A stretch of 64,000 bases of DNA from Gillisia sp. Hel1_33_143 (GTDB taxonomy: Bacteria > Bacteroidota > Bacteroidia > Flavobacteriales > Flavobacteriaceae). Below are positions 1 to 64,000 of the stretch, piece after piece (the stretch's first letter is position 1; the number at the start of each line of letters is the position of its first letter). The stretch is taken from contig NZ_LT629737.1 of the NCBI RefSeq assembly GCF_900104765.1, positions 620,001 to 684,000 on the forward strand. Reading direction: 5' to 3'. The notes under the pieces are model-generated. The model was not told the DNA's origin. It worked only from the letters and a program-made list of their open reading frames with translations, and made no database searches. Position numbers and translations under genes: made by a program.

Positions 1-239
1 TCTGATTTTTTATCGCTGAAAAATGCTCTTTTAATCTGAAAAATAGCATAAGCAAACATGGCTAAAAAGATCAATCCCCAGATAGCAAAGGCGTAGCCTG
101 CTGGAGTGAAGAGATTGTCATATTCTGCACTCAAACTCGCCATTGTATTCCCGTTAATGGTATACATTTGAGAGTAATAATTAACTACAATTACTAGAAG
201 GACAGAGATAAAATTTAAAATAGATAGTTTTTTGGCCAT
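1..239 (-). CDS. TspO/MBR-like tryptophan-rich sensory protein, 3' end outside window
   Basis: The ATG is at 239 and the frame stays open to the window edge, giving about 79 N-terminal residues. Seen: a first hydrophobic segment at residues 5-20, then the stretch FTPAGYAFAIWGLIFLA at about residues 44-60, which is typical of the TspO-like integral membrane family in Flavobacteriia. Members bind porphyrin-like or other hydrophobic ligands and sit in the membrane; the function here is not known. It lies just downstream of the ligase-associated repair genes in the same direction, 13 bp from the pdeM stop, so read-through from that operon is possible. The C-terminal half is missing only because the window ends. 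Confidence 0.7.
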   Translation of the reverse strand, partial: MAKKLSILNFISVLLVIVVNYYSQMYTINGNTMASLSAEYDNLFTPAGYAFAIWGLIFLAMFAYAIFQIKRAFFSDKKS

Positions 240-252
240 GGTAAGAACTTTA

Positions 253-888
253 TTAATAGACTAAAATTACTTCTTTTTTTGTTACTGCATAGATCTTGTC
301 TCCGGGCTTTGGAGATATCCAGAAATTCCCGGTAAATTCTCCAAATGCCGGAAGTATCATCTGACTATTGTTTTTATAGAAACATCTCAATTTGAGCTGT
401 TGTCTTCCAGTTCCATTCAATTTAAAACCGGGATGTAAATGTCCACAGAAATTAAAAAAACCTTCTCGTTCCTCAGGATGATGCGTAAATAAAAATTGAT
501 CAAAAATGATCTCTGAATAGATCTTAATGCCCAACACTTCATATTTTACTGAAGAAATGATATCGTGATTTCCGGCTACCAAAATTATTTCTGAAGTGAT
601 ATTTTGCAGCCAATTCTCGAAAAGATCCCACTCCATATTAAGTGAACTATGAAACAGATCTCCCATAAAATAAATCTTTTTAGGATTAAAGAACGCTACA
701 ACTTCATTTAATCTTGTAAAGTTTTCAGCAATCGCATTTTGCGGCACTGCGCTTCCATATTTTCTAAAATGAGATATTTTACCCAGATGTACATCACTTA
801 TTAATAGTATACTCTTTTCTTCCCAAAAAAGCACACCAGTAGAGTGTAAAATAACATTTTGCTCTTGTATCTGAATCTTTTCTATCAC
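253..888 (-). CDS. pdeM: Ligase-associated DNA damage response endonuclease PdeM (metallophosphoesterase)
   Basis: A calcineurin-like phosphoesterase of 211 residues, the usual family length. Metal-binding motifs are visible in order: SDVHLGK (31-37), GDLFHS (76-81), GNHD (106-109), THHP (135-138) and GHLHPG (149-154). I place the start at the GTG at 888: the frame remains open farther upstream, but that extension runs back into the helicase gene and has no homologous character. The GTG start leaves 13 bp after the helicase stop at 902, which fits translation from one transcript. The family is the last member of a four-gene bacterial DNA-repair cluster (ligase, exonuclease, Lhr helicase, phosphatase), complete here. 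Confidence 0.88.
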   Translation of the reverse strand: MIEKIQIQEQNVILHSTGVLFWEEKSILLISDVHLGKISHFRKYGSAVPQNAIAENFTRLNEVVAFFNPKKIYFMGDLFHSSLNMEWDLFENWLQNITSEIILVAGNHDIISSVKYEVLGIKIYSEIIFDQFLFTHHPEEREGFFNFCGHLHPGFKLNGTGRQQLKLRCFYKNNSQMILPAFGEFTGNFWISPKPGDKIYAVTKKEVILVY

Positions 889-901
889 GCTGCAAAAATA
901 A

Positions 902-3373
902 CTACTTTTCCCATTGTTGCAGCATTCGTTTGATGCGGTCTTCCAATTTTTCTGAAGACAATTTCTCTCGAAGTCTATCTGTAATAATAGGAAATGAAAA
1001 TGGAGTTGGTTTTTCGCAGGCTTTCCAAACAATTTGTTGAGTAGAGATTCGCTCTAAAGCCAATCTAAGCCTTCCTTCTTCCAATTGATGCTCAAAGGTT
1101 TCTCTGAAGGCTTGCAAGAATAACAAATTATCGGGCTCGTAATCTCTAAAAACGCTGAAAACCAATTGAGAGCTAGATTGCAAATGCTTACTCTTTACCA
1201 ACTTATTTGGATATCCTGTAAACACCATCCCTGCAATAACGGCTATATCTCTAAATTTTCTTCGTGCCATTTCGGTAGCATTCAAACTCTTATAAAGATC
1301 ATCCATAAGATATGCAGAAGAAAATAGATCGTTATCTAGCACTTGTTCCATATCAATTTCTTGATCTGAAAGCAATTCAAATCCGTAATCGTTAAACGCA
1401 ATGGTAAAGGAAATTGGCAACAACAAACTAATTCTATACGCCAATAAACTACCCATGGCTTCATGCACAAACCTCCCTTCAAAAGGATAGAAAATGGCAT
1501 GATATCCTTCACGGGTCTTAAAGGTTTCTATCAAAAATTCGTTTTTGGTGGGAATTATAGATTCTAGCTTTTGTCGCAATAAAATTGGTTGCAAAGCTTT
1601 CAGTTCCGGAGATTTTATAGATTTACTATTTACAGATTCTGCAGCTTCATACATTTCTGCACGTAATAATTCACTCATTTGTGCAGAAAAGGCCATTCTT
1701 CCCCCCATCCAGCTCGGCACTTTAGAATTTTTCTTTTTAGACTGCCTTACCAAAACCTGCATTCCTTTGATCTTTACTAGCTCTAGATTTCTACCTGCAA
1801 ATGTAAAAGCATCTCCGGGATTCAATTTGGAAATGAACCATTCTTCTATAGTTCCAATATATCCGCCCTTCATATATTTCACACTCAGCATGGCATCGCT
1901 TACAATAGTTCCAATTTGAAGTCTGTGGCGCATGGCAATTCCGCGATTGTTAACCTTGAATTTACCATCTTCTTCAATCTCTACTTTTTTATATTCATCA
2001 TAAGCCTGCAAACTCTGACTTCCTTTAGTAATAAAATTCAGTATCCAGATCCACTGATCTTCGCTTATACCTTGAAAACAAAAAGTAGACTTTATTTCAG
2101 GATAGATATCCTTCGGAAAAAATCCGTCAGAAACTGCAAGTGTAACCAGATATTGAACGAGCACATCAAAACTCATTAAATAGGGAATTCTATCTTCCAC
2201 CACCGTTTGAGAAACTGCTTTTTGAAGGGCTGCAGCTTCTATTAACTCTATGGCATGCGTTGGGAGAAAATAGATCACACTTTCTTTTCCGGGTTGGTGG
2301 CCACTTCTCCCCGCTCTTTGAATAAAACGTGCTACTCCCTTAGGCCCTCCAATTTGAATAATCGTCTCTACAGGTGCAAAATCTACTCCAAGATCTAAAC
2401 TGGAAGTACAAACCACCGCTTTTAAACTTTCATTTCTAATTGCTTCTTCTACCCATAGCCTGGTTTCTTTATTTATACTTCCATGATGCATGGCGACATC
2501 TCCGGCAAATTCAGGATATTTCTGCATTAATTTCTGAAACCAAAGTTCACATTGAGATCTCGTATTGGTAAAAAGCAGCGTAGTTTTAGAATTATTGATA
2601 ATTGGAACAACCTCATCTATCAAGTGCAATCCCAAATGCCCACGCCAAGGAAATTTTTCCATTTTCTCTGGAATTATAGATCTTACGGAGATCTTTTTGT
2701 CCAGTTTTGCTCTTATTAATTCTGAATTTTTAAAAGCTTCAGATTCCGGGCCCAATAAAACTTCTCGCGCTTGCTGAAGATTTCCAATGGTTGCTGAAAT
2801 TCCCCAGATCTTTAATCCTTTTGAAATTGTTTTAAGCCTAGATAATCCTAATTCCACCTGAACTCCGCGTTTGGTTCCCAAAAGTTCATGCCACTCATCT
2901 ACCACAATAGCATTTAGATCTTTAAAGGTCTTATCATAACCTTTAGAAGATAAGAGTAATTGCAAACTCTCCGGAGTGGTTATTAAAAGATCTGGCATGC
3001 TCTTTTTCTGAGCTGCACGCTCTTTCATAGAAGTATCTCCAGTTCTAATTCCCACCGTTAACGACGTCCCCATTTCTTCTGCAAATCTTCTTGCAGATTG
3101 CTCGATCTCTACAGAAAGTGCGCGCAACGGAGTGATCCAAATGGCTTTGAGGCCTTTTCTATGTTTAGTTTTATAATCGGGATTTTGCTTTATATAATCC
3201 AATACTATCGGAATCCATAAAGCATAGGTTTTCCCACTTCCGGTAGGTGCATTTAGAAGTCCGTTCTTAGCTTGTAAAAAAGCCTTCCAGGTTTGTTTCT
3301 GAAATGCAAATGGTTTCCAGTTTTGTTGCTCAAACCAGTTTTCAGCTAAATTATAAAGTTCGGTTCTGTTCAT
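902..3373 (-). CDS. Ligase-associated DEXH-box helicase (Lhr-type)
   Basis: Superfamily 2 DNA helicase of 823 residues. Walker A is PTGSGKT at about 43-49, the Walker B box is the DEXH variant DEWH at 159-162, motif III is SAT, and the C-terminal RecA lobe ends in QRAGRSGH. The C-terminal part matches the Lhr-associated winged-helix and core domains. Lhr helicases are ATP-driven 3'-5' translocases on single-stranded DNA, preferring RNA:DNA hybrids, and bacterial ligase-linked members act in DNA repair. The gene sits between the ATP-dependent ligase (40 bp upstream) and the phosphoesterase PdeM (13 bp downstream), all on the minus strand, so an operon is likely. Confidence 0.92.
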   Translation of the reverse strand: MNRTELYNLAENWFEQQNWKPFAFQKQTWKAFLQAKNGLLNAPTGSGKTYALWIPIVLDYIKQNPDYKTKHRKGLKAIWITPLRALSVEIEQSARRFAEEMGTSLTVGIRTGDTSMKERAAQKKSMPDLLITTPESLQLLLSSKGYDKTFKDLNAIVVDEWHELLGTKRGVQVELGLSRLKTISKGLKIWGISATIGNLQQAREVLLGPESEAFKNSELIRAKLDKKISVRSIIPEKMEKFPWRGHLGLHLIDEVVPIINNSKTTLLFTNTRSQCELWFQKLMQKYPEFAGDVAMHHGSINKETRLWVEEAIRNESLKAVVCTSSLDLGVDFAPVETIIQIGGPKGVARFIQRAGRSGHQPGKESVIYFLPTHAIELIEAAALQKAVSQTVVEDRIPYLMSFDVLVQYLVTLAVSDGFFPKDIYPEIKSTFCFQGISEDQWIWILNFITKGSQSLQAYDEYKKVEIEEDGKFKVNNRGIAMRHRLQIGTIVSDAMLSVKYMKGGYIGTIEEWFISKLNPGDAFTFAGRNLELVKIKGMQVLVRQSKKKNSKVPSWMGGRMAFSAQMSELLRAEMYEAAESVNSKSIKSPELKALQPILLRQKLESIIPTKNEFLIETFKTREGYHAIFYPFEGRFVHEAMGSLLAYRISLLLPISFTIAFNDYGFELLSDQEIDMEQVLDNDLFSSAYLMDDLYKSLNATEMARRKFRDIAVIAGMVFTGYPNKLVKSKHLQSSSQLVFSVFRDYEPDNLLFLQAFRETFEHQLEEGRLRLALERISTQQIVWKACEKPTPFSFPIITDRLREKLSSEKLEDRIKRMLQQWEK

Positions 3374-3413
3374 ATTTAATTCTCCAGATGGAATTTTGGA
3401 GTAGATAAAACAA

Positions 3414-5006
3414 CTACGGTATTAATGCCTTAAGATCTTCTACAGTATTGGCCTCTTCAATTTTTTTGTCTTTTCTCCAGCGTAAGATTCGTGGAAAACG
3501 AGTAGCCACCCCACTTTTATGTCTGCCAGATGCCGCTACTCCTTCAAAAGCGATCTCAAAAACATGATGCGGCGTAACGCTTCGTACCGGACCAAATCTA
3601 TCCAGTGTGTTTTTCTTGATCCAAGCATCTACTTTTCTAAATTCTTCATCGGTAAGGCCGGAATAAGCTTTTGCAAAAGTAACCAGTTCCTTTTTTTCTT
3701 CATCCCAAAGTCCGAAGGTGTAATCTGTAAAAAGGTTTGATCTTCTTCCATGACCCCGCATTGCATAAGTGAGCACCGCATCTATAGTTAAAGGATCTAC
3801 CTTCCATTTCCACCAATCTCCTTTTTTTCTACCCACCAAATAAGGTGAATCCAATCGCTTCAGCATTAGGCCTTCAGATCGTTCTTCTCGTGCACGATCT
3901 CTTTCTATTGCTACTTCTTCCCAGGAATTAAAAGATATTTTTTCTGAAAGATGTAGCGGAATATCTTCATTTTTCACTTTGCTATAAAGTTCTTCCAAGA
4001 TCTTTCTTCGTTCCGAAAATGCTAATTCTCGAACATCTTTTCCTTCCCATTCTAAAATATCATACGCCTTTAAAATAACAGGTGTTTTTTTTAGCAAGGC
4101 TTTAGAAACTGTTTTTCTACCAATTCTGGTTTGCAGATCATTAAAAGTTCCTATTTCATTATCTGGAAAGGGTAAGATCTCGCCATCTAACACAGTTCCG
4201 TTAGGCAACGTACCCACAAAAGCTTGAAATTCAGGATATTTATCTGTAACCAGTTCTTCTCCTCTACTCCATACAAAAAGTTCATTATTTCTAACGATCA
4301 CCTGACTTCTAATTCCGTCCCATTTGTGCTCTGCACTCCAATCTGAAACATCTCCCAAATCTTTAACATCATTCTCCACAGCATACGCGAGGTAAAAAGG
4401 ATAAGGTTTAGACAAATAATCTTCTTCATTTTCTTGTAAAATCAACTGATCAAAAGAAATTTTACTTGGCTCCCAGTTTCCCATGAGTTTGTAAGCCAAA
4501 ATATCCTCATCAATTTCTGTAGCTTTTGAAAGCGCACGAGTCATTAATTTCTGGCTTACTCCAATTCTAAAACTACCAGTGATGAGTTTACTAAAAACAA
4601 AGCGTTCGTAATAATTAAGATCTCTCCAATTGCTGAACAGATATTCTTTCTTTTCCTCATCAGATTTTTTCTTCAACTCGATGATCTCTTGCAAGAATTG
4701 AGTTAGACTTTTATCTGAAGAGGAACTGGAGGCAGGAACTATAAGTGCAATAGTTTCAGCAAGATCTCCAACAATATGATACGATTCCTCAAAGAGCCAC
4801 GCGGGAATATTTGCCAATTCTGAAGCCCATTGTCTTAACAAAGTAGTATTTACAGGGCGAGGTGGTCTTCTGTGAGACAGTATTGCAATAGCCCAAACCT
4901 TATCTTTTGGAGCTGCAATTTTAAAATAATGCGTGAGCGCTTCTACCTTTAAGGTGGTTTTGTTAGTGCTATCTAAGGTTCTTATTAATTCTGCAAATTG
5001 TTTCAT
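3414..5006 (-). CDS. ATP-dependent DNA ligase, LigB/Lig1-like, ligase-associated repair cluster
   Basis: A 530-residue protein. It has an N-terminal DNA-binding domain, then the nucleotidyltransferase domain with the adenylation motif KWDG (Lys228 the predicted AMP-accepting lysine), motif III DGEILPF, motif IV EGLMLK and motif V WWKWK, and ends with an OB-fold. It joins nicks in DNA using ATP, separate from the NAD-dependent housekeeping LigA. Its ATG overlaps the stop of the upstream exonuclease gene by 4 bp (ATGA), which indicates translational coupling. Nothing is odd in length or motifs. Confidence 0.93.
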   Translation of the reverse strand: MKQFAELIRTLDSTNKTTLKVEALTHYFKIAAPKDKVWAIAILSHRRPPRPVNTTLLRQWASELANIPAWLFEESYHIVGDLAETIALIVPASSSSSDKSLTQFLQEIIELKKKSDEEKKEYLFSNWRDLNYYERFVFSKLITGSFRIGVSQKLMTRALSKATEIDEDILAYKLMGNWEPSKISFDQLILQENEEDYLSKPYPFYLAYAVENDVKDLGDVSDWSAEHKWDGIRSQVIVRNNELFVWSRGEELVTDKYPEFQAFVGTLPNGTVLDGEILPFPDNEIGTFNDLQTRIGRKTVSKALLKKTPVILKAYDILEWEGKDVRELAFSERRKILEELYSKVKNEDIPLHLSEKISFNSWEEVAIERDRAREERSEGLMLKRLDSPYLVGRKKGDWWKWKVDPLTIDAVLTYAMRGHGRRSNLFTDYTFGLWDEEKKELVTFAKAYSGLTDEEFRKVDAWIKKNTLDRFGPVRSVTPHHVFEIAFEGVAASGRHKSGVATRFPRILRWRKDKKIEEANTVEDLKALIP

Positions 5007-6028
5007 GATATCACCTCCTGCTCATTTTTAGTTTCCAATTCGCCTAATTCTCCTTCATATTGAGTGGCTTCTGTTCTTGCATCATATCCCTGTTCCGTTA
5101 GATATTTTGAGAAAATATCAGAATAACCATGTGTACAAATTACTTTTTCACAACCTGTAGCTTTTATAGAAGTAAGTAATCCTTGCCAATCACAATGGTC
5201 TGACAATACAAAACCTTTATCTAAAGCTCTTCTTCGTCTTGCACCTCGAAAAGCCATCCAACCACTTGCAGAAGCGGTTACATACGGTACCATTTTCCGT
5301 ATCCAAGTAGTTCCTTGTGCACTTGGAGGTGCCAAAACTATATTTCCTTTAAATTCTTCTTTTTTAGTATCTCTAGTAATTCTGATGGTTTCCGGAAGTT
5401 CTAACATAGGCCGAATCACTTCTGTCATATTCTCTATAGCACCATGCGTATATATCTTCCCTATAGAAGGATCTAAAAATTTTAGAAGTCGTTGTGCTTT
5501 CCCTAGGGAATAACCAAATAAGATAGAAGTTCGCCCATCTTCTCTATTTTGCTGCCACCAGTTATTAATATCATTCATTACGAGATCTTGCGGTAACCAC
5601 TTAAAAGCTGGCAGACCAAAAGTACATTCCGTAATAAAACTATGGCATTTAACTGGCTCGTAGGGTACTGCTACTCCATCATCTTCGGTTTTATAATCGC
5701 CTGAAAAAACCCAAACCTCTCCCTTATATTCTACTCTTATTTGTGATGAACCTATAATATGACCGGCAGGGTGTAATGAAAATTTTACATTATTAATTAC
5801 AAAAGATTCATCCCAAGCTTTTCCTGTTACTTGAATGTCACCCAACGTATGCTTAATGATGGGCACATTGGTGTGATGCGTAATATATTGTTTGTGGCCC
5901 CAACGAGAATGATCTGCGTGCCCATGAGAAATGATTGCTTTATCTACAGGTCTCCACGGGTCTAGATATACATCTGCCTCTGCACAGTAAATTCCCTTAT
6001 CATTAAATGCTAGTAATGGCGGTTTCAT
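5003..6028 (-). CDS. Ligase-associated DNA exonuclease (beta-CASP metallo-beta-lactamase fold)
   Basis: A 341-residue member of the metallo-beta-lactamase / beta-CASP family, related to mRNA 3'-end processing and SNM1 nucleases. The zinc-binding motif SHGHADH is at 34-40, with a second histidine region (LHPAGHIIGSSQI) and the conserved FSGDY. I start it at the ATG at 6028: the upstream in-frame codons add a short stretch with no family resemblance. Known for the family: 3'-5' exonuclease acting with the ligase, helicase and phosphatase. It is the first gene of the repair operon and overlaps the ligase by 4 bp. Confidence 0.9.
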   Translation of the reverse strand: MKPPLLAFNDKGIYCAEADVYLDPWRPVDKAIISHGHADHSRWGHKQYITHHTNVPIIKHTLGDIQVTGKAWDESFVINNVKFSLHPAGHIIGSSQIRVEYKGEVWVFSGDYKTEDDGVAVPYEPVKCHSFITECTFGLPAFKWLPQDLVMNDINNWWQQNREDGRTSILFGYSLGKAQRLLKFLDPSIGKIYTHGAIENMTEVIRPMLELPETIRITRDTKKEEFKGNIVLAPPSAQGTTWIRKMVPYVTASASGWMAFRGARRRRALDKGFVLSDHCDWQGLLTSIKATGCEKVICTHGYSDIFSKYLTEQGYDARTEATQYEGELGELETKNEQEVIS

Positions 6029-6157
6029 ATCTTTCTCTCTATTTATAATGAAAATTAGCAAATTACAGGAGTAACCTAAAACGATTAAGAAAAGATTAGC
6101 TTCTGTTTGCTATATAATTTTTGCAAAAATTTGATATAACATCCACTACCTATTACC

Positions 6158-6165
6158 TATATTTG
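6158..6165 (+). promoter_or_regulatory. Candidate -7 promoter box for the TerB-like gene
   Basis: The sequence TATATTTG fits the Bacteroidota -7 consensus TAnnTTTG and lies 21 bp before the ATG at 6187. I did not find a well-spaced TTTG at -33, so only the -7 half is supported. Confidence 0.45.
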
Positions 6166-6186
6166 TGCGGTAAAACTTATTAAAAT

Positions 6187-6612
6187 ATGTCATTTTCAGA
6201 TTTGTTTGGCTCAGGAGAGCACTTGAGAAATTTAGGCCATTTTGCGGCTATTGTAAACTTAGCAGCCGTAGATGGTGAAATTAATGAGCGCGAAGAAGCT
6301 CAATTAATGAGATTTGCTCGAAAGCTAGATATTAGCGAAGAAGAATATCTAAAGGTTATAAAAAATCCTTCTTCTTTTCCTATTCAGCCGCCTAATGATT
6401 TTGAAAGAAGATTGGAAAGATTACATGACCTTTTTACAATCATCTTTTCTGATCATATAATAGATGATGAAGAAGCAGACCTAATACAGCGTTATGCAAT
6501 AGGACTTGGTTTTTCTTCTGAAGCTTCAAAAGAAATAATCAATAGGTCTATCCAAATCTTTAGCGGACAGTTAAATTTTGAAGATTACAGATACCTTTTA
6601 GAAAGAAAGTAA
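6187..6612 (+). CDS. TerB-family (tellurite resistance-like) protein
   Basis: An acidic helical protein of 141 residues. It has the family pattern of an early AAxxLAAVDGEIxxRE segment (about 21-37) and a second acidic turn HIIDDEEADLI (about 94-104), which in TerB form paired metal-binding helices. There is no signal peptide, so it should be cytoplasmic. TerB-like domains occur in stress and surveillance proteins; the substrate is unknown here. It stands alone between a divergent repair operon and the convergent fbp gene, whose stop lies 8 bp away. Confidence 0.7.
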   Translation: MSFSDLFGSGEHLRNLGHFAAIVNLAAVDGEINEREEAQLMRFARKLDISEEEYLKVIKNPSSFPIQPPNDFERRLERLHDLFTIIFSDHIIDDEEADLIQRYAIGLGFSSEASKEIINRSIQIFSGQLNFEDYRYLLERK

Positions 6613-6620
6613 TTATTTAA

Positions 6621-7631
6621 TTACTCTTCATATTTGGCCATAAATTCTTCAGCTTTTTCTACCATCGTAGTACTTCCACAAAAGAATGGAACTCTTTGGT
6701 GTAATTCTGAAGGATTTAGGTCCATTATTCTACTGTAACCATCTGTTGCCTTTCCACCGGCTTGCTCTACAATAAAAGCCATCGGGTTACATTCATATAA
6801 CAATCTTAATTTTCCAGATTCAGATTTTGAACTTTTAGGATAAATATAAATCCCTCCTTTTATCATATTTCTATGAATATCACTTACCATAGATCCAATA
6901 TATCTTGAAGTATATGGCCTATTGTCTTTTTCTTCCTGACAGTATTTGATATAATCCTTCACTCCCTGAGGGAAATGCACGTAATTCCCTTCATTTATAG
7001 AATATATATTTCCAGTCTCAGGAATTTTCATATCCGGATGAGATAAATACCAAGACCCAAGAGCAGGATTCAAGGTAAATCCATTTACTCCATTTCCAGT
7101 GGTATATACTAACATAGTAGATGTACCGTAAATAATATATCCAGAAGCTACTTGCTTATTCCCGGGTTGTAAAAAATCTTCAATAGTTACCGGACTTCCA
7201 ACTGGAGTTACTCTTCTATAAATAGAAAAGATGGTTCCCACAGAAACATTTACATCTATATTAGAGCTTCCATCTAAGGGGTCTATTAAAACAACATATT
7301 TGTTCTTGTTATCTTTATTACAACCTTCAATGGTAATAAAATCGTCATTTTCTTCAGAAGCAATTCCACAAACAATCTCTCTATTGGTAAGGGTTCTTAT
7401 AAAAGTCTTATCTGCATATACATCCAGTTTTTGCTGCTCTTCTCCTTGGATATTTGTTTCTCCAAAGGCACCAATAATGTCTACTAAACCGGCTTTATTT
7501 ACCTCGTGATTTACCACTTTCGCAGCCAATCTTATAGAATTTATTAATCGTGAAAGTTCTCCTGAAGAATATGCGAAATCTTGCTGATTTTCAATAATAA
7601 ATTCACCTAAGGTTTGATTCTTTGTAGCCAT
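6621..7631 (-). CDS. fbp: Class 1 fructose-1,6-bisphosphatase
   Basis: A 336-residue enzyme hydrolysing fructose-1,6-bisphosphate to fructose-6-phosphate in gluconeogenesis. The metal and phosphate motif [10 protein letters not shown] is at about 117-126, and the C-terminal [11 protein letters not shown] is conserved. Length and start (ATG at 7631) are normal for the family. It is transcribed alone and converges on the TerB-like gene. Confidence 0.96.
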
Positions 7632-7722
7632 TTTATGGGGTATAATTTTTAAGACAGCGTAAAAATATTCAAATTTTTAGTTACTACAACGTTTTCGGAA
7701 AATATATAAGCATCAGGTTCCT

Positions 7723-7730
7723 TATTTTTG
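7723..7730 (+). promoter_or_regulatory. Candidate -7 promoter box for first GNAT gene
   Basis: TATTTTTG fits TAnnTTTG and ends 16 bp before the ATG at 7747, with the divergent fbp start about 90 bp away. The -33 element is not clear. Confidence 0.45.
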
Positions 7731-7746
7731 AATATATTAACATACT

Positions 7747-8223
7747 ATGGAATATAACATCAGACCAGCAAAAAAAGAAGATCTCCCGCAGATCTTAGAT
7801 TTGATAAAAGAATTGGCAGCATTTGAAAAAGAACCAGATGCTGTAGAAGTTGATCTAAACACTCTTGAAGAAGAAGGTTTTGGTGAAAACCCTTTATTTA
7901 ATTGTTTTGTAGCAGAAGTTGAAAATAAGATCGAAGGAATGGCTTTAATCTATTTTAGATTTTCTACCTGGAAGGGCAGAACAGTTCATCTAGAAGATCT
8001 TATTGTAAGAGAGCACATGCGTGGTACAGGATTAGGAAGTGCTTTATATAAAAAAGTAATAGAATTCGCGGTTGAAAAAGGAGTTAAACGCACAGAATGG
8101 GTAGTATTAGATTGGAATAAACCTGCAGTAGAATTTTATCAACGCAGTGGAGCTACAGTTTTTGATAACTGGAATACTGTACAAATGGATGAAAGTGCTA
8201 TGAAGAAATTTGTAAAACACTAA
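7747..8223 (+). CDS. GNAT family N-acetyltransferase, SSAT-like (copy 1)
   Basis: A single GNAT domain of 158 residues. The acetyl-CoA loop is REHMRGTGLGSALYK (about 90-104), preceded by the strand HLEDLIV. The sequence pattern (AAFEKEPDAVEV near residue 30 and YFRFSTWKGRTVHLEDL) resembles the spermidine/thialysine acetyltransferase group, but substrate cannot be read from sequence. It is a close paralogue of the next gene: long blocks, including YFRFSTWKGRTVHLEDLIV, are identical, so this is a tandem duplication. Confidence 0.85.
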   Translation: MEYNIRPAKKEDLPQILDLIKELAAFEKEPDAVEVDLNTLEEEGFGENPLFNCFVAEVENKIEGMALIYFRFSTWKGRTVHLEDLIVREHMRGTGLGSALYKKVIEFAVEKGVKRTEWVVLDWNKPAVEFYQRSGATVFDNWNTVQMDESAMKKFVKH

Positions 8224-8275
8224 GGTATCTAGGCAACTATAGGAACGCATTAACAGGTTTATAAAAATCAATTAC

Positions 8276-8283
8276 TAAATTTG
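8276..8283 (+). promoter_or_regulatory. Candidate -7 promoter box for second GNAT gene and lysC
   Basis: TAAATTTG matches TAnnTTTG and ends 19 bp before the ATG at 8303, in the 79-bp gap between the two acetyltransferase genes. It suggests that the second copy, with aspartate kinase behind it, has its own promoter. Confidence 0.45.
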
Positions 8284-8302
8284 TAACAAACCAAAAAACA
8301 CT

Positions 8303-8776
8303 ATGGATTATACTATAAGAGAAGCCGAAAAGAAAGACATGCCACAGGTTCTTGAACTTATAAAAGAACTTGCTGCTTACGAAAATGCATCAGATCAGGT
8401 AGAAATAGAAATTTCAGATCTTGAGAAAGAAGGATTTGAGGAAGGAAATTTTAAATGCTTTGTTGCAGACGTAGAAGGAAAAATTGAAGGTATGGCCTTG
8501 GTGTACTTCAGATTTTCCACCTGGAAAGGAAGAACCGTGCATTTAGAAGATCTTATTGTAAGAGAATCTATGAGAGGAACCGGCCTTGGTGGAGCCTTAT
8601 ACCAAACGGTAGTAAAATATGGTCATGATAATGGCGTTAGAAGAGTAGAATGGGTGGTTTCTGAAGGAAACAAGAATGCCATTGAATTCTATGAAAATAC
8701 TGGAGCAGATATCAAGAAGAATTGGTACACCGTACATATGGATGAAACCGGGATTAAGAAAAACATTACAAAATAA
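8303..8776 (+). CDS. GNAT family N-acetyltransferase, SSAT-like (copy 2)
   Basis: A 157-residue paralogue of the preceding gene. The acetyl-CoA-binding motif is RESMRGTGLGGALYQ and the shared block around YFRFSTWKGRTVHLEDL is retained. The copies diverge at the C-terminus, where the residues that follow the EWVV strand differ (LDWNKPAVEFYQ in copy 1, SEGNKNAIEFYE here), so they may no longer share a substrate. Its stop lies 2 bp before the aspartate kinase start, which points to co-transcription. Confidence 0.85.
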   Translation: MDYTIREAEKKDMPQVLELIKELAAYENASDQVEIEISDLEKEGFEEGNFKCFVADVEGKIEGMALVYFRFSTWKGRTVHLEDLIVRESMRGTGLGGALYQTVVKYGHDNGVRRVEWVVSEGNKNAIEFYENTGADIKKNWYTVHMDETGIKKNITK

Positions 8777-8778
8777 AT

Positions 8779-10029
8779 ATGGACATATATAAATTCGGTG
8801 GGGCATCTGTTAAGGATGCCTCTGGAGTTAAAAATGTTCTTAAAGTGCTCAATACAACAGGGATTGATGATAAAATGATCGTGATCTCTGCTATGGGCAA
8901 AATGACCAATGCATTTGAATTGGTTATATCTGAATACCTGCAAACAGGCAAAATTCCTGTGGACAGTTTAAATTATATAAAAGAGTATCATTATCAATTG
9001 GCAGAGGAGTTATTTGAAAACACTGAAGGCGTTGTTTTTGATAAGATGAACGATTTTTTCAAAGAGCTTTATAATTTTATGAAGCACAACAAATCTCTGC
9101 AATACGATTTTGTATACGATCAAATTGTGTGTTATGGAGAATTGATCTCTACAACTATTGTTAGCGAATATTTTAAATCTCAGGCTGTAGATCATACTTG
9201 GATAGATGCCAGAAATTATATTAAAACAGATAGTACGTATAGAGATGCTACGGTGAACTGGACCAAAACTCAAGAAAATATTTCGGGTTTAAAACCTAAT
9301 AACTTATACCTAACGCAGGGTTTTATTGCTACAGATACTAATAACTTTACCACAACCTTAGGGAGAGAAGGAAGTGATTATACCGCTGCTATTTTTGCGT
9401 ATTGTTTAAATGCCGAGAAGGTTACCATTTGGAAAGATGTACCGGGAGTATTGAATGGAGATCCCAGAATATTCGAAAATCCAACACTATTAGACCAAAT
9501 CTCTTATGAAGAGGCAATAGAGCTAGCATTTTACGGAGCATCTGTAATTCACCCTAAAACCTTACAACCTTTACAACGCAAAGAGATCCCGTTATATGTA
9601 AGATCTTTTCTGGAACCCGATGGAAAAGGAACTGCAGTAAGTAAGGGCCAGACATTAATACCGTCTATACCATGCTTTATAGTTAAAAAGAATCAGGTAT
9701 TGATATCCTTATCATCATTAGATTTCTCTTTTATGGTTGAAGAGAATATTAGTGAGATCTTTAGATTATTTCATTTATATCAGATGAAAGTAGATCTAAT
9801 TCAAAATTCTGCCATTAGTTTTTCTGTTTGTGTAGACAATAGATTCAATAATCTTGAAAAATTAATTCAGCATTTAAAAGCGAGATTTAAAGTAGAGTTC
9901 TTAACAGAGGTATCATTATATACCATTCGTCATTTTGATGAAAGAGCCATTAATTCTTTAGAGAAAGATAAAGAAGTCTTGCTTAAACAGGTGACACAAA
10001 ATACGGTGCAGCTGGTTACAAGAAACTAA
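8779..10029 (+). CDS. lysC: Aspartate kinase, monofunctional
   Basis: A 416-residue aspartokinase, which phosphorylates aspartate as the first step to lysine, threonine and methionine. The N-terminus MDIYKFGGASV carries the KFGG nucleotide motif, and GREGSDYTAA (about 197-206) is the conserved substrate region. The C-terminal 120 residues are ACT-like, usually the site of feedback control by end products. Length is typical of a monofunctional enzyme without homoserine dehydrogenase. The start is 2 bp after the second GNAT gene. Confidence 0.93.
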   Translation: MDIYKFGGASVKDASGVKNVLKVLNTTGIDDKMIVISAMGKMTNAFELVISEYLQTGKIPVDSLNYIKEYHYQLAEELFENTEGVVFDKMNDFFKELYNFMKHNKSLQYDFVYDQIVCYGELISTTIVSEYFKSQAVDHTWIDARNYIKTDSTYRDATVNWTKTQENISGLKPNNLYLTQGFIATDTNNFTTTLGREGSDYTAAIFAYCLNAEKVTIWKDVPGVLNGDPRIFENPTLLDQISYEEAIELAFYGASVIHPKTLQPLQRKEIPLYVRSFLEPDGKGTAVSKGQTLIPSIPCFIVKKNQVLISLSSLDFSFMVEENISEIFRLFHLYQMKVDLIQNSAISFSVCVDNRFNNLEKLIQHLKARFKVEFLTEVSLYTIRHFDERAINSLEKDKEVLLKQVTQNTVQLVTRN

Positions 10030-10081
10030 TAATTCTGTTTCTAAGAATATCACATAATAATTAATATTTAAAATATCCTTC

Positions 10082-11881
10082 ATGGGAATTGTGAACGCAA
10101 AAGAAGTCGCCAAAGTTATGAACCTGGACAAGTGGGGTGTATTTGGAACTTCAATAGGATGGGTTGTTTTGCGAACTACAAAGATCTCTCAGCTCAATAA
10201 AGAATACGAAAAGAGAAAGGGTCTCTCTGGAATAGACTTTATAAATTCAATTTTAGATGGTTTTGAGGTAGATTTTGAAATTCCTCCGAAAGATCTAAAG
10301 CGGATTCCCAAGACAGGTCCCTTTATTGTGATCTCTAATCACCCTCTTGGTGGTATAGATGGTATGATCTTGATGAAAACATTACTGGAACATCGCCCGG
10401 ACTTTAAGATCATTGCGAATTTCTTGCTTCATAGATTAGATCCTTTAAGGCCATATATTATGCCTGTAAATCCTTTTGAGGATCACAAGGATGCAAAATC
10501 AAGCTTAGGCGGAATTAAACAAGCGCTTCAGCATGTAAAAGACGGAGGAGTACTTGGAATATTTCCAGCAGGTGAAGTTTCTACCAATAAGGATGAAAAA
10601 ATGATCGTAGATAAACCTTGGGAACCTTCTGCAATGAAGCTTATTAGAAAAGCAAAGGTCCCAGTAATTCCGGTTTATTTTCATGCTAAGAATAGTACTT
10701 TTTTCTATAGACTTGCAGGAATGAGCGATGTATTAAGAACTGCAAAGCTTCCTAGCGAAATGCTTTCTCAGAAGAAGAGAAAAATAAATGTAAGAATTGG
10801 AAATGCTATTTCTGTGGCAGATCAAAACGCTAATACAACGCTGGAAGGTTACACGGCATTTCTTAGAAGAAAAACTTATATGTTGGCTAATTCTTTTGAA
10901 AAAAAGAGCCTTTTTGATAATATTCCAAAGAGTATAAAACTTCCTAAAACTCCCAAGAAGATTATAGATGAGACCAGTGAGAGTTTAATGGAAGTAGAAA
11001 TTGAAACTTGCAGAAGACTCGATAAACGTCTTTTAGAAAGTAGAAATTACGAGGTCTTTTTAGCAAAGAAAGAGATCATCCCTAACATTCTTAGTGAGAT
11101 TGGAAGACTTAGAGAGATCACCTTTAGAGAAATTGGGGAGGGCACCAATAATGCTACAGATCTTGATGATTTTGACGATTATTATTATCACCTTTTTTTA
11201 TGGGATAATGAGGCAAAAAAGATTGCCGGTGCCTATAGAATGGGAATGGGTTCTGAGATCTTTAAAAATCATGGAATAAATGGTTTCTACCTACAGGATC
11301 TCTTTAGATTTGAGCCTGAGCTTTATACAATGATGAGCCAGTCTATAGAAATGGGACGAGCATTTATAGTTAAGGAATATCAACAAAGACCAATGCCATT
11401 ATTCTTATTATGGAAAGGAATCGTGCATTGTACACTTAGATTCCCGGAGCATAAATATCTTATTGGCGGAGTGAGCATCAGCAATAAATTCTCGAATTTC
11501 TCTAAATCATTAATGATAGAATTCATGAAATCTAATTATTACGATCCTTATGTGGCTCAATATATTAGACCTAAAAAAGAATTCAAAGTTAAATTGAATG
11601 ATGCCGATAAAGATTTTGTCTTTGATGAAAGTGAAGCAGATCTTAATAAATTTGATAAGATTATAGATGAAATTGAGCCGGACGGACTTAGAATGCCGGT
11701 GCTTATTAAAAAATATATCAAGCAAAATGCACGTGTTATTGCCTTTAATGTAGACCCTCTATTTAATAATGCGATAGATGGATTAATGTATATACGCATT
11801 GCAGATCTTCCTGAAAGTACGGTTAAACCAATTATGGAAGAGTTTCAAAAGGAACTGGAACAGAAAGCACAGCATCCTTAA
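10082..11881 (+). CDS. Bifunctional acyltransferase, OlsF-like (ornithine/amino-acid lipid synthesis)
   Basis: A two-domain protein of 599 residues. The N-terminal half is a lysophospholipid-type acyltransferase (PlsC-like) with SNHPLGGIDG at about 91-100, where the acyl-transfer histidine and aspartate are separated by five residues rather than the usual four, and FPAGEVS at about 161-167. The C-terminal half (about 320-560) is GNAT-like, resembling the OlsB N-acyltransferase. The same architecture is known for OlsF, which makes ornithine lipids from ornithine and acyl-ACP in Flavobacteria and some Proteobacteria. The amino acid used here (ornithine, glycine or another) cannot be determined from sequence. 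It stands 52 bp after lysC in the same direction. Confidence 0.75.
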   Translation: MGIVNAKEVAKVMNLDKWGVFGTSIGWVVLRTTKISQLNKEYEKRKGLSGIDFINSILDGFEVDFEIPPKDLKRIPKTGPFIVISNHPLGGIDGMILMKTLLEHRPDFKIIANFLLHRLDPLRPYIMPVNPFEDHKDAKSSLGGIKQALQHVKDGGVLGIFPAGEVSTNKDEKMIVDKPWEPSAMKLIRKAKVPVIPVYFHAKNSTFFYRLAGMSDVLRTAKLPSEMLSQKKRKINVRIGNAISVADQNANTTLEGYTAFLRRKTYMLANSFEKKSLFDNIPKSIKLPKTPKKIIDETSESLMEVEIETCRRLDKRLLESRNYEVFLAKKEIIPNILSEIGRLREITFREIGEGTNNATDLDDFDDYYYHLFLWDNEAKKIAGAYRMGMGSEIFKNHGINGFYLQDLFRFEPELYTMMSQSIEMGRAFIVKEYQQRPMPLFLLWKGIVHCTLRFPEHKYLIGGVSISNKFSNFSKSLMIEFMKSNYYDPYVAQYIRPKKEFKVKLNDADKDFVFDESEADLNKFDKIIDEIEPDGLRMPVLIKKYIKQNARVIAFNVDPLFNNAIDGLMYIRIADLPESTVKPIMEEFQKELEQKAQHP

Positions 11882-11983
11882 AATCATTATTTTCCTGCTG
11901 TTAATTTCATGTTATTCCACCTACCGAATTGGGATTTGCCAAGTATCAATTTTATCTTCGTATAAATTAAAAATGAAACGATA

Positions 11984-12631
11984 ATGGAAAAGATATTAAT
12001 TGCCGGAGCTACCGGAAGTACAGGGAAAAGAATCATTGAAATTTTAAATAGCTCTACTAGCTTTGAACCTATTGCTCTTATAAGAAAAGAGGAACAAAAA
12101 GAGGTTTTTGAAGATATGGGAGTTACCACAGTAATGGGAGACCTGGAAAAAGATCTAGATCACACCGTGAAAGGAATAGACCGAGTAATCTTTGCAGCAG
12201 GATCTGGAGGAAATACCGGAGAAGACAAAACGATAGCAGTAGATCAAGAAGGAGCTAAAAGATTGATAGATGCGGCTAAAAAAGCCAATATTAAGAAATT
12301 TATTATGCTAAGCGCCATGGGTGCAGATAATCCTTCTTCTAATGAAGATCTTAAAACATATCTTGAAGCAAAAGCAAACGCAGATGATTATCTTAGAGAA
12401 AGCGGATTGGATTATACCATAGTTCGTCCGGGAGCTTTAACAGATGATCTCGGACTTGCAAAAGTAAAACTTGGAGAGAAACTGAATGAACGCGGTGAGA
12501 TCTCTAGAGATGATGTTGCCTTTTTATTGGTAATGAGTCTTGCAGATCCTTTGGTTAAGAATAAGACATTTGAAGCTTTGGAAGGTAGAGAACCAATTAA
12601 AAATGCTTTGATAGATATGAGTCAGGCATAG
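11984..12631 (+). CDS. NAD(P)-binding SDR-like oxidoreductase (NmrA/YwnB type)
   Basis: A 215-residue Rossmann protein. The nucleotide motif GATGSTGKR is at 7-15, followed by the conserved VIFAAGSGGNT region and SAMGADNPSS. This is the atypical short-chain dehydrogenase group of unknown substrate, also called NAD-dependent epimerase-like. It is cytoplasmic and monocistronic, followed by a strong bidirectional terminator. Confidence 0.85.
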   Translation: MEKILIAGATGSTGKRIIEILNSSTSFEPIALIRKEEQKEVFEDMGVTTVMGDLEKDLDHTVKGIDRVIFAAGSGGNTGEDKTIAVDQEGAKRLIDAAKKANIKKFIMLSAMGADNPSSNEDLKTYLEAKANADDYLRESGLDYTIVRPGALTDDLGLAKVKLGEKLNERGEISRDDVAFLLVMSLADPLVKNKTFEALEGREPIKNALIDMSQA

Positions 12632-12652
12632 ATAAATATATAATTATTAAAT

Positions 12653-12686
12653 AAAAAAAGGGTTGACAATGGTCAATCCTTTTTTT
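12653..12686. terminator. Bidirectional intrinsic terminator
   Basis: The A7 run, GGGTTGAC, loop AAT, GGTCAATCC and T7 run form a symmetric stem between two convergent genes. It can serve the oxidoreductase on the plus strand and the VOC gene on the minus strand. Confidence 0.85.
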
Positions 12687-12707
12687 ATTTAATAATTTAG
12701 ATATAGG

Positions 12708-13094
12708 TTATTTCAGAGCCTTATCATTAGGTTGCCATAACTCTATTTTATTGCCTTCAGGATCTAAGATCCATCCAAATTTCCCTTCTTCTACATCTTG
12801 TCTTTCTTCAAAAACATGAACCCCCTCCTCCTTTAATGCATCTAATAGCTCATCGAGATCTTCAACCCTAAAATTCATCATAAACTCTTTTTTAGAAGGT
12901 TCAAAATAGGTGGTATCATCTTTAAACGGGCTCCATTGTGTAGAACTATCCTTCCCATGATTGTCTTTCCACCAAAATGTACTTCCCCATTGGTTAGTAT
13001 CAAAACCTAAATGTTTATTATACCAATTTCTAGCTGCCTCTGGATCTTTAGATTTAAAAAATATTCCTCCTATACCGGTTACTCTATTTTTCAT
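12708..13094 (-). CDS. VOC family protein (glyoxalase/bleomycin-resistance fold)
   Basis: A 128-residue vicinal-oxygen-chelate protein with two beta-alpha-beta-beta-beta units. The N-terminal unit has VTGIGGIFFKSKDPEAARNWY, and the C-terminal unit ends in WILDPEGNKIELWQP, a typical metal-ligand region. Substrate is unknown. It is 10 bp downstream of the dehydrogenase gene and probably co-transcribed with it. Confidence 0.85.
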   Translation of the reverse strand: MKNRVTGIGGIFFKSKDPEAARNWYNKHLGFDTNQWGSTFWWKDNHGKDSSTQWSPFKDDTTYFEPSKKEFMMNFRVEDLDELLDALKEEGVHVFEERQDVEEGKFGWILDPEGNKIELWQPNDKALK

Positions 13095-13104
13095 ATTGTT
13101 TAAA

Positions 13105-14055
13105 TTATTGGTTTCTTATTCCAAATTTGGCGATGATCTTATCTACAATAGTCGTTGCTAGTTTTCTATGAGATTCTACCGTCCATCCGGCTACATGCGG
13201 ACTTAATAAAACATTCTCGAAGAACATTAACTCCCTAAGTGATTCCGGCAAATTCTCATCTACAAAGAGATTTTCAAAAGAGCTCTTTTCAAATTCTAAT
13301 ACATCCAATCCGGCTCCAAGAATTTTCCCTTCTATAATTGCATGTACCAGATCTGCTGTTACTACGCTATTTCCCCTCGCGGTATTTAGTAACCAAAAAG
13401 GTTTTTTAAATTTATTGATAAAGTCTGAATTTATCATCTTATCAGTTTGCGGAGTCCACGGCGTGTGTAAGCTCACCACCTCGACTTTCTGTAGAAATTT
13501 ATCTAAGGGTACCTGAGAAGCATTTTCATCTCCCACATTTGCTTTAATGTCATAACAAAGCACTTCTACATCAAAGCCACGAAGTTTTTTAGCGAATGCT
13601 TTCCCCATGTTGCCATATCCAATAATCCCCACTGTTCTGCCATCCAACTCAATTCCGCGATTATCCTCCCGATGCCAAAAACCCTTTCTTACTTCTCTAT
13701 CGGCTTTATTCAGTTTATTAAATAAAGATAATAGCATTCCTAAAGCATGTTCTCCTACTGCATTGCTATTCCCTTCCGGAGCAGAAAAAAGTGCTATACC
13801 TTTACTCTCGGCATACGGTACGTCTATACTTTCCAAGCCGGCACCCACTCTGGCTATAAATTTTAAATTAGGAGCTGCATCTATAAAATCTTTTTCGATC
13901 TTGAATCTGCTTCTGATGATGATACCATCAAACAAATGCTGTTTTTCTAGTATCTCTTCTTTGCTCCAAGTATAAGCTTCAATATTTTCATGCCCGGCTT
14001 TTTCGAGCATTTCTATCATTAATGGATGATTGCTGTCTGCGTGAAGAATTCTCAT
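13105..14055 (-). CDS. D-2-hydroxyacid dehydrogenase, phosphoglycerate dehydrogenase-like
   Basis: A 316-residue NAD-dependent dehydrogenase with a D-isomer-specific catalytic and nucleotide-binding domain. Seen: GIIGYGNMGKAFAKKL (the NAD-binding GxGxxG), LLNTARGNSVV around the active arginine, and SPHVAGWT with the catalytic histidine. I use the ATG at 14055; a TTG directly before it could also initiate. It lacks the C-terminal ACT domain of long PGDH. The cupin gene ends 6 bp upstream, so these are in one transcript. Confidence 0.88.
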   Translation of the reverse strand: MRILHADSNHPLMIEMLEKAGHENIEAYTWSKEEILEKQHLFDGIIIRSRFKIEKDFIDAAPNLKFIARVGAGLESIDVPYAESKGIALFSAPEGNSNAVGEHALGMLLSLFNKLNKADREVRKGFWHREDNRGIELDGRTVGIIGYGNMGKAFAKKLRGFDVEVLCYDIKANVGDENASQVPLDKFLQKVEVVSLHTPWTPQTDKMINSDFINKFKKPFWLLNTARGNSVVTADLVHAIIEGKILGAGLDVLEFEKSSFENLFVDENLPESLRELMFFENVLLSPHVAGWTVESHRKLATTIVDKIIAKFGIRNQ

Positions 14056-14061
14056 CAATAA

Positions 14062-14427
14062 TTATATTTTAGGATAGTCGTCTACGGTTAAAGTACTCTC
14101 TACGTTTCCGGTATGTTTTAAGGTAAGTTTTTCGAAAAGCATAATATGTACTTCTTCCCCTTCATCTGTTTTGGGGCAATGCTTCACTCCTTTTGGAACC
14201 ACCAACATTTCTCCTTTTTCTAAAATTTCGATTCTATCTTCAAATTGAATATATAATTTCCCCTTCACTACCTGAAAAAGTTCATCTTCCTCATCGTGCA
14301 CATGCCACACAAATTCACCTGAAACTTTAGCCAACAACACCTGCATATCATTAACCACAGCGATCTGGTGTGGATGCCAATGATCGCTAAATTTGGTAAG
14401 CTTTTCTTGTATATTGATGGTCTTCAT
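14062..14427 (-). CDS. Small cupin-domain protein
   Basis: A 121-residue single-domain cupin. The metal motif begins WHVHDEEDELFQV and continues to the glycine-rich turn (KGEMLVVPKGVKH). Cupin 2 proteins bind a metal ion and may act as isomerases, sensors or oxygenases; no function can be assigned. It lies between mgtE (11 bp) and the hydroxyacid dehydrogenase (6 bp) on the same strand. Confidence 0.85.
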   Translation of the reverse strand: MKTINIQEKLTKFSDHWHPHQIAVVNDMQVLLAKVSGEFVWHVHDEEDELFQVVKGKLYIQFEDRIEILEKGEMLVVPKGVKHCPKTDEGEEVHIMLFEKLTLKHTGNVESTLTVDDYPKI

Positions 14428-14438
14428 TTATGCTGATT

Positions 14439-15791
14439 TTAGAATCCAAGAATAAGTTGCGCAATGGTAAAGTAGATCAAAATTCCGCAGATATCATTGC
14501 TTGTGGTAATGAATGGACCTGTAGCCATGGCAGGATCTATCCCTACTCTGTCTAACATAATAGGCACAAAAGTTCCTATAAGAGATGCGATTACGATTAC
14601 TGATATTAAAGATATTCCAACAGTAAGTCCAAAAGTTAGATCAAACCCTAAAAGAAATATTCCTCCAATACCAAGAATTACGGCCAATACCACTCCGTTA
14701 AAAAGACTCAACGTAACCTCTTTTAATAATCTGCTGAAGAGAGAACCTTTCAAGGTTTTATTCGCTAAACCTTGCAAAACTATAGCTGAAGATTGTACTC
14801 CCACATTTCCAGCCATTGCGGCTATTAATGGAACAAAGAAAAATAATGCAGCATGCTTCTCCATTGCAGAAGAGAATGTACCTAGAACTGTAACACTTAT
14901 AAATCCTCCAAATAGTGCCAGTATCAACCACGGCAATCGGGCACGTGTAAGTCTCCAAATACTATCATCTGCTTCTACGTCTTCAGAAATACCCGCAGCC
15001 ATTTGGTAATCTTTCTCGGCTTCATCCTTTATAAAATCTACAATATCATCAATAGTAATTCTACCAACCAATCTGCCCATTTCATCTACCACCGGAATTG
15101 CTTCCAAGTCATATTTCTGCATGATCCTGGCCACTTCCTCTCCTTCGGTATGCACATTTACATAATCTACTTTGGGAATATAAACGTCGCTAATGTTTGC
15201 CTTACTTGGAGCTGTAAGTAGATCTTTTAAAGAAAGTCTTCCTTTCAATCTGTTTCTATCATCTACTACATAAATAGAATGTACTCTGGTAACATTTTCT
15301 GCCTGAGCTCGCATTTCACTCATGCATCCGGTAACGTTCCAATTCTCGTTTACCTTTACCAACTCCTTCGCCATTAAACCCCCTGCAGAATCTTCGTCAT
15401 ACCTTAATAACTCAACAATATTATCTGCATGCTCTTCATCTTCTATATGAGAAATTACCTTTTGCTGACGTTCTTCTGAAAGTTCAGAAATAATATCTGC
15501 AGCATCATCGGTATCCATTTCCTCCAATTCTTCAGCGATCTCTTTTGGAGAGAGATTCTCAAGAATTCTGAGCCTAACGCTTTCTTCCAGCTCCATAAGA
15601 GCTTCAGAAGTTTTTACGCTATCTAAAAGCTTTACAATATACGTAGCATCATCAAGATCAAGGTCAGAAAGGATCTCTGCAATATCTGCATGGTGAACCT
15701 CATCAAGATGCAACAACAATTCCTCATCGTTCTTTTGCTCAATAAGAGATTCTATTTTTTCAATTAGTTCCTCTGTAACTTCAAATTGCAT
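14439..15791 (-). CDS. mgtE: Magnesium transporter MgtE
   Basis: A 450-residue inner-membrane magnesium channel. The N-terminal helical MgtE domain is at about 1-130, two CBS domains at about 135-255, and five transmembrane segments follow from about 285, with the conserved pore region near [18 protein letters not shown]. The cytosolic domains close the channel when magnesium is plentiful. The start overlaps the end of rsmA by 11 bp, indicating coupled translation. Confidence 0.95.
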
Positions 15792-16650
15792 AAGGCTGAA
15801 TTTTTAGGGTAAGATCTATAAATTGTTGCGTGCTTAATTGTTCCGGGCGTTCATTAAAAACAACATCTTCCCTTATCTCGTCTGGTAATTGAAAGATCTT
15901 TAAGCTATTTCTTAAGGTTTTTCTACGTTGCTGAAATGCTGTTTTCACCACTCTAAAGAATAATGCCTCATTACACGGAAGGGTGAAATTCTCTTTTCTG
16001 GATAATCTAATCACTCCACTGTCTACCTTTGGCGGCGGATTGAAAACTCCCGGAGGTACAGTAAAAAGATAGGTAACATCATAAAATGCTTGTGTTAATA
16101 CTGAAAGTATCCCATAAGTTTTATTTCCATGAGGGGCTGCTATTCTTTGCGCCACCTCTTTCTGGAACATCCCAGAAAATTCTGGGATCTGATGTCTATT
16201 TTCTAAAGTTTTGAACACAATTTGTGTTGAAATATTATAAGGAAAGTTACCAATTATCGCAAATGCATCTTCCCCAAAGATCTCTTTAATATCATACCTT
16301 AAAAAATCTTTTTCATGAATCTTGCCTTGTAGATCAGGAAAATTATCATTTAAGTACGTTACACTCTCGGTATCTATTTCTATAACGTGAAGATCTACAT
16401 CCTTCTTAATAACATATTTAGTAAGCACTCCCATTCCCGGGCCTATTTCCAGCACATTCTTATATCCAGAATAGGTTAACGAATTGGCAATTTTTTCTGC
16501 TACGGTCTCATCGGTTAGAAAATGTTGCCCCAGATGTTTTTTAGCTCTTACAGAACCTTCTACTATTTCTTCCGGAAATTTAGAGGAATTCTTTTGCTGT
16601 CCGTATTTCTTGTCTTTACCTGAATAGGACTTCTTTTTATTATTTTTCAT
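15781..16650 (-). CDS. rsmA: 16S rRNA dimethyladenosine transferase RsmA (KsgA)
   Basis: A 289-residue SAM-dependent methyltransferase that dimethylates two adjacent adenosines near the 3' end of 16S rRNA. Motifs: [20 protein letters not shown] (SAM site) and NFPYNIS (catalytic motif IV). A lysine- and serine-rich N-terminal extension of about 35 residues precedes the core; such extensions are common in Bacteroidota and may aid rRNA binding. The stop overlaps the mgtE start. Confidence 0.95.
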
Positions 16651-16696
16651 GGGGATTTTTTTAACCGACTTCTAAAGACGACTTTAAAAGATATTA

Positions 16697-17005
16697 TTAT
16701 TGTTCGCTTACAATCTCAAGCTCTGTTCTAAAAGCTACAAATTTACCTTCAAAACGTTTGGTTTTTGCTCTTAGATCTGCTGCATTTTCTGCTTTATAAC
16801 TTTCCAAAAGCTCTTTACTATCTGCAGTATATTGTACCGAGTAAGTAATTCCTCCCATTTCCTCATTAACCAAAACTTTAGTCATTAAAGCTTTAGAAAA
16901 TTTCTTAGTATCAAGCATTTCTGGAATATGCTCATTTTTCATCCATAAAAGCCATTCTTCATGAATATCTTCCTGAATATTGATTGTTACGTTATATATA
17001 TACAT
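16697..17005 (-). CDS. DUF4286 family protein
   Basis: A 102-residue protein starting MYIYNVTINI, the family-typical N-terminus; an upstream in-frame start would add 16 unrelated residues. It has the small alpha/beta dimeric-barrel pattern (IHEEWLLWMKNEHIPEML). DUF4286 is conserved next to rsmA and the TPR protein in Flavobacteriia; biochemical function is unknown. Cytoplasmic. Confidence 0.85.
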   Translation of the reverse strand: MYIYNVTINIQEDIHEEWLLWMKNEHIPEMLDTKKFSKALMTKVLVNEEMGGITYSVQYTADSKELLESYKAENAADLRAKTKRFEGKFVAFRTELEIVSEQ

Positions 17006-17061
17006 AGTATTAGCGTTTTTAAAAAGCTGAATTGATTTTGAAATGTACCTCACCTTTTCTT

Positions 17062-18843
17062 CTAGTCTGGAAGATCTCCTCGCAAACTTCGGTACTTATT
17101 TCTAGCGTCTACAAAGTAAATACTATCAGCGTAATTAAAGATGATTTGCTCATAAAAATCCTTTGCTTTTTCTGGTTTACCAAGAGGCCCATTATAAAGA
17201 TCTGCCAGAAGATAGGTAGCATTATCTCCTAAAATGTCATCTGGATAATATTCAAGTATCTTTAGGTAATTAGTTTCTGCCTTTTCATATTGTTGAAGCT
17301 CCACATAAAGCGCTGCTTGTTTTAAAAGGGCTTCATCTTCTATCTTATCTCCTTTATGTTGCTGCAACAGCTCTTCCAAGATCTTAATTGCTGCTTCTTT
17401 TTTATTCTGAAAGATCAAAAGATCTGCATGCGCATATAATTTGAGCGCCGTTTGAGTAGAATCTTCTAAAGAATTCTCTTGAATTAATAAACTAAGCTCT
17501 AGCGCGTTGTTGGCTATTAGCTGAGTAGATGAAGCCTTAAGCACATCTAACTGAGATTTGGCCCATTCAAAATCTCCTTTATAATAACTGGTTTTAGCCA
17601 CTTTATATCTTGCTTCTTGTGCCAACTCATCATTCTTTACTAAATTTTGAACTTGGGAATAGTTTATAAGCGCCTGATTAAATTTTTGTGCTATTACCAG
17701 AATATCTGCCAGCGCCATCTTTACGGAAGCTAATTGATAATTGGAGTTTGTACGAGCAGCTAGTTCCAAAAGTAAGTCTTCTGCCTTTTTTACATTTTCT
17801 AGTTGAAATGCTATAAAGTTTGCTCTATCTATCTGTATTGACAGCGTCTCTTCCCCATTACCAAACTCTTCCAACACCAAGTCAAAATCTTTTGCTATCT
17901 CCTCATATTCATTTTTAGATGCTGTCTGCACCTTCATATTCAGTAATAATTGTTTTGCCTGTAATAATATATTTCCCGGTGGATCTTCTCCAATTATAAA
18001 TTCCAGTACCTCTTTTGAAGTTTCCAGATCTTCTTCTGATCTTGAAATTACAGCAAGCTGAATGATTCGTTGTAAATTCTTATTACCCCTTTTGTAGATC
18101 GCTTTTTCTTGAACAAATGCTTTATTAAAATCCTTTTGCTGAATGAACAACCAGGACAAGATCTCAGTAAAAACAATTCCTTGGTTTTGCTGAAGCCTCT
18201 TTAAAATAGCTTTTTTTAATATTAGGTTTGCCTCATTACTAGCGTCATTAGTTATATACCTGTCAAATTCTCGAATTATAGTAGTACTTAATTCAGGTTC
18301 TTTTTCAATAAGAGCTAGAAATGCTTCGAACATTTGATCTAGCTTTCCCTGTTCCCCATAAATTCTTGCTAACGGAATTTCAAATCGCATCATAGAATTT
18401 CCGGCCATTCCATTCTTATAAGCTTTTTCAGCATAATCCAACAAGCTATATTTCTCAAAACTACGAGCCAAAGAATAGGAGTAATTTACATTTTGAGCTA
18501 TAGTCACTAAAGCTTTTTCATAATAGCTATTAGCCTTTTCATTTAGCTTTTGAAGTTCAAGATTATGACCTAGTTCAATGAGGTAAATAGGATCATTACT
18601 GGCACTAAGTTTTTCTTGAAGAAGTTTCTCTGCAACAGTAAAATCTTCTAATTGCTGATACGAATTTATGAGTCCGAAGAAATAAAGCTGATTTCGAGGA
18701 TCATTTTTAACCAGCTGCTCATAGGTTTTTAAGGCTTTTTCATACTCCCCCTGATCCATATAATTCTTAGCCAACTGCTCAGACTGTGCAAACAGCCCGA
18801 TATTGGTTAGAAAACAGAAGCAGAGTAAAAAAAAGCAGCGCAT
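17062..18843 (-). CDS. Secreted/periplasmic TPR-repeat protein
   Basis: A 593-residue protein with a signal peptide (hydrophobic residues 3-18, cleavage probably after FAQ) and many tetratricopeptide repeats, recognisable as YEKALKTYEQLVKNDP near the N-terminus and YEKAETNYLKILEYYPDD near the C-terminus. TPR arrays are protein-docking scaffolds; this one should act in the envelope. The start codon lies inside a perfect 16-bp hairpin ending in a T-run (see 18827-18871), so its expression may be attenuated. No alternative in-frame start keeps the signal peptide. Confidence 0.82.
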   Translation of the reverse strand: MRCFFLLCFCFLTNIGLFAQSEQLAKNYMDQGEYEKALKTYEQLVKNDPRNQLYFFGLINSYQQLEDFTVAEKLLQEKLSASNDPIYLIELGHNLELQKLNEKANSYYEKALVTIAQNVNYSYSLARSFEKYSLLDYAEKAYKNGMAGNSMMRFEIPLARIYGEQGKLDQMFEAFLALIEKEPELSTTIIREFDRYITNDASNEANLILKKAILKRLQQNQGIVFTEILSWLFIQQKDFNKAFVQEKAIYKRGNKNLQRIIQLAVISRSEEDLETSKEVLEFIIGEDPPGNILLQAKQLLLNMKVQTASKNEYEEIAKDFDLVLEEFGNGEETLSIQIDRANFIAFQLENVKKAEDLLLELAARTNSNYQLASVKMALADILVIAQKFNQALINYSQVQNLVKNDELAQEARYKVAKTSYYKGDFEWAKSQLDVLKASSTQLIANNALELSLLIQENSLEDSTQTALKLYAHADLLIFQNKKEAAIKILEELLQQHKGDKIEDEALLKQAALYVELQQYEKAETNYLKILEYYPDDILGDNATYLLADLYNGPLGKPEKAKDFYEQIIFNYADSIYFVDARNKYRSLRGDLPD

Positions 18844-18871
18844 TTTGTAAAGATAACAAAATGCGCTGCTT
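18827..18871 (-). terminator. Perfect 16-bp hairpin with T8 tail covering the TPR gene start codon
   Basis: Arms 18833-18848 and 18856-18871 are exact inverted repeats separated by a 7-base loop. On the minus strand the second arm contains the ATG of the TPR gene and runs into eight T residues, the form of an intrinsic terminator. It probably ends transcription from serS, and would also hide the start codon of the downstream gene. Confidence 0.75.
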
Positions 18872-18948
18872 GCTTAATTTATTGAAAGGTTAAATAACAT
18901 CTCGATTCTAGATAACACACCTAGAACCGTGATCCATAGATTCTGTCC

Positions 18949-18968
18949 CCCTGAGCGGAGTCGAAGGG
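18949..18968. repeat. Short Bacteroidota intergenic repeat (CCCTGAGCGGAGTCGAAGGG type)
   Basis: A 20-bp GC-rich sequence in an AT-rich gap just after serS. It matches a motif I know as recurrent between genes in many Bacteroidota genomes. The ends CCCT and AGGG are complementary. Only this copy is seen in the window. Confidence 0.55.
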
Positions 18969-18976
18969 TAAAAAAC

Positions 18977-20248
18977 TTAATCTATAATATCGAAACCTGT
19001 GTAAGGCACCAAAGCTTCCGGAATTTTGATTCCGTCTGCGGTTTGATAATTCTCCAAGATCCCGGCTAATACTCTTGGCAATGCAAGCGCACTCCCATTA
19101 AGCGTATGTAATAATTGCTTATTACCATCTTTATCTTTGTATCTCAATTTCAACCTGTTGGTTTGAAAGGTTTCAAAATTAGAAACAGAACTAATTTCTA
19201 ACCACCTGTCTTGCGCTGTAGAAAATACTTCAAAATCATACGTAAGGGAAGAAGTAAATCCAAGATCGCCTCCACATAATTTTAAAATTCTATAAGGCAA
19301 CTTTAGATCTTCCAAAAGTCCTTTTACATGGTCTACCATAGTATCTAAAGCCGCAAAAGAATTTTCGGGCTTTTCCACTCGCACCAATTCTACTTTATCA
19401 AACTGATGTAAACGGTTCAAGCCACGTACATGTGCACCGTAAGATCCTGCTTCTCTTCTAAAACAAGGTGTATATCCTGTACAAGCTAATGGCAAGTCAT
19501 TTTCAGATAACATCTCATCTCTAAACATATTGGTAAGCGGCACTTCTGCTGTAGGGATCAAATAAAGATCATCTTCCGTAACATGATACATTTGTCCTTC
19601 TTTATCTGGCAATTGCCCGGTTCCATATCCTGATGCTTCATTAACCATAAGCGGCAACTGATATTCTTTATATCCAGAATCTGCTGCTTTATCTAGAAAA
19701 TAAGAAATAAGTGCTCGCTGTAAACGTGCACCTTTTCCTTTATAAATAGGGAATCCTGCCCCGGTAACTTTATTACCAAGTTCAAAATCTATAATATCAT
19801 ATTTTTTCGCAAGTTCCCAGTGAGGTTGGGATCCTTCTGCCAACACAGGAATATCTCCAGCTTTAAATATCTCTTCATTATCATCTTCTGAAACTCCCGC
19901 AGGCACAGAATCATGAGGAATGTTAGGAATGGTATATAGTAATTTCTCTAATTGCTTTACAGCATCACCCAGTTCATCAGAATGACTTTTGGAAGCTTCT
20001 TTTAGTTGAGCAGATTTTTGCTTAAGCAAATTCGCTTTTTGATGCTCTCCTGTTTTAAACAGCAAACCTATCTCTTTTGAAAGCTGATTTGCTTCGGCCA
20101 AAGTTTCGTCTAATTTTGTTTGGGACGAGCGTCGAGTTTCATCAAGTTTTAAAACATCGTTGAAGATGCTTTCTGCTTCAAAATTTCTCTTTTTCAAGGC
20201 TTGAATGTACGCCTCTTTATGCGCTCTAATATTGCTTACTTGTAACAT
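18977..20248 (-). CDS. serS: Seryl-tRNA synthetase
   Basis: A 423-residue class II synthetase that charges tRNA-Ser. The N-terminal coiled-coil arm that holds the tRNA is at about 30-105; motif 2 appears as CFRREAGSYGAH and motif 3 as ALPRVLAGILENYQ near the C-terminus. Length and start are normal. Confidence 0.97.
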   Translation of the reverse strand: MLQVSNIRAHKEAYIQALKKRNFEAESIFNDVLKLDETRRSSQTKLDETLAEANQLSKEIGLLFKTGEHQKANLLKQKSAQLKEASKSHSDELGDAVKQLEKLLYTIPNIPHDSVPAGVSEDDNEEIFKAGDIPVLAEGSQPHWELAKKYDIIDFELGNKVTGAGFPIYKGKGARLQRALISYFLDKAADSGYKEYQLPLMVNEASGYGTGQLPDKEGQMYHVTEDDLYLIPTAEVPLTNMFRDEMLSENDLPLACTGYTPCFRREAGSYGAHVRGLNRLHQFDKVELVRVEKPENSFAALDTMVDHVKGLLEDLKLPYRILKLCGGDLGFTSSLTYDFEVFSTAQDRWLEISSVSNFETFQTNRLKLRYKDKDGNKQLLHTLNGSALALPRVLAGILENYQTADGIKIPEALVPYTGFDIID

Positions 20249-20301
20249 AAGGCCGTTAAATTTTTAATAAGCAGCAAATGTAACAAAAGCCAATAAAAGT
20301 A

Positions 20302-21621
20302 TCATTCAAATTGCGAAGGTAAAATCCAATCATTGTGTTTGAAATGATACCATGGCTCGTTGGCAAGATCTACTTTAGGGTCTGTAAATGGATGGTAGCC
20401 TTGCCCATTCACACTAACCCTTGCATCTGCAAACACCTGTACATCTTTGCCCTTTTTAGCATATTCTCGCTTTAAGCGTTGCGCAAACTGCCAAATAAGA
20501 TCTGGCTTAGAGTTTATAGCTCTGTTTTGTTTGGGAGTTAAATAATCTGTCTTTTGAACGATTATAGTATCTCGTGTTCCTCTTTCTACCACCTTAAAAG
20601 TACTACGGCCAGACTTTGCTCGTAGCATCATTCTCCAGCTCAATCTGTGTCCTTCCTCCGTCCAGAGCACATCATCTTTAAAAAACCAGTGTCTTAATGG
20701 TAAACCTATTTGAAGTATGAACCAAATTCCAAGAACTACTACAATTAGATTCCTATATGCAGGAACTTTGATTTCATTACCCGTATAAAATTTCTTCTTT
20801 CCACGTAAAATGTTCTTATTGATCTTTTCTGAAGAGAAAAAGAAAAGCGCAAAGGCTAATGATAAGTATGGAAATATACCAATATGAAAAATAAAGCTAT
20901 TAAAGAGATGAAAAAAGATTGCAGCAATAAATGCAGGAATTCTAGTTTTCCTATTTAAGAACAATGGAATGGTAGTAAGATCAAATAAAAACCCAAACCA
21001 AGCCATTGTTGTATGGACCCATTTCTCCTGCAGAAATTCTCCAACCATCCAATAATGTTGTTTGGACCTAAGAAGGATATTAAAGAAAGAGCCATCAAAC
21101 CAACCTAGGTATAACTTTGCCACAGAGGCATACGTATATACAATCCATAATTGCAGAACAATTACCAACCAAACCCAACGAGGCATTGAGATAGCTCTTA
21201 ACTTTGGGTTTTTCCACGCATCTATAGAAGCATATCTATTTGCAGGTAAAAAAGTCATAATAATCCCTAAGAGCATCAGCAAATAGTAATGATTATTATA
21301 TGAAGTCTTTTGCATAAGATAAACTCCAGACCACATAATTGTAAAGGCAATTATGCTAAATCTATATTTATAGCCCACCATAACAAGAAGACCAAAAAGC
21401 CCCATTATTAAGTAGTAATAGATCATTCCATCACCTGGAAGTGGCTGCAGAAATTCAAATCCAATAAAATTAAATGTTTCTTGAGGCGCTATTAAACTTC
21501 TCCGAACCCATCCCAAGGCTACATCTGAAAATGCCTGAAGCGCAAGCAATAATCCAAAAATAATACGAAATACCACCAGGGCACTATTATCAATTTGGGT
21601 AAAGAGCCACCTATTCAGCAT
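20302..21621 (-). CDS. HTTM domain (vitamin K-dependent carboxylase-like) membrane protein
   Basis: A 439-residue integral membrane protein with several hydrophobic helices in the first 270 residues, typical of the horizontally transferred transmembrane domain related to gamma-glutamyl carboxylase. Conserved-looking elements include YNNHYYLLMLL and SVAKLYLGWFDG. Bacterial members are of unknown activity. The C-terminal 130 residues are soluble. The gene's start overlaps the end of ribF by 11 bp. Confidence 0.8.
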   Translation of the reverse strand: MLNRWLFTQIDNSALVVFRIIFGLLLALQAFSDVALGWVRRSLIAPQETFNFIGFEFLQPLPGDGMIYYYLIMGLFGLLVMVGYKYRFSIIAFTIMWSGVYLMQKTSYNNHYYLLMLLGIIMTFLPANRYASIDAWKNPKLRAISMPRWVWLVIVLQLWIVYTYASVAKLYLGWFDGSFFNILLRSKQHYWMVGEFLQEKWVHTTMAWFGFLFDLTTIPLFLNRKTRIPAFIAAIFFHLFNSFIFHIGIFPYLSLAFALFFFSSEKINKNILRGKKKFYTGNEIKVPAYRNLIVVVLGIWFILQIGLPLRHWFFKDDVLWTEEGHRLSWRMMLRAKSGRSTFKVVERGTRDTIIVQKTDYLTPKQNRAINSKPDLIWQFAQRLKREYAKKGKDVQVFADARVSVNGQGYHPFTDPKVDLANEPWYHFKHNDWILPSQFE

Positions 21622-22549
21622 AGTTATCTTTAATATAAACTTTAGAGAAAGCTTCGTCTTGTCTCATTGCGAGTTTTAAAGCAGAAACCGACTCGAATTT
21701 TTTCTCATCTCGAATCCAGGATAGCATTTCTATGGTAAGCACTTTTCCATAGAGATCTTTATCTAAATTAAAGAAAAATGTTTCAATAGTTTGATGAGTT
21801 CCCCCAACAGTTGGATTGGTACCTATATTCATCATCCCATAGTAAGAATACCCATCTATAAGACAACGCACCACATACACTCCATTTTTAGGAATTAGTT
21901 TGTATTCTTCTTCTACTTTAAGATTGGCGGTAGGATAACCAAATTCTTTACCTAAACCTTTTCCTCTAACTATTTTCCCTGTGATAGCAAATGGATGCAA
22001 TAAATAATTATTGGCTTTCTCCACTCTACCTTCTAATAGTGCTTTTCTGATTTTGGTAGAACTTACAGCCACATCTTCAATATCTTCCTGCCCGATCTCC
22101 TCTACTTCAAAATCAAATTGTTTTCCGAATTCGCGAAGATCTGCAATATCTGCTGTTCTATTTCTTCCAAATCTATGGTCATACCCTATGATCACTTTTT
22201 TAGCATTGAGCTTATTTACCAAAATATCTCTCACAAATTCTAAGGCGCTTAATCTGGAGAATTGCATAGTGAAAGGGTGAATGATAAGATGATCTACCCC
22301 TGCTTTTTCTAGAAGTGCTTTACGCTCGTTTATAGTATTAATAAGTTTTAACTCACCCTCTTTTTGAAGCACCATCCTGGGGTGTGGAAAGAATGTAAGA
22401 ATAGCACTTTCCATATTATTAACTTTCGCGGTGTCTATAAGACGCCTAATTATTTTTTGATGGCCGGCGTGCACCCCGTCAAAAGTTCCTATAGTAATTA
22501 CTGTAGGTCTATCGCTTTTAAAAGCATTTGCTCCTTTATGTTCTTTCAA
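21611..22549 (-). CDS. ribF: Bifunctional riboflavin kinase / FAD synthetase
   Basis: A 312-residue enzyme making FMN and then FAD from riboflavin. The N-terminal nucleotidyltransferase domain has GTFDGVHAGHQKII (about 23-36) and GYDHRFGRNR; the C-terminal kinase domain has GKGLGKEFGYPTANL. Length is typical. It lies 8 bp from the pth stop and overlaps the HTTM gene, so it is in the same operon. Confidence 0.95.
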   Translation of the reverse strand: MKEHKGANAFKSDRPTVITIGTFDGVHAGHQKIIRRLIDTAKVNNMESAILTFFPHPRMVLQKEGELKLINTINERKALLEKAGVDHLIIHPFTMQFSRLSALEFVRDILVNKLNAKKVIIGYDHRFGRNRTADIADLREFGKQFDFEVEEIGQEDIEDVAVSSTKIRKALLEGRVEKANNYLLHPFAITGKIVRGKGLGKEFGYPTANLKVEEEYKLIPKNGVYVVRCLIDGYSYYGMMNIGTNPTVGGTHQTIETFFFNLDKDLYGKVLTIEMLSWIRDEKKFESVSALKLAMRQDEAFSKVYIKDNYAE

Positions 22550-22556
22550 GTGAGGG

Positions 22557-23186
22557 TTATTTTCCGTTAAAAGTATTCATTGTATTGTTGATGCCTGCGG
22601 TGCCAAAAGACTTAATTAATTTATGGGAAGTCTCCAACCTTTCGGGCATTTTATCTTCCTCTTCATTCGTCCAATCTCCCAGTACATAATCTACCTGATT
22701 CCCTTTTGAGAACTCGTCGCTAATTCCAAATCTAAATCTATTGTAATTACTGGTATTTAAAGTTGCCTGTATATCTTTTAACCCATTATGACCACCATCA
22801 CTACCTTTAGTCTTAACGCGAATAGCTCCAAAATTAAGGTTAAGATCGTCTGTAATTACCATTAAATTCTCTAAAGGTACTTTTTCTTTAGCAAGCCAAT
22901 AATTAACCGCTTTCCCACTAAGATTCATATAGGTACTTGGCTTTATCATGACAAAGGTTCTACCCTTAAATCTAAAAGTAGCCATATCTCCAAGTTTATC
23001 TGTAGTAAAAGTCACCTCTTCCTTCTCGGCGATATAATCTAAAATTTTAAAACCAATATTATGTCTTGTATTGTGATATTTCGAACCGATATTTCCCAGT
23101 CCAACAATCAAAAATTTTTTCATAGGATCTACTTCTTCCTGGATTTCTTTTGTGTTACCTAATAATCTTCCGAAGAAAGCCAGCAT
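22557..23186 (-). CDS. pth: Peptidyl-tRNA hydrolase
   Basis: A 209-residue enzyme releasing peptides from stalled peptidyl-tRNA. Motifs: VGLGNIGSKYHNTRHNIG, STYMNLSGKAV and GSDGGHNGLK. I choose the ATG at 23186 because the longer frame starting at 23234 runs into the rplY terminator. A core-only start at 23123 (MKKFLIVGLG) is also possible; the 21-residue extension seen here is common in Flavobacteriia. Confidence 0.9.
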   Translation of the reverse strand: MLAFFGRLLGNTKEIQEEVDPMKKFLIVGLGNIGSKYHNTRHNIGFKILDYIAEKEEVTFTTDKLGDMATFRFKGRTFVMIKPSTYMNLSGKAVNYWLAKEKVPLENLMVITDDLNLNFGAIRVKTKGSDGGHNGLKDIQATLNTSNYNRFRFGISDEFSKGNQVDYVLGDWTNEEEDKMPERLETSHKLIKSFGTAGINNTMNTFNGK

Positions 23187-23208
23187 AGTATTAAATTTTG
23201 GTAAAAAT

Positions 23209-23254
23209 AAAAAAAGCATCCCAAATCCCGACAAAATCGGAAAGGAATGCTTTT
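23209..23254 (-). terminator. Intrinsic terminator of rplY
   Basis: On the minus strand AAAAGCATTCC pairs with GGGATGCTTTT, with a smaller inner hairpin (TCCGA/TCGGGA), followed by a T-run. It lies between the rplY stop and the pth start. Confidence 0.8.
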
Positions 23255-23274
23255 AATTTTTGGTATAAAAATGT

Positions 23275-23910
23275 TTATTCTTTTACCGCAGCTACATCAT
23301 CAGTTTCAGTTGCTGGAACTTCATCTGCTGCTACTTCATCCTCATCATCTTCAAGATCCTCAGTAATATTACGAGAAGTCTTAACTTGACAGATAACAGT
23401 GTTATCTGGATGTTGAATAACATAATCTTCACTAGCTACTGCAGTTACATAAAGTTTGTTTCCAATTTTAAGTTTAGAAACATCTGCTTTAATATAATCT
23501 GGAAGTGTACCTGGAAGACCTTTAACTTTAAGGCGACGTAAGTTATAACGTAACACCCCACCATTTTTAACTCCACGAGCCACACCTTCAGTGTGAATAG
23601 GAATTTCCATAGTAATTTCTTTGTCATCATAGATTTGGTAAAAATCCATGTGTAGAATGGCATCTGTTACAGGGTGAAATTGGATGTCTTGTAAAACAGC
23701 ATCAATTTTATCTGACCCTAAATCCAGAACCACAGTATGCACATCAGGAGTGTAAACCAAGTCTTTGAAGTCAATCTCATTCGCTGCAAAGTGTAATGGT
23801 TCTCCCCCTCCGTATATAACGCAAGGCACCTGTCCAGCATTACGTAGGGCTTTAGTTGCCTTTTTCCCCACGCTTTCTCTTTTAGATCCGTTGATCGTAA
23901 GTGATTTCAT
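23275..23910 (-). CDS. rplY: 50S ribosomal protein L25 / general stress protein Ctc
   Basis: A 211-residue long-form L25 (TL5/CTC type) that binds 5S rRNA. The start is the ATG at 23910 ([13 protein letters not shown]); farther upstream codons are not family-like. The N-terminal domain has the conserved [10 protein letters not shown], and the C-terminal domain [15 protein letters not shown]. The tail is acidic ([15 protein letters not shown]), as usual in Bacteroidota. It follows prs in the same direction. Confidence 0.93.
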
Positions 23911-24019
23911 TTTTAAAAATTTTAGGCTGCAAAGGTGCGACATTTTTCGCAACTTTTAAAACCCTGATGTAAAAATATTTACGGCGATATGGCTCGCCAA
24001 ATTTTATCAACTCAATTAG

Positions 24020-24961
24020 TTACATAATAAATTTTGAACTGATAGATTTATTTTGATGCACGCGTTGCATTACATCTGCAAAAAGATTTGCACAGCTCAC
24101 CACCCTAATCTTATCACTATGTCTTTTTAATGGAATAGAATCTGTAACTATCAATTCTAATAATTGAGAATTTTCTATACGCTCATAAGCTTCTCCAGAT
24201 AGAACAGGATGCGTACAAATAGCACGAACACTTAAAGCTCCTTTTTCCATCATTACATCTGCAGCTTTGGTTAATGTTCCTGCGGTATCTACCATATCAT
24301 CTACCAGCACCACATTCTTACCGGTAACATCTCCAATAAGTTCCATGTGAGAGATCACGTTGGCTTTAGCTCGTTGTTTATAACAAATAACCACGTCGCT
24401 CTCTAAAGTTTTAGAGTACGCATACGCTCTTTTAGATCCACCCATATCTGGCGAGGCAATAGTTAAATTGTCTAAATTCAGACTTCTTAGGTACGGAAGA
24501 AATACTGTAGAAGCAAAAAGATGATCTACAGGTTTTTCAAAAAATCCTTGAATCTGGTCTGCATGAAGATCCATTGTGATAATACGTGTAGCTCCAGCTG
24601 TTTCTAAGATACTTGCAATCATTTTAGCAGCAATTGGAACTCTAGGCTTATCTTTTCTGTCCTGACGCGCCCAACCATAATAAGGAATAACTGCTGTGAT
24701 ATGCCTTGCAGATGCTCTTTTTGCTGCATCTAGCATTAAAAGCATTTCCATAAGATGGTCTGAATTTGGATTGGTAGAACCAATAATAAAAACTCTAGAT
24801 CCTCTTACAGACTCTTCAAATGAAGGCTGAAATTCACCATCACTGTAGGTTACAGTAATTACATTTCCAAGAGGAGTACCATAAGCAGCTGCAATCTTTT
24901 CTGAAAGTGCCCTACTTTGGGTACAAGTAAAAATCTTAGCTTCAGGTATTAAATCAGGCAT
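24020..24961 (-). CDS. prs: Ribose-phosphate pyrophosphokinase
   Basis: A 313-residue PRPP synthase, supplying phosphoribosyl pyrophosphate for nucleotide, histidine and tryptophan synthesis. Seen: the PRPP-binding loop VVLVDDMVDTAGTL, the ATP site RQDRKDKPRVP, and DLHADQIQGFF. Length and start are normal. Confidence 0.97.
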   Translation of the reverse strand: MPDLIPEAKIFTCTQSRALSEKIAAAYGTPLGNVITVTYSDGEFQPSFEESVRGSRVFIIGSTNPNSDHLMEMLLMLDAAKRASARHITAVIPYYGWARQDRKDKPRVPIAAKMIASILETAGATRIITMDLHADQIQGFFEKPVDHLFASTVFLPYLRSLNLDNLTIASPDMGGSKRAYAYSKTLESDVVICYKQRAKANVISHMELIGDVTGKNVVLVDDMVDTAGTLTKAADVMMEKGALSVRAICTHPVLSGEAYERIENSQLLELIVTDSIPLKRHSDKIRVVSCANLFADVMQRVHQNKSISSKFIM

Positions 24962-25210
24962 ATTGTGTTGTGTTTTGTGGATTTATACTATTTATGTTGT
25001 TGCGAAACAAATTTAGAAATTAATTTACTGGCATTGCATACCACACATCAGGAATATTAGCAGAAATTAAAAATTTATATAATACTGATTATCAATGTTT
25101 TAAATGAGTGCTGATTAAGCATTTGATTTTATAATTAAACAGGCACTACTTAATTTCAGAAAGTCTCAATAAAATTTGAAGTTTAATGTTAGACAAACAA
25201 ATAATTTTTA

Positions 25211-25218
25211 TAATTTTG
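25211..25218 (+). promoter_or_regulatory. -7 promoter box of tRNA-Leu
   Basis: TAATTTTG fits the TAnnTTTG box and ends 12 bp before the mature tRNA 5' end, the expected distance. The -33 region contains GTTAG rather than a clear TTTG. Confidence 0.55.
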
Positions 25219-25230
25219 CCGCCTGCTTAG

Positions 25231-25312
25231 GCTCGAGTGGCGGAATTGGTAGACGCGCTGGATTCAAAATCCAGTTTTTTCGGAAGTGCGGGTTCGATTC
25301 CCGCCTCGAGTA
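25231..25312 (+). tRNA. tRNA-Leu (anticodon CAA)
   Basis: An 82-nt class II tRNA. The acceptor stem is GCTCGAG with CTCGAGT, the D-arm is GGCGGAATTGGTAGACGC, the anticodon stem-loop is CTGGA-TTCAAAA-TCCAG (anticodon CAA), there is a short variable arm, and the T-arm is GCGGG-TTCGATT-CCCGC. A73 is the discriminator required for leucine. The CCA end is not encoded. Its 3' end is the integration site of the element that follows. Confidence 0.95.
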
Positions 25313-25315
25313 CTT
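25299..25315. repeat. attL: left 17-bp direct repeat of the integrated element
   Basis: The sequence TCCCGCCTCGAGTACTT, comprising the last 14 bases of tRNA-Leu plus 3 more, occurs again exactly at 59387-59403. Flanks differ on both sides. This is the pattern left by tyrosine-recombinase integration into a tRNA 3' end. Confidence 0.9.
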
Positions 25316-25335
25316 TTAACATATCAAATTAAACT

Positions 25336-25370
25336 AAAACCCCATAAACTTCACTGTTTATGGGGTTTTT
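25336..25370 (+). terminator. Terminator of tRNA-Leu supplied by the element
   Basis: AAAACCCCATAAAC, a six-base loop, then GTTTATGGGGTTTT and a further T: a perfect 14-bp stem ending in a T-run 24 bp after the tRNA. Because it lies inside the att repeats, it belongs to the element. Confidence 0.85.
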
Positions 25371-25415
25371 CATTTTTAATATATCCATTTGAGATCAATT
25401 AATCGCATCTGAAAA

Positions 25416-25459
25416 GTGTCCAATTAGGTGACCTATTTCAGATTTAAAAAGAGGTCACC
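25416..25459. promoter_or_regulatory. Possible integrase/excisionase arm sites at the left end
   Basis: GTGTCCAATT at 25416-25425 recurs at 59310-59319 near the right end. It is followed by the inverted repeat GGTGACCT (25427-25434) and AGGTCACC (25452-25459). Repeats held in common just inside both ends are what arm-type recombinase sites look like. Function is inferred. Confidence 0.4.
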
Positions 25460-25549
25460 GAATGAGCTTAAAACTATTGATATACAAAGTGTTACAAAGT
25501 TTTTGTTTAAATTATTTTATTACTTTTAAGATCATAAAAATTAGACATT

Positions 25550-26773
25550 ATGCAAGATTTACTATCAATATTGTTTTTCATTAAAAGAAATAAAGTGGAT
25601 AAAAAAGGGTTAGTCCCTATTTATATGAGAATAACTTATAGTGGAAAGCGAGCCGAAATAAGCACTATGAGAAAGATCCAGCCCCTGCGATGGTCCACGG
25701 ATGGTAATCAAGTTAAAGGAAATTCTCCTGAAGCGAAATTGATCAATAGAAATCTGGATATAATGAAAAATAAAAGTTATGATATTTTTCAAAGGCTATT
25801 AGATTCTGGAGATAATATGACATCTGAAATCATTAAGAATATTTATCTAGGGAATGATGAATTTAAAAAAGATATCATAGAAATGTTTGAAGAACATAAT
25901 TCCAGAATGAAAAAATTAGTTGGTAAGGATTATTCTTTTAGAACACTTCAAAGATACGCAACTACCAAAAAACATATTTCTTCTTTCATTTTATTTACTT
26001 TTAAAAGCAAGGATTATCCAGTTAAAAATATTGATGTTAAATTCATAAATAGTTTTATTTATTATCTAAAAACAGAATTAGATCTTTCGCATAATTCTTC
26101 ATTAAAGTATCTCTCTTACCTTAAAAAAATTGTACGTGTAGCCTATGCAAATGGATGGATAGAAAAAGATCCATTTTATAACTTTAAACTTAAACTTCAG
26201 GTAAAAGAACGCGAATTTTTATCCAAAGAAGAAATAATAACTATTATGGAAAAGCAGTTCACTATTGCACGTATTGAACACGTGAGAGATGTTTTTCTTT
26301 TTTCATGTTATACAGGACTTGCTTATAGTGATGTATTTAAACTTACCCCGAATAATATAATTATGGGAATAGACGGTAGCCAATGGATTAAAATAAAAAG
26401 GACTAAGACAAAGACGCTAAGCAGTATACCTCTACTTCCAGTTGCTGAAAAAATTATAGAAAAATATAAGTACCTAGATGACTCAACAGGAAAACTCCTA
26501 CCTGTTTATTCAAACCAAAAAATAAACAGTTATTTAAAAGAGATCGCCGATTGCTGTGAAATAAAAAAGAATTTGACATTTCATATGGCCAGACATACAT
26601 TTGCTACCACTATTACCCTATCTAATGGTGTGCCGATAGAATCAGTAAGTAAAATGCTTGGACATCGATCCCTCAAAATAACGCAACATTATGCTAAAAT
26701 CTTGGATGAGAAATTGAGTGAAGATATGAATAAACTCAGAGCACGGATGTCGTTAAAGGAAAATAACAACTAA
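25550..26773 (+). CDS. Tyrosine site-specific integrase of the element
   Basis: A 407-residue Bacteroidota-type recombinase. The N-terminal arm-binding domain starts with SILFFIKRNKVDKKGLVPIY, followed by a SAM-like core-binding domain (about 105-205) and the catalytic domain. Catalytic residues: HMARH (box II histidine and arginine), LGHRSLKITQHY with the nucleophilic tyrosine. In box I the usual arginine position reads TGLAYSDV, a substitution also found in other Bacteroidota integrases. It is not an integron integrase: the IntI-specific insertion before box II is absent. It would catalyse integration into and excision from tRNA-Leu. Confidence 0.9.
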   Translation: MQDLLSILFFIKRNKVDKKGLVPIYMRITYSGKRAEISTMRKIQPLRWSTDGNQVKGNSPEAKLINRNLDIMKNKSYDIFQRLLDSGDNMTSEIIKNIYLGNDEFKKDIIEMFEEHNSRMKKLVGKDYSFRTLQRYATTKKHISSFILFTFKSKDYPVKNIDVKFINSFIYYLKTELDLSHNSSLKYLSYLKKIVRVAYANGWIEKDPFYNFKLKLQVKEREFLSKEEIITIMEKQFTIARIEHVRDVFLFSCYTGLAYSDVFKLTPNNIIMGIDGSQWIKIKRTKTKTLSSIPLLPVAEKIIEKYKYLDDSTGKLLPVYSNQKINSYLKEIADCCEIKKNLTFHMARHTFATTITLSNGVPIESVSKMLGHRSLKITQHYAKILDEKLSEDMNKLRARMSLKENNN

Positions 26774-27254
26774 TTTACGAGTAAAAATGAATGATTCTAT
26801 TTAAATTATTAATTAAAAACCATGGTTTCCCTTATGAAAATTCATAACTATTATTAAGATTAGGAAATTTGAGCTATGAGATCTATCACAAATAATTAAA
26901 TAAATGCGCTTTACAAAGCCTTCGGAAAGGTAATTATCATTTCATATTTCAAGCATAAGCAAATCACAGTTCACCTTTTCTTCGATATATTTTCGAAATT
27001 TAAAAGCCAAAAGAATTACCATGTTTGCTTAGGTTTCCGTGACGACTCTTTTTCTTGCATTTCTAGAAATTATAAATATTTCTCGGGCTTTAATCTTTTC
27101 AATTTTAGCCAAAAAGTAAGAAACCCATCCAGTCAGATTGATCATATACAATGGTACCACTCAAAATTAAATAATAACATTTTTTTATACCTGAACCTTC
27201 TATATTATAATTAGAATATTTTAAAAATTACTTATTGCTTGATTTGCTTTATAA
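26774..27254. other. Non-coding, probably decayed sequence after the integrase
   Basis: About 480 bp of AT-rich sequence with no frame that looks like protein on either strand. I see no clear RNA structure or repeat. It leads into a transposase remnant, so it is probably degenerate mobile DNA. Confidence 0.5.
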
Positions 27255-27494
27255 TCTGGAGAAAACGAACCGATCGGAGAAATCACTCCAAGGGGACACC
27301 GTATACTCAGGGACATTCTAATAGAAGCCTCTTGGAATGCTATTGGAAATGGTCCTGCCCTTGGAGCCGCTTATTCGAGACTGGGTCATAGAATGAAACC
27401 CAACAAAGCAATTATACGCATTACCAAAAAAATAGTAAGCAGGATGAGATTCGTCCTGAATAACCAAACTAAATATGAATTGGGATATAAGTAA
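27255..27494 (+). pseudogene. IS110-family transposase, C-terminal remnant
   Basis: An 80-codon frame read from TCTGGA, beginning SGENEPIGEITPRGHRILRD and continuing through ASWNAIGNGPALGAAYSRL and MKPNKAIIRI to a stop. This matches the C-terminal transposase_20 domain of IS110-type enzymes. There is no start codon and in-frame stops lie directly upstream, so the DEDD catalytic domain is gone. Confidence 0.8.
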
Positions 27495-27868
27495 AATCAA
27501 AAAAGTAATTTATAAAACAACTATTTCAAAGTGTGACCGTTCCCGCGTCCCTGCAGCGATACCGACTGTCATTTAGTAGACTACGGCGCACTTAATTATA
27601 TAAACTAAACAAGACGATGCATCTCAATTGAGACTGTTAATAGAAGGCTGTTTTATAATATTACTATTACAGATAAAATAATAGCTAAAAACCTTGAGTT
27701 TACTTAGCCATGGAGGACATTGAATAAATTTAAAAAGATCCCTTGTTGAAAAAGGATCTTCATTCACTGTCGAAAGCCTTATTGCTGTTGAGTTGCTCTC
27801 CAGCAGAGCTCAATTCCCCTTCAGGCTAACTTGTTAAATATAGAAAAATAATTGTCTAAAACTTGGAA
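27495..27868. other. Gap between the IS110 remnant and the cassette array
   Basis: About 370 bp without a convincing gene. It includes a small hairpin, GATCC/GGATC near 27736-27760. The first cassette site is partly deleted at its left end, so a deletion seems to have occurred here. Confidence 0.45.
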
Positions 27869-27976
27869 TACAACATAGAAGGGACGCGTTCTTGTCGGCT
27901 TAGTTGGTTTTTACTTGGGATCTAAAATATCACTTTTCACTGGAATGCCCGCTATTTGCGCTTAACCGATGTTGTG
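27869..27976 (-). repeat. attC-like site 1 (left arm deleted)
   Basis: Its right part is nearly identical to sites 2 and 9 (GCCCGCTATTTGCGCTTAACCGATGTTGT), but about 24 bp of the left arm after TACAAC are missing. Its R' box is GTTGTGG, which matches the start of the adjoining cassette. Confidence 0.7.
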
Positions 27977-27985
27977 GTTAGTATT

Positions 27986-28654
27986 TTACTCAAGTCTTGT
28001 CCAAACTTGTTCCTGATTGTTTTTATTTAAAGTTATAATCTCATTTTTTCTTCTTTGAAGAATTTGTAAAGTGTCAATTTGGTTGAGAATTGGTGTTGGA
28101 GCAGATCCTCGTTTCCATTTTCTTAAATGAACTATATTTTCGTAATTGTATTTTTGATTGAATGGAATTTTTACTTCATCATAACCTACAAATGAAATAG
28201 TTAATTCTGCGTTACGGTTTTCTTTATTCAATACTAATTTACCATTACCAGATTTATTTGAAGTAACTCCATTATTATCTGCAAGAATGTAAATGTTAGC
28301 GTATGGAATAGGATTACCTTCTAAATCAAATACATCTACCTTTAATTCCACTTTTTCATTATCATTAATCCAAAATTTGGATTCAAAATAACTCTTCTTT
28401 AATGGTTTTGTCAGATTGTAATTTAAAATTATTCTTTTTCTATCTAGGCTGTAGGTTCCAATTCCGTATTCCTCAGTTCCTAAATGTCCTGAGTGTTCAT
28501 ATTCAAAAATTCCAGTTTTTGAAAAATTAATCGAAGTAGAAAAATCTCCAGTCGGACTTGGAAGTGAATATAAACCTTCTATTGTTTTCTGTGCTGAAAT
28601 CTGATACGGAAGAATTAAAAGGAAGATTAAAGTCAGTTTGAAAAAATTATTCAT
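27986..28654 (-). CDS. Cassette gene: secreted carboxypeptidase-regulatory-like protein
   Basis: A 222-residue protein with a signal peptide (MNNFFKLTLIFLLILPYQ, cut probably after ISA). The start at 28654 is preferred to an upstream start that lies in attC site 2. From about residue 90 a beta-sandwich domain is visible, with FDLEGNPIPYANIYI and FVGYDEVKIPF, characteristic of CarboxypepD_reg-like domains. The protein is probably periplasmic or exported; no function is known. It ends 10 bp from attC site 1. Confidence 0.65.
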   Translation of the reverse strand: MNNFFKLTLIFLLILPYQISAQKTIEGLYSLPSPTGDFSTSINFSKTGIFEYEHSGHLGTEEYGIGTYSLDRKRIILNYNLTKPLKKSYFESKFWINDNEKVELKVDVFDLEGNPIPYANIYILADNNGVTSNKSGNGKLVLNKENRNAELTISFVGYDEVKIPFNQKYNYENIVHLRKWKRGSAPTPILNQIDTLQILQRRKNEIITLNKNNQEQVWTRLE

Positions 28655-28678
28655 TGTTATATTTTTCTGAAATATTAA

Positions 28679-28812
28679 CCACAACGGTCTTGGTTAAGGC
28701 AAGTAGCGTGGAGTAGGGACGCGTTCTTGTCGGCTTAGTTGTTTTTTACTTGGTCTCTAAAATAGCACTTTTCACTAGAATGCCCGCTATTTGCGCTTAA
28801 CCGATGTTGTAA
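28679..28812 (-). repeat. attC-like site 2
   Basis: 134 bp. R'' CCACAAC and R' GTTGTAA form the ends; GGTTAAGGCAA and TTGCGCTTAACC form the inner arms with unequal spacers. Class A (central GGGACGCGTTCTTGTCGG). Confidence 0.8.
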
Positions 28813-28819
28813 AACGTTT

Positions 28820-29599
28820 TTATTCCACCCATTCTTTAACAAAATTTTCTCCGTCACCAATTAACGTTAAACTGGTATTACCTTTTCCTCCTCCGATTTC
28901 TAAAATTTTATCAAGACCATTCTTGAATTTCAAACTAACCAATTTATCATTAAATTTAAAATCTCCCTTTAGTATTTCTCCATCTCCATAGTCAAATATA
29001 AAAGTTCCGTTGTCATAAAAACTTATTTTTCTAATGGCATAATGTCGTGTCCACCAGTTACCAACTAAATTTTTTATAGTATATTTTTTTAAATCATAAT
29101 TTTTTTTAATGGTCAAATCAGTCATCTTAGAATAAAGTCTTCTTTCATCATTTTTTAAAACTTTTATAAAAATCCCCATTGACTCTTCCGTTTCTCCCAT
29201 ATAATTATTCTCGACAATATATTTCCAATTATCGTTTTTGAATGAATAATGATATCCACCACCAGTGCCTTGTTGCTCAACTATTCCATCATACAAGACA
29301 AGGTCAGGTTCATCATTTATAGTCTTTGGTTTATTCCAGGAACTATATCTTAAATCATCATTAGTTAAATTGTCGACTTTTATTATAAAATCCTTGTTTT
29401 CGCAATAAATTATATTATCATTTAATTCAGAGTCAGATTCTATCTGATTATTCTGAATCTTAATTTCTTTTGAAGCGGAATCAAGTTTATTTTCATTTGT
29501 AGTTATATCAATTTCACCTTGTGATAAATTATTTTCATTGTCAGAATTTTTACACGATAAAATCGTCATAATTAAAATAAAACTGTATAGTATTTTCAT
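28820..29599 (-). CDS. Cassette gene: lipoprotein of unknown function
   Basis: 259 residues with a lipoprotein signal, MKILYSFILIMTILSC, cysteine at 16. The first ATG that gives this signal is at 29599; an upstream start would fall close to the attC. After a linker rich in N, E and S, there are two possible beta-rich parts; the second reads GNWWTRHYAIRKISFYDNG and FDYGDGEILKGDF, lipocalin-like in pattern. I cannot name a family. Membrane-anchored in the envelope. Confidence 0.6.
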   Translation of the reverse strand: MKILYSFILIMTILSCKNSDNENNLSQGEIDITTNENKLDSASKEIKIQNNQIESDSELNDNIIYCENKDFIIKVDNLTNDDLRYSSWNKPKTINDEPDLVLYDGIVEQQGTGGGYHYSFKNDNWKYIVENNYMGETEESMGIFIKVLKNDERRLYSKMTDLTIKKNYDLKKYTIKNLVGNWWTRHYAIRKISFYDNGTFIFDYGDGEILKGDFKFNDKLVSLKFKNGLDKILEIGGGKGNTSLTLIGDGENFVKEWVE

Positions 29600-29623
29600 T
29601 GTTTGTTGAATTGGCAAAATGTT

Positions 29624-29754
29624 TTACAACGTGATTGTATAAGATTAGTGGCGTGTTTAAGCACCTAATTTAGCAAATAAACACCAGGTAGAAAATCCGC
29701 GAGGATTTTCGTAAGTAGGCGAGAACTAGCCATTAATTTTATACGGTGTTGCCA
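29624..29754 (-). repeat. attC-like site 3
   Basis: 131 bp, class B: R'' TTACAAC, inner arms GTATAAGATTAG and TTTTATAC, R' GTTGCCA. The centre folds as GAAAATCC/GGATTTTC. Nearly identical to site 8. Confidence 0.8.
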
Positions 29755-29766
29755 GTAGTATTTTTA

Positions 29767-30483
29767 TTAAGCTTGTAAGTTTTCCTTTTTTTTCAATTTT
29801 CCTCGCTGATATTTTTCAACCATTTTTGTTTTATACGATGTATAATCTCTTTTATGTAAGTTTCTTTTGTTTTCCTCAATTAATTTATAATTCTTGTCGA
29901 AATCTCTGTCAAAGGTTGCTTCTGAAATTATTAAATCGTGAATCAAAAAAGAAAGTCCTGTTAGTAGTTTTCTCTTAAGTTGAAGTTTTACAATGTTTTC
30001 TTGTCTTAACTGTCCAGTCAATTGAGTATTCGCATTCTTTAAATCAGTTGTAAATGCATATTTCCATTGTCCGTGTGCAATTCTATTCCGAAGTTCAATT
30101 GAAGGAAGTAAATCGCTTTCTATTAGATGATGGATTTCTAAATATCTATTTTTTGGGGTAAATGGTAATTGAGAAACAAAATCCACTGTTGGGTTTATGT
30201 TATATGCTTTACAAACTGCTATTTTTAAGGCATTTTTCCACTTAAATGCTAAAGTTCCAGAATTAATTATTATTCCGATTTCGCTTTGAGTAAAAGCATT
30301 GTCTTCATAAGTAAGTTTCAAAATTCTTACTTCTGACCAACAAGTAACTAAATAAGATAATATTTTCGTGTATTTATAAACCTTGCTTTCTTGCTCTGTA
30401 GAAATATATCTACGTAAATCGCTTTCAACTAATTTAATAGCTCCTTCAATTTCTCTTAAGTTATCACAATGTTTTGAATACAT
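29767..30483 (-). CDS. Cassette gene: helical protein with HEPN-like RNRIAH motif
   Basis: A 238-residue, mostly helical, positively charged protein without signal peptide. Near residue 132 the sequence LRNRIAHGQW contains R-x4-H, the active-site pattern of HEPN ribonucleases. This suggests, but does not prove, a HEPN-like nuclease that could act in defence. No partner antitoxin is visible in the cassette. It ends 12 bp from attC site 3. Upstream in the cassette is a tRNA-like remnant and then an IS3 insertion. Confidence 0.5.
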   Translation of the reverse strand: MYSKHCDNLREIEGAIKLVESDLRRYISTEQESKVYKYTKILSYLVTCWSEVRILKLTYEDNAFTQSEIGIIINSGTLAFKWKNALKIAVCKAYNINPTVDFVSQLPFTPKNRYLEIHHLIESDLLPSIELRNRIAHGQWKYAFTTDLKNANTQLTGQLRQENIVKLQLKRKLLTGLSFLIHDLIISEATFDRDFDKNYKLIEENKRNLHKRDYTSYKTKMVEKYQRGKLKKKENLQA

Positions 30484-30503
30484 ATTTATATTTTAAGTGA
30501 CTT

Positions 30504-30617
30504 CGACTGCCAGAGAAAACCTTAATTTGCTCTGGCAGTCGGGAATCGAACCCAACTAGACTTCCAATTCAGTAGATAAATCTACCTTGTTGACTGTGTT
30601 TCCATTACACTATCACC
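30504..30617 (-). other. tRNA-like remnant with 12-bp inverted repeat
   Basis: On the minus strand, a D-arm-like GTGTAATGGAAACAC (30596-30610) is followed after an irregular middle part by a perfect T-arm, GGGTTCGATTCCC (30541-30553), and CTGCCAGA as an acceptor-like 3' part. There is no matching 5' acceptor upstream; instead its complement CTCTGGCAGTCG/CGACTGCCAGAG forms a hairpin (30504-30515 with 30530-30541). I read it as a scrambled or decayed tRNA in the cassette leader, not a working tRNA. Confidence 0.4.
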
Positions 30618-30693
30618 CTAAAGTTTGTCTATAGTCACTATTTTTGTATTATACTGATATAGGTTGACCATTTTTGGTTCAATTTTCGACAGT

Positions 30694-31560
30694 TTAAATG
30701 GTCAATAGTTCTAAATTTTGTTTGTTCCTTTTGTAGGAATGATAGTCTACATTTCTATTCAAATGAACAAAGTTAGGGGTGTTCAATTTGAGACTAAAAT
30801 GTGGTCTTTTGTTGTTGTAAATCTCAACAGCCCTTTTGACCATCTTCTTCGCTAAGTTAGTATTTTTTACAGTTCGTTTTAAATCGTATTCATATTTAAG
30901 GGTTCTGTTGACTCTCTCAGCCACGGCGTTCTCATACGGATCGTACTTCTCAGTCATGCTCATCAGTATTCCGTGTTCCTCAGCAAAGCTGGTGTATTGG
31001 GGATTGCAATACTGAATTCCACGATCGGAATGATGGATGAGTTTCTGATTTTTGTATTTCCTGTTTTTAATGGCCATTCTAAGCGCATCAATGCAAAGTG
31101 ATGTCTTCATATGACTTGCTAATTTATAACCCATAATTTGCTTAGAATAGGTGTCTGTGACTAATGCCAGGTAACTGTGTCCGTTCTGTGTTTTGATATA
31201 GGTAATATCACTTACCCAAAGTTGTTCCGGTCTGGTGGGCACTTTATCTTTTACCAGGTTCTTGTATTTAAAGAATCGATGTTTTGAATCGGTTGTAATA
31301 TGGAACCGCTTTAATTTAGGAACGAGCAGGTTATTCATTCGCATTACACGATAGAATTTATCTCTTCCTATTTTAATGCCAAGTCGGTTCATATCAGCCT
31401 TTAATTCCTGATATAGTTTAATTCCACCGGTACGCAGTCCATACTGACTCCGATACTCTTTGATGAGTCGAATGATTAGCTGTTGCTGTGTTTGCCTTTT
31501 CTGATGAGATTTTAACCGCTTATAGAAAGCTTGTTTAGAAACCCCAAAACATTGGATCAA
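30694..31560 (-). CDS. IS3 transposase OrfB (DDE integrase core)
   Basis: 288 residues from a TTG at 31560, but probably made mainly as an OrfAB fusion through frameshifting. HTH_21 region at the N-terminus, then the rve core with WVSDITYI (first D), HHSDRGIQY (second D) and the glutamate in DPYENAVAERVNRTLK. Complete, so the IS may be active. Confidence 0.9.
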   Translation of the reverse strand: MIQCFGVSKQAFYKRLKSHQKRQTQQQLIIRLIKEYRSQYGLRTGGIKLYQELKADMNRLGIKIGRDKFYRVMRMNNLLVPKLKRFHITTDSKHRFFKYKNLVKDKVPTRPEQLWVSDITYIKTQNGHSYLALVTDTYSKQIMGYKLASHMKTSLCIDALRMAIKNRKYKNQKLIHHSDRGIQYCNPQYTSFAEEHGILMSMTEKYDPYENAVAERVNRTLKYEYDLKRTVKNTNLAKKMVKRAVEIYNNKRPHFSLKLNTPNFVHLNRNVDYHSYKRNKQNLELLTI

Positions 31561-31946
31561 CCATTTTCTTTTAAACGGTTTTGCTTCTTTTTTTCGATCT
31601 CGTCTGCTAATGTTTTGGGCAATGACTTTTTTGACATATCAACTCCTGTAATGAGCTCCATGTCAGCAATAATGTCTTGTTGGAAGTCTTTTACAAACTC
31701 CAGTTCCTCTATTTTTTCTTTGAGTTTCTTAATTTCATCTTTCTTGCTCATCCCTTGTTTCTTTTGTTCTAAAGTACTGTATTTTTTCAACCAGTAATAG
31801 ATGGAAGCTCTGGAAACCTGATATTTATCGGAAGCATGATTGATAGAGATTTGTGCATTTTGGATCTGATCAATAATAACTAGCTTAAGATCATACCCTA
31901 CTTTTTTGTAGGAAGTTTTTCGACAGTGTTCATTTTGTTCTTTCAT
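31557..31946 (-). CDS. IS3 transposase OrfA (helix-turn-helix)
   Basis: 129 residues. The N-terminal HTH (KLVIIDQIQNAQISINHASD) would bind the IS ends, and a C-terminal leucine-zipper-like coiled coil (about 80-118) follows. It overlaps OrfB by 4 bp and contains the slippery A AAA AAG near its end. Confidence 0.9.
   Translation of the reverse strand: MKEQNEHCRKTSYKKVGYDLKLVIIDQIQNAQISINHASDKYQVSRASIYYWLKKYSTLEQKKQGMSKKDEIKKLKEKIEELEFVKDFQQDIIADMELITGVDMSKKSLPKTLADEIEKKKQNRLKENG
31587..31593 (-). promoter_or_regulatory. Programmed -1 frameshift heptamer in the IS3 element
   Basis: AAAAAAG, in the register A AAA AAG of orfA. After a -1 shift the frame stays open into OrfB, which gives the usual OrfAB transposase. 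Confidence 0.75.
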
Positions 31947-32014
31947 TAGGTATAGTGCTAAAAGGTTTAATTTTTAGTCAACCTATTTCAGGAAAGTACA
32001 TTTAATTCGCTTGC

Positions 32015-32146
32015 AGGTAACGGTCTCGGTTAACGCAAGAAGCGGGTTTATATACGTGATAAAGTCGGTTAAACTATTTCTTGTTTGATGACTAAAATAA
32101 TACTTTTAACTAAATGCCAGCGTATTTGCGATAACCGATGTTGCCT
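32015..32146 (-). repeat. attC-like site 4
   Basis: 132 bp. R'' AGGTAAC and R' GTTGCCT; inner arms GGTTAACGCAAG and TTGCGATAACC. Class A but diverged from sites 2 and 9. Its R'' does not match the R' of site 3, so the cassette between them is probably composite. Confidence 0.75.
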
Positions 32147-32167
32147 AACGTTTTGTTTGCCGACTTC

Positions 32168-32767
32168 TCAATAATTGTTCTCGCTTTTTGGCGGAGGAGG
32201 TGGTGGTGGCATTTGTCTCAAATAACTAAATAAAAAACGCAACTTTATTGAATCCTTGACCTCATTTTTCACTTGATCAAAGTCCCGTGTTAATTTTGTC
32301 AATATTTTTTTTAGTTCTGCCCCAGATTGACTTGTGTCAATTGTAATTTCTATTGCTGCTTTATATGCAGATTCCGAGTAATATGGAATATTATTATTGT
32401 TTAAATAGTGCCTTTTCAATATTCTCTTAAGCTCCGAAATAGGATATCCGTTGTCAATTAAAATAGAATCTGTTGTTATACTCAGCATATTTCGTTGTTT
32501 AATCAGTCCATTTCCGCGTACAGAAGGAATTATTCTTTTAGTTATTTTATTATCTTCAAATTCAAGTATTGATAATATTCCATTATACTGATTATTACCA
32601 ATCCAATTTGTGATTTTCTTGAAATTCATTTGAGTAGTATCCAAGATCATCTTTTGAACCTTGTCATTATTTGAAATTTCAAAATTTGGATAATATCGAA
32701 TTTCACTTGTTTTCTCATTACAAGCTAAATTCATTAGGATTATCGATATGAGCAGAATTTTCTTCAA
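32168..32767 (-). CDS. Cassette gene: lipoprotein with poly-proline tail
   Basis: 199 residues. I place the start at the TTG at 32767, which gives a compact lipoprotein signal (LKKILLISIILMNLAC read with Met first); a TTG at 32779 lies inside attC site 5. The C-terminus has seven consecutive prolines before KSENNY. No known domain is recognised. The next gene's attC is used as leader. Confidence 0.55.
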   Translation of the reverse strand: MKKILLISIILMNLACNEKTSEIRYYPNFEISNNDKVQKMILDTTQMNFKKITNWIGNNQYNGILSILEFEDNKITKRIIPSVRGNGLIKQRNMLSITTDSILIDNGYPISELKRILKRHYLNNNNIPYYSESAYKAAIEITIDTSQSGAELKKILTKLTRDFDQVKNEVKDSIKLRFLFSYLRQMPPPPPPPKSENNY

Positions 32768-32773
32768 AATGTT

Positions 32774-32906
32774 TGGCAACGTTTGGTATATGGGCTGTGG
32801 CGTGGGTTTATTACGGACGATTCCAAACAGATACTTGCCAGAGGAAAATCCGCAGGATTTTCCAAGTATGGACTGACCAAGCCATAGCTTATATAAGGTG
32901 TTGTAA
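32774..32906 (-). repeat. attC-like site 5
   Basis: 133 bp, class B-like: R'' TGGCAAC, R' GTTGTAA, centre GGAAAATCC-GCA-GGATTTTCC. Confidence 0.75.
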
Positions 32907-32910
32907 CACG

Positions 32911-33438
32911 TTATTTTTTAAATTCCGATTTGTTCTTAATTACAAATGCCATTAATAATTCGGTCAAATTATCTTGATATTCATAAAATTCTGAATCGCA
33001 TTTGTTCCAGTTTTCCTCCGCTGTTTCTTCAATTAATTCCAGTTCATTTTGTCTTTCAGTTCTGTCTTTGGGAACAGTTCCGTTTTTAAATTCAGAGTTT
33101 GCCTTTTTTACAATTTCCGCTGTTTTTTCCGCACCAATTTCAAAAAGAGCATTTACAGTTTCTTGACTAAAATCTCCGCTTGAATTAAAATAGAATTGGT
33201 TAAATCCGCCATTATTTATTTCACGCTCTAAATTTTCCACGAAGAGAAAAGTTCTTTGGGAAGGATTCAGTTTTTCGATATTCTCGCCATATTCAGATTT
33301 TGAATTCAGATAAATGTCAATTTTCATAACAATCATATCACGCCTTTCAATTTTCAAAACTTTTTCCAAATCAAATTCAGTTTGCGCATTTGCGTTGGCA
33401 AAGAATAATGACGATATAAATACTAAAATTTTCTTCAA
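32911..33438 (-). CDS. Cassette gene: DMP19/DUF4375-family secreted protein
   Basis: 175 residues with a signal peptide (MKKILVFISSLFFANANAQ). The middle carries the DUF4375 pattern NGGFNQFYFNSSGDFSQETV followed by LFEIGAEKTAEIV. Known members are small proteins of unclear role, some proposed as nucleic-acid or phosphatase-binding proteins; an exported version is unusual. It ends 4 bp from attC site 5. Confidence 0.75.
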   Translation of the reverse strand: MKKILVFISSLFFANANAQTEFDLEKVLKIERRDMIVMKIDIYLNSKSEYGENIEKLNPSQRTFLFVENLEREINNGGFNQFYFNSSGDFSQETVNALFEIGAEKTAEIVKKANSEFKNGTVPKDRTERQNELELIEETAEENWNKCDSEFYEYQDNLTELLMAFVIKNKSEFKK

Positions 33439-33458
33439 TGAAAGATTTTTTTAATGTG

Positions 33459-33591
33459 TTACAACGGTCTTGTTTAACGCAAGTGGCGTGGAGTAAGGAC
33501 ACGTTCTTGTCGGTTTTGTTCTTTTCTTACTTAGGATACTAAATTACACTTTTTAGATAATACCCGTTATTTGTGATAACCGTTGTTGGGC
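33459..33591 (-). repeat. attC-like site 6
   Basis: 133 bp, class A: R'' TTACAAC, R' GTTGGGC, inner arms TTTAACGCAAG and TTTGTGATAACC. The R' box GTTGGGC is exactly complementary to R'' of site 7. Confidence 0.8.
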
Positions 33592-33595
33592 TTAG

Positions 33596-34261
33596 TTATA
33601 CTTTTAGTATTTTTCTACCTTGACGGATAAAATCGTCATAACTATTGCAAATGTCATCTGCTAATTTGTTTAATTCCTCAACGGCATTTTCATAGCGTTC
33701 TTTTTGCTCATATCTCCATTCTGGAGGAACAGATTGACCATCTCGACCATGACCAAAAGTATTTGTCGTTAAAGACTCATTAAAGTGTTTAATATCCTGA
33801 ACCATTATTTTCTTTAGTGATTCTAATTTTGGATTTAGAAATTCAAAATCTGATTTAAAGCTTTCGTGTTCGATTTTTATCAAAGGAGTCATATATTTAT
33901 CTAAAAATGCCGAACCGAAGTGTTGAGTTCTTAGCCAATAGATAATTCCATCTTGTCGCAGAAAATCTTTTTGAATTTTTTGAAATAATTGACGGTCTAC
34001 TGTGATTGATTCGGGATCATACTTATAATTATTCTTATTATTCAATAATTTGTGAACAGTAAAAAGTCCTAAAATTAAAAGGAAAATTGTCACAACATAA
34101 AGCCATAAATCTATTTTATAAGTCCAAAATATTTCAAATTCTTCAGCAAAGCTTTCATTGTTAATCCTACTATTAATTAATGGAACTAAATTAGGTATTA
34201 TGAGAAATATTAAACCAATTATTATATTACTTATATATTGATTATTAAAGAATTTCTTCAT
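33596..34261 (-). CDS. Cassette gene: two-helix membrane protein of unknown function
   Basis: 221 residues starting MKKFFNNQYI at 34261; the longer frame runs into attC site 7. Two transmembrane helices lie at about 10-30 and 52-74, then a 145-residue soluble helical part with many charged residues. No family recognised. The arrangement of membrane anchor plus cytosolic domain fits a sensor or effector, but that is inference. Confidence 0.6.
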   Translation of the reverse strand: MKKFFNNQYISNIIIGLIFLIIPNLVPLINSRINNESFAEEFEIFWTYKIDLWLYVVTIFLLILGLFTVHKLLNNKNNYKYDPESITVDRQLFQKIQKDFLRQDGIIYWLRTQHFGSAFLDKYMTPLIKIEHESFKSDFEFLNPKLESLKKIMVQDIKHFNESLTTNTFGHGRDGQSVPPEWRYEQKERYENAVEELNKLADDICNSYDDFIRQGRKILKV

Positions 34262-34293
34262 CTCGTTTAAAATGCAATTTTGTGTATAATTAT

Positions 34294-34425
34294 GCCCAAC
34301 GGTCTCGGTTAACACAAGTTGCGGGAGTAGGTATGCGGACTTGTCGGTTTAAATATTTACATACTTAGGATACTAAAATACACTTTTTCGACAAAACCCG
34401 TTATTTGTGATAACCGTTGTTGTGA
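34294..34425 (-). repeat. attC-like site 7
   Basis: 132 bp, class A: R'' GCCCAAC, R' GTTGTGA, inner arms GGTTAACACAAG and TTTGTGATAACC. R'' is the full RYYYAAC consensus. Confidence 0.8.
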
Positions 34426-34499
34426 ACTGGGGCGACTACTACAAAATTTTCAAAGGTTTTAAATCCACTAAGGTTAATTTTAAAAGTATATTAGAAGTG

Positions 34500-35036
34500 T
34501 TAATTGTATTTCATATCAAAACGGCCTTCACGTATTTCCACAGTTTCTCCCTCTTCACTGATGGCATCAAACCAAAAAGTACCTGAAACAATTCCATTTA
34601 TTTCATCAAATTTTGAGAATTTAATTTCGCCTTTATGAATTCCAGAAGTTTTGTATATAAGTAATCCTCCATTTAAAATATAATTTGCGTTAAATGATAT
34701 TTCTCCTTCTTTTTCTAATGAATAGGTTTCCTTCTCTTTAAGAATTATTTTATTTCCAAATATTGCGATTAGTTGATTTGTATTCTTATTAATTCCCTTC
34801 AATCCAAAATAAAAATAGCCATTTAGTATTTTATAGTATGCCTGCTGTGTGGGACCACTTAGCTGGCTACCTCCCGTCTCGAAAACCTTCCCATTAATTA
34901 AGCAACCGAAAGTCCCAACTCCAGTTTGCGTTTCTGGCGGCAAACAATCTGCGGGGTTGTCGCAATTGTCCTTTTTGGAACAGGAACTAATTGTCAAAAC
35001 AAAAGAAAGTAAGATCAAATAAATACCTGTTTTCAT
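34500..35036 (-). CDS. Cassette gene: DUF6252-like lipoprotein
   Basis: 178 residues with a lipoprotein signal (LILLSFVLTISSC). The beta-rich body begins GTFGCLINGKVFE and ends VEIREGRFDMKY, a pattern I associate with DUF6252 lipoproteins of Bacteroidota. It would be anchored in the outer membrane or inner leaflet; function unknown. Its stop is 74 bp from attC site 7, farther than in the other cassettes. Confidence 0.7.
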   Translation of the reverse strand: MKTGIYLILLSFVLTISSCSKKDNCDNPADCLPPETQTGVGTFGCLINGKVFETGGSQLSGPTQQAYYKILNGYFYFGLKGINKNTNQLIAIFGNKIILKEKETYSLEKEGEISFNANYILNGGLLIYKTSGIHKGEIKFSKFDEINGIVSGTFWFDAISEEGETVEIREGRFDMKYN

Positions 35037-35194
35037 ATCATTATATTTTACTTAGTTTTCAATTCTGAAGTCTTCATATTATTCTTAATCATACAAGAGT
35101 TTTGAGTATATCGTAACACTAATTTTCAAGTTTTAAATTTTCCAACGTTGAATTTTGCTTATGTTTTCTGTTGTGATTTTATTGGAGCCCTTGT

Positions 35195-35326
35195 TTACAA
35201 CGGTTTTGTATAAGATTAGTTGCGTTGTTTAAGCACTTAATTTAGCAAATAATAACCGAATTGCAAATACGCGAGGATTTTCGTAAGTAGGCTTGCACTA
35301 GCAATTAATTTTATACGGTGTTGTAC
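35195..35326 (-). repeat. attC-like site 8
   Basis: 132 bp, class B: R'' TTACAAC, R' GTTGTAC, inner arms GTATAAGATTAG and TTTTATAC. Close to site 3 over most of its length. Confidence 0.8.
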
Positions 35327-35333
35327 ACTGGCT

Positions 35334-36254
35334 TTAGTTCAATATATATATTAATGAAAAAATTGAAATAAAAATCCACAAAGTTAGTGCGAATACAATG
35401 GGTTTCATTCCTGTAGATTTCAAATCTTTTATAGAAATGGTAGAACCTACAAGAAACAATGTTATTATTAATAATCGTTTAGCCATTAATACAATAAAAT
35501 TAGTAGCTGGTTCAGGTAAAATATGGTAACTATTAATAATAATCGCAATAATAAATAAAACAATAAAGTAAGGAATTTTTATTTTTTCTCCTTTTGTTTT
35601 GAATAGAAACATTGAAAAAATTGATAAAGGGATAATCCACAAAGTTCTAGATAGTTTTACTGTTGTTGCTATTCTCAAGGCTTCGTCTCCATAACCTAGC
35701 GCAGCTCCGACTACCGAACTTGTATCGTGTATAGCAATAGCACACCATAAGCCAAATTGTTCTTGTGTTAAATTTAGAAAATGACCGACTGCAGGAAACA
35801 CAAACAACGCAATAGAGTTTAATAGAAATACGATACCTAAAGCAATACTTATAGTTTTACTTTTAGCTTTAATTACTGGGGAAATTGCAGCAATTGCGCT
35901 TCCACCACAAATTGCTGTTCCAGATGTAATTAGATGACCTAGTTTTAAATCTAACTTCAAAAGTCTTGTTAACAACAAACCTAACGATACGGTTAAAAAT
36001 ATTGAATATATAGTTAAACTTAATCCCTCTTTACTTGTTTCCAAAGTTTCTTTGATAAACATCCCAAAGCCCAGCCCTACAACCGAAATTTTTAGAAAAT
36101 AATGAATTGCTTTATGACTGTATGCTTTAAACGGATTATTGAAAATAAGTGTATATACAAAACCAAGTAACAATGCAGTTGGACTGTTTATAATGCCTAA
36201 AAGGGCAATAATAATTATAAGGAAGTAAACTATTTTTGAAAAAATCTCTTTCAT
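35334..36254 (-). CDS. Cassette gene: YeiH/UPF0324-family putative sulfate exporter
   Basis: 306 residues, about nine hydrophobic helices. The start is the ATG at 36254. Seen: the conserved LVYTLIFNNPFKAYS and GTAICGGSAIAAISPVIKAK, then AIHDTSSVVGAALGYGDEA, the family hallmark. It is shorter than many members (about 330-350). The family is thought to export small sulfur compounds, perhaps sulfite or sulfate; evidence is limited. It shares a cassette with a LysR regulator upstream in the same direction, which is unusual because the pair is divergent in most genomes. Confidence 0.85.
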   Translation of the reverse strand: MKEIFSKIVYFLIIIIALLGIINSPTALLLGFVYTLIFNNPFKAYSHKAIHYFLKISVVGLGFGMFIKETLETSKEGLSLTIYSIFLTVSLGLLLTRLLKLDLKLGHLITSGTAICGGSAIAAISPVIKAKSKTISIALGIVFLLNSIALFVFPAVGHFLNLTQEQFGLWCAIAIHDTSSVVGAALGYGDEALRIATTVKLSRTLWIIPLSIFSMFLFKTKGEKIKIPYFIVLFIIAIIINSYHILPEPATNFIVLMAKRLLIITLFLVGSTISIKDLKSTGMKPIVFALTLWIFISIFSLIYILN

Positions 36255-36330
36255 ATCATTTAGTATTATTTGATACAAAAGTAGATTGAATTAATAACCT
36301 TTAAGCAAATTAATTAGTTGTTTGAGATAA

Positions 36331-37215
36331 CTAAAAGTTATAGTTAAGCCGAATATATTTTTCGAAATATTCCACGGTATTTGAAAGATAACCTGTTCTT
36401 TTTACAAAATAAAACCACCTTTCAATACTTAAATCTTTAATATCTATAATTTTGAGTTTATTATTTAACAAATCTTCAGTGATAGCACTAATTGAAAGAA
36501 GTGCATAATCATCAGAATTGTATAAATAATTTTTAATAGCTTCAGTACTGTTTAAAGTTACTGCTACATTAAGCTTTTTGATATTATTTTCCAATAAAAA
36601 TTTATTAATAATTACTTTAGTTCCAGAACCTTTTTCACGTTCAATCATTGGAATTCTTTGCAACTTTTCGATATCGATACTTCCTTTTTTAAAAGAATTA
36701 TTATTAACATTGGTTACGAGGACAATTTCATCTTTAATAAATTTTTCAAATTGTAATTTTGGATTCGAAATACTTCCTTCAGTAATTCCGAAATCAATTT
36801 CCTGATTCAAAATTAAATTTTCAATATTTTCAGAATTATTACTGATTATGTTAAAATTTGTTTCAGGAAATTTTACTCTAAACTTCGCAATTATTTTAGG
36901 TATAATGTAGTTAGACAAGGTTGTGCTTACTCCGAAGTTTATTAGTTTTGGGAAGGTTTCTTTCTTATGTAGAAACTGTTCGTCCATTTCAGAATAGATA
37001 GCTAAAATTTTATTAACGTATATAAGAAATGACTTTCCTTCCTTGGTCATTTCTATCGAGTTTCTTTTTCGAATAAATAACGTTGTTTTATATTCTTGCT
37101 CTAAATTTTTAATTGCCTTGGATATAGCAGGCTGTGAAATATACAATTGCTCGGCAGCTTTTGTGAAGCTTAAATGTTTAGCAACAATTTTGAATATATG
37201 TAACTTGGTTTTCAT
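36331..37215 (-). CDS. Cassette gene: LysR-family regulator of the YeiH-like exporter
   Basis: 294 residues. The N-terminal winged HTH (SFTKAAEQLYISQPAISKAI) is at about 17-36; the ligand-binding domain (about 90-290) follows. LysR regulators related to YeiE/CysL usually control the neighbouring sulfur exporter. The start is at an ATG that lies 9 bp from attC site 9. The pair makes this the only two-gene cassette. Confidence 0.9.
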   Translation of the reverse strand: MKTKLHIFKIVAKHLSFTKAAEQLYISQPAISKAIKNLEQEYKTTLFIRKRNSIEMTKEGKSFLIYVNKILAIYSEMDEQFLHKKETFPKLINFGVSTTLSNYIIPKIIAKFRVKFPETNFNIISNNSENIENLILNQEIDFGITEGSISNPKLQFEKFIKDEIVLVTNVNNNSFKKGSIDIEKLQRIPMIEREKGSGTKVIINKFLLENNIKKLNVAVTLNSTEAIKNYLYNSDDYALLSISAITEDLLNNKLKIIDIKDLSIERWFYFVKRTGYLSNTVEYFEKYIRLNYNF

Positions 37216-37223
37216 CAGCTTGT

Positions 37224-37356
37224 GTACAACGGTCTTGGTTAAGGCAAGTTGTGGGAGTAGGGATGCGTTCTTGTCGGTTTAGTTGTTTTTTACTTGATGT
37301 CTAAAATAGCACTTTTCACCAGATTGCCCGCTATTTGCGCTTAACCGATGTTGTAC
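37224..37356 (-). repeat. attC-like site 9
   Basis: 133 bp, class A: R'' GTACAAC, R' GTTGTAC, inner arms GGTTAAGGCAAG and TTGCGCTTAACC. Nearly the same as site 2. Confidence 0.8.
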
Positions 37357-37365
37357 ACAGCCATT

Positions 37366-38166
37366 TTATACTACTAAGTTCATGTCAATTAAATAGCCGC
37401 TATTCCTTAACTCCTTTGCTAAATCAAATCTCCAATCATTTTCAAACGGTATATATACAACACCAGAGATATCATTAGGTATTTCTACATTTCCTTTAAC
37501 TAATGCACACACATTATTTCTACCAATTTTACCAATAAGATACCCATGTTCAAATACAACATTTTGTCGGGCGCGATGTTTTAAATTATCATAATCATCT
37601 CTCTGACTTCCTTGGTCACAAGGGGTATACAATACAACTCCAAATCCAACATTTGAATATTCCTCAATTTTTTCAATAATAGTTTTTCCTGAACTCGCTT
37701 TTTCATGAAGAATAATAGCCTCTAAACCTAGTTTTTCAATAAATCTAGCAGTTTCAATTTTCGCAAGTTCATCATGTCCATGAACAATAAACACACTATT
37801 TGGTGGAGTGTCAACAGAATTTTTAGCTGAAAATTTAGGCTTATTGTCTGATAAATGATGTTTAACCTTTGAATGTGCAATTTTCAGTTCAGATACTGCA
37901 TTTAAAAGGATATTCGAACCAAACATGTCATTAATAGTTAATGATTTTCTAAATATATTTTTAGCTTTAGCTAATTCTTTTTCATTATAAATATTGTTTT
38001 CAAAGATAGGTTCGAGCGCACCTATTGCTTCTGCTGCTAAATTTTGATTTTCCGATAAAAGTTCTTTTTGATTTTCTAAGAATTTTTTCTCAGTTACAAG
38101 TAAATGAATCTCATTAAAAGAATTTGTAGCTTGATCAATTAATGTTAATATTTTTTCTTTGTTCAT
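37366..38166 (-). CDS. Cassette gene: TIR-like nucleotide-binding effector (CAP12/Pycsar-type TIR)
   Basis: 266 residues. Residues 1-110 are helical, of unknown fold. The C-terminal domain, from NSVFIVHGHDELAKIE at about 122, is TIR-like: EAIILHEKASSGKTIIEKIE with the likely catalytic glutamate, then VLYTPCDQG and RQNVVFEHGYLIGKIGR. This is the predicted nucleotide-binding TIR family found as NAD-cleaving effectors in CBASS or Pycsar defence. No cyclase is near, so it may act alone or with a chromosomal partner. As first cassette at the promoter-proximal end, it should be the best expressed gene of the array. Confidence 0.8.
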   Translation of the reverse strand: MNKEKILTLIDQATNSFNEIHLLVTEKKFLENQKELLSENQNLAAEAIGALEPIFENNIYNEKELAKAKNIFRKSLTINDMFGSNILLNAVSELKIAHSKVKHHLSDNKPKFSAKNSVDTPPNSVFIVHGHDELAKIETARFIEKLGLEAIILHEKASSGKTIIEKIEEYSNVGFGVVLYTPCDQGSQRDDYDNLKHRARQNVVFEHGYLIGKIGRNNVCALVKGNVEIPNDISGVVYIPFENDWRFDLAKELRNSGYLIDMNLVV

Positions 38167-38176
38167 ATCTGGTTGT

Positions 38177-38202
38177 GTACAACTTGTTTTATCTAAAACA
38201 AT
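38177..38202 (-). other. Promoter-proximal end of the cassette array
   Basis: GTACAAC (38177-38183) is the last R-type box and marks the start of the TIR cassette. It is followed by TTGTTTTA-TC-TAAAACAA, a perfect 8-bp palindrome. No second R box lies about 130 bp farther, so this is not a complete attC; it could be an attI-like remnant. Confidence 0.4.
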
Positions 38203-38333
38203 ATACTTATTTATTCCAGAATGTTCCGGGATAAGCGCAGGTTTTCATCATTTTTAGAAGTGAACAATTAATCTAATGTAGGATTTAAAAGTATTGGTTA
38301 AATATCTAATGAAGAGGTAAGATATATCTAATT

Positions 38334-38585
38334 TTATTGGTGATCCATTCTAACTTCAGGAAACATTTCTTCTACCTCTTTGAAGAACTGAGATAAATTT
38401 AAATTTTCCGCTTCGCAAATACTTTCAATAGTTTCTAAACTGGTATGATAATCTTTATTTTCTTTTATTAAACGGACTGTTTTCTCATCAATATTATGAT
38501 TTTTCGCAAACTCGCTATTATTCTTAATATTATCAATCCATTTCTTCTTCAAAAATTCAACTATTTTAAGATTTCTGTCTACCAT
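38334..38585 (-). CDS. Small helix-turn-helix (XRE-like) protein
   Basis: 83 residues, starting MVDRNLKIVEF. A helix-turn-helix spans about 23-70 (SEFAKNHNIDEKTVRLI and HTSLETIESICEAENLNLSQFF), resembling a Cro/CI-type DNA-binding domain. It could regulate the element. It is divergent from the sigma factor and could act on the shared region. Confidence 0.65.
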   Translation of the reverse strand: MVDRNLKIVEFLKKKWIDNIKNNSEFAKNHNIDEKTVRLIKENKDYHTSLETIESICEAENLNLSQFFKEVEEMFPEVRMDHQ

Positions 38586-38735
38586 CTTTACAAATAAAAT
38601 GGAACAATCATTAAAAAGTTCGGATTAAAATCCGAATAATAAAATATTTTATTATATTTACCTGATAATATTATATTTGCGAAACTTCTTTAAGTAAAAT
38701 ATTTGAAGCATTTCGCTTTGAATCTCGACTTTAAA

Positions 38736-38857
38736 ACTGGTAATTTTATGCAACGAGATGATAAGCAAGGATGCTCACGACCCGGGGCGTGGGCTCTCTT
38801 ATCGTTGCAAGGTATACCAGTACCCTAAGTCGGTAAGTTGAGTTACCACGCCTTTTT
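38736..38857 (+). ncRNA. Structured leader RNA upstream of the sigma factor
   Basis: A GC-rich island with nested stems: ACTGGTA (38736-38742) pairs with TACCAGT (38815-38821); GCAACGA (38750-38756) with TCGTTGC (38802-38808); GCTCACG (38773-38779) with CGTGGGC (38788-38794). A further hairpin GGTAA/TTACC (38832-38847) follows. The strand GGCGTGG (38786-38792) can instead pair exactly with CCACGCC (38846-38852), which is followed by T5: a terminator-like alternative. The two folds exclude each other, so it may be an attenuator or riboswitch-like leader for the gene at 39065. No known RNA family recognised. Confidence 0.45.
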
Positions 38858-39064
38858 ACTTGTAGAAAGAGGCACTTCTTCTCAGCACAATTTCAAAGCT
38901 TCTTCTTTTAGAAAATTTTAGAACTCGCATAGCTATTGGATATATCCATTTCTGGATTTTTCTTAATAGCCACAGCTTAATTCCCTACATAATGCTGTAA
39001 TCGCAGGTAAAAACCTGTGCAATTAAATTTTAATGATTATATCATAATTCAAAAGAGTTCTATT

Positions 39065-39829
39065 ATGCGGGATAATAATTATGAACTATTAAAAGTTGGT
39101 GATTCATCAGCGCTGGTGCATATTCACGCCCGATATAGTCGGATGGTCTATTGGCTGGGAAAAAGAATAATCAATGATGATTTTGTAGTAGAATCTTTAG
39201 TGCAGGACACCTTCTTAAAGTTATGGGCGAACCGCGATAAGATCGAGTCAGAAAAACATCTCTTTTTCTTTCTACGAATGGTGATGAAAAGGGAATGTTA
39301 CTCCTATTATACTAGTCCTCAATGTAAGTTCTTTGAGAATATAAATTCTTTAGAAAGCTATGATAACTACCAAGATTATTTAGCCGGCTATGATCCGAAG
39401 GAAGATGCACAAAACTGGAAAGATCAGGAAAATCAACAGGAAGATTTTGATCAAATAATCAAAGTATTACCCCTACTCCAACCTGATAGAAAACGACTGA
39501 TTGAACTCTGTTTAAAATATGAATTCCGCTATAAAATAATAGCTAAGCTAATGGGTACAGGTATTACTGAGACTCGTAATGAGGTAAGCAAAACTATCCA
39601 AGATCTTAAGAACATCATTAACCAAAATAATGTCCTTGAGGTACATCAGCCATTTAAATTAAAATGTGATAATAAGGTTCAGGTTACCCAAGAACAACAA
39701 AAGGTTTTAGAGCTGCGATGTAAACACAACTATTCCTTTACCTCAATCGCCAATGAACTTAATATTTCTCAAAAGGAAGTACATACAGCATTTATTAAAG
39801 CTTATAAGCTGATGCAGGAGGTACAGTAA
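39065..39829 (+). CDS. ECF (sigma-E type) RNA polymerase sigma factor paired with dead Cas12f
   Basis: 254 residues from the ATG at 39065. A GTG at 39017 would add 16 residues but lies in a hairpin stem; I prefer the ATG, preceded by AAAGAG. Region 2 is at about 8-80 (RMVYWLGKRIINDD, VVESLVQDTFLKLW, FLRMVMKREC), which binds core polymerase and the -10. Two sigma-4-like HTH segments follow, at about 135-185 (PDRKRLIELCLKYEFRYKII) and about 206-253 (QEQQKVLELRCKHNYSFTSI). ECF factors usually have one and are about 160-200 residues. No anti-sigma gene is adjacent; instead the Cas12f-like gene starts 22 bp downstream, so the two are co-transcribed. The inferred role is recruiting RNA polymerase to sites chosen by the guide RNA. 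Confidence 0.85.
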   Translation: MRDNNYELLKVGDSSALVHIHARYSRMVYWLGKRIINDDFVVESLVQDTFLKLWANRDKIESEKHLFFFLRMVMKRECYSYYTSPQCKFFENINSLESYDNYQDYLAGYDPKEDAQNWKDQENQQEDFDQIIKVLPLLQPDRKRLIELCLKYEFRYKIIAKLMGTGITETRNEVSKTIQDLKNIINQNNVLEVHQPFKLKCDNKVQVTQEQQKVLELRCKHNYSFTSIANELNISQKEVHTAFIKAYKLMQEVQ

Positions 39830-39851
39830 CACCAATTAGAACCGGTTTGAG

Positions 39852-40949
39852 ATGGCAAAAGATACGATGAAATTGACCCGAAAGATCCAACTCCTTATCG
39901 ACCTTCCTACCAGCGAAGAACGAAAGGAGGCGATGGATAAGCTATATCTATGGCGTAACCGTTGTTATCGGGCAGCTAACCTTATTGTTTCTCATTTATA
40001 TGTTCAGGAGATGGTTGAAGACTTCTTTTATTTAACTGAAGAAATTAAGTATAAACTGGTAGATCAAAAAAAAGATGAACAGGGAATTCTAACCCGATCC
40101 CGGATCAACTGTACCTATCGAATGATTTCAGATCGCTTTAAAGGGGAAATTCCCACTAACATTCTAACCAACTTAAATAGTACCATCCTGAGTTCTTTTA
40201 AGAAAAACAGACAAGAATACTGGTGCGGGGAACGTTCCATAAATAATTTTAGGAGAGATATGGCCTTTCCCTTTGATATGGAAGGAGTATGCGGATTGAA
40301 ATATAATACGGAAAAGAATGCATTTTGTTTTCGGCTTTTTTCCGTTCCCATGAAAACCTATTTAGGAAAAGACTATTATGACAAGAGAAAACTGATGCAG
40401 CAGGTTGCAAGTGGAGAGATCAAAATACGGACTTCTCATATCCAATTAAAAGATGGTAAGATCTTTATGTTAGCGGTCTTTGAATTTGAAAAAGATGAAC
40501 ACGTCCTTAAACCAGAAGTGATCGCCGAAGCTTCGTTGTCCTTAGAATATCCAATTGCCGTGAAAATTGGCAGTGCTAAACTCACCATTGGAACAAAAGA
40601 AGAATTCCTCTACCGAAGACTGGCCATACAGGCCGCACAAAAAAGAACCCGAGAAGGAGTTACCTATTCTAAATCTGGAAAAGGTCGTATAAGAAAGACC
40701 AAAGCTTTAGCCAGATTTTGTGATACAGAGCGGAATTATGTTCATAATAGACTGCATGTTTATAGCAGAAAGCTAATCGACTTCTGTATCAAACATAAGG
40801 CAGGAACTCTTATTTTATTGAATCAACAAGAAAAATTGGAAATAGCTAAAGAGGAAGCATTTGTACTTAGGAACTGGAGTTATTATGATCTCATGACCAA
40901 GATAAAATACAAAGCAGAAAAATCTGGTATAGAGCTTATCATAGATTAA
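39852..40949 (+). CDS. Nuclease-dead, truncated Cas12f/TnpB-like RNA-guided protein (dCas12f)
   Basis: 365 residues. The C-terminal half follows the Cas12f/TnpB pattern: RuvC-I region at about 226-240, then EFLYRRLAIQAAQKRT, GKGRIRKTKALARF, DTERNYVHNRLHVYSRKLID and the late helix RNWSYYDLMTKIKYKAEKSG (340-359). Where active enzymes have the RuvC-I aspartate (GVDLG) this protein has SLSLE, and the RuvC-II glutamate region (KMEDLS) reads LLNQQEK. The protein ends at 365, so zinc finger and RuvC-III aspartate are absent. All three catalytic acids are therefore missing. The N-terminal 215 residues form the WED/REC-like part. With a sigma factor 22 bp upstream and a guide-RNA-like sequence 12 bp downstream, a DNA-binding role without cleavage is the best reading. 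Confidence 0.85.
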   Translation: MAKDTMKLTRKIQLLIDLPTSEERKEAMDKLYLWRNRCYRAANLIVSHLYVQEMVEDFFYLTEEIKYKLVDQKKDEQGILTRSRINCTYRMISDRFKGEIPTNILTNLNSTILSSFKKNRQEYWCGERSINNFRRDMAFPFDMEGVCGLKYNTEKNAFCFRLFSVPMKTYLGKDYYDKRKLMQQVASGEIKIRTSHIQLKDGKIFMLAVFEFEKDEHVLKPEVIAEASLSLEYPIAVKIGSAKLTIGTKEEFLYRRLAIQAAQKRTREGVTYSKSGKGRIRKTKALARFCDTERNYVHNRLHVYSRKLIDFCIKHKAGTLILLNQQEKLEIAKEEAFVLRNWSYYDLMTKIKYKAEKSGIELIID

Positions 40950-40960
40950 GAATTAATTAT

Positions 40961-41062
40961 CGAGGGTGCTTGTACACCCGTAAGGTGAGGTGAATTGCAC
41001 ACTCACTAAATGCGCTTAGCATATACAACGCGTGAGTGAAACTTATAATTAATATTTCCCAA
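40961..41062 (+). ncRNA. Candidate guide RNA of the dCas12f system (scaffold plus guide)
   Basis: It starts 12 bp after the dCas12f stop. GGGTG-CTTGTA-CACCC (40964-40979) is a first hairpin. CACTCAC (41000-41006) pairs exactly with GTGAGTG (41032-41038), enclosing ATGC-GCTTA-GCAT. The scaffold ends GTGAGTGAAAC at 41042, like the 3' end of Cas12f direct repeats, so the guide should start at 41043 with TTATAATTAATATTTCCC. GTGAG at 40985-40989 is a competing partner for CTCAC. Two small hairpins, ACCG/CGGT and ACGGT/ACCGT (41064-41083), may mark the 3' end. Boundaries are inferred. Confidence 0.65.
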
Positions 41063-41083
41063 AACCGATAACGGTAAAACCGT

Positions 41084-41898
41084 CTTGTAGAGTGATTAAA
41101 TATAATTTAAAGATGACACTACATTTTAAATGGAGTGAAATGAATCCATGCATACATATAATTCATCTATTTTCCTGAGAGAAAGTTTTTATGGAGATAT
41201 TGTAAAGACTCCTATTCAATAGCAATAGTAAGTAACCGTTCAGCACATTCCCACTTCATTTCGCAAAAGCTTCATTCCGGGAAAAGCGCTTCTCTAAAAA
41301 GATCTTGAACAACAACAAAAATTTTGATCTCCCTTACGCTAATCCGAAGAAAATATCGGAACGCTTCAGTCTAATGCAAAGCTTTTTGCTGGAGTTCGTC
41401 TAATTCAGATTCATATCTTGATTTCCTTATGAACGGATGGAATTAGTAAAATAAATAATTAGAGGATGGATCTAAATTAAATTCAACTTCCCATCACACG
41501 GCGTTCCTGTAAATATGAACATCTTCAACATATTCTGATTTTAGCAAGCTTCATATTAAATCCCCCTTCTTCTCCCTCAACTTCTACTCCACCCCATCTA
41601 TTCCTTTTTTCTATATGCGAAATACCAGAATATAGAAGTTAGCCGGGCTGCATAAGCCGGTCGGCTGCGCCCTTCCTTTTATAAGCCCTCTCTAATTCTA
41701 TATCCTGAATCTGTATCTGCATCAAAAAAGGAAATAGCATACGGCTCTGTAAGAAGTAAATCAATTAAGAATATCATGAGATCAATACATAAATACATAT
41801 CCTCAATCAGAACAAAAAATCAAAAAAGGAAAGCTCCGGATAAAAAAAGTAATTCAATTATTAATCAGGTCTGTCAAACGACCATAACACTTAACATT
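41084..41898. other. Long gap after the guide RNA
   Basis: About 815 bp with no convincing protein on either strand. A GC-rich patch, GCCGGGCTGCATAAGCCGG (41643-41661), can fold. The motif GAGTGAAA occurs again at 41133, with no repeat structure around it. It probably holds decayed genes, since it leads to an ssb fragment. Confidence 0.4.
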
Positions 41899-41979
41899 AT
41901 GAGTATGATCAAAAACAAAGTTCAGCTAATGGGGGATTTAGAAAATACTCCCGAAATCAAAAATTTTTCTAATGCCTAA
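41899..41979 (+). pseudogene. ssb remnant (N-terminus of single-strand DNA-binding protein)
   Basis: 26 codons, MSMIKNKVQLMGDLENTPEI and six more, then a stop. The first 20 residues follow the start of Bacteroidota Ssb (NKVQLxGxLxxxPEI); the OB-fold that should follow is missing. Elements of this type usually carry ssb near radC, so this is a truncated copy. Confidence 0.65.
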
Positions 41980-41990
41980 CCTTTAAAAAC

Positions 41991-42026
41991 AAAGAGGGCG
42001 TCCCGTTCAAAGTATCGCCCTCTTTT
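41991..42026 (+). terminator. Intrinsic terminator after the ssb remnant
   Basis: AAAGAGGGCG pairs with CGCCCTCTTT across a 15-base loop, and T residues follow. It separates the remnant from radC. Confidence 0.75.
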
Positions 42027-42054
42027 CATTATCAATCCTTTAAAATGATTAATC

Positions 42055-42504
42055 ATGAACACGAAAGTTAATGAAATTTCAATAAAATACCAGGGCAATT
42101 TTAAAATGAAAGATGCCCCTAAAATTAGCTCTTCACTTAGTGCCAGTGAGCTATTATTTAGTCGTTGGGATAAAGACCGTATAGGCTTGCAGGAATGTTT
42201 TAAAGTGTTGCTTTTAAACAATTCCAATAAGGTGAAAGGGGTTTTTGAAGTGTCCAACGGAGGAATTACAGGAACGCTGGTTGACGTTCGCATCTTGTTT
42301 GCAGTGATCCTTAAATCCCTGACTACCTCGGTAATTTTAGTGCATAATCATCCATCAGGAAATTTGAAGCCTAGTGAAGCAGATAAATGCCTGACCCAAA
42401 AAATTAAAAATGCAGGTAGCCTTTTAGATATAAAGCTTTTAGATCATTTGATACTTACCCCCGCTGGCGATTATTTTTCCTTCGCAGATGAAGGGATACT
42501 TTAA
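42055..42504 (+). CDS. radC: RadC-like JAB-domain protein
   Basis: 149 residues. The MPN/JAMM metal site HNHPSGNLKPSEAD is at about 102-115, with the glutamate upstream. It lacks the N-terminal HhH of chromosomal RadC; short forms are common on Bacteroidota conjugative and mobilizable elements, where the role is unknown (once thought to be DNA repair). It is the start of the element's backbone module. Confidence 0.9.
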   Translation: MNTKVNEISIKYQGNFKMKDAPKISSSLSASELLFSRWDKDRIGLQECFKVLLLNNSNKVKGVFEVSNGGITGTLVDVRILFAVILKSLTTSVILVHNHPSGNLKPSEADKCLTQKIKNAGSLLDIKLLDHLILTPAGDYFSFADEGIL

Positions 42505-42839
42505 ACTTTTTTTGTCTCAATTTTAAAAAGGTGGTCTCTTTAGATCACCTTTTCATTTTTCTAATTTTTCAGTTATCTGACATATAAAATTCTGATCAAG
42601 TTTTGGCTGCAAAACTTGAAAATCTGCCGTTTGAAATTTTTCTATTTCCAATAAATGTATGAATTGATGGTAATTAAGAACAAATGATATCAGTTTAAAT
42701 GATTTGCTCACTTAAATCGAATAAGGATAATTCGTAATTTAAAAAGGCTTGATTTCTCCAGTCCAAAATTGGGATAATAACAAAATTTGAGTTTCAATTA
42801 GGAGCATTTTAAGCAATGAAAATAGTTTTTGAAATCCTT

Positions 42840-43084
42840 TAAAAAGGCAGTTGGTTTTGACCAACAGGTATGAAAATTTTGTCCCGCCTGCGGGACGAAA
42901 TCGAATAGCAAGAGGATAACACGCCGGGCGATGTTTTTCGATTTCCTTTTCTTTAAAAACCCCTGTTTTTGGGCGATTTGCAGAGTATTGAAATTAAAAA
43001 AGTATCCAACCTACTGGATACATCCGTTCGGAAGGACCTGTAAAACAAGAAAGGCTGTAGCCAGTAATTATTAAAATAGTAGCC
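42840..43084 (+). other. Candidate origin of transfer upstream of the mobilization genes
   Basis: It lies directly before the BfmA/BtgA and MobB genes and is rich in short inverted repeats: TTGGT/ACCAA (42851-42864), GTCCCGC-CT-GCGGGAC (42881-42896) and GTATCCA/TGGATAC (43002-43021). oriT sites of Bacteroidota mobilizable elements lie next to the mob genes in this way. The nick site cannot be identified from sequence. Confidence 0.4.
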
Positions 43085-43612
43085 ATGACAACAAAATCCA
43101 GACTTCAGATACAATCAAAAACTGCCAATAGATTCCGGGAGTTTTCTAAGAAAAACAACAGCAATCAATCAGAAACTTTAGATCTGATCCTTGATTTTTT
43201 TGAGAAAAATAACCTCTCCCCTTTTGAGACTTTAGTCCCTTCAAAAGTGAGCTTGGAAACCCTGATCAAAAAAAGGATCGATGCTGTGATTGCTATTTTA
43301 AAAAATATTGAAAAGACCCAAACCAAACCTGGTTTTCTCATGTTGGAATTACTCATGGAGGGACGCTCCATTTCAAAATCCATATTAGTTGAAAAGAATA
43401 CAAGTTCCTCTTTTAATGAGAAAAGTTTAGAACAATTGGAATTGGAAATCTCCAGACTCGAAAAAGTATTAAAAGCAACCAAACAAGATCTAGAATATTT
43501 GCTACAAAAGGTGGAAGTAAAGGCGAACACTTTTGGTGCAGATTATCTAAAACTAAACATCTCTCCCACAGAATTTGAAGAGTTTAAAATAGCCATAAAA
43601 CGTAGATCATAA
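43085..43612 (+). CDS. BfmA/BtgA-family mobilization accessory protein
   Basis: 175 residues. An N-terminal ribbon-helix-helix-like part (RFREFSKKNNSNQSETLDLI) is followed by SPFETLVPS and KKRIDAVIAILKNIEKTQTK, the family pattern, then a coiled coil at about 118-150. It is thought to bind oriT and assist the relaxase. The stop TAA overlaps the ATG of the relaxase by 1 bp. Confidence 0.85.
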   Translation: MTTKSRLQIQSKTANRFREFSKKNNSNQSETLDLILDFFEKNNLSPFETLVPSKVSLETLIKKRIDAVIAILKNIEKTQTKPGFLMLELLMEGRSISKSILVEKNTSSSFNEKSLEQLELEISRLEKVLKATKQDLEYLLQKVEVKANTFGADYLKLNISPTEFEEFKIAIKRRS

Positions 43613-44637
43613 TGTATATCACAATCTCTGCTCAGAAACTAGGTGGCGCTTACTCGCAAAGTGCAGGTGATTTTGTGAGCTATCTCGAAAAAGAAAACCA
43701 GGGGAAAAGCCTTATGGATAAGGAATACTTTTTTGATCAATACGAAGATAAAATCTATCCATATCAGGTAATCAAAGAGATCGATGAAAATACTTCCAAA
43801 TTAAAACTCAAGGAACCTAAATATTATTCCATTACCATAAATCCAAGTAAATACGAGTTAAAACACATTCATAACAATTCAGAAAAACTCCGGGAGTTTG
43901 TCCGGGAGGCCATGAAAGAGTATGCTGGTTCTTTCAACAGGGAAATTAATGGGAAACCCATAGGCGTAGATGATATTAAATATTTCGCTAAGATTGAACA
44001 GGAACGTACTTATAAAAGTAACGATATAGCAATTCGGGAAAATAAACCCTACAGTAATCAAATAGCACATCTTAAAAATGAGCTGCGGAAAGTAGAGCGC
44101 GGGGAAATTTCCGGGAATATCCGTCAACTAGAAAATGATATCCATAAGCTGGTCAGCGATGCGCCGTATAAATTTCAAGGACAGGTGATTGAACCGGGAA
44201 TGAAAAAAGAAGGCTTGCAAAGTCATATCCATATTATCGTTAGTAGAAAAGACGCCTCTAATTCTTACAGTCTATCTCCGGGTAGCAAATACAAAGCTTC
44301 AGAAGTGGAGATGCACGGTAAAATGATAAAACGAGGTTTTGAAAGGGATCGTTTCTTTCAGAGTTCAGAAAAAGCATTTGATAAGATGTTTCAGTATAAC
44401 CGTAATTATGTGGAAAGCTATACTGCTCGCAAGATACTCAGCAAAGATCCAAAGCAATATTTTTTAAGTTTAAGAAGTCTTGGGGTCAATGAGAAAAAGA
44501 TCGCCTTTAAGATGATCCGGGAAACAGGCTTGCAATTACCAGTATTACATCTTCCTACCAGTACAGCTGGGATCGCTTTTAAACAACTAAAAAGAATAAT
44601 TGAAGTAAGTCTTAAAGCAAGTTCTATTGGCTATTAA
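43612..44637 (+). CDS. MobB-type relaxase (DUF5712)
   Basis: 341 residues. The N-terminus is TISAQKLGGAYSQSAGDFVS, typical of this Bacteroidota family. The histidine triad is at QSHIHIIVSRKD (about 203-214), preceded by tyrosines in YYSITINPSKYEL that may include the nicking residue. It would nick oriT and lead the strand into a mating channel given in trans. No coupling protein is encoded nearby. Confidence 0.88.
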   Translation: MYITISAQKLGGAYSQSAGDFVSYLEKENQGKSLMDKEYFFDQYEDKIYPYQVIKEIDENTSKLKLKEPKYYSITINPSKYELKHIHNNSEKLREFVREAMKEYAGSFNREINGKPIGVDDIKYFAKIEQERTYKSNDIAIRENKPYSNQIAHLKNELRKVERGEISGNIRQLENDIHKLVSDAPYKFQGQVIEPGMKKEGLQSHIHIIVSRKDASNSYSLSPGSKYKASEVEMHGKMIKRGFERDRFFQSSEKAFDKMFQYNRNYVESYTARKILSKDPKQYFLSLRSLGVNEKKIAFKMIRETGLQLPVLHLPTSTAGIAFKQLKRIIEVSLKASSIGY

Positions 44638-44715
44638 AAACATCTTATATGCTGCTCAATTCTGTTTTCAAGGTAAGATCCCTACTAAGAGATATAAATT
44701 TTAAAATATAAAAAA

Positions 44716-45396
44716 GTGAGCGAAGTCAATTACATACTTCATCTAAATGCAGTCTTGCGTATGTTTGCCAAGGACGACCGAATTACGTCTTCCCACCGGA
44801 GTCTCTACCTGGCCTTTTTTGAACTTTGGAACCAGAAACACTTTCCACAAACATTTATGGTAAATAGCAAACAGGTGATGGAACTAGCAAAAATACGCTC
44901 CAGAACAACCTATCTCAAACTGTTGCAAGATTTAAAAACTTGGGAATATCTACAATACCATTCTTCCCATAATTCTAACCTTGGTTCCATCATAGAGATG
45001 TTCAGATTTGATATAACAGTTGTTCAAAAAATGAACAAGGGTTGTTCAATTTCTGAACAGGTGGTTGTCCAAAAATTGGTTACTATTAATAAACATAAGA
45101 ATAAACATATTATAAACTCTTTTAAACAAACATGTCCAAAAAATGAACAAGTGGTTTTAGCCTATTTTAAAGCTGAAAAAAGAAGCTCCTTGGAAGCAAA
45201 AAAATTCTTTAATTTTTATGAATCCATAGGCTGGAAATTAAATGGCAGAAATTCGATAATAGACTGGAAAGCCTGTGCCCGAAACTGGATGCTTAAAGCT
45301 GAAGAAATAAAAAATAACCAGAAGTTTAGTGAGCCGTCCCATAATAGAGACAACTTGCGTACTAATAGAAATAAAAACTATGGGGAGCCGTTGTGA
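44716..45396 (+). CDS. Element backbone protein, winged-helix/replication-like, function unknown
   Basis: 226 residues, GTG start. The N-terminal part (RSLYLAFFELWNQKHFPQTF, then RTTYLKLLQDLKTWEYLQ) resembles the winged-helix part of DnaD or phage replication proteins, often encoded after mob genes in Bacteroidota elements. The C-terminal part ends NSIIDWKACARNWMLKAEE, a DnaD-tail-like motif. It may help DNA replication or regulation; there is no decisive motif. Confidence 0.6.
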   Translation: MSEVNYILHLNAVLRMFAKDDRITSSHRSLYLAFFELWNQKHFPQTFMVNSKQVMELAKIRSRTTYLKLLQDLKTWEYLQYHSSHNSNLGSIIEMFRFDITVVQKMNKGCSISEQVVVQKLVTINKHKNKHIINSFKQTCPKNEQVVLAYFKAEKRSSLEAKKFFNFYESIGWKLNGRNSIIDWKACARNWMLKAEEIKNNQKFSEPSHNRDNLRTNRNKNYGEPL

Positions 45397-45542
45397 GAAA
45401 AATTAAGGAACTGCTAATATGTCTTTTTTAGATCAGTCGTTATAATTTTACTTGAACTACGGGACGTAAAATTTGTAGGCATCTTCCCTTCCCTATCGAA
45501 ATCCATGTAAATTAAAACTAAATACAAGTATTAATTATTAAA

Positions 45543-45970
45543 ATGCATCCGCTGAAGCTGTCTACAATACAATGCTGGGAATTAAAAATATTAAAACCTA
45601 TGAGGAGTGGACCTCTATCTTTAATCCTACCTCCACTTATATAGGAAACTGGAAAAAAGATTCAAAAATATACTTTGTTGGAACGGATAAAAATGGTAAA
45701 AAGGGTGGAATGGTATCGGAAATTGCAGAAAATATTCCGTTCAAGTTTGTTTCCATTCGCCATTACGGGATTTTAGATGGGGATAAAGAAATTATTGAAG
45801 GTGCAAAAGTTGAAAAATGGACAGGTGGATTTGAAAATTATTATTTTGATGAAAATAATGGTCTTACTACAGTGACAATTGAAGTAGATGCTATGGAAGA
45901 TTTTATTGATTTTTTCAAAAATACTTTTCCTAAAGCTTTGAATAAACTTAAAGAAATTATTGAAAAATAG
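45543..45970 (+). pseudogene. SRPBCC/AHSA1-like protein missing its first residues
   Basis: The frame reads NASAEAVYNTMLGIKNIKTY before the ATG at 45572 codes for the rest (132 residues from there). Family members start 8-12 residues earlier with a beta strand; here a stop codon comes directly before AAT at 45543, so the start was lost. Conserved body: STYIGNWKKDSKIYFVGTD and GGMVSEIAENIP. An ATG at 45572 could still make a shortened protein, so this may be partly functional. Confidence 0.6.
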
Positions 45971-46445
45971 TATAAAAACGAGATGACTTATGTTGAAACG
46001 AATATTTGGCTGTTTCACCGAGCTCTATTAAAAGCTATAATAATGAAAAATTACTTGAGAGCTCTTATAATCAGCCGTTTGTAGTAATATAATTGAATAC
46101 CAATTTCTTAATTTTAAGTCTGCATATCATAGACATACTGCATATTATTAATGCGAAAGATCTACAAAAGTTAAAGTCTTGTAATAATTTTTTTTTTTAC
46201 TGCTTTCATTGAATGAGGAGCTCGCAAATCTCTTAGTTGATAGGGGACAAAGTAATTTTTATTATCCTCTGGAGGTTAAGTGTCAATCTACTGAACGGCT
46301 TTCTTAAATAAATATATTCACTCTAGTGAATAATTTCCTGAGTTTAGAGCAAGGTGAAAATCGACTCCAACTATTGATTTAAGGATATAAAATTTTAATA
46401 TCCTTGACTCAATTTAAAATTCTATTACAAGAATTAGCTTCAACA
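45971..46445. other. Gap before the iron-uptake genes, with an inverted repeat
   Basis: About 475 bp with no gene. A perfect 8-bp inverted repeat, AAGGATAT/ATATCCTT (46381-46405), lies about 40 bp before the Fur-like operator. It has no T-run, so it may be an operator. The rest shows nothing recognisable. Confidence 0.4.
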
Positions 46446-46468
46446 TTATTTAAAATGATTATAAATAA
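46446..46468. promoter_or_regulatory. Fur/DtxR-like operator A (iron operon on the element)
   Basis: A 23-bp palindrome TTATTTA-N9-TAAATAA, directly before the -7 box. It matches operators B and C near the chromosomal siderophore receptor in 20 or more of 23 positions. The placement at the promoter suggests repression. Confidence 0.65.
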
Positions 46469-46476
46469 TACCTTTG
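46469..46476 (+). promoter_or_regulatory. -7 box of the PepSY gene on the element
   Basis: TACCTTTG matches TAnnTTTG; it begins directly after operator A and is 38 bp before the ATG at 46515. Confidence 0.5.
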
Positions 46477-46514
46477 CATTATTCATAGTTCAAAATTAGA
46501 AGAATTATAATTCG

Positions 46515-47636
46515 ATGCGAAAAACATTTAAGTCAAAAAAAAGGCAGAAAAACAAGTGGAAAAGTTATGCTGGAATATTACATCTGTGGTTAGGTCTTTT
46601 ATCTGGAATTGTAGTTTTTATTATGTCTATTACTGGTTGTATTTATGTTTTTCAAGATGAAATCAAGGATGTTATTTATGAATGGAGACATGTGGAAGCA
46701 TTAAATAAACCATTTATTGCCCCTTCTATTATTTTTGATAATGTAAAAAAAAGTTTTCCAGATTCCGAGGCTAATATGGTTGTTTACCAAAATAGCAACA
46801 GGCCTGCAACTGTATCCATAATGATCAATGAGATTCCGTATGATATTTACATAAACCCTTATAACGCTGAGATAACGCATGTCCAAAATCTAGATACAGA
46901 TTTCTTCTTGCTTGTTGAAAACTTACATCGCTTTCTATTACTACCAGAACCTATAGGAAAACAAGTGACAGGTGTTTCAACAATAATATTTCTTGTAATG
47001 CTTGTGACAGGACTTATTCTATGGTGGCCAAAGAAATTAAAACATGCTTCAAAGAATTTCAAAATAAAGTGGAACGCAAAATGGCGTCGAAAAAATTATG
47101 ACTTGCATAGGGTAATCGGATTTTATTTAATATTTCCAGCTATAATAATAGCCATCACAGGTTTGAGTTTTACATATGAATGGGTTCATGATAGTTTCTT
47201 TACACTTGGTAATATTAACAATAACGAAAAACTTGAGAAGGCTGTTCCCACTTTTGAAAAAACTAATAAGAAATCAACAGCTAAGGCTATTGATTTAGCC
47301 TTTACAAAAACTCAAAGATTAGCACCGGCTAGCGGAATGTATTTCGTTTGGGAGCAAGGAATAGGAATGCCAATTATGACTGGTGCCTATCCTGAATCTT
47401 TGGAATTCGACCATCAATCTAATTTTTATTTTGACAATACAAGTGGTGTTTTACTTTCCAGTAAATATTACAAAGATAAAAGCTTGGGATTAAAACTTCA
47501 AGAAATGAATTATGGACTGCATACAGGTCAGTTTTTCAATCTTCCAGGTAAAATACTTGTATTTTTCTTCAGTCTTTTCATAGCCTCCTTACCTATTACG
47601 GGAGTATTAGTGTGGTATGGAAGATCTAACAAATAA
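46515..47636 (+). CDS. PepSY-associated TM helix protein (iron uptake), element copy
   Basis: 373 residues with four main membrane segments: about 23-46, 153-172, 198-220 and 345-367. The first contains HLWLGLLSGIVVF with a conserved histidine; DLHRVIGFY and LHTGQFFNLPGK carry others, likely heme ligands. Such proteins reduce ferric siderophores or pass electrons next to TonB receptors. It is followed by a TonB receptor and a DUF4374 lipoprotein. The chromosome carries a paralogue at 62583. Confidence 0.85.
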   Translation: MRKTFKSKKRQKNKWKSYAGILHLWLGLLSGIVVFIMSITGCIYVFQDEIKDVIYEWRHVEALNKPFIAPSIIFDNVKKSFPDSEANMVVYQNSNRPATVSIMINEIPYDIYINPYNAEITHVQNLDTDFFLLVENLHRFLLLPEPIGKQVTGVSTIIFLVMLVTGLILWWPKKLKHASKNFKIKWNAKWRRKNYDLHRVIGFYLIFPAIIIAITGLSFTYEWVHDSFFTLGNINNNEKLEKAVPTFEKTNKKSTAKAIDLAFTKTQRLAPASGMYFVWEQGIGMPIMTGAYPESLEFDHQSNFYFDNTSGVLLSSKYYKDKSLGLKLQEMNYGLHTGQFFNLPGKILVFFFSLFIASLPITGVLVWYGRSNK

Positions 47637-47681
47637 ATAAAATTCTTTAAAATTTTTCTTGTTTACCTTATAATCATCTTG

Positions 47682-47689
47682 TAGTTTTG
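47682..47689 (+). promoter_or_regulatory. Promoter -7 box of the TonB receptor gene
   Basis: TAGTTTTG fits TAnnTTTG. A TTG at 47659-47661 lies 20 bp before it, as expected for -33. The receptor thus seems to have its own promoter. Confidence 0.5.
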
Positions 47690-47699
47690 CGCCCTATTC

Positions 47700-47722
47700 T
47701 TATTTAGAATAAATTAAAATAA
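47700..47722. promoter_or_regulatory. Fur/DtxR-like operator D
   Basis: TTATTTA-N9-AAAATAA, one base off the common palindrome, starts 11 bp after the end of the -7 box, the same spacing as operator C at the other receptor gene. It ends 6 bp before the GTG start. Confidence 0.5.
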
Positions 47723-47728
47723 TAAATA

Positions 47729-50128
47729 GTGCGTCAAATTATTCTCTCCTTCATAAGTCTAATATTTATATCTATACCGGCTAATATCTTCGGGCAAACA
47801 GACAATGAAATTTTAAAAGGGCAAATTGTTGATATCTATGGAACCCCTTTATATGGTGCTAATGTAATAGCCATTGATCTAAATCAAGGAACCTCTGCAA
47901 ACAGCAATGGAGACTATGTTTTAAAAGGGAATTTTGAGGGAACTTATGAAATAGAATATTCCTATTTAGGATTTAAAAGTATTATAAAAACGATTACATT
48001 TAAAAAAGGGGAAACACAAACCTTAAATATTATTCTTAATGAAGATCCCTCTGCTCTAGACGAAATAAGCTTGAAATCTAAAAGTAAAGTTCGTCTAAAA
48101 CGTGAAGAAGCTTATGCCATAAACGTAATTAAGGCTGAAGAACTATATAACACGAGCGCCAATATTAATGATGTACTAAATAGAACTTCCGGAGTTAGAG
48201 TGCGTGAAAATGGTGGTTTAGGATCTGATTTCACATTTTCACTTAATGGTTTCTCTGGAAGACAGGTTAAGTTTTTTTTAGATGGAATCCCAATAGACAA
48301 TTTTGGTTCCTCCCTTACACTAAATAATTTCCCTGTAAATCTTGCAGATCGTATTGAAGTTTATAAAGGAGTCTTGCCAATTAATTTAGGAAGCGATGCC
48401 CTAGGTGGTGCGGTAAATATAGTTACGCGAACCAACCCAAATTATTTAGATGTTTCTTATGGATATGGGAGTTTTAATACGCATCGTGCCAACTTAAATT
48501 TTGCTTACACAAATCTTGAAAACGGTTTTACTGCGCGCGCAATTACCTTTTATAATTATTCTGATAATAATTATAAAGTAAAGGTTAAACCTATAGATTT
48601 AGAAACAGGTCAACGAATGGAAGAACAAGAAGTAGAACGTTTTCACGACAAGTATGCTTCAGCAACAGCAAATATAGAAGTTGGTATAACCGGAAAATCA
48701 TATGCAGATAAACTACTTATTGGTTTTATCGCTTCAGGAAATGAAAAGGATATTCAAACCGGGGTAACAATGGATCAAGTATTTGGAGCTCGTACAGCAA
48801 ACTCTCGAGCTTTTATTCCTACTCTAAAGTATAGCAAGAAAAATATAGTTATAGATGGTCTAGATCTAAGCTTCTATGGAGCATATAATAATGTTCGTAA
48901 TCAATTCATAGATACTACCAGAGTCCGTTACAATTGGCTTCAGGAAACAAAACCTACAACAAGTGCTGAATTAAATCGTACGCAACTAGTAAATAAGGAT
49001 AGAGAAGCACTGGTAACTACAAATCTGGGATACCAAATTAACAATCACCATGGAGTCTCTTTAAATTATTTAGTATCCGATTTCAATCGTGAATCTAGTG
49101 ATGAAGAAGATCCTGACAATATCACATTTTTATTTCCACAAAAATTAAGAAAGCATATTTTAGGATTTGCATATCAAGCAAAATATGAGCGATTTACCGG
49201 AACTGCCTTCGCTAAAGCTTATTACTTACAAGCAGAGTCTTTTGAAAATTATACCAATAATACTGGAGAGTCAAACTATCAGCAAACAAATACAAATGCC
49301 AATAACTTTGGTTATGGATCTGCGGCCACTTATTTCATAATGCCTAAGCTGCAAGCTAAAATTTCTTACGAACACACCTACCGTTTACCCGAAGCATCGG
49401 AATTGTTAGGGGATGGACTTTATACACGTCGTAATTCCGACCTCACACCCGAGACCAGTGACAATATTAATATTGGAGCAAAATATGAATTCAATATTAA
49501 ATCAAATAATATCTTAGCAATAGATGCTAATTACCTCTTTAGAAAGTCGAAAGACTTTATTCGTCTAGATCAATCTCAGTCTCAGCCAGTAGATAGACAA
49601 TATGTTAATTTGGGAGATGTATCTACCAATGGAGTTGAAGTTGCAATAAATTATAGCTACAAAAATCAATTAAAAGCAGGTGCCAATTTCACTTACCAAA
49701 GTCTTATAGACAAACAAGAATTTTTAACAAGCACTAATTTCCAAGGCACTACGATCTCTCCAAATTTAAATTATGGTTTCCGCGTTCCGAACATCCCATA
49801 TTTGTACGGGAATTTTAATTTAGACTATACTTTCCCTAAAAAAAATGTAGAGGTTAAAAATCAGCTTAATATTGGATACTCCTTAAACTATGTTCATGAA
49901 TATTTTTTAACTCCAAATCAATTAGGTTCTAATAATCAGGACAATATTCCTACTCAATTATCCCATAACATAAGTGCTTCTTATGAATTGCTTAATGGCA
50001 AGTTTAATATATCTCTTGAGTTAAAAAATCTTAGCAACGAAGATTTATATGATAATTATCTCTTGCAAAAACCAGGAAGATTCTTTTTTATTAATCTTCG
50101 ATACTTTTTAGACAAATCAATCTTTTAA
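47729..50128 (+). CDS. TonB-dependent outer membrane receptor, element copy
   Basis: 799 residues, GTG start giving a signal peptide (RQIILSFISLIFISIPANIF, cut after GQ). A carboxypeptidase-regulatory-like domain (about 27-112: LKGQIVDIYGTPLYGANVIA) is followed by the plug (about 130-235: INDVLNRTSGVRVRENGG) and a 22-strand barrel that ends in F (LDKSIF). The set with PepSY and DUF4374 points to an iron chelate, probably a siderophore. No SusD partner is present. Confidence 0.9.
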   Translation: MRQIILSFISLIFISIPANIFGQTDNEILKGQIVDIYGTPLYGANVIAIDLNQGTSANSNGDYVLKGNFEGTYEIEYSYLGFKSIIKTITFKKGETQTLNIILNEDPSALDEISLKSKSKVRLKREEAYAINVIKAEELYNTSANINDVLNRTSGVRVRENGGLGSDFTFSLNGFSGRQVKFFLDGIPIDNFGSSLTLNNFPVNLADRIEVYKGVLPINLGSDALGGAVNIVTRTNPNYLDVSYGYGSFNTHRANLNFAYTNLENGFTARAITFYNYSDNNYKVKVKPIDLETGQRMEEQEVERFHDKYASATANIEVGITGKSYADKLLIGFIASGNEKDIQTGVTMDQVFGARTANSRAFIPTLKYSKKNIVIDGLDLSFYGAYNNVRNQFIDTTRVRYNWLQETKPTTSAELNRTQLVNKDREALVTTNLGYQINNHHGVSLNYLVSDFNRESSDEEDPDNITFLFPQKLRKHILGFAYQAKYERFTGTAFAKAYYLQAESFENYTNNTGESNYQQTNTNANNFGYGSAATYFIMPKLQAKISYEHTYRLPEASELLGDGLYTRRNSDLTPETSDNINIGAKYEFNIKSNNILAIDANYLFRKSKDFIRLDQSQSQPVDRQYVNLGDVSTNGVEVAINYSYKNQLKAGANFTYQSLIDKQEFLTSTNFQGTTISPNLNYGFRVPNIPYLYGNFNLDYTFPKKNVEVKNQLNIGYSLNYVHEYFLTPNQLGSNNQDNIPTQLSHNISASYELLNGKFNISLELKNLSNEDLYDNYLLQKPGRFFFINLRYFLDKSIF

Positions 50129-50136
50129 TATAAATA

Positions 50137-51396
50137 ATGCATACTATGAATATAACAAAAACAATTTTTAGATCAATGCTAGCCATTAGCTTAATTGCGT
50201 TCACCGCTTGTAGCAGTGATGATGATGTTGCTACTGATCCTGATGGGAATCCAGAAACTTCTGAAAAATTATATGTTTTAGGTTTGGGTGTTACCACTTC
50301 AACTGAAACCACTAATTATATAATTGAAACAGATGATTTAATGAGTGGAGTTATCTCCTTGGAAGGTCAAGGAACTTTGCAAGAAGGTTATAGGGATTAT
50401 GCGCAAGGGGGAGATACATTTTATAGTATTGGTGGATTAGGTGTTACCGATGTAAATACCATTACAGCCTCTGAAGATGGAACACTAAATATTCAATCTG
50501 GCCTTACTTTCGATTCTCAAGTAGACGGATTTCAAGACGTGGATGGAAATGGAAATACCATGGTTGGTATTTCTTCTCCTTTAAGTCCGACTATGGGTGA
50601 AAACATAAAGTTTTATACGGTAGATATTGCCTCCAATACAAAAAACAATATCACCAACATTCCATTTAGCAGTGTGTATGATATTACTCAAGATTGGATT
50701 TTTCATACTGGAATGCAGATAAGCGGAGGGAAATTATATCAAACCTTTTACCCTGTAAATGCCACTACTTACGAAACCAAAAATACTGATACACAATATG
50801 TAGCAATTTATAGCTACCCCGGCTTTGAGTTTGAAAAAGTAATTACAGATACTCGTGTAGGACCAGCAGGTGCTTTTAATACGCGAAGCGGTATTTTTAA
50901 AGCTGAAAATGGTGATCTATATACTATTTCAAATTCTAGCTTTACAAATGGATATAGCCAATCGACTAAGCCCGCTGGAATCTTGAGAATTACAGCAGGT
51001 ACCAGTTCTTTTGACCCAGATTATTTCTTCAATACAAGCGAAGCTATGACAGGAGGGCGTATTGCTCATGCTATTTATATTGGAAATAATAAATTATTTG
51101 CAGCCGTAACTGTTGCAGAACATACAATAGATAATCGTTGGAGTGATACAAACTTGCGTTTAGCAATTGTAGATCTTACAAGTCAAACTATTTCTCTTGT
51201 CGAAGGTGCGCCGGAATTTACCGGAAACGGCGGGCGCAGTTTTGCAGCTTTTAAAGAAGAAGGAAAAGTATATACCTCAATTTCTGATGCTAACGGTACT
51301 GTAAATATTTACCAAACAGATATTAGTACTGCAACAGCTGTTAAAGGAGCAACAGTAGAAGCTTCATTCGTCGGTGGAATAGGACGTTTAAGATAA
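50137..51396 (+). CDS. DUF4374 surface lipoprotein of the iron operon
   Basis: 419 residues (or 416 from an ATG at 50146), lipoprotein signal ending AFTACSSDDD. The beta-propeller-like body has conserved FKAENGDLYTISNSSF and GGRIAHAIYIGNNKLF. The family occurs next to TonB receptors for iron in Bacteroidota, probably on the cell surface. It starts 8 bp after the receptor stop and ends at a terminator. Confidence 0.88.
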   Translation: MHTMNITKTIFRSMLAISLIAFTACSSDDDVATDPDGNPETSEKLYVLGLGVTTSTETTNYIIETDDLMSGVISLEGQGTLQEGYRDYAQGGDTFYSIGGLGVTDVNTITASEDGTLNIQSGLTFDSQVDGFQDVDGNGNTMVGISSPLSPTMGENIKFYTVDIASNTKNNITNIPFSSVYDITQDWIFHTGMQISGGKLYQTFYPVNATTYETKNTDTQYVAIYSYPGFEFEKVITDTRVGPAGAFNTRSGIFKAENGDLYTISNSSFTNGYSQSTKPAGILRITAGTSSFDPDYFFNTSEAMTGGRIAHAIYIGNNKLFAAVTVAEHTIDNRWSDTNLRLAIVDLTSQTISLVEGAPEFTGNGGRSFAAFKEEGKVYTSISDANGTVNIYQTDISTATAVKGATVEASFVGGIGRLR

Positions 51397-51416
51397 GTGA
51401 ATTAGCAAATTAATTA

Positions 51417-51452
51417 AAAAACGCGTATTCTTTTAACTAGAATGCGCGTTTT
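51417..51452 (+). terminator. Terminator of the element iron operon
   Basis: AACGCGTATTCT pairs with AGAATGCGCGTT (11 of 12, plus a wobble) across a short loop; T residues follow. Confidence 0.8.
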
Positions 51453-51814
51453 ATATTTATGAAAAAAAAGCGTTTAATACTTAATTAGCCCTTAATTACA
51501 CCCAACAGAAATTAAGCATAGAGTAAGTTATAGTGAATTTGGGGTGACCATTGAATAAAAATTGTACTCTTATCTTACCATGGTATCTTTCTACCTACCT
51601 TATATTACACTCCAAAGAATAGATAAAGGAATAGTTATTACTTAAATAGTTTTAAGTTGTCGTCAAATCTGCACTTATTTTTTGCAATAGGAATAGTTTC
51701 ATTGCAATTTATCTCTTTTTCACGGCTACTGACTTTTTCATTATTACGAATCGCTTTTCAGCTCTGAAAAATTCGGAGATATTTTTCAGTAGGATTTAAT
51801 CAAAACTATTAGAA
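51453..51814. other. Non-coding gap before the HipBST-like operon
   Basis: About 360 bp. I see no gene or clear structure; the operators of the next operon begin at its right end. Confidence 0.45.
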
Positions 51815-51912
51815 TATACCTCATTGGGTATAATTTCTTAAAAAAATTAAATAATATACCTATTCAGGTATAAAACATGATAATTTTATTATATTGCACC
51901 CGTAAAGGTATA
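51815..51912. promoter_or_regulatory. Three operators at 40-bp spacing before the HipB-like gene
   Basis: TATACC-N6-GGTATA at 51815-51832 and 51855-51872, and a weaker TGCACC-N6-GGTATA that ends at 51912. Centres are 40 bp apart, nearly four helical turns, so all lie on one face of the DNA. Such sites typically bind a HipB dimer, which represses its operon. Confidence 0.65.
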
Positions 51913-51915
51913 TTA

Positions 51916-52143
51916 ATGGAAAAATGGAATCGCAGCAATCCTATTGCCGAATATTTGCGAAAACAGAGGAAAGCGAGTAAAATGACCCAAACAGAGCTGT
52001 CCGACCTGACGGGAGTAGGGCTGCGTTTTGTTCGTGACCTAGAACAAGGTAAGCCCAATTTAATGACTGATAAAGTAAATCAGGTATTGCTTTTTTTTGG
52101 TGCTACTTTGAAACCTCAGCCTATAACAAATGAGAAAAGCTAA
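51916..52143 (+). CDS. hipB: HipB-like XRE antitoxin and repressor
   Basis: 75 residues from the ATG at 51916; the frame extends upstream but into the operators. The HTH is KASKMTQTELSDLTGVGLRF (about 19-38), followed by RDLEQGKPNLM. It would bind the three operators and repress the operon. Its stop lies 14 bp inside the next gene. Confidence 0.85.
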   Translation: MEKWNRSNPIAEYLRKQRKASKMTQTELSDLTGVGLRFVRDLEQGKPNLMTDKVNQVLLFFGATLKPQPITNEKS

Positions 52144-52444
52144 AATTTTTATTGACGATTTATTAGCTGGAATACTATCTGAAAATGAGGAAGGATATTT
52201 TTTTCAGTATGAAAAGACTTATTTAGATAGTATGGTTAAGAAACCTGTTAGTTTGACATTGCCACTTCAAAAAGAACCTTTTAAAGCCGAATATTTATTT
52301 CCATTTTTTGATGGTTTAATACCAGAAGGTTGGTTATTAAATATCGCTCAAAAAAACTGGAAATTAAATCCACGTGATCGTATGGGATTACTGATGGACA
52401 CCTGTAAAGATTGTATAGGCAATATAAGTGTGACACCGTTATGA
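52130..52444 (+). CDS. hipS: HipS-like protein (HipA N-terminal subdomain as a separate gene)
   Basis: 104 residues. It matches only the HipA N1 domain: PLQKEPFKAEYLFPFFDGLI and PEGWLLN, and ends there. In HipBST systems this small part is encoded on its own and acts as antitoxin to HipT. Overlaps hipB by 14 bp and hipT by 4 bp. Confidence 0.8.
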   Translation: MRKAKIFIDDLLAGILSENEEGYFFQYEKTYLDSMVKKPVSLTLPLQKEPFKAEYLFPFFDGLIPEGWLLNIAQKNWKLNPRDRMGLLMDTCKDCIGNISVTPL

Positions 52445-53397
52445 AAAATTGTTTAGCCTGTTTTATGCCCTTAAAAAAGGATGATATAATTTATCATCCT
52501 AAATGTCTTGCAGATTTCTGGCAAAATGAAACTCCTGTATTGAAATTAAACTTCTCAATATTAGAACTGGAAAAACTAGCCAAAGAAAATATCTCACAAC
52601 GTATAACGGTACCCGGTGTGCAGCCAAAACTTTCATTAGGGTTCACTAACAAAGAAGAAAATAAAAGATTAACCATAGTAGGAGCATTGGATGGTAAATA
52701 TATTTTAAAACCACCTTATTCACAGTATCCTCAAATGCCGGAAATAGAGGCATTATCGATGTTAATGGCTCAGGCTTGTGGAATTGCAACAGTTCCTTTC
52801 TTACTAATTCCTTTGAAAGATGGAGAGCTCGCATACCTTACACGTAGAATCGATCGGGATCTGAAAAACAATAAATATGCTATGGAAGATGCCTGCCAAT
52901 TTACTGAACGGCTTACAGAACATAAATATCGAGGTTCATATGAACAAATTGCCAGAGCTATCTTAAAGTATAATGGAAATCGATTGATGGACGTAGTGCA
53001 TTTTTATGAACAGGTAATAGTATCTTACCTAATTGGTAATAATGATATGCACTTAAAGAACTTTTCTTTGATATCTACAGAAACCAATTCATATCAATTG
53101 GCACCGGCCTATGACATTCTTGCTGTAAAACTACTAATGCCAGAAGATGATGAAGATCTAGCGCTAACACTTAACGGGAAAAAGCGAAAACTAAGGCAGA
53201 ATGATTTTAATGAAGCTATGTTAAAAGCACATATCCCAGAAAAGGCAATTGATAATCTTTGGAAGCGAATTGGGAGAGGTATGTGTGAGTGGAAAGAATT
53301 GATTGAGCGTAGTTTTCTTTCAAACGAAAGAAAAGAAAATTTTAAAAAACTAATAATCCAGAAATCAACAGAAATAAATTTAAGAACGACTGACTAA
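52441..53397 (+). CDS. hipT: HipT-like serine/threonine kinase toxin
   Basis: 318 residues, ATG at 52441. A zinc-ribbon-like start (CLACFMPLKKDD, then HPKCLADFW) precedes the HipA-like kinase: the ATP-loop region is GALDGKYILKPP, the catalytic loop GNNDMHLKNFSLI and the metal site APAYDILAV. It lacks the N1 domain, which is HipS here. HipT phosphorylates its target (in E. coli TrpS) and stops growth. Start codon overlaps hipS by 4 bp. Confidence 0.85.
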   Translation: MKNCLACFMPLKKDDIIYHPKCLADFWQNETPVLKLNFSILELEKLAKENISQRITVPGVQPKLSLGFTNKEENKRLTIVGALDGKYILKPPYSQYPQMPEIEALSMLMAQACGIATVPFLLIPLKDGELAYLTRRIDRDLKNNKYAMEDACQFTERLTEHKYRGSYEQIARAILKYNGNRLMDVVHFYEQVIVSYLIGNNDMHLKNFSLISTETNSYQLAPAYDILAVKLLMPEDDEDLALTLNGKKRKLRQNDFNEAMLKAHIPEKAIDNLWKRIGRGMCEWKELIERSFLSNERKENFKKLIIQKSTEINLRTTD

Positions 53398-53803
53398 TAT
53401 ATATTGATTTACGCATATCTTCAATAATAGATTGTTTTATAGTTATAATCGCTTATTTCATTCGAACAGAAATACCTGACTTTTTATAACATGTAATGAG
53501 AATGTTATTCGAGTTTCCAATTAAAAAATACCTCTATTTAAAATTTATCTTTAATAATTAATAAAATTTACATATCATACCCGCTCCTTTTTTCGATTTA
53601 GTAAGTGGTAGCATTTATGAAGGCGATTAATTTGATAGATCATAATTATAATTGTTGTATAAACATAGCTATTCCAGTTTATAAAAAATAGTCACCTCCA
53701 TTGTACGAAGAGATATTTAAAAAAATTATATTCATCCGTAAGAATAATTTAATAAGGAAAACACATAAAGTACAAGCTCCTATAATCTTCTCTCAAACAA
53801 ATG
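53398..53803. other. Non-coding gap after hipT
   Basis: About 405 bp of AT-rich sequence. I see no gene on either strand. Confidence 0.45.
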
Positions 53804-53830
53804 AAGCTATCAAATAAATTTTGATAGCTT
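53804..53830 (-). terminator. Terminator of the PepSY-like gene
   Basis: AAGCTATCAAA and TTTGATAGCTT form an 11-bp stem with a five-base loop, about 30 bp after the stop at 53859. It lacks a long T-run. Confidence 0.5.
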
Positions 53831-53858
53831 ATATACATTTAATATTAATGTAAGTTCT

Positions 53859-54299
53859 TTAATCCTCATATTCTTTAATAATGGAACCAATTTCATCAAA
53901 AATTAACATTTTTTCATTGTTCCAACCTTTTTTTAATTCAACTTCGTAAGTAATTTTACCCGCTTCTTCCTTCATTTCTATATCCTCAATTTTAAAAGAA
54001 GAATAAGAAGTACTAATTTTAGATTTGATAGCTTGTGGTAGTTCTGCTTCATTTAATTCTTTTTCCGTTTTTATAGTTTTTCCGGAAGCATCATACCAAA
54101 TTTCATTTTCTTTTCTAGCTATATCAAATTCTACTTTGTAGAGATCATTTTGTTTTTCCCACTCTATATCTGTGGCATTGACAAATTCCTTTTCGAAATT
54201 TAGTCTTAAATCCCTTGGAACTTCGTTATTTTTTAAGTCTTGCGCATTTACTGCCACAGTTGCAAATAAGGTAAGAGCAGCTAATTTTAAATTTTTCAT
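53859..54299 (-). CDS. Periplasmic PepSY-like domain protein
   Basis: 146 residues with a signal peptide (MKNLKLAALTLFATVAVNAQ). The body has the PepSY-like repeat twice: FVNATDIEWEKQNDLYKVEF, and IEDIEMKEEAGKITYEVEL. Such proteins bind to the envelope in Bacteroidota and are often controlled by a neighbouring two-component system, which here is divergently encoded 127 bp away. Confidence 0.8.
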   Translation of the reverse strand: MKNLKLAALTLFATVAVNAQDLKNNEVPRDLRLNFEKEFVNATDIEWEKQNDLYKVEFDIARKENEIWYDASGKTIKTEKELNEAELPQAIKSKISTSYSSFKIEDIEMKEEAGKITYEVELKKGWNNEKMLIFDEIGSIIKEYED

Positions 54300-54426
54300 A
54301 ATAGTTGTTTTTTAATTTGATTCAAAGAAAGAAGCCAAAACTGGAAGAAATTAGGAACTTATAATAAAATTGAAATTCCCAAATCTTTCTAGAATTAGCT
54401 CGTATTTTTAACCTTTATCACCGAAT

Positions 54427-55104
54427 ATGAAAATACTTATAATAGAAGACGAGCAGGAAATGCGAGAGAATATGCAAAATTCTTTGGAAAGAGAAGATTT
54501 TGTAGTAGAAACTGCAGATGGATATCATGATGCACTTTCCAAAATTGGTGTATATGAATATGATTGTATTTTGCTTGATATATCTCTGCCAGATGGCAAC
54601 GGACTTGAAATTCTAAAGGAGCTTAAAAATAAAGAAATATCAGATAACGTAATTATAGTTTCTGCTAAAGATTCTTTAGATGATAAAATTAAAGGACTGG
54701 ATCTGGGAGCAGATGATTATTTGCCAAAGCCTTTTCATATTGCAGAATTACATGCAAGAATAAATGCTGTTTTAAGACGCAAAAAATTTGATGGATATAA
54801 TATTCTGAACATTGCTAATGTGTCTATCAATTTTGATAAACATCTGGTATTTATTGATAATAACGAAATTAGTTTTAATAGAAAAGAATTTGACATTCTC
54901 TTATACCTTGTCACAAATAAAGACAGGTTGGTAAATAAATCTGCACTTGCAGAGCATGTTTGGGGAGATTATATAGACCAAAGTGATGATTTTGAATTTA
55001 TTTATTCCCAAATAAAGAATTTAAGAAAAAAGCTTAATACATATAAGGCTGACATTGAAATAAAAGCAGTTTATGGAATTGGATATAAACTGATAAGTTT
55101 ATGA
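54427..55104 (+). CDS. OmpR-type response regulator
   Basis: 225 residues. Receiver domain 1-115 with Asp51 (CILLDISLPDG) as phosphorylation site, acidic pair ED at 7-8 and Lys101 (LPKPF). The C-terminal winged helix is at about 130-222 (FNRKEFDILLYLVTNKDRL). It overlaps the histidine kinase gene by 4 bp (ATGA). It probably controls the PepSY-like genes on both sides. Confidence 0.92.
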   Translation: MKILIIEDEQEMRENMQNSLEREDFVVETADGYHDALSKIGVYEYDCILLDISLPDGNGLEILKELKNKEISDNVIIVSAKDSLDDKIKGLDLGADDYLPKPFHIAELHARINAVLRRKKFDGYNILNIANVSINFDKHLVFIDNNEISFNRKEFDILLYLVTNKDRLVNKSALAEHVWGDYIDQSDDFEFIYSQIKNLRKKLNTYKADIEIKAVYGIGYKLISL

Positions 55105-56369
55105 AATTACTAAATTATACTACCAGATATTTTGCAATAATCTTATTTGTTCTTCTTTCAATTTGGGCGGTCATATTTTATTATGCCATGCTGGATGAAA
55201 TATACGATAGTATGGACGATGGTTTAGAAAATCAAAAAATGTTAGTGATTCGTCGTGCAGTAGAAAATATTTCTATTGAAGAGAAAAATGACTTTGGAGA
55301 TGGTTATTATACGCTCAAAAAAATCAAATCCGAACATGCTAATAATATCAAAGATCACTACCGAGACACTTTGATGTATATGCATAATGAAGAGGATTTT
55401 GAACCAGTAAGGCTATTGGAAAGTGTTTTTAAACATAACTATGAATATTACAAGATAAAAGTTATTACCTCGATGGTCGAAGAAGACGATCTTATAGAAG
55501 ATCTCTTGTACTCACTCTTATGGCTATATTTAGGTTTAATAATTTCAATAATATTTTTGAACAATATTGTCCTCAATAAAATTTGGAACCCATTCTACAA
55601 ACTTATCACTGAGCTTAAAAATTTTAATATTGAAAAGGATGAAAATATAAAGGTTCAGCAAACTTCAATTGAAGAGTTTAATTTATTGAATAAACAAATT
55701 CAGGTCCTCCTGCAAAAATCCCGAGATAGCTTTATAGGTCAGAAGCAGTTCATCGAAAATGCTTCCCACGAATTGCAGACTCCGTTGGCTATTAGTATCA
55801 ATAAGTTAGAATTATATATTGAAAACTATGATCTAAGCGAAAGTGAATTAGTGCAAATCGCCCAGGTACTGAATAATTTAGAGCGTTTGACCCGCTTTAA
55901 TAAATCCTTGCTGCTATTAAGTAAGATTGAAAATCGACAATTCCTTTATGTACAAGAGGTATCCATCATTTCAATTATCCAAGAAGTGGTTGAGGATTTT
56001 TCAGATTTTGCTGCTCACAAACAAATGGAGTGTATAATAACATCCGAAGAAAACATCGTTTTTAAAATGAATAGGGACCTGGCAGTCATTCTATTCACCA
56101 ACCTCATTAAAAATGCAATTGTTTATGGGGAAAATGGAAGTCTGATCAATATTGAAATTGAGAAACAAGAGATAAGAATCTCTAACTTATCTACACAAGA
56201 AGCCTTGAAAAAAGAGAAATTATTTACCCGTTTCTATAAAATAAGCAGTAAAAATTCCAATGGTCTTGGTTTGGCAATCTCTAAAGCCATAGCTGATGAA
56301 TACGATCTAGAATTAGAATATTATTTTGATGAAAGACACATTTTCAAAGTAGTATTTCCAAAATCCTAA
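55101..56369 (+). CDS. Sensor histidine kinase
   Basis: 422 residues. Two membrane helices, at about 10-30 and 136-158, enclose a periplasmic sensor part of about 105 residues. The phospho-acceptor His223 is in NASHELQTPLA; the ATPase domain has NLIKNAIVYGENG and GLGLAISKAIADEY. It is the partner of the regulator overlapping it. The signal is unknown; its periplasmic part may sense metal or envelope state together with the PepSY-like proteins. Confidence 0.92.
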   Translation: MKLLNYTTRYFAIILFVLLSIWAVIFYYAMLDEIYDSMDDGLENQKMLVIRRAVENISIEEKNDFGDGYYTLKKIKSEHANNIKDHYRDTLMYMHNEEDFEPVRLLESVFKHNYEYYKIKVITSMVEEDDLIEDLLYSLLWLYLGLIISIIFLNNIVLNKIWNPFYKLITELKNFNIEKDENIKVQQTSIEEFNLLNKQIQVLLQKSRDSFIGQKQFIENASHELQTPLAISINKLELYIENYDLSESELVQIAQVLNNLERLTRFNKSLLLLSKIENRQFLYVQEVSIISIIQEVVEDFSDFAAHKQMECIITSEENIVFKMNRDLAVILFTNLIKNAIVYGENGSLINIEIEKQEIRISNLSTQEALKKEKLFTRFYKISSKNSNGLGLAISKAIADEYDLELEYYFDERHIFKVVFPKS

Positions 56370-56459
56370 ATTTCTTCCCAAAATATAATCTTACAAGATA
56401 AATTCCAGGTTCTTTCCTGATTTCAGTTTGATATTGCGGTAATCTTTAAAATCTGTAAT

Positions 56460-56906
56460 ATGAAACGAAGAATCTTAATGACAGTGATTTTAGCAGGAAT
56501 CCTTATATCCTGTAATTACAATGATAGTCCTGATGTGAAAACTCCTTCTGTGGTATTAAATACTTTTCAGCGAGAATTTCCAGAAGCAATAGATATTAGA
56601 TGGGAGGAATTTAAAGATAAGTATGAAGTAGATTTTGAATATAAAAATATAGATTATTCCGCCATAATTGCGAGGGATGGTAACTTGATTAAATATAAGT
56701 ATGAAATCTTGTCTTCCCAATTACCAGAAGCTGTGAATAACACCATCAAGACTAATTATGATATGAGAAAAATTGATGACTATGAAATTCTAAAAATTGG
56801 AAAAATTACTTATTACCAGATAGAAATTGATGGAAGCCTAATGGACGAAAAACTGATTTTTAATTCAACTGGAGATCAAAATCCACAGATAAAATATTTT
56901 GATTAA
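56460..56906 (+). CDS. PepSY-like lipoprotein, paralogue of the gene at 53859
   Basis: 148 residues with a lipoprotein signal ending GILISC. It shares the pattern of the gene at 53859: AIDIRWEEFKDKYEVDFEY and ILKIGKITYYQIEIDG. One is soluble and the other lipid-anchored. They flank the two-component genes. Confidence 0.75.
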   Translation: MKRRILMTVILAGILISCNYNDSPDVKTPSVVLNTFQREFPEAIDIRWEEFKDKYEVDFEYKNIDYSAIIARDGNLIKYKYEILSSQLPEAVNNTIKTNYDMRKIDDYEILKIGKITYYQIEIDGSLMDEKLIFNSTGDQNPQIKYFD

Positions 56907-56982
56907 TCTAGTAGCTACAAGAAATATCAACCTTTATAAATGCCTATTTATAAAGCGATTTTTTTAATTAAAATTATCAATT

Positions 56983-57837
56983 ATGAACAAGACTGTTTTA
57001 TCAATTATACTCGGAGTACTTATTTTGGTGGGAGGATTAATTTTCTCATTTGAGAGAAAAGGAACTTTCACACAGAATAAAGATTATTCCTATCAGATCG
57101 AATCCACATGGGAACTTCCCAAAATTTTGTCTGAAATTTCAGGAATAGAATGGATTGACGAAAATAAAATTGCGGGAATTCAGGATGAAGATGGGATCCT
57201 ATTTATCTATAATTTAAAAACATCCAAGATTGAGAAGAAAATAGAATTTGCTGACAAAGGAGATTATGAAGGTCTAGCAATACATGAAAAAAATGCATAC
57301 GCGTTGAGAAGTGATGGTACTATTTTCGAAATTCTCAATTTTATGGAGAATCATCCAAATATCTCAAAGTTTGAAACTTTCCTAACTGCTTCTAATAATG
57401 TCGAAGGACTTTGTCTGGATCTAGCTCATCATCAGCTTTTACTAGCCATTAAAGATAGAGAATCAGGTAGTGATGATTATAAAGGGGTATATTCCTTTAA
57501 TTTAAAAACTAAAGAATTAAATAAAAACCCCTTTATTAAACTTGATATGAAGGATAAGTTACTGGAAAATTCTAGCAATAATATAAGTAAAAGATTGAGA
57601 CCTTCAGACATTGAGATTCACCCTATAACCGGTGAGATATATATTTTAGACGCTAAAGATCCCAAGCTGCTCATATTAGATAAGAACAGAAAATTTAAAA
57701 AATTATACGCTTTAGATGAAGATAAATTTAATCAACCGGAAGGTCTTACATTTACTCCTACCGGCAGACTCTTCATATCGAATGAGGCAGGGAGTAACCC
57801 AGCCAACATTCTAGAGGTTATTTTAAAGAAAAATTAA
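56983..57837 (+). CDS. SdiA-regulated domain protein (beta-propeller)
   Basis: 284 residues, N-terminal membrane anchor (about 5-23: LSIILGVLILVGGLIFSF). The body is a propeller-like fold: SEISGIEWIDENKIAGIQDEDG, and RPSDIEIHPITGEIYILDAK. It is assigned to the SdiA-regulated family; function unknown. It ends 3 bp from the next gene, so the two are co-transcribed. Confidence 0.8.
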   Translation: MNKTVLSIILGVLILVGGLIFSFERKGTFTQNKDYSYQIESTWELPKILSEISGIEWIDENKIAGIQDEDGILFIYNLKTSKIEKKIEFADKGDYEGLAIHEKNAYALRSDGTIFEILNFMENHPNISKFETFLTASNNVEGLCLDLAHHQLLLAIKDRESGSDDYKGVYSFNLKTKELNKNPFIKLDMKDKLLENSSNNISKRLRPSDIEIHPITGEIYILDAKDPKLLILDKNRKFKKLYALDEDKFNQPEGLTFTPTGRLFISNEAGSNPANILEVILKKN

Positions 57838-57840
57838 TAT

Positions 57841-58545
57841 ATGAATACTGCATCTCTCGAAAATGCTTCAGTTAAAAAAAGCAAAGCGCCATTATATATT
57901 TCCATAAGCATTATTGCACTGATAATTGGCTCTTATTTTTTGATTCCCAGCGTACAACAATTCTTAAATGAGAGCTGGAGCGTACTTACTAGCAATAATA
58001 ATGAACGTATCAAAAACTGGGTAGATGGTTTTGGTTGGTTTGGCCCTTTGCTCTTAGTATTATGTATGGTAGCGCAAATGTTCCTTCTAGTGATTCCGTC
58101 CGTTGCGCTTATGGTTGTTTCGATTTTGGCCTACGGTCCGGTTTGGGGTAGTTTAATTGTACTGGTTTCCATATTTACCGCCTCCTCTACAGGTTATTGG
58201 ATTGGTCGATATTTTGGACCTGGGATTGTAGAGAAATTAATTGGTCATAAATCTGAAAAAAAGATCGCCAATTTTTTGGAAGATTATGGTTTTTGGGCAG
58301 TAATCGTTACACGTTTAAACCCTTTTCTTTCAAATGATGCGATAAGTTTTGTTGGGGGAATTCTTAAAATGGGATATTGGCGCTTTATTTTTGCTACTAT
58401 AGTTGGGATTGCACCTTTAACACTATTTATAGCTGTAATAGGCAAAAGTACCGATTCTTTAAAAAACGGATTATTATGGGGATCGTTGGTTAGTTTGGTA
58501 ATTTTCGGACTATATGTTTACTGGGATAAATGTAAAAGAAATTAA
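57841..58545 (+). CDS. TVP38/TMEM64 (DedA-like) membrane protein
   Basis: 234 residues, six membrane helices. The conserved SNARE-associated core is seen: VIPSVALMVVSILAYGPVWG, then VTRLNPFLSNDAISFVGGI with the conserved arginine. DedA/TVP38 proteins move or flip lipids or handle small molecules in the inner membrane. Confidence 0.88.
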   Translation: MNTASLENASVKKSKAPLYISISIIALIIGSYFLIPSVQQFLNESWSVLTSNNNERIKNWVDGFGWFGPLLLVLCMVAQMFLLVIPSVALMVVSILAYGPVWGSLIVLVSIFTASSTGYWIGRYFGPGIVEKLIGHKSEKKIANFLEDYGFWAVIVTRLNPFLSNDAISFVGGILKMGYWRFIFATIVGIAPLTLFIAVIGKSTDSLKNGLLWGSLVSLVIFGLYVYWDKCKRN

Positions 58546-58571
58546 ATTTAAAATTCCAACAGTAAGGATAA

Positions 58572-59255
58572 ATGACTTTCAAGGCTCAAATAAAAATAAC
58601 TCTCTTCTTATTTTTTTTTCTTACGAGCAATAATCTTGCATTTACACAAAATACGCAATCTTACTTTTTTGAAAATGAATTCGAGGTTTCTCTCACTTTA
58701 GTAAACAGATGGTCTATGAATTTTGGAGTAGGTAGTCGCAGTATGCTCGAAGAAAGATTTGATGGTGAAAGAATATTTGGGTATCAACATGAGCACCTCG
58801 AGTTGAATCATTTTACGAATTATCAAACCAATGAATCACTGCTTTTAAGTCTAGGACTGCGATATAGATTTAAAGAAATCTTCAATCCTATTGAAACAAA
58901 TGAAATCAGAATTATTGAGCAAATAAAATTTGTGCCTATAAATTCATCTCTCTTCCATAGATTACGCCTCGAACAGAGATTTAGAAAAAATACAATACAT
59001 CGTCTAAGATATGATATATCATATTGGTTTCCTCTAGACCAAAATTTCTCTTTAACATTAGGAACGGAAGCTTTATATGCTATTTCTTCCCAACTAAAAC
59101 CAGAGGCCGAACAAAGATTCTCAATTGATCTAGAAATTTCTGCTTTGAAAGATTTAGAACTTGAGCTTGGTTTCGAATATAGGATAGAAAACTATTCTCA
59201 AGATCTGGAACATGAGTATTTTATACTAACTGGGATGAGTCTGAATCTGAACTAA
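58572..59255 (+). CDS. DUF2490 outer-membrane-like protein
   Basis: 227 residues, signal peptide with cleavage after AFT (ITLFLFFFLTSNNLAFTQ). Beta-barrel-like body with alternating hydrophobic residues, for example LLLSLGLRYRFKEIFNPIE, and LRLEQRFRKNTIHRLRYDIS, matching DUF2490. Last gene before the right end of the element. Confidence 0.78.
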   Translation: MTFKAQIKITLFLFFFLTSNNLAFTQNTQSYFFENEFEVSLTLVNRWSMNFGVGSRSMLEERFDGERIFGYQHEHLELNHFTNYQTNESLLLSLGLRYRFKEIFNPIETNEIRIIEQIKFVPINSSLFHRLRLEQRFRKNTIHRLRYDISYWFPLDQNFSLTLGTEALYAISSQLKPEAEQRFSIDLEISALKDLELELGFEYRIENYSQDLEHEYFILTGMSLNLN

Positions 59256-59309
59256 ATTTGATTAAATAAATAGTAATTTGATCCTTTAAAAGTTAAAATT
59301 TAGTTAAAG

Positions 59310-59328
59310 GTGTCCAATTCGTGGACAC
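59310..59328. promoter_or_regulatory. Possible recombinase arm site at the right end
   Basis: GTGTCCA and TGGACAC form a 7-bp palindrome with a five-base centre. The part GTGTCCAATT is shared with the left end at 25416. Likely a binding site for the integrase or a directionality factor. Confidence 0.4.
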
Positions 59329-59386
59329 TCCCATCGGCTATGCTTGGAAAGTCCAATAATAGAGGCACGAGCAAATTTTAAAGCAC

Positions 59387-59403
59387 TCCCGCCTCGAGTA
59401 CTT
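59387..59403. repeat. attR: right 17-bp direct repeat
   Basis: An exact copy of the 17 bp at 25299-25315 (3' end of tRNA-Leu). No other part of a tRNA is present. It marks the right boundary of the element. Confidence 0.9.
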
Positions 59404-59404
59404 A

Positions 59405-59438
59405 AAAACCCTGATAATCATTTAATTATCGGGGTTTT
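59405..59438 (+). terminator. Original tRNA-Leu terminator displaced by the insertion
   Basis: AACCCTGATAAT pairs with ATTATCGGGGTT with one wobble and a T-rich tail. It sits right after attR, as expected if it once followed the tRNA gene at 25231. Confidence 0.75.
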
Positions 59439-60014
59439 ATTTTTTCCTGATTTCCTTGGGCTATTCACAACACCTAAATCAATCATTTTTCTACCAATCC
59501 AGATCACTCTATCTTTATGTAGCTGAATGTTCTCTTCAGAAATACACCACATCAACATTATAACCTTCAATAAGATCGTTAAAAACGTTACAAAATTAAC
59601 TCAACCATAAGATTTACGAAACTGTAACATATCCAGGTTTTAAAAATTCCTTTACTCTAGTATGAATTTAGATCTTATCAAGTAAAATTGGTTTAGATCA
59701 AAATGAGATTATTTATTATACAACGCTAAAAAAAGCAAGTAAAAAATTCAAACTAATCTAAAAAGAAGTTGTGAATTCATACCACATATGTAAAGGCAAA
59801 TGCCAGCTACAAGATAGTTCTTGCAGCACAAATTACTATTTTAATAAACCTAGAAACTTGGCCTTCTCAGCAACCAAACTCTACGAAGATACATGTGCGA
59901 ATTTCACTTTAATGACTTCGGACTACCAAAAAAAGAATGCATGATCTAATGGAAATAAACAACATTTGACACTATAAATATTTAAAGACATCATACACAG
60001 TCATTTATAGATTA
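59439..60014. other. Non-coding gap after the right end
   Basis: About 575 bp of AT-rich chromosome DNA without a convincing gene. A short frame crossing attR is an artefact of the junction. The right end runs into the promoter region of the siderophore receptor. Confidence 0.5.
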
Positions 60015-60037
60015 TTATTTAGAATTATTATAAATAG
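60015..60037. promoter_or_regulatory. Fur/DtxR-like operator B
   Basis: TTATTTA-N9-TAAATAG, upstream of the -7 box. It matches the inverse of operator C in 20 of 23 positions and is close to operator A on the element. Confidence 0.65.
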
Positions 60038-60061
60038 TTAGGTTATTTGGGTTCATAAATA

Positions 60062-60069
60062 TAAATTTG
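60062..60069 (+). promoter_or_regulatory. -7 box of the chromosomal siderophore receptor gene
   Basis: TAAATTTG fits TAnnTTTG and lies 39 bp before the ATG at 60109, between operators B and C. Confidence 0.5.
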
Positions 60070-60079
60070 ACCAAAAATA

Positions 60080-60102
60080 TTATTTATAATTAGTCTAAAT
60101 AA
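60080..60102. promoter_or_regulatory. Fur/DtxR-like operator C
   Basis: TTATTTA-N9-TAAATAA, a palindrome of 7-bp perfect arms, 11 bp after the -7 box and thus over the transcription start. Same layout as operator D. Confidence 0.65.
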
Positions 60103-60108
60103 AAACAA

Positions 60109-62526
60109 ATGAAACAACTATTACTTCTTTGCATAATGTTAACCGGCAGCTTGATGCTTTCACAAAATTCTCAGGTTTACGGAATAGTTAACGATGCAAA
60201 TATGCATCCCCTTTCTAGCGTAACCGTTCTATTAAAAGGTCTGAATAAAGGCACCCTGTCTAACAATAAAGGAGAATTCTATTTTTATGATCTTAAAGAC
60301 GGAAACTATACCCTAACTATTTCCTATATAGGTTTTAAAACCAAAGAAATTTCTTTTTCCATTACCAACAATGAAGATCTAAATTTAAAACCAATAGTTA
60401 TCTATGAAGGCAGCGAGATCTTGAATGAGGTGATCATACAGGGAGAACGCACTAACAAATTCTCTAGAAAGAAAACCGCTTATGTGGCTAAATTACCTCT
60501 AAAAGATATAGAGAACACTCAGGTTTATAGCACTATTACAACAGAACTCTTAAAATCTCAACTAACAACAAATTTTGATGATGCTTTAAAAAATGCTACA
60601 GGGGTAGAACAATTATGGGCATCTACCGGTCGAGGTGGTGATGGAGCTGGCTATTATTCACTACGTGGATTTTCTGTGCAGCCTCAATTGGTTAATGGAT
60701 TGCCTGGATTAACGAATGGAACCATTAATCCTGCGAATATTGAGCGAATTGAAGTCTTAAAAGGCCCTTCTGCTACCTTATTTGGTAACGCTGTAAGTTC
60801 TTACGGAGGACTTATAAATGTAGTTACCAAAAAACCGTATATAGGAACTGGCGGAGAGTTATCCTTTTCTACCGGATCATACGGGCTTAATCAAATCATT
60901 GGTGATTATAATACCGCATTAAGCAAAAAAGACGATCTCTATTTTAGAATAAATACCGCTTATACTACAGAACAAAGTTTTCAGGACGCAGGATTTAGAA
61001 AATCTTTCTTCGTAGCACCTTCTCTGTCTTATAAAGTAAATAACAAACTTTCATTTTCTTTCTATTCAGAAATCACACAGGCAGAACAAACCAATCCTAC
61101 ATTTTTATTCTTGAACAGATCTGCACCATCTGAGGCTAAAAATCTTGAAGAACTCAACTACAACAATAAATTATCTTTTACGAGTAATGATCTCACCTTA
61201 GAAAATCCCAATCAGAACTATAGAGTGGAGATGGATTATAAAATTTCAGATTCTTGGCAGTCTCAAACTCTGGTGTCAAAAAGTGCAACTTCTACCAACG
61301 GTTATTATTCCTATTTATTTGAATACGGAATTTTACCCAACAACACATTTACCAGATATATAAACAAACAAAACTCCAATACTCAAACCACCGATATTCA
61401 GCAAAATTTTATTGGCGATTTTAAGATTGAAAACTTAAGAAATAGAGTGGTTATTGGATTAGATTACTTTACTGCTACTACCACAGATAATAGTACGGGT
61501 TATGCTTTTTATGGCAACATTACTCCACAAGGTGGGGCCAATGGAGATAATCCATTTACAGAGAATGTGGAAGGGGATCTTTATCAGCTTTCCACCTCAG
61601 CTGTAGACGCTGTGCTAGCTTCTCAACCTTTAGGGAATAACAAATCTAGATATCATATCTATAGTTTATATGCTTCTGATGTTTTAAGTATTACCGATAA
61701 TTTCTCTGCGATGTTAGGCTTAAGATTAGATAGGTTTGATAATGAAGGGGATGTTAATACAGAAGAAGACAACTATCAGCAAAATACGCTATCTCCTAAA
61801 TTCGGACTGCTTTATCAGCCAATAAAAGATAAACTTTCGGTGTTTGGAAACTATCAAAATGGTTTCAATAATATAGCTCCAAAACTGGTTGGAAATCCCG
61901 AAGATGGCGCACAACAACTTAAAACCTTCAAGCCTGAAAGAGCCAATCAGACGGAAATTGGAATAAAGACTAACTTTTTTCAAAATAGATTCAATTTAAC
62001 AGCAAGTTATTATAACATTCAGGTTAAAGATAGAGTGATACAAGATCCAGACTCTCCTTTTAATAGCATTCAGGGTGGGGAAATAGAAAGTAAAGGTTTT
62101 GAGATCGAAATAAACACCAATCCGTTACGAGGATTAAATATAAGAGCAGGTTACAGCTATAATGAAAGTGAAACCACCAAAACAGACGATCCTTTAATTC
62201 TGAATAAAAGGCCTTTAGAAGCCGGTCCCAAAACCTTATATAATTTTTGGGCAGATTATCAATTTAACGGCGTGTTAGATGGATTTGGATCTGGATTAGG
62301 TTTTAACGGAGCCAGTGAGCGTTTTGTTAAGAATTATACTACTACCGGGAACTTTATTTTACCTAGTTATTTTGTAGCAAATGCTTCGGTTTACTATAAA
62401 AATGACCACTACAGAATAGGATTAAAACTGAATAATGTTCTTAATAAAGAATACTATAAAGGGTGGTCTACCATCAATCCGCAAACTCCAAGAGCATTAA
62501 TTGCCAACATTTCATACACTTTTTAA
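60109..62526 (+). CDS. TonB-dependent siderophore receptor (chromosomal)
   Basis: 805 residues, signal peptide (MKQLLLLCIMLTGSLMLSQ). Carboxypeptidase-regulatory-like domain at about 20-105, plug with TTNFDDALKNATGVEQLW and RIEVLKGPSATLFGN, and a barrel that ends ISYTF. The plug pattern is that of ferrichrome/catecholate siderophore receptors. Two iron-type operators surround its promoter. Confidence 0.93.
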   Translation: MKQLLLLCIMLTGSLMLSQNSQVYGIVNDANMHPLSSVTVLLKGLNKGTLSNNKGEFYFYDLKDGNYTLTISYIGFKTKEISFSITNNEDLNLKPIVIYEGSEILNEVIIQGERTNKFSRKKTAYVAKLPLKDIENTQVYSTITTELLKSQLTTNFDDALKNATGVEQLWASTGRGGDGAGYYSLRGFSVQPQLVNGLPGLTNGTINPANIERIEVLKGPSATLFGNAVSSYGGLINVVTKKPYIGTGGELSFSTGSYGLNQIIGDYNTALSKKDDLYFRINTAYTTEQSFQDAGFRKSFFVAPSLSYKVNNKLSFSFYSEITQAEQTNPTFLFLNRSAPSEAKNLEELNYNNKLSFTSNDLTLENPNQNYRVEMDYKISDSWQSQTLVSKSATSTNGYYSYLFEYGILPNNTFTRYINKQNSNTQTTDIQQNFIGDFKIENLRNRVVIGLDYFTATTTDNSTGYAFYGNITPQGGANGDNPFTENVEGDLYQLSTSAVDAVLASQPLGNNKSRYHIYSLYASDVLSITDNFSAMLGLRLDRFDNEGDVNTEEDNYQQNTLSPKFGLLYQPIKDKLSVFGNYQNGFNNIAPKLVGNPEDGAQQLKTFKPERANQTEIGIKTNFFQNRFNLTASYYNIQVKDRVIQDPDSPFNSIQGGEIESKGFEIEINTNPLRGLNIRAGYSYNESETTKTDDPLILNKRPLEAGPKTLYNFWADYQFNGVLDGFGSGLGFNGASERFVKNYTTTGNFILPSYFVANASVYYKNDHYRIGLKLNNVLNKEYYKGWSTINPQTPRALIANISYTF

Positions 62527-62539
62527 TTAGCCAAACCTA

Positions 62540-62571
62540 GAAGAGTAATTTTTAGGAATTACTCTTCTTTT
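62540..62571 (+). terminator. Terminator or attenuator between receptor and PepSY gene
   Basis: GAAGAGTAATT and AATTACTCTTC form a perfect 11-bp stem with a 6-base loop and T4. It may lower expression of the downstream gene relative to the receptor. Confidence 0.75.
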
Positions 62572-62582
62572 AATATATTATT

Positions 62583-63731
62583 ATGAATTTTAAGAAGATC
62601 GTTTTTCAGGCACATAAGATAATAGGCTTAGTTACAGGTATTATAATTTTTGTTGTTGCCATTACCGGTTGCTGTTGGGTTTTTAAAGAAGAGATTGAAT
62701 CCCTAACTAGCAAAGAGATCTATATTGAACCTCAAAGTACTGCAATCTTAACTCCTTCTGAAGTAAAAACTATTGCAGAAGATGTATTTCCAGAAAACAC
62801 CATTCATGGTGCTATTTATGGAAAAACCAATGAAAACATTGAAGTAGTATTTTACGACTTGGAGCCAGAATTTTATAAGAGTGTGTTCATAGCTCCGTAC
62901 ACCGGAGAGATTCTAAAAATTAATGATCATTTCTCAGGATTTTTTGCTTTCGTTCTTAAAGGTCATACCAGATTATGGTTACCCGCTTGGTTGGGAGAAG
63001 AGATCATTGCTATCTCTGTGTTATTATTTGTTATTATCATGATCTCAGGATTTATTCTATGGTTACCTAAGAAAACTAAAAATTTAAAGCACAGATTAAA
63101 ATTTAATTGGAAAAAGACCACGAGATGGAAAAGAAAGAATTTTGATCTACATTCTATTGTTGGTTTTTACAGCATTCCGCTAGCCATTATATTAGCCTTT
63201 ACCGGACTTGTAATGTCTTATGATTGGTTTCAAAAATCTGTGTATGTAACTATTGGCGGAGAGAAAAATCCAACCTTTTTAATTCCGGAAAATATGAATA
63301 GTCCAGAAAATATTAGTGCGTCCACGTTACCAATTGATCTTTTATTACCAAAGCTTAAAAATGAAAATCCTAAAGCAAAAAGTTTCGAAATACATTACCC
63401 TTATAATGCATCAGAATCTATATATGTAGAAGTTACTAATACAGATGGTATCTATTACGATTCAGATTTTTTATTCTTTGATCAAAACTCCCTGGAAGAA
63501 ATAAAATCTCCATCAATTTATGGCAGGTATGAAGATGCTAAAATTGCAGATAAAATTCTAAGAATGAATTATGATATCCACATTGGTGCTATTGGTGGTA
63601 TTGCTGGTAAGATCTTAGCATTTTTGATAAGTTTAACCATTGCAAGTTTACCTGTAACCGGGATACTACTATGGTATGGAAGAAATTACAAAAAAAAGAA
63701 GAGATCAACTAAAAGTAAACCTATGCTATAA
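62583..63731 (+). CDS. PepSY-associated TM helix protein (iron uptake), chromosomal copy
   Basis: 382 residues, similar in layout to the gene at 46515: membrane helices at about 13-36, 142-160, 188-212 and 352-374, with histidines in HKIIGLVTGIIIF, DLHSIVGFY and DIHIGAIGGIAGK as likely heme ligands. A lysine-rich C-terminus follows. It likely reduces or processes the iron chelate taken in by the adjacent receptor. Confidence 0.88.
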   Translation: MNFKKIVFQAHKIIGLVTGIIIFVVAITGCCWVFKEEIESLTSKEIYIEPQSTAILTPSEVKTIAEDVFPENTIHGAIYGKTNENIEVVFYDLEPEFYKSVFIAPYTGEILKINDHFSGFFAFVLKGHTRLWLPAWLGEEIIAISVLLFVIIMISGFILWLPKKTKNLKHRLKFNWKKTTRWKRKNFDLHSIVGFYSIPLAIILAFTGLVMSYDWFQKSVYVTIGGEKNPTFLIPENMNSPENISASTLPIDLLLPKLKNENPKAKSFEIHYPYNASESIYVEVTNTDGIYYDSDFLFFDQNSLEEIKSPSIYGRYEDAKIADKILRMNYDIHIGAIGGIAGKILAFLISLTIASLPVTGILLWYGRNYKKKKRSTKSKPML

Positions 63732-63786
63732 TATCAAGATATAGGCATTTGCGAATATTATAACAATGAACGGAAATATTTATCGC

Positions 63787-64000
63787 TTATTCATAATACT
63801 CATATGCGTCTATTATATCTAAGTAGACACCATCAAAACCACACTTTATAATTTTATCTGTATAAGAAGATTCTGCTCCATAAATTATGTTCTGCCAGTC
63901 TTTGTTCCAATATTTCACCTTGTAATTGCCTTCCCATTCCGGATTTTCATTACTCAACCAATCCGGAGTATTTTTTTTCCAAGTACTATCCCAATAATAT
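63787..64000 (-). CDS. GH114/TM1410-like glycosidase, C-terminal part
   Basis: The frame enters from the window edge and ends with a stop at 63787, leaving about 70 residues: WDSTWKKNTPDWLSNENPEW, then KYWNKDWQNIIYG and GFDGVYLDIIDAYEYYE. The last motif is typical of the endo-alpha-1,4-polygalactosaminidase-like family (TIM barrel). The 5' part lies outside. Confidence 0.75.
   Translation of the reverse strand, partial: YYWDSTWKKNTPDWLSNENPEWEGNYKVKYWNKDWQNIIYGAESSYTDKIIKCGFDGVYLDIIDAYEYYE

Follow-up and report, generated by a model that had tools for sequence, protein, structure and literature searches.

A dCas12f–sigmaE locus in Gillisia sp. Hel1_33_143 and a covarying leader RNA as a possible natural address of its relatives

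Introduction

Transcription directed by a guide RNA has reportedly been described for systems that pair a nuclease-dead Cas12f (dCas12f) with the sigma factor sigmaE, and is said to begin at a constant spacing of about 46 bp from the target. The targets of these systems are marked by a 5'-G adjacent motif. The locus considered here encodes full-length homologues of both proteins of the dCas12f–sigmaE systems deposited as PDB entries 9n9c, 9n9m, 9n9o and 9n9q, and its guide RNA likewise follows dCas12f; unlike those systems, it is present in two copies in this genome, is accompanied by a conserved leader with two possible folds and has a guide for which no good target was found. Cas12f of type V-F belongs to the same protein family, but here the catalytic residues are lost and a repeat search of positions 38600–42000 gave no CRISPR array. 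RuvC-dead, RNA-guided DNA binding for gene control is also a property of TldR (PMC13418256), a group of TnpB-like nuclease-dead proteins that are repressors, unlike the sigma-linked system here; the portion of that paper available to us names no sigma partner.

The system itself is already known, whereas the leader as its natural address had not been met before in the literature within our reach. A search of that literature, which included few subscription papers or preprints, returned no account of the leader; it could be among the 64 structured 5' regions of a flavobacterium given in a paper that was accessible in part (PMC9723704). By a natural address we mean a covarying, terminator-like leader with a switching arm that is identical or nearly identical to the guides of many relatives, and we regard an attenuator leader in this role as a lead worth following. 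As in attenuators and riboswitch-like leaders, one arm has two potential partners, one upstream and one in a terminator that ends in a T-run; the present leader differs in fitting no Rfam family and in having a shared arm that doubles as a guide sequence.

The dCas12f–sigmaE locus

The window, by which we mean the whole stretch of 64,000 nucleotides that was analysed, is C1:620001–684000 of the 3.48-Mb genome of Gillisia sp. Hel1_33_143. An ECF sigma factor gene, the sigmaE/RpoE of the dCas12f system, lies at 39065–39829 on the plus strand (ATG at 39065; 254 aa) and is followed after a 22-bp gap by the nuclease-dead Cas12f gene at 39852–40949 (plus strand; 365 aa), so that the order of an ECF-type sigma gene and a Cas12f/TnpB-like gene given in the initial annotation is confirmed by the open reading frames, Pfam and the PDB matches. 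The sigma protein matches Sigma70_r2 (8e-8) and Sigma70_r4_2 (3e-6) in Pfam, and its best match in a phmmer search of the PDB is 'RpoE' (9n9q_C; E 1e-92). The same kind of search aligned residues 1–364 of the dCas12f protein with 'Nuclease-deactivated Cas12f' (9n9c_A; E 4.9e-173), a full-length match to a solved dCas12f that supports the proposed relationship to Cas12f; other Cas12f entries match more weakly (9nzo/9nzr; 5e-42). A Pfam scan of this open reading frame gave no match, and the PADLOC model PDLC01699 for Cas12f (type V-F) fits the protein at E 1e-48.

The loss of all the RuvC acids, also proposed from the letters, holds as well. In the phmmer PDB alignment Ser (ASLS) takes the position of the RuvC-I Asp (VDLG). 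The RuvC-II letters are LLNQQ and lack the acid at the catalytic place, and the protein ends in GIELIID, ahead of where RuvC-III and the zinc ribbon would follow. Across 12 aligned proteins, that of the window included, N or D stands at the RuvC-II place. Relatives of dCas12f were found at E ≤ 1e-60 in 19 of 397 genomes of the family, own genome included, and thirteen loci of named genomes also carry a relative. Homology to solved members and the guide-RNA model described below agree with the earlier call of an RNA-guided transcription family (dead Cas12f, ECF sigma and guide RNA), and the assignment of the locus to the known kind of dCas12f–sigmaE system, judged by homology, is well supported. 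The locus is adjoined by a TIR protein of the candidate defence family PDC-S35, encoded at 37366–38166 on the minus strand.

The guide RNA and its classes

The structured RNA that had been predicted 3' of the Cas12f-like gene was recovered by our guide-RNA model R1, with a match that begins at 40960. The scaffold spans 40960–41029 (plus strand), ends in ATACAAC and scores 88.5 bits (E 3.9e-19) in a model that has the window's own guide RNA among its training sequences; no other guide RNA in the window reaches E ≤ 1. R1 was built on a 35-row scaffold alignment (A1) that we trimmed by hand at ATACAAC, so the alignment by itself is silent on where the scaffold ends. The end is indicated instead by the relatives, whose scaffolds agree as far as ATACAAC and then continue into letters that vary between systems, even within one genome. 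The letters GTGAGTGAAAC, which the initial annotation had read as a repeat-like end of the RNA, are therefore part of the guide, and that reading had misplaced the guide; a guide start after GTGAGTGAAAC is ruled out since the letters after ATACAAC form different classes in the relatives. The misplacement matters: it would have sent target searches astray, and a genome search with the wrongly placed guide recovered the guide loci alone. We place the 17-nt guide GCGTGAGTGAAACTTAT at 41030–41046 (plus strand), the identity to a second copy of the system stopping at 41046.

The same guide RNA element was found behind dCas12f in the relatives. In an R1 survey that scored 150 of 687 first-look candidates, guide RNAs at E ≤ 0.01 number two in this genome and up to 12 in others. 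Among 60 guides that were read, 39 open with up to three G and then CGTG (in one case with an A in between), typically GCGTGGGCTCTCTTAT; ten carry TTCCC or CTCCCC close to their 5' end, and the remainder belong to neither class. Guide RNAs also occur with no dCas12f in the stretch examined, at L086/L056 (G309:C1:1067985) and L089 (G400:C118:172668), the former being 640 kb from the only dCas12f match of its genome. Two further candidates for this group, L085/L055 and L088/L076, were rejected, as both follow a dCas12f gene.

A leader RNA with two possible folds

At 38678–38862 on the plus strand, 5' of the sigma gene, lies a conserved leader RNA with two candidate folds, identified from a model match, folding statistics and covariation. 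The letters TATATTTG just 5' of it (38672–38679, plus strand) form a candidate -7 box of the Bacteroidota type, with a putative promoter role. The leader model R2 matches 38723–38859 with 144.8 bits, the leader itself being in the R2 training set, and the folding z of the window leader is -4.07. One arm, GCGTGGGCTCTCTTATC at 38787–38803 (plus strand), is common to both folds; it equals the commonest guide of the relatives and has a G before it. The 3' arm of a terminator-like hairpin, with its T-run (T5 at 38853–38857), is assigned to 38833–38857 (plus strand) from the minimum free energy and covariation. The terminator part, 38786–38862, has a minimum free energy of -30.8 kcal/mol (z -4.38), and 38832 to 38862 folded alone gives a weak hairpin of -5.1 kcal/mol. 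The terminator-like fold can be written as GGCGTGGGCTC-N-CTTATC pairing with GATAAG-TT-GAG-TT-CCACGCC followed by the T-run; the leader thus contains a G+C-rich hairpin with a T-run and compensatory changes.

In an alignment of 32 leaders the antiterminator-type fold has 95.8% of cells paired and double changes at 17 of 40 pairs, and the terminator fold has 98.8% of cells paired and double changes at five of 15 pairs. For both folds none of 500 shuffles was as high on cells paired, double changes or covariation score; on the number of pair types, 5/500 and 1/500 shuffles were as high for the antiterminator-type and terminator fold, respectively, and controls with slid pairing gave 34–55% paired for the two folds. 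Compared across leaders, the RNA ahead of the sigma gene thus covaries and could adopt either fold. When the two upstream helices in which the shared arm takes part are scored separately, 98.8% of their cells are paired, yet only two of 13 pairs show double changes. As 146 of 500 shuffles equal this value, the competing state is less firmly shown than the terminator; the competing upstream pairing draws its support from the upstream fold considered in full. Rfam gave no match at the window leader or at the leaders of the relatives, so that no known Rfam family fits it. The part of the 5' UTR past the terminator-like hairpin, 38863–39064, is 93% identical between the two copies of the system, like coding DNA, and a further RNA or site may lie there.

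Guides that match leaders

We compared 43 guides (41 from relatives and two own) under 22 genome labels, two of which are the same locus, with the leaders of their own genomes; 17 further guides under eight labels were dropped, there being no leader to compare. Sixteen of the 43 match the shared arm of a leader in their own genome at 14–16 of 16 bases, each of them above all 300 shuffles of that guide, and in 15 of these 16 cases a G stands just 5' of the site. Counting relatives' guides, 15 of 41 have a match of at least 14/16 with a G before it. The other 27 guides fall below 14/16, two reaching 13 and 25 lower, and include those of class B (below). The identity of guide and leader is partly circular, because many leaders outside sigma operons were found by a guide-like pattern (a 16-base pattern near the common guide, with up to two mismatches, run on 18 genomes); the leaders before sigma genes were found through their own conserved letters, not by this pattern. 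Directly 5' of the arm 31 of 32 leaders have a G; because this G takes part in the terminator pairing in 30 of 32 rows, it cannot count separately in favour of a target-adjacent motif.

Class B guides (CCTTCCC...) come from other genomes and match a different hairpin, 81 bp before susC in the Gillisia genome. It lies at about 4342–4378 of locus L050 and is also found before susC in L087, L091 and L092, with arms like GCCTTCCC/GGGGAAGGC about 80 bp 5' of susC. No class B guide is present among the R1 guide RNAs of the Gillisia genome. We also looked at co-variation of guide and leader between genomes: in G380 the leader reads GTGTGGG, as do the letters behind a later, incomplete scaffold copy, whereas G162 combines a GTGTGGG leader with a GCGTGGG guide. 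With one genome in agreement and the other not, no such co-variation is claimed.

Proposed mechanism

The site in the window begins at 38787, and relative to this base the terminator arms are at +1 to +17 (5') and +47 to +66 (3'). dCas12f with its guide RNA would open the DNA at the G-preceded leader site and bring sigmaE and RNA polymerase; transcription would start downstream of the R-loop, within the leader, giving a transcript with the 3' arm of the terminator and lacking the 5' arm. Every start between +18 and +66 would leave out the 5' arm, and without this arm the transcript would escape attenuation. The nutrient-uptake operon would thereby be switched on, as would the system itself where the leader precedes the sigma gene. 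We consider it likely that a dCas12f–sigmaE system acts at the G-preceded leader site in this way, with attenuation escaped and the uptake operon turned on. For systems with a matching guide, we infer that bypass of an attenuator is the simplest reading. Its full form, in which the guide addresses the shared arm, the start falls between the terminator arms and both susC/susD and the system itself are activated, is offered more tentatively, as a possibility that we would not yet favour over its negation. If starts do fall inside the leader, a promoter-independent activator would be useful in that it skips a built-in brake; and if the scheme is true, one guide would activate susC/susD operons and, via the leader before the sigma gene, itself.

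The guide RNA might instead act on the leader transcript, pairing with the 3' arm of the terminator or the 5' arm of the antiterminator and so shifting the switch. The guide is indeed a sense copy of the shared arm, the partners of that arm are conserved and class B guides likewise copy a hairpin arm. The class B matches, however, run on through the hairpin loop, which would be needless for such pairing, and the solved relatives belong to the Cas12f family, which is DNA-targeting; we judge pairing with the transcript to be highly improbable.

Distribution and neighbours of the leader

The attenuator bypass also has to be weighed against where the leader is found. In the Gillisia genome it recurs at C1:239840–239975, before an operon with susC, susD and M16 genes (Pfam). 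Eighteen stretches from the pattern search were read, which with this own susC site make 19. A SusC-like gene follows the site in 11 of them; one has an ECF sigma gene downstream, one a HEPN-domain protein and one a sigma–dCas12f operon, four are themselves guide RNAs (two directly behind a dCas12f gene), and one has no open reading frame of 90 aa ahead of the contig end. Over 30 leader loci, a SusC-like gene follows in 19, as read from N-terminal letters (and by Pfam for L050 only).

R2, a model trained on leaders of dCas12f genomes, detects the leader in 65 of the 397 family genomes: in 17 of the 19 with dCas12f and in 48 of the 378 others (Fisher p 8e-13, without correction for relatedness). 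In the dCas12f genomes 16 of 37 leader matches are within 4.5 kb of dCas12f. The 48 other genomes gave no dCas12f at E ≤ 1e-6 except for a decayed piece in G021, and a leader specific to dCas12f is accordingly rejected; its presence in 48 genomes that have no intact dCas12f argues that it has a role of its own. The most fitting view of the leader is that of a host element to which dCas12f systems are directed.

This distribution also suits an explanation in which the leader is a mere host attenuator and a convenient address: transcription would still be RNA-guided, with starts proximal to susC or elsewhere and no bypass of the terminator. Besides the 48 genomes, the position of the class B hairpin, at 81 bp before susC a more promoter-like distance, speaks for it. 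Against it, the commonest guide class (39 of 60) resembles the shared arm of the leader, and leaders stand before sigma–dCas12f operons, with the 16 of 37 matches close to dCas12f noted above. We regard this explanation as unlikely.

Two genomes, G309 (same genus, with dCas12f and three guide RNAs) and G378, show no leader at the threshold and with the strict filters used. At G021:C1:23251 (L162) the decayed dCas12f piece is accompanied by a guide-RNA match, and that genome retains three leaders. A susC frame of G402 contains a second 16/16 site (L094; G402:C68:54356–54371); it is an exact copy of the leader target, including the flank ACCCGG, and is unexplained by the leader idea.

The second copy and the guide of the window

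The second copy of the system is at C1:3114707–3115801, with 95% protein identity. DNA similarity between the copies is 91%, running from 38644 to 41046 and thus also spanning about 420 bp 5' of the sigma gene; it stops after the 17th guide base, the guide being identical at 17 of 17 positions and homology ending right behind it. Between the copies dCas12f has a dN/dS of 0.062 and sigma one of 0.152 (dS 0.36–0.37), values that indicate that both proteins have been kept. Under neutral drift at about 28% synonymous difference, the chance of a 17/17 identical guide is about 0.3% by our own arithmetic. The flanks of the second copy (L051:12634–17838) hold a set of genes that resembles a defence system and encodes a methyltransferase, a PRTase-CE protein and an ORC-CDC6-like protein.

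The search for guide targets suggested by the initial annotation did not bear out a target for the own guide: beyond the guide loci none was found in the own genome. Outside the two guide loci no site carries a G followed by the 11-base seed when up to one mismatch is allowed, and three mismatches in 17 are reached at six further sites against eight for the reversed pattern, so that matches are at chance level and no target with the 5'-G motif emerges. Against the three own leaders the own guides reach at best 9/16, within the range of shuffles. The leader of the second copy matches the first eight bases of the own guide (GCGTGAGT), with a G before them.

The failure of this genome search to give a good target would be expected if the window copy were a relic, or were aimed at DNA absent from the genome, such as a plasmid, a phage or another strain. 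The proteins of both copies are nevertheless intact and under purifying selection, both copies carry the same 17-nt guide despite the synonymous-site difference of about 28%, and the first eight bases of the guide are present, after a G, in the leader of the second copy; we thus hold a relic or a foreign target to be rather doubtful. On the attenuator-bypass reading, the own guide of the window copy would have drifted from the leader.

A putative mobile element and more distant relatives

An exact 17-nt copy of the 3' end of tRNA-Leu bounds 25299–59403, as a left direct repeat in the tRNA-Leu 3' end (putative attL, 25299–25315) and a right direct repeat (putative attR, 59387–59403), both on the plus strand. 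Between them lie a tyrosine recombinase (25550–26773, plus strand) and a MobB family relaxase (43612–44637, plus strand; NF041495, 7e-113). The locus had been described as cargo of an element in tRNA-Leu; the repeats, recombinase and relaxase add to this and make it plausible that the dCas12f locus lies inside a mobile element. In G111 the left-hand similarity to the window extends beyond the tRNA as far as 25376, no similarity to the right flank was found, and no integrase is present in the 1.5 kb after tRNA-Leu.

Spread between strains, also envisaged in that description, did not gain support: the plasmid and phage record sets gave only weak, partial dCas12f matches under 30% identity, and IMG/VR gave one relative. 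That relative is a 374-aa dCas12f-like protein of 35% identity on a phage-like contig (L175:5004–6128), so labelled from our reading of terminase- and portal-like genes. R1 guide-RNA matches lie on either side of its gene (best E 1.7e-5); the open reading frame before it has no Pfam match, and no sigma gene was recognized there by eye.

Within the element of the window, 27846–37355 holds eight copies of a repeat family of about 130 bp, often ACAACGG...CCGATGTTGT, between genes that are mostly on the minus strand. These repeats look like the attC sites of an integron cassette array carried by the element.
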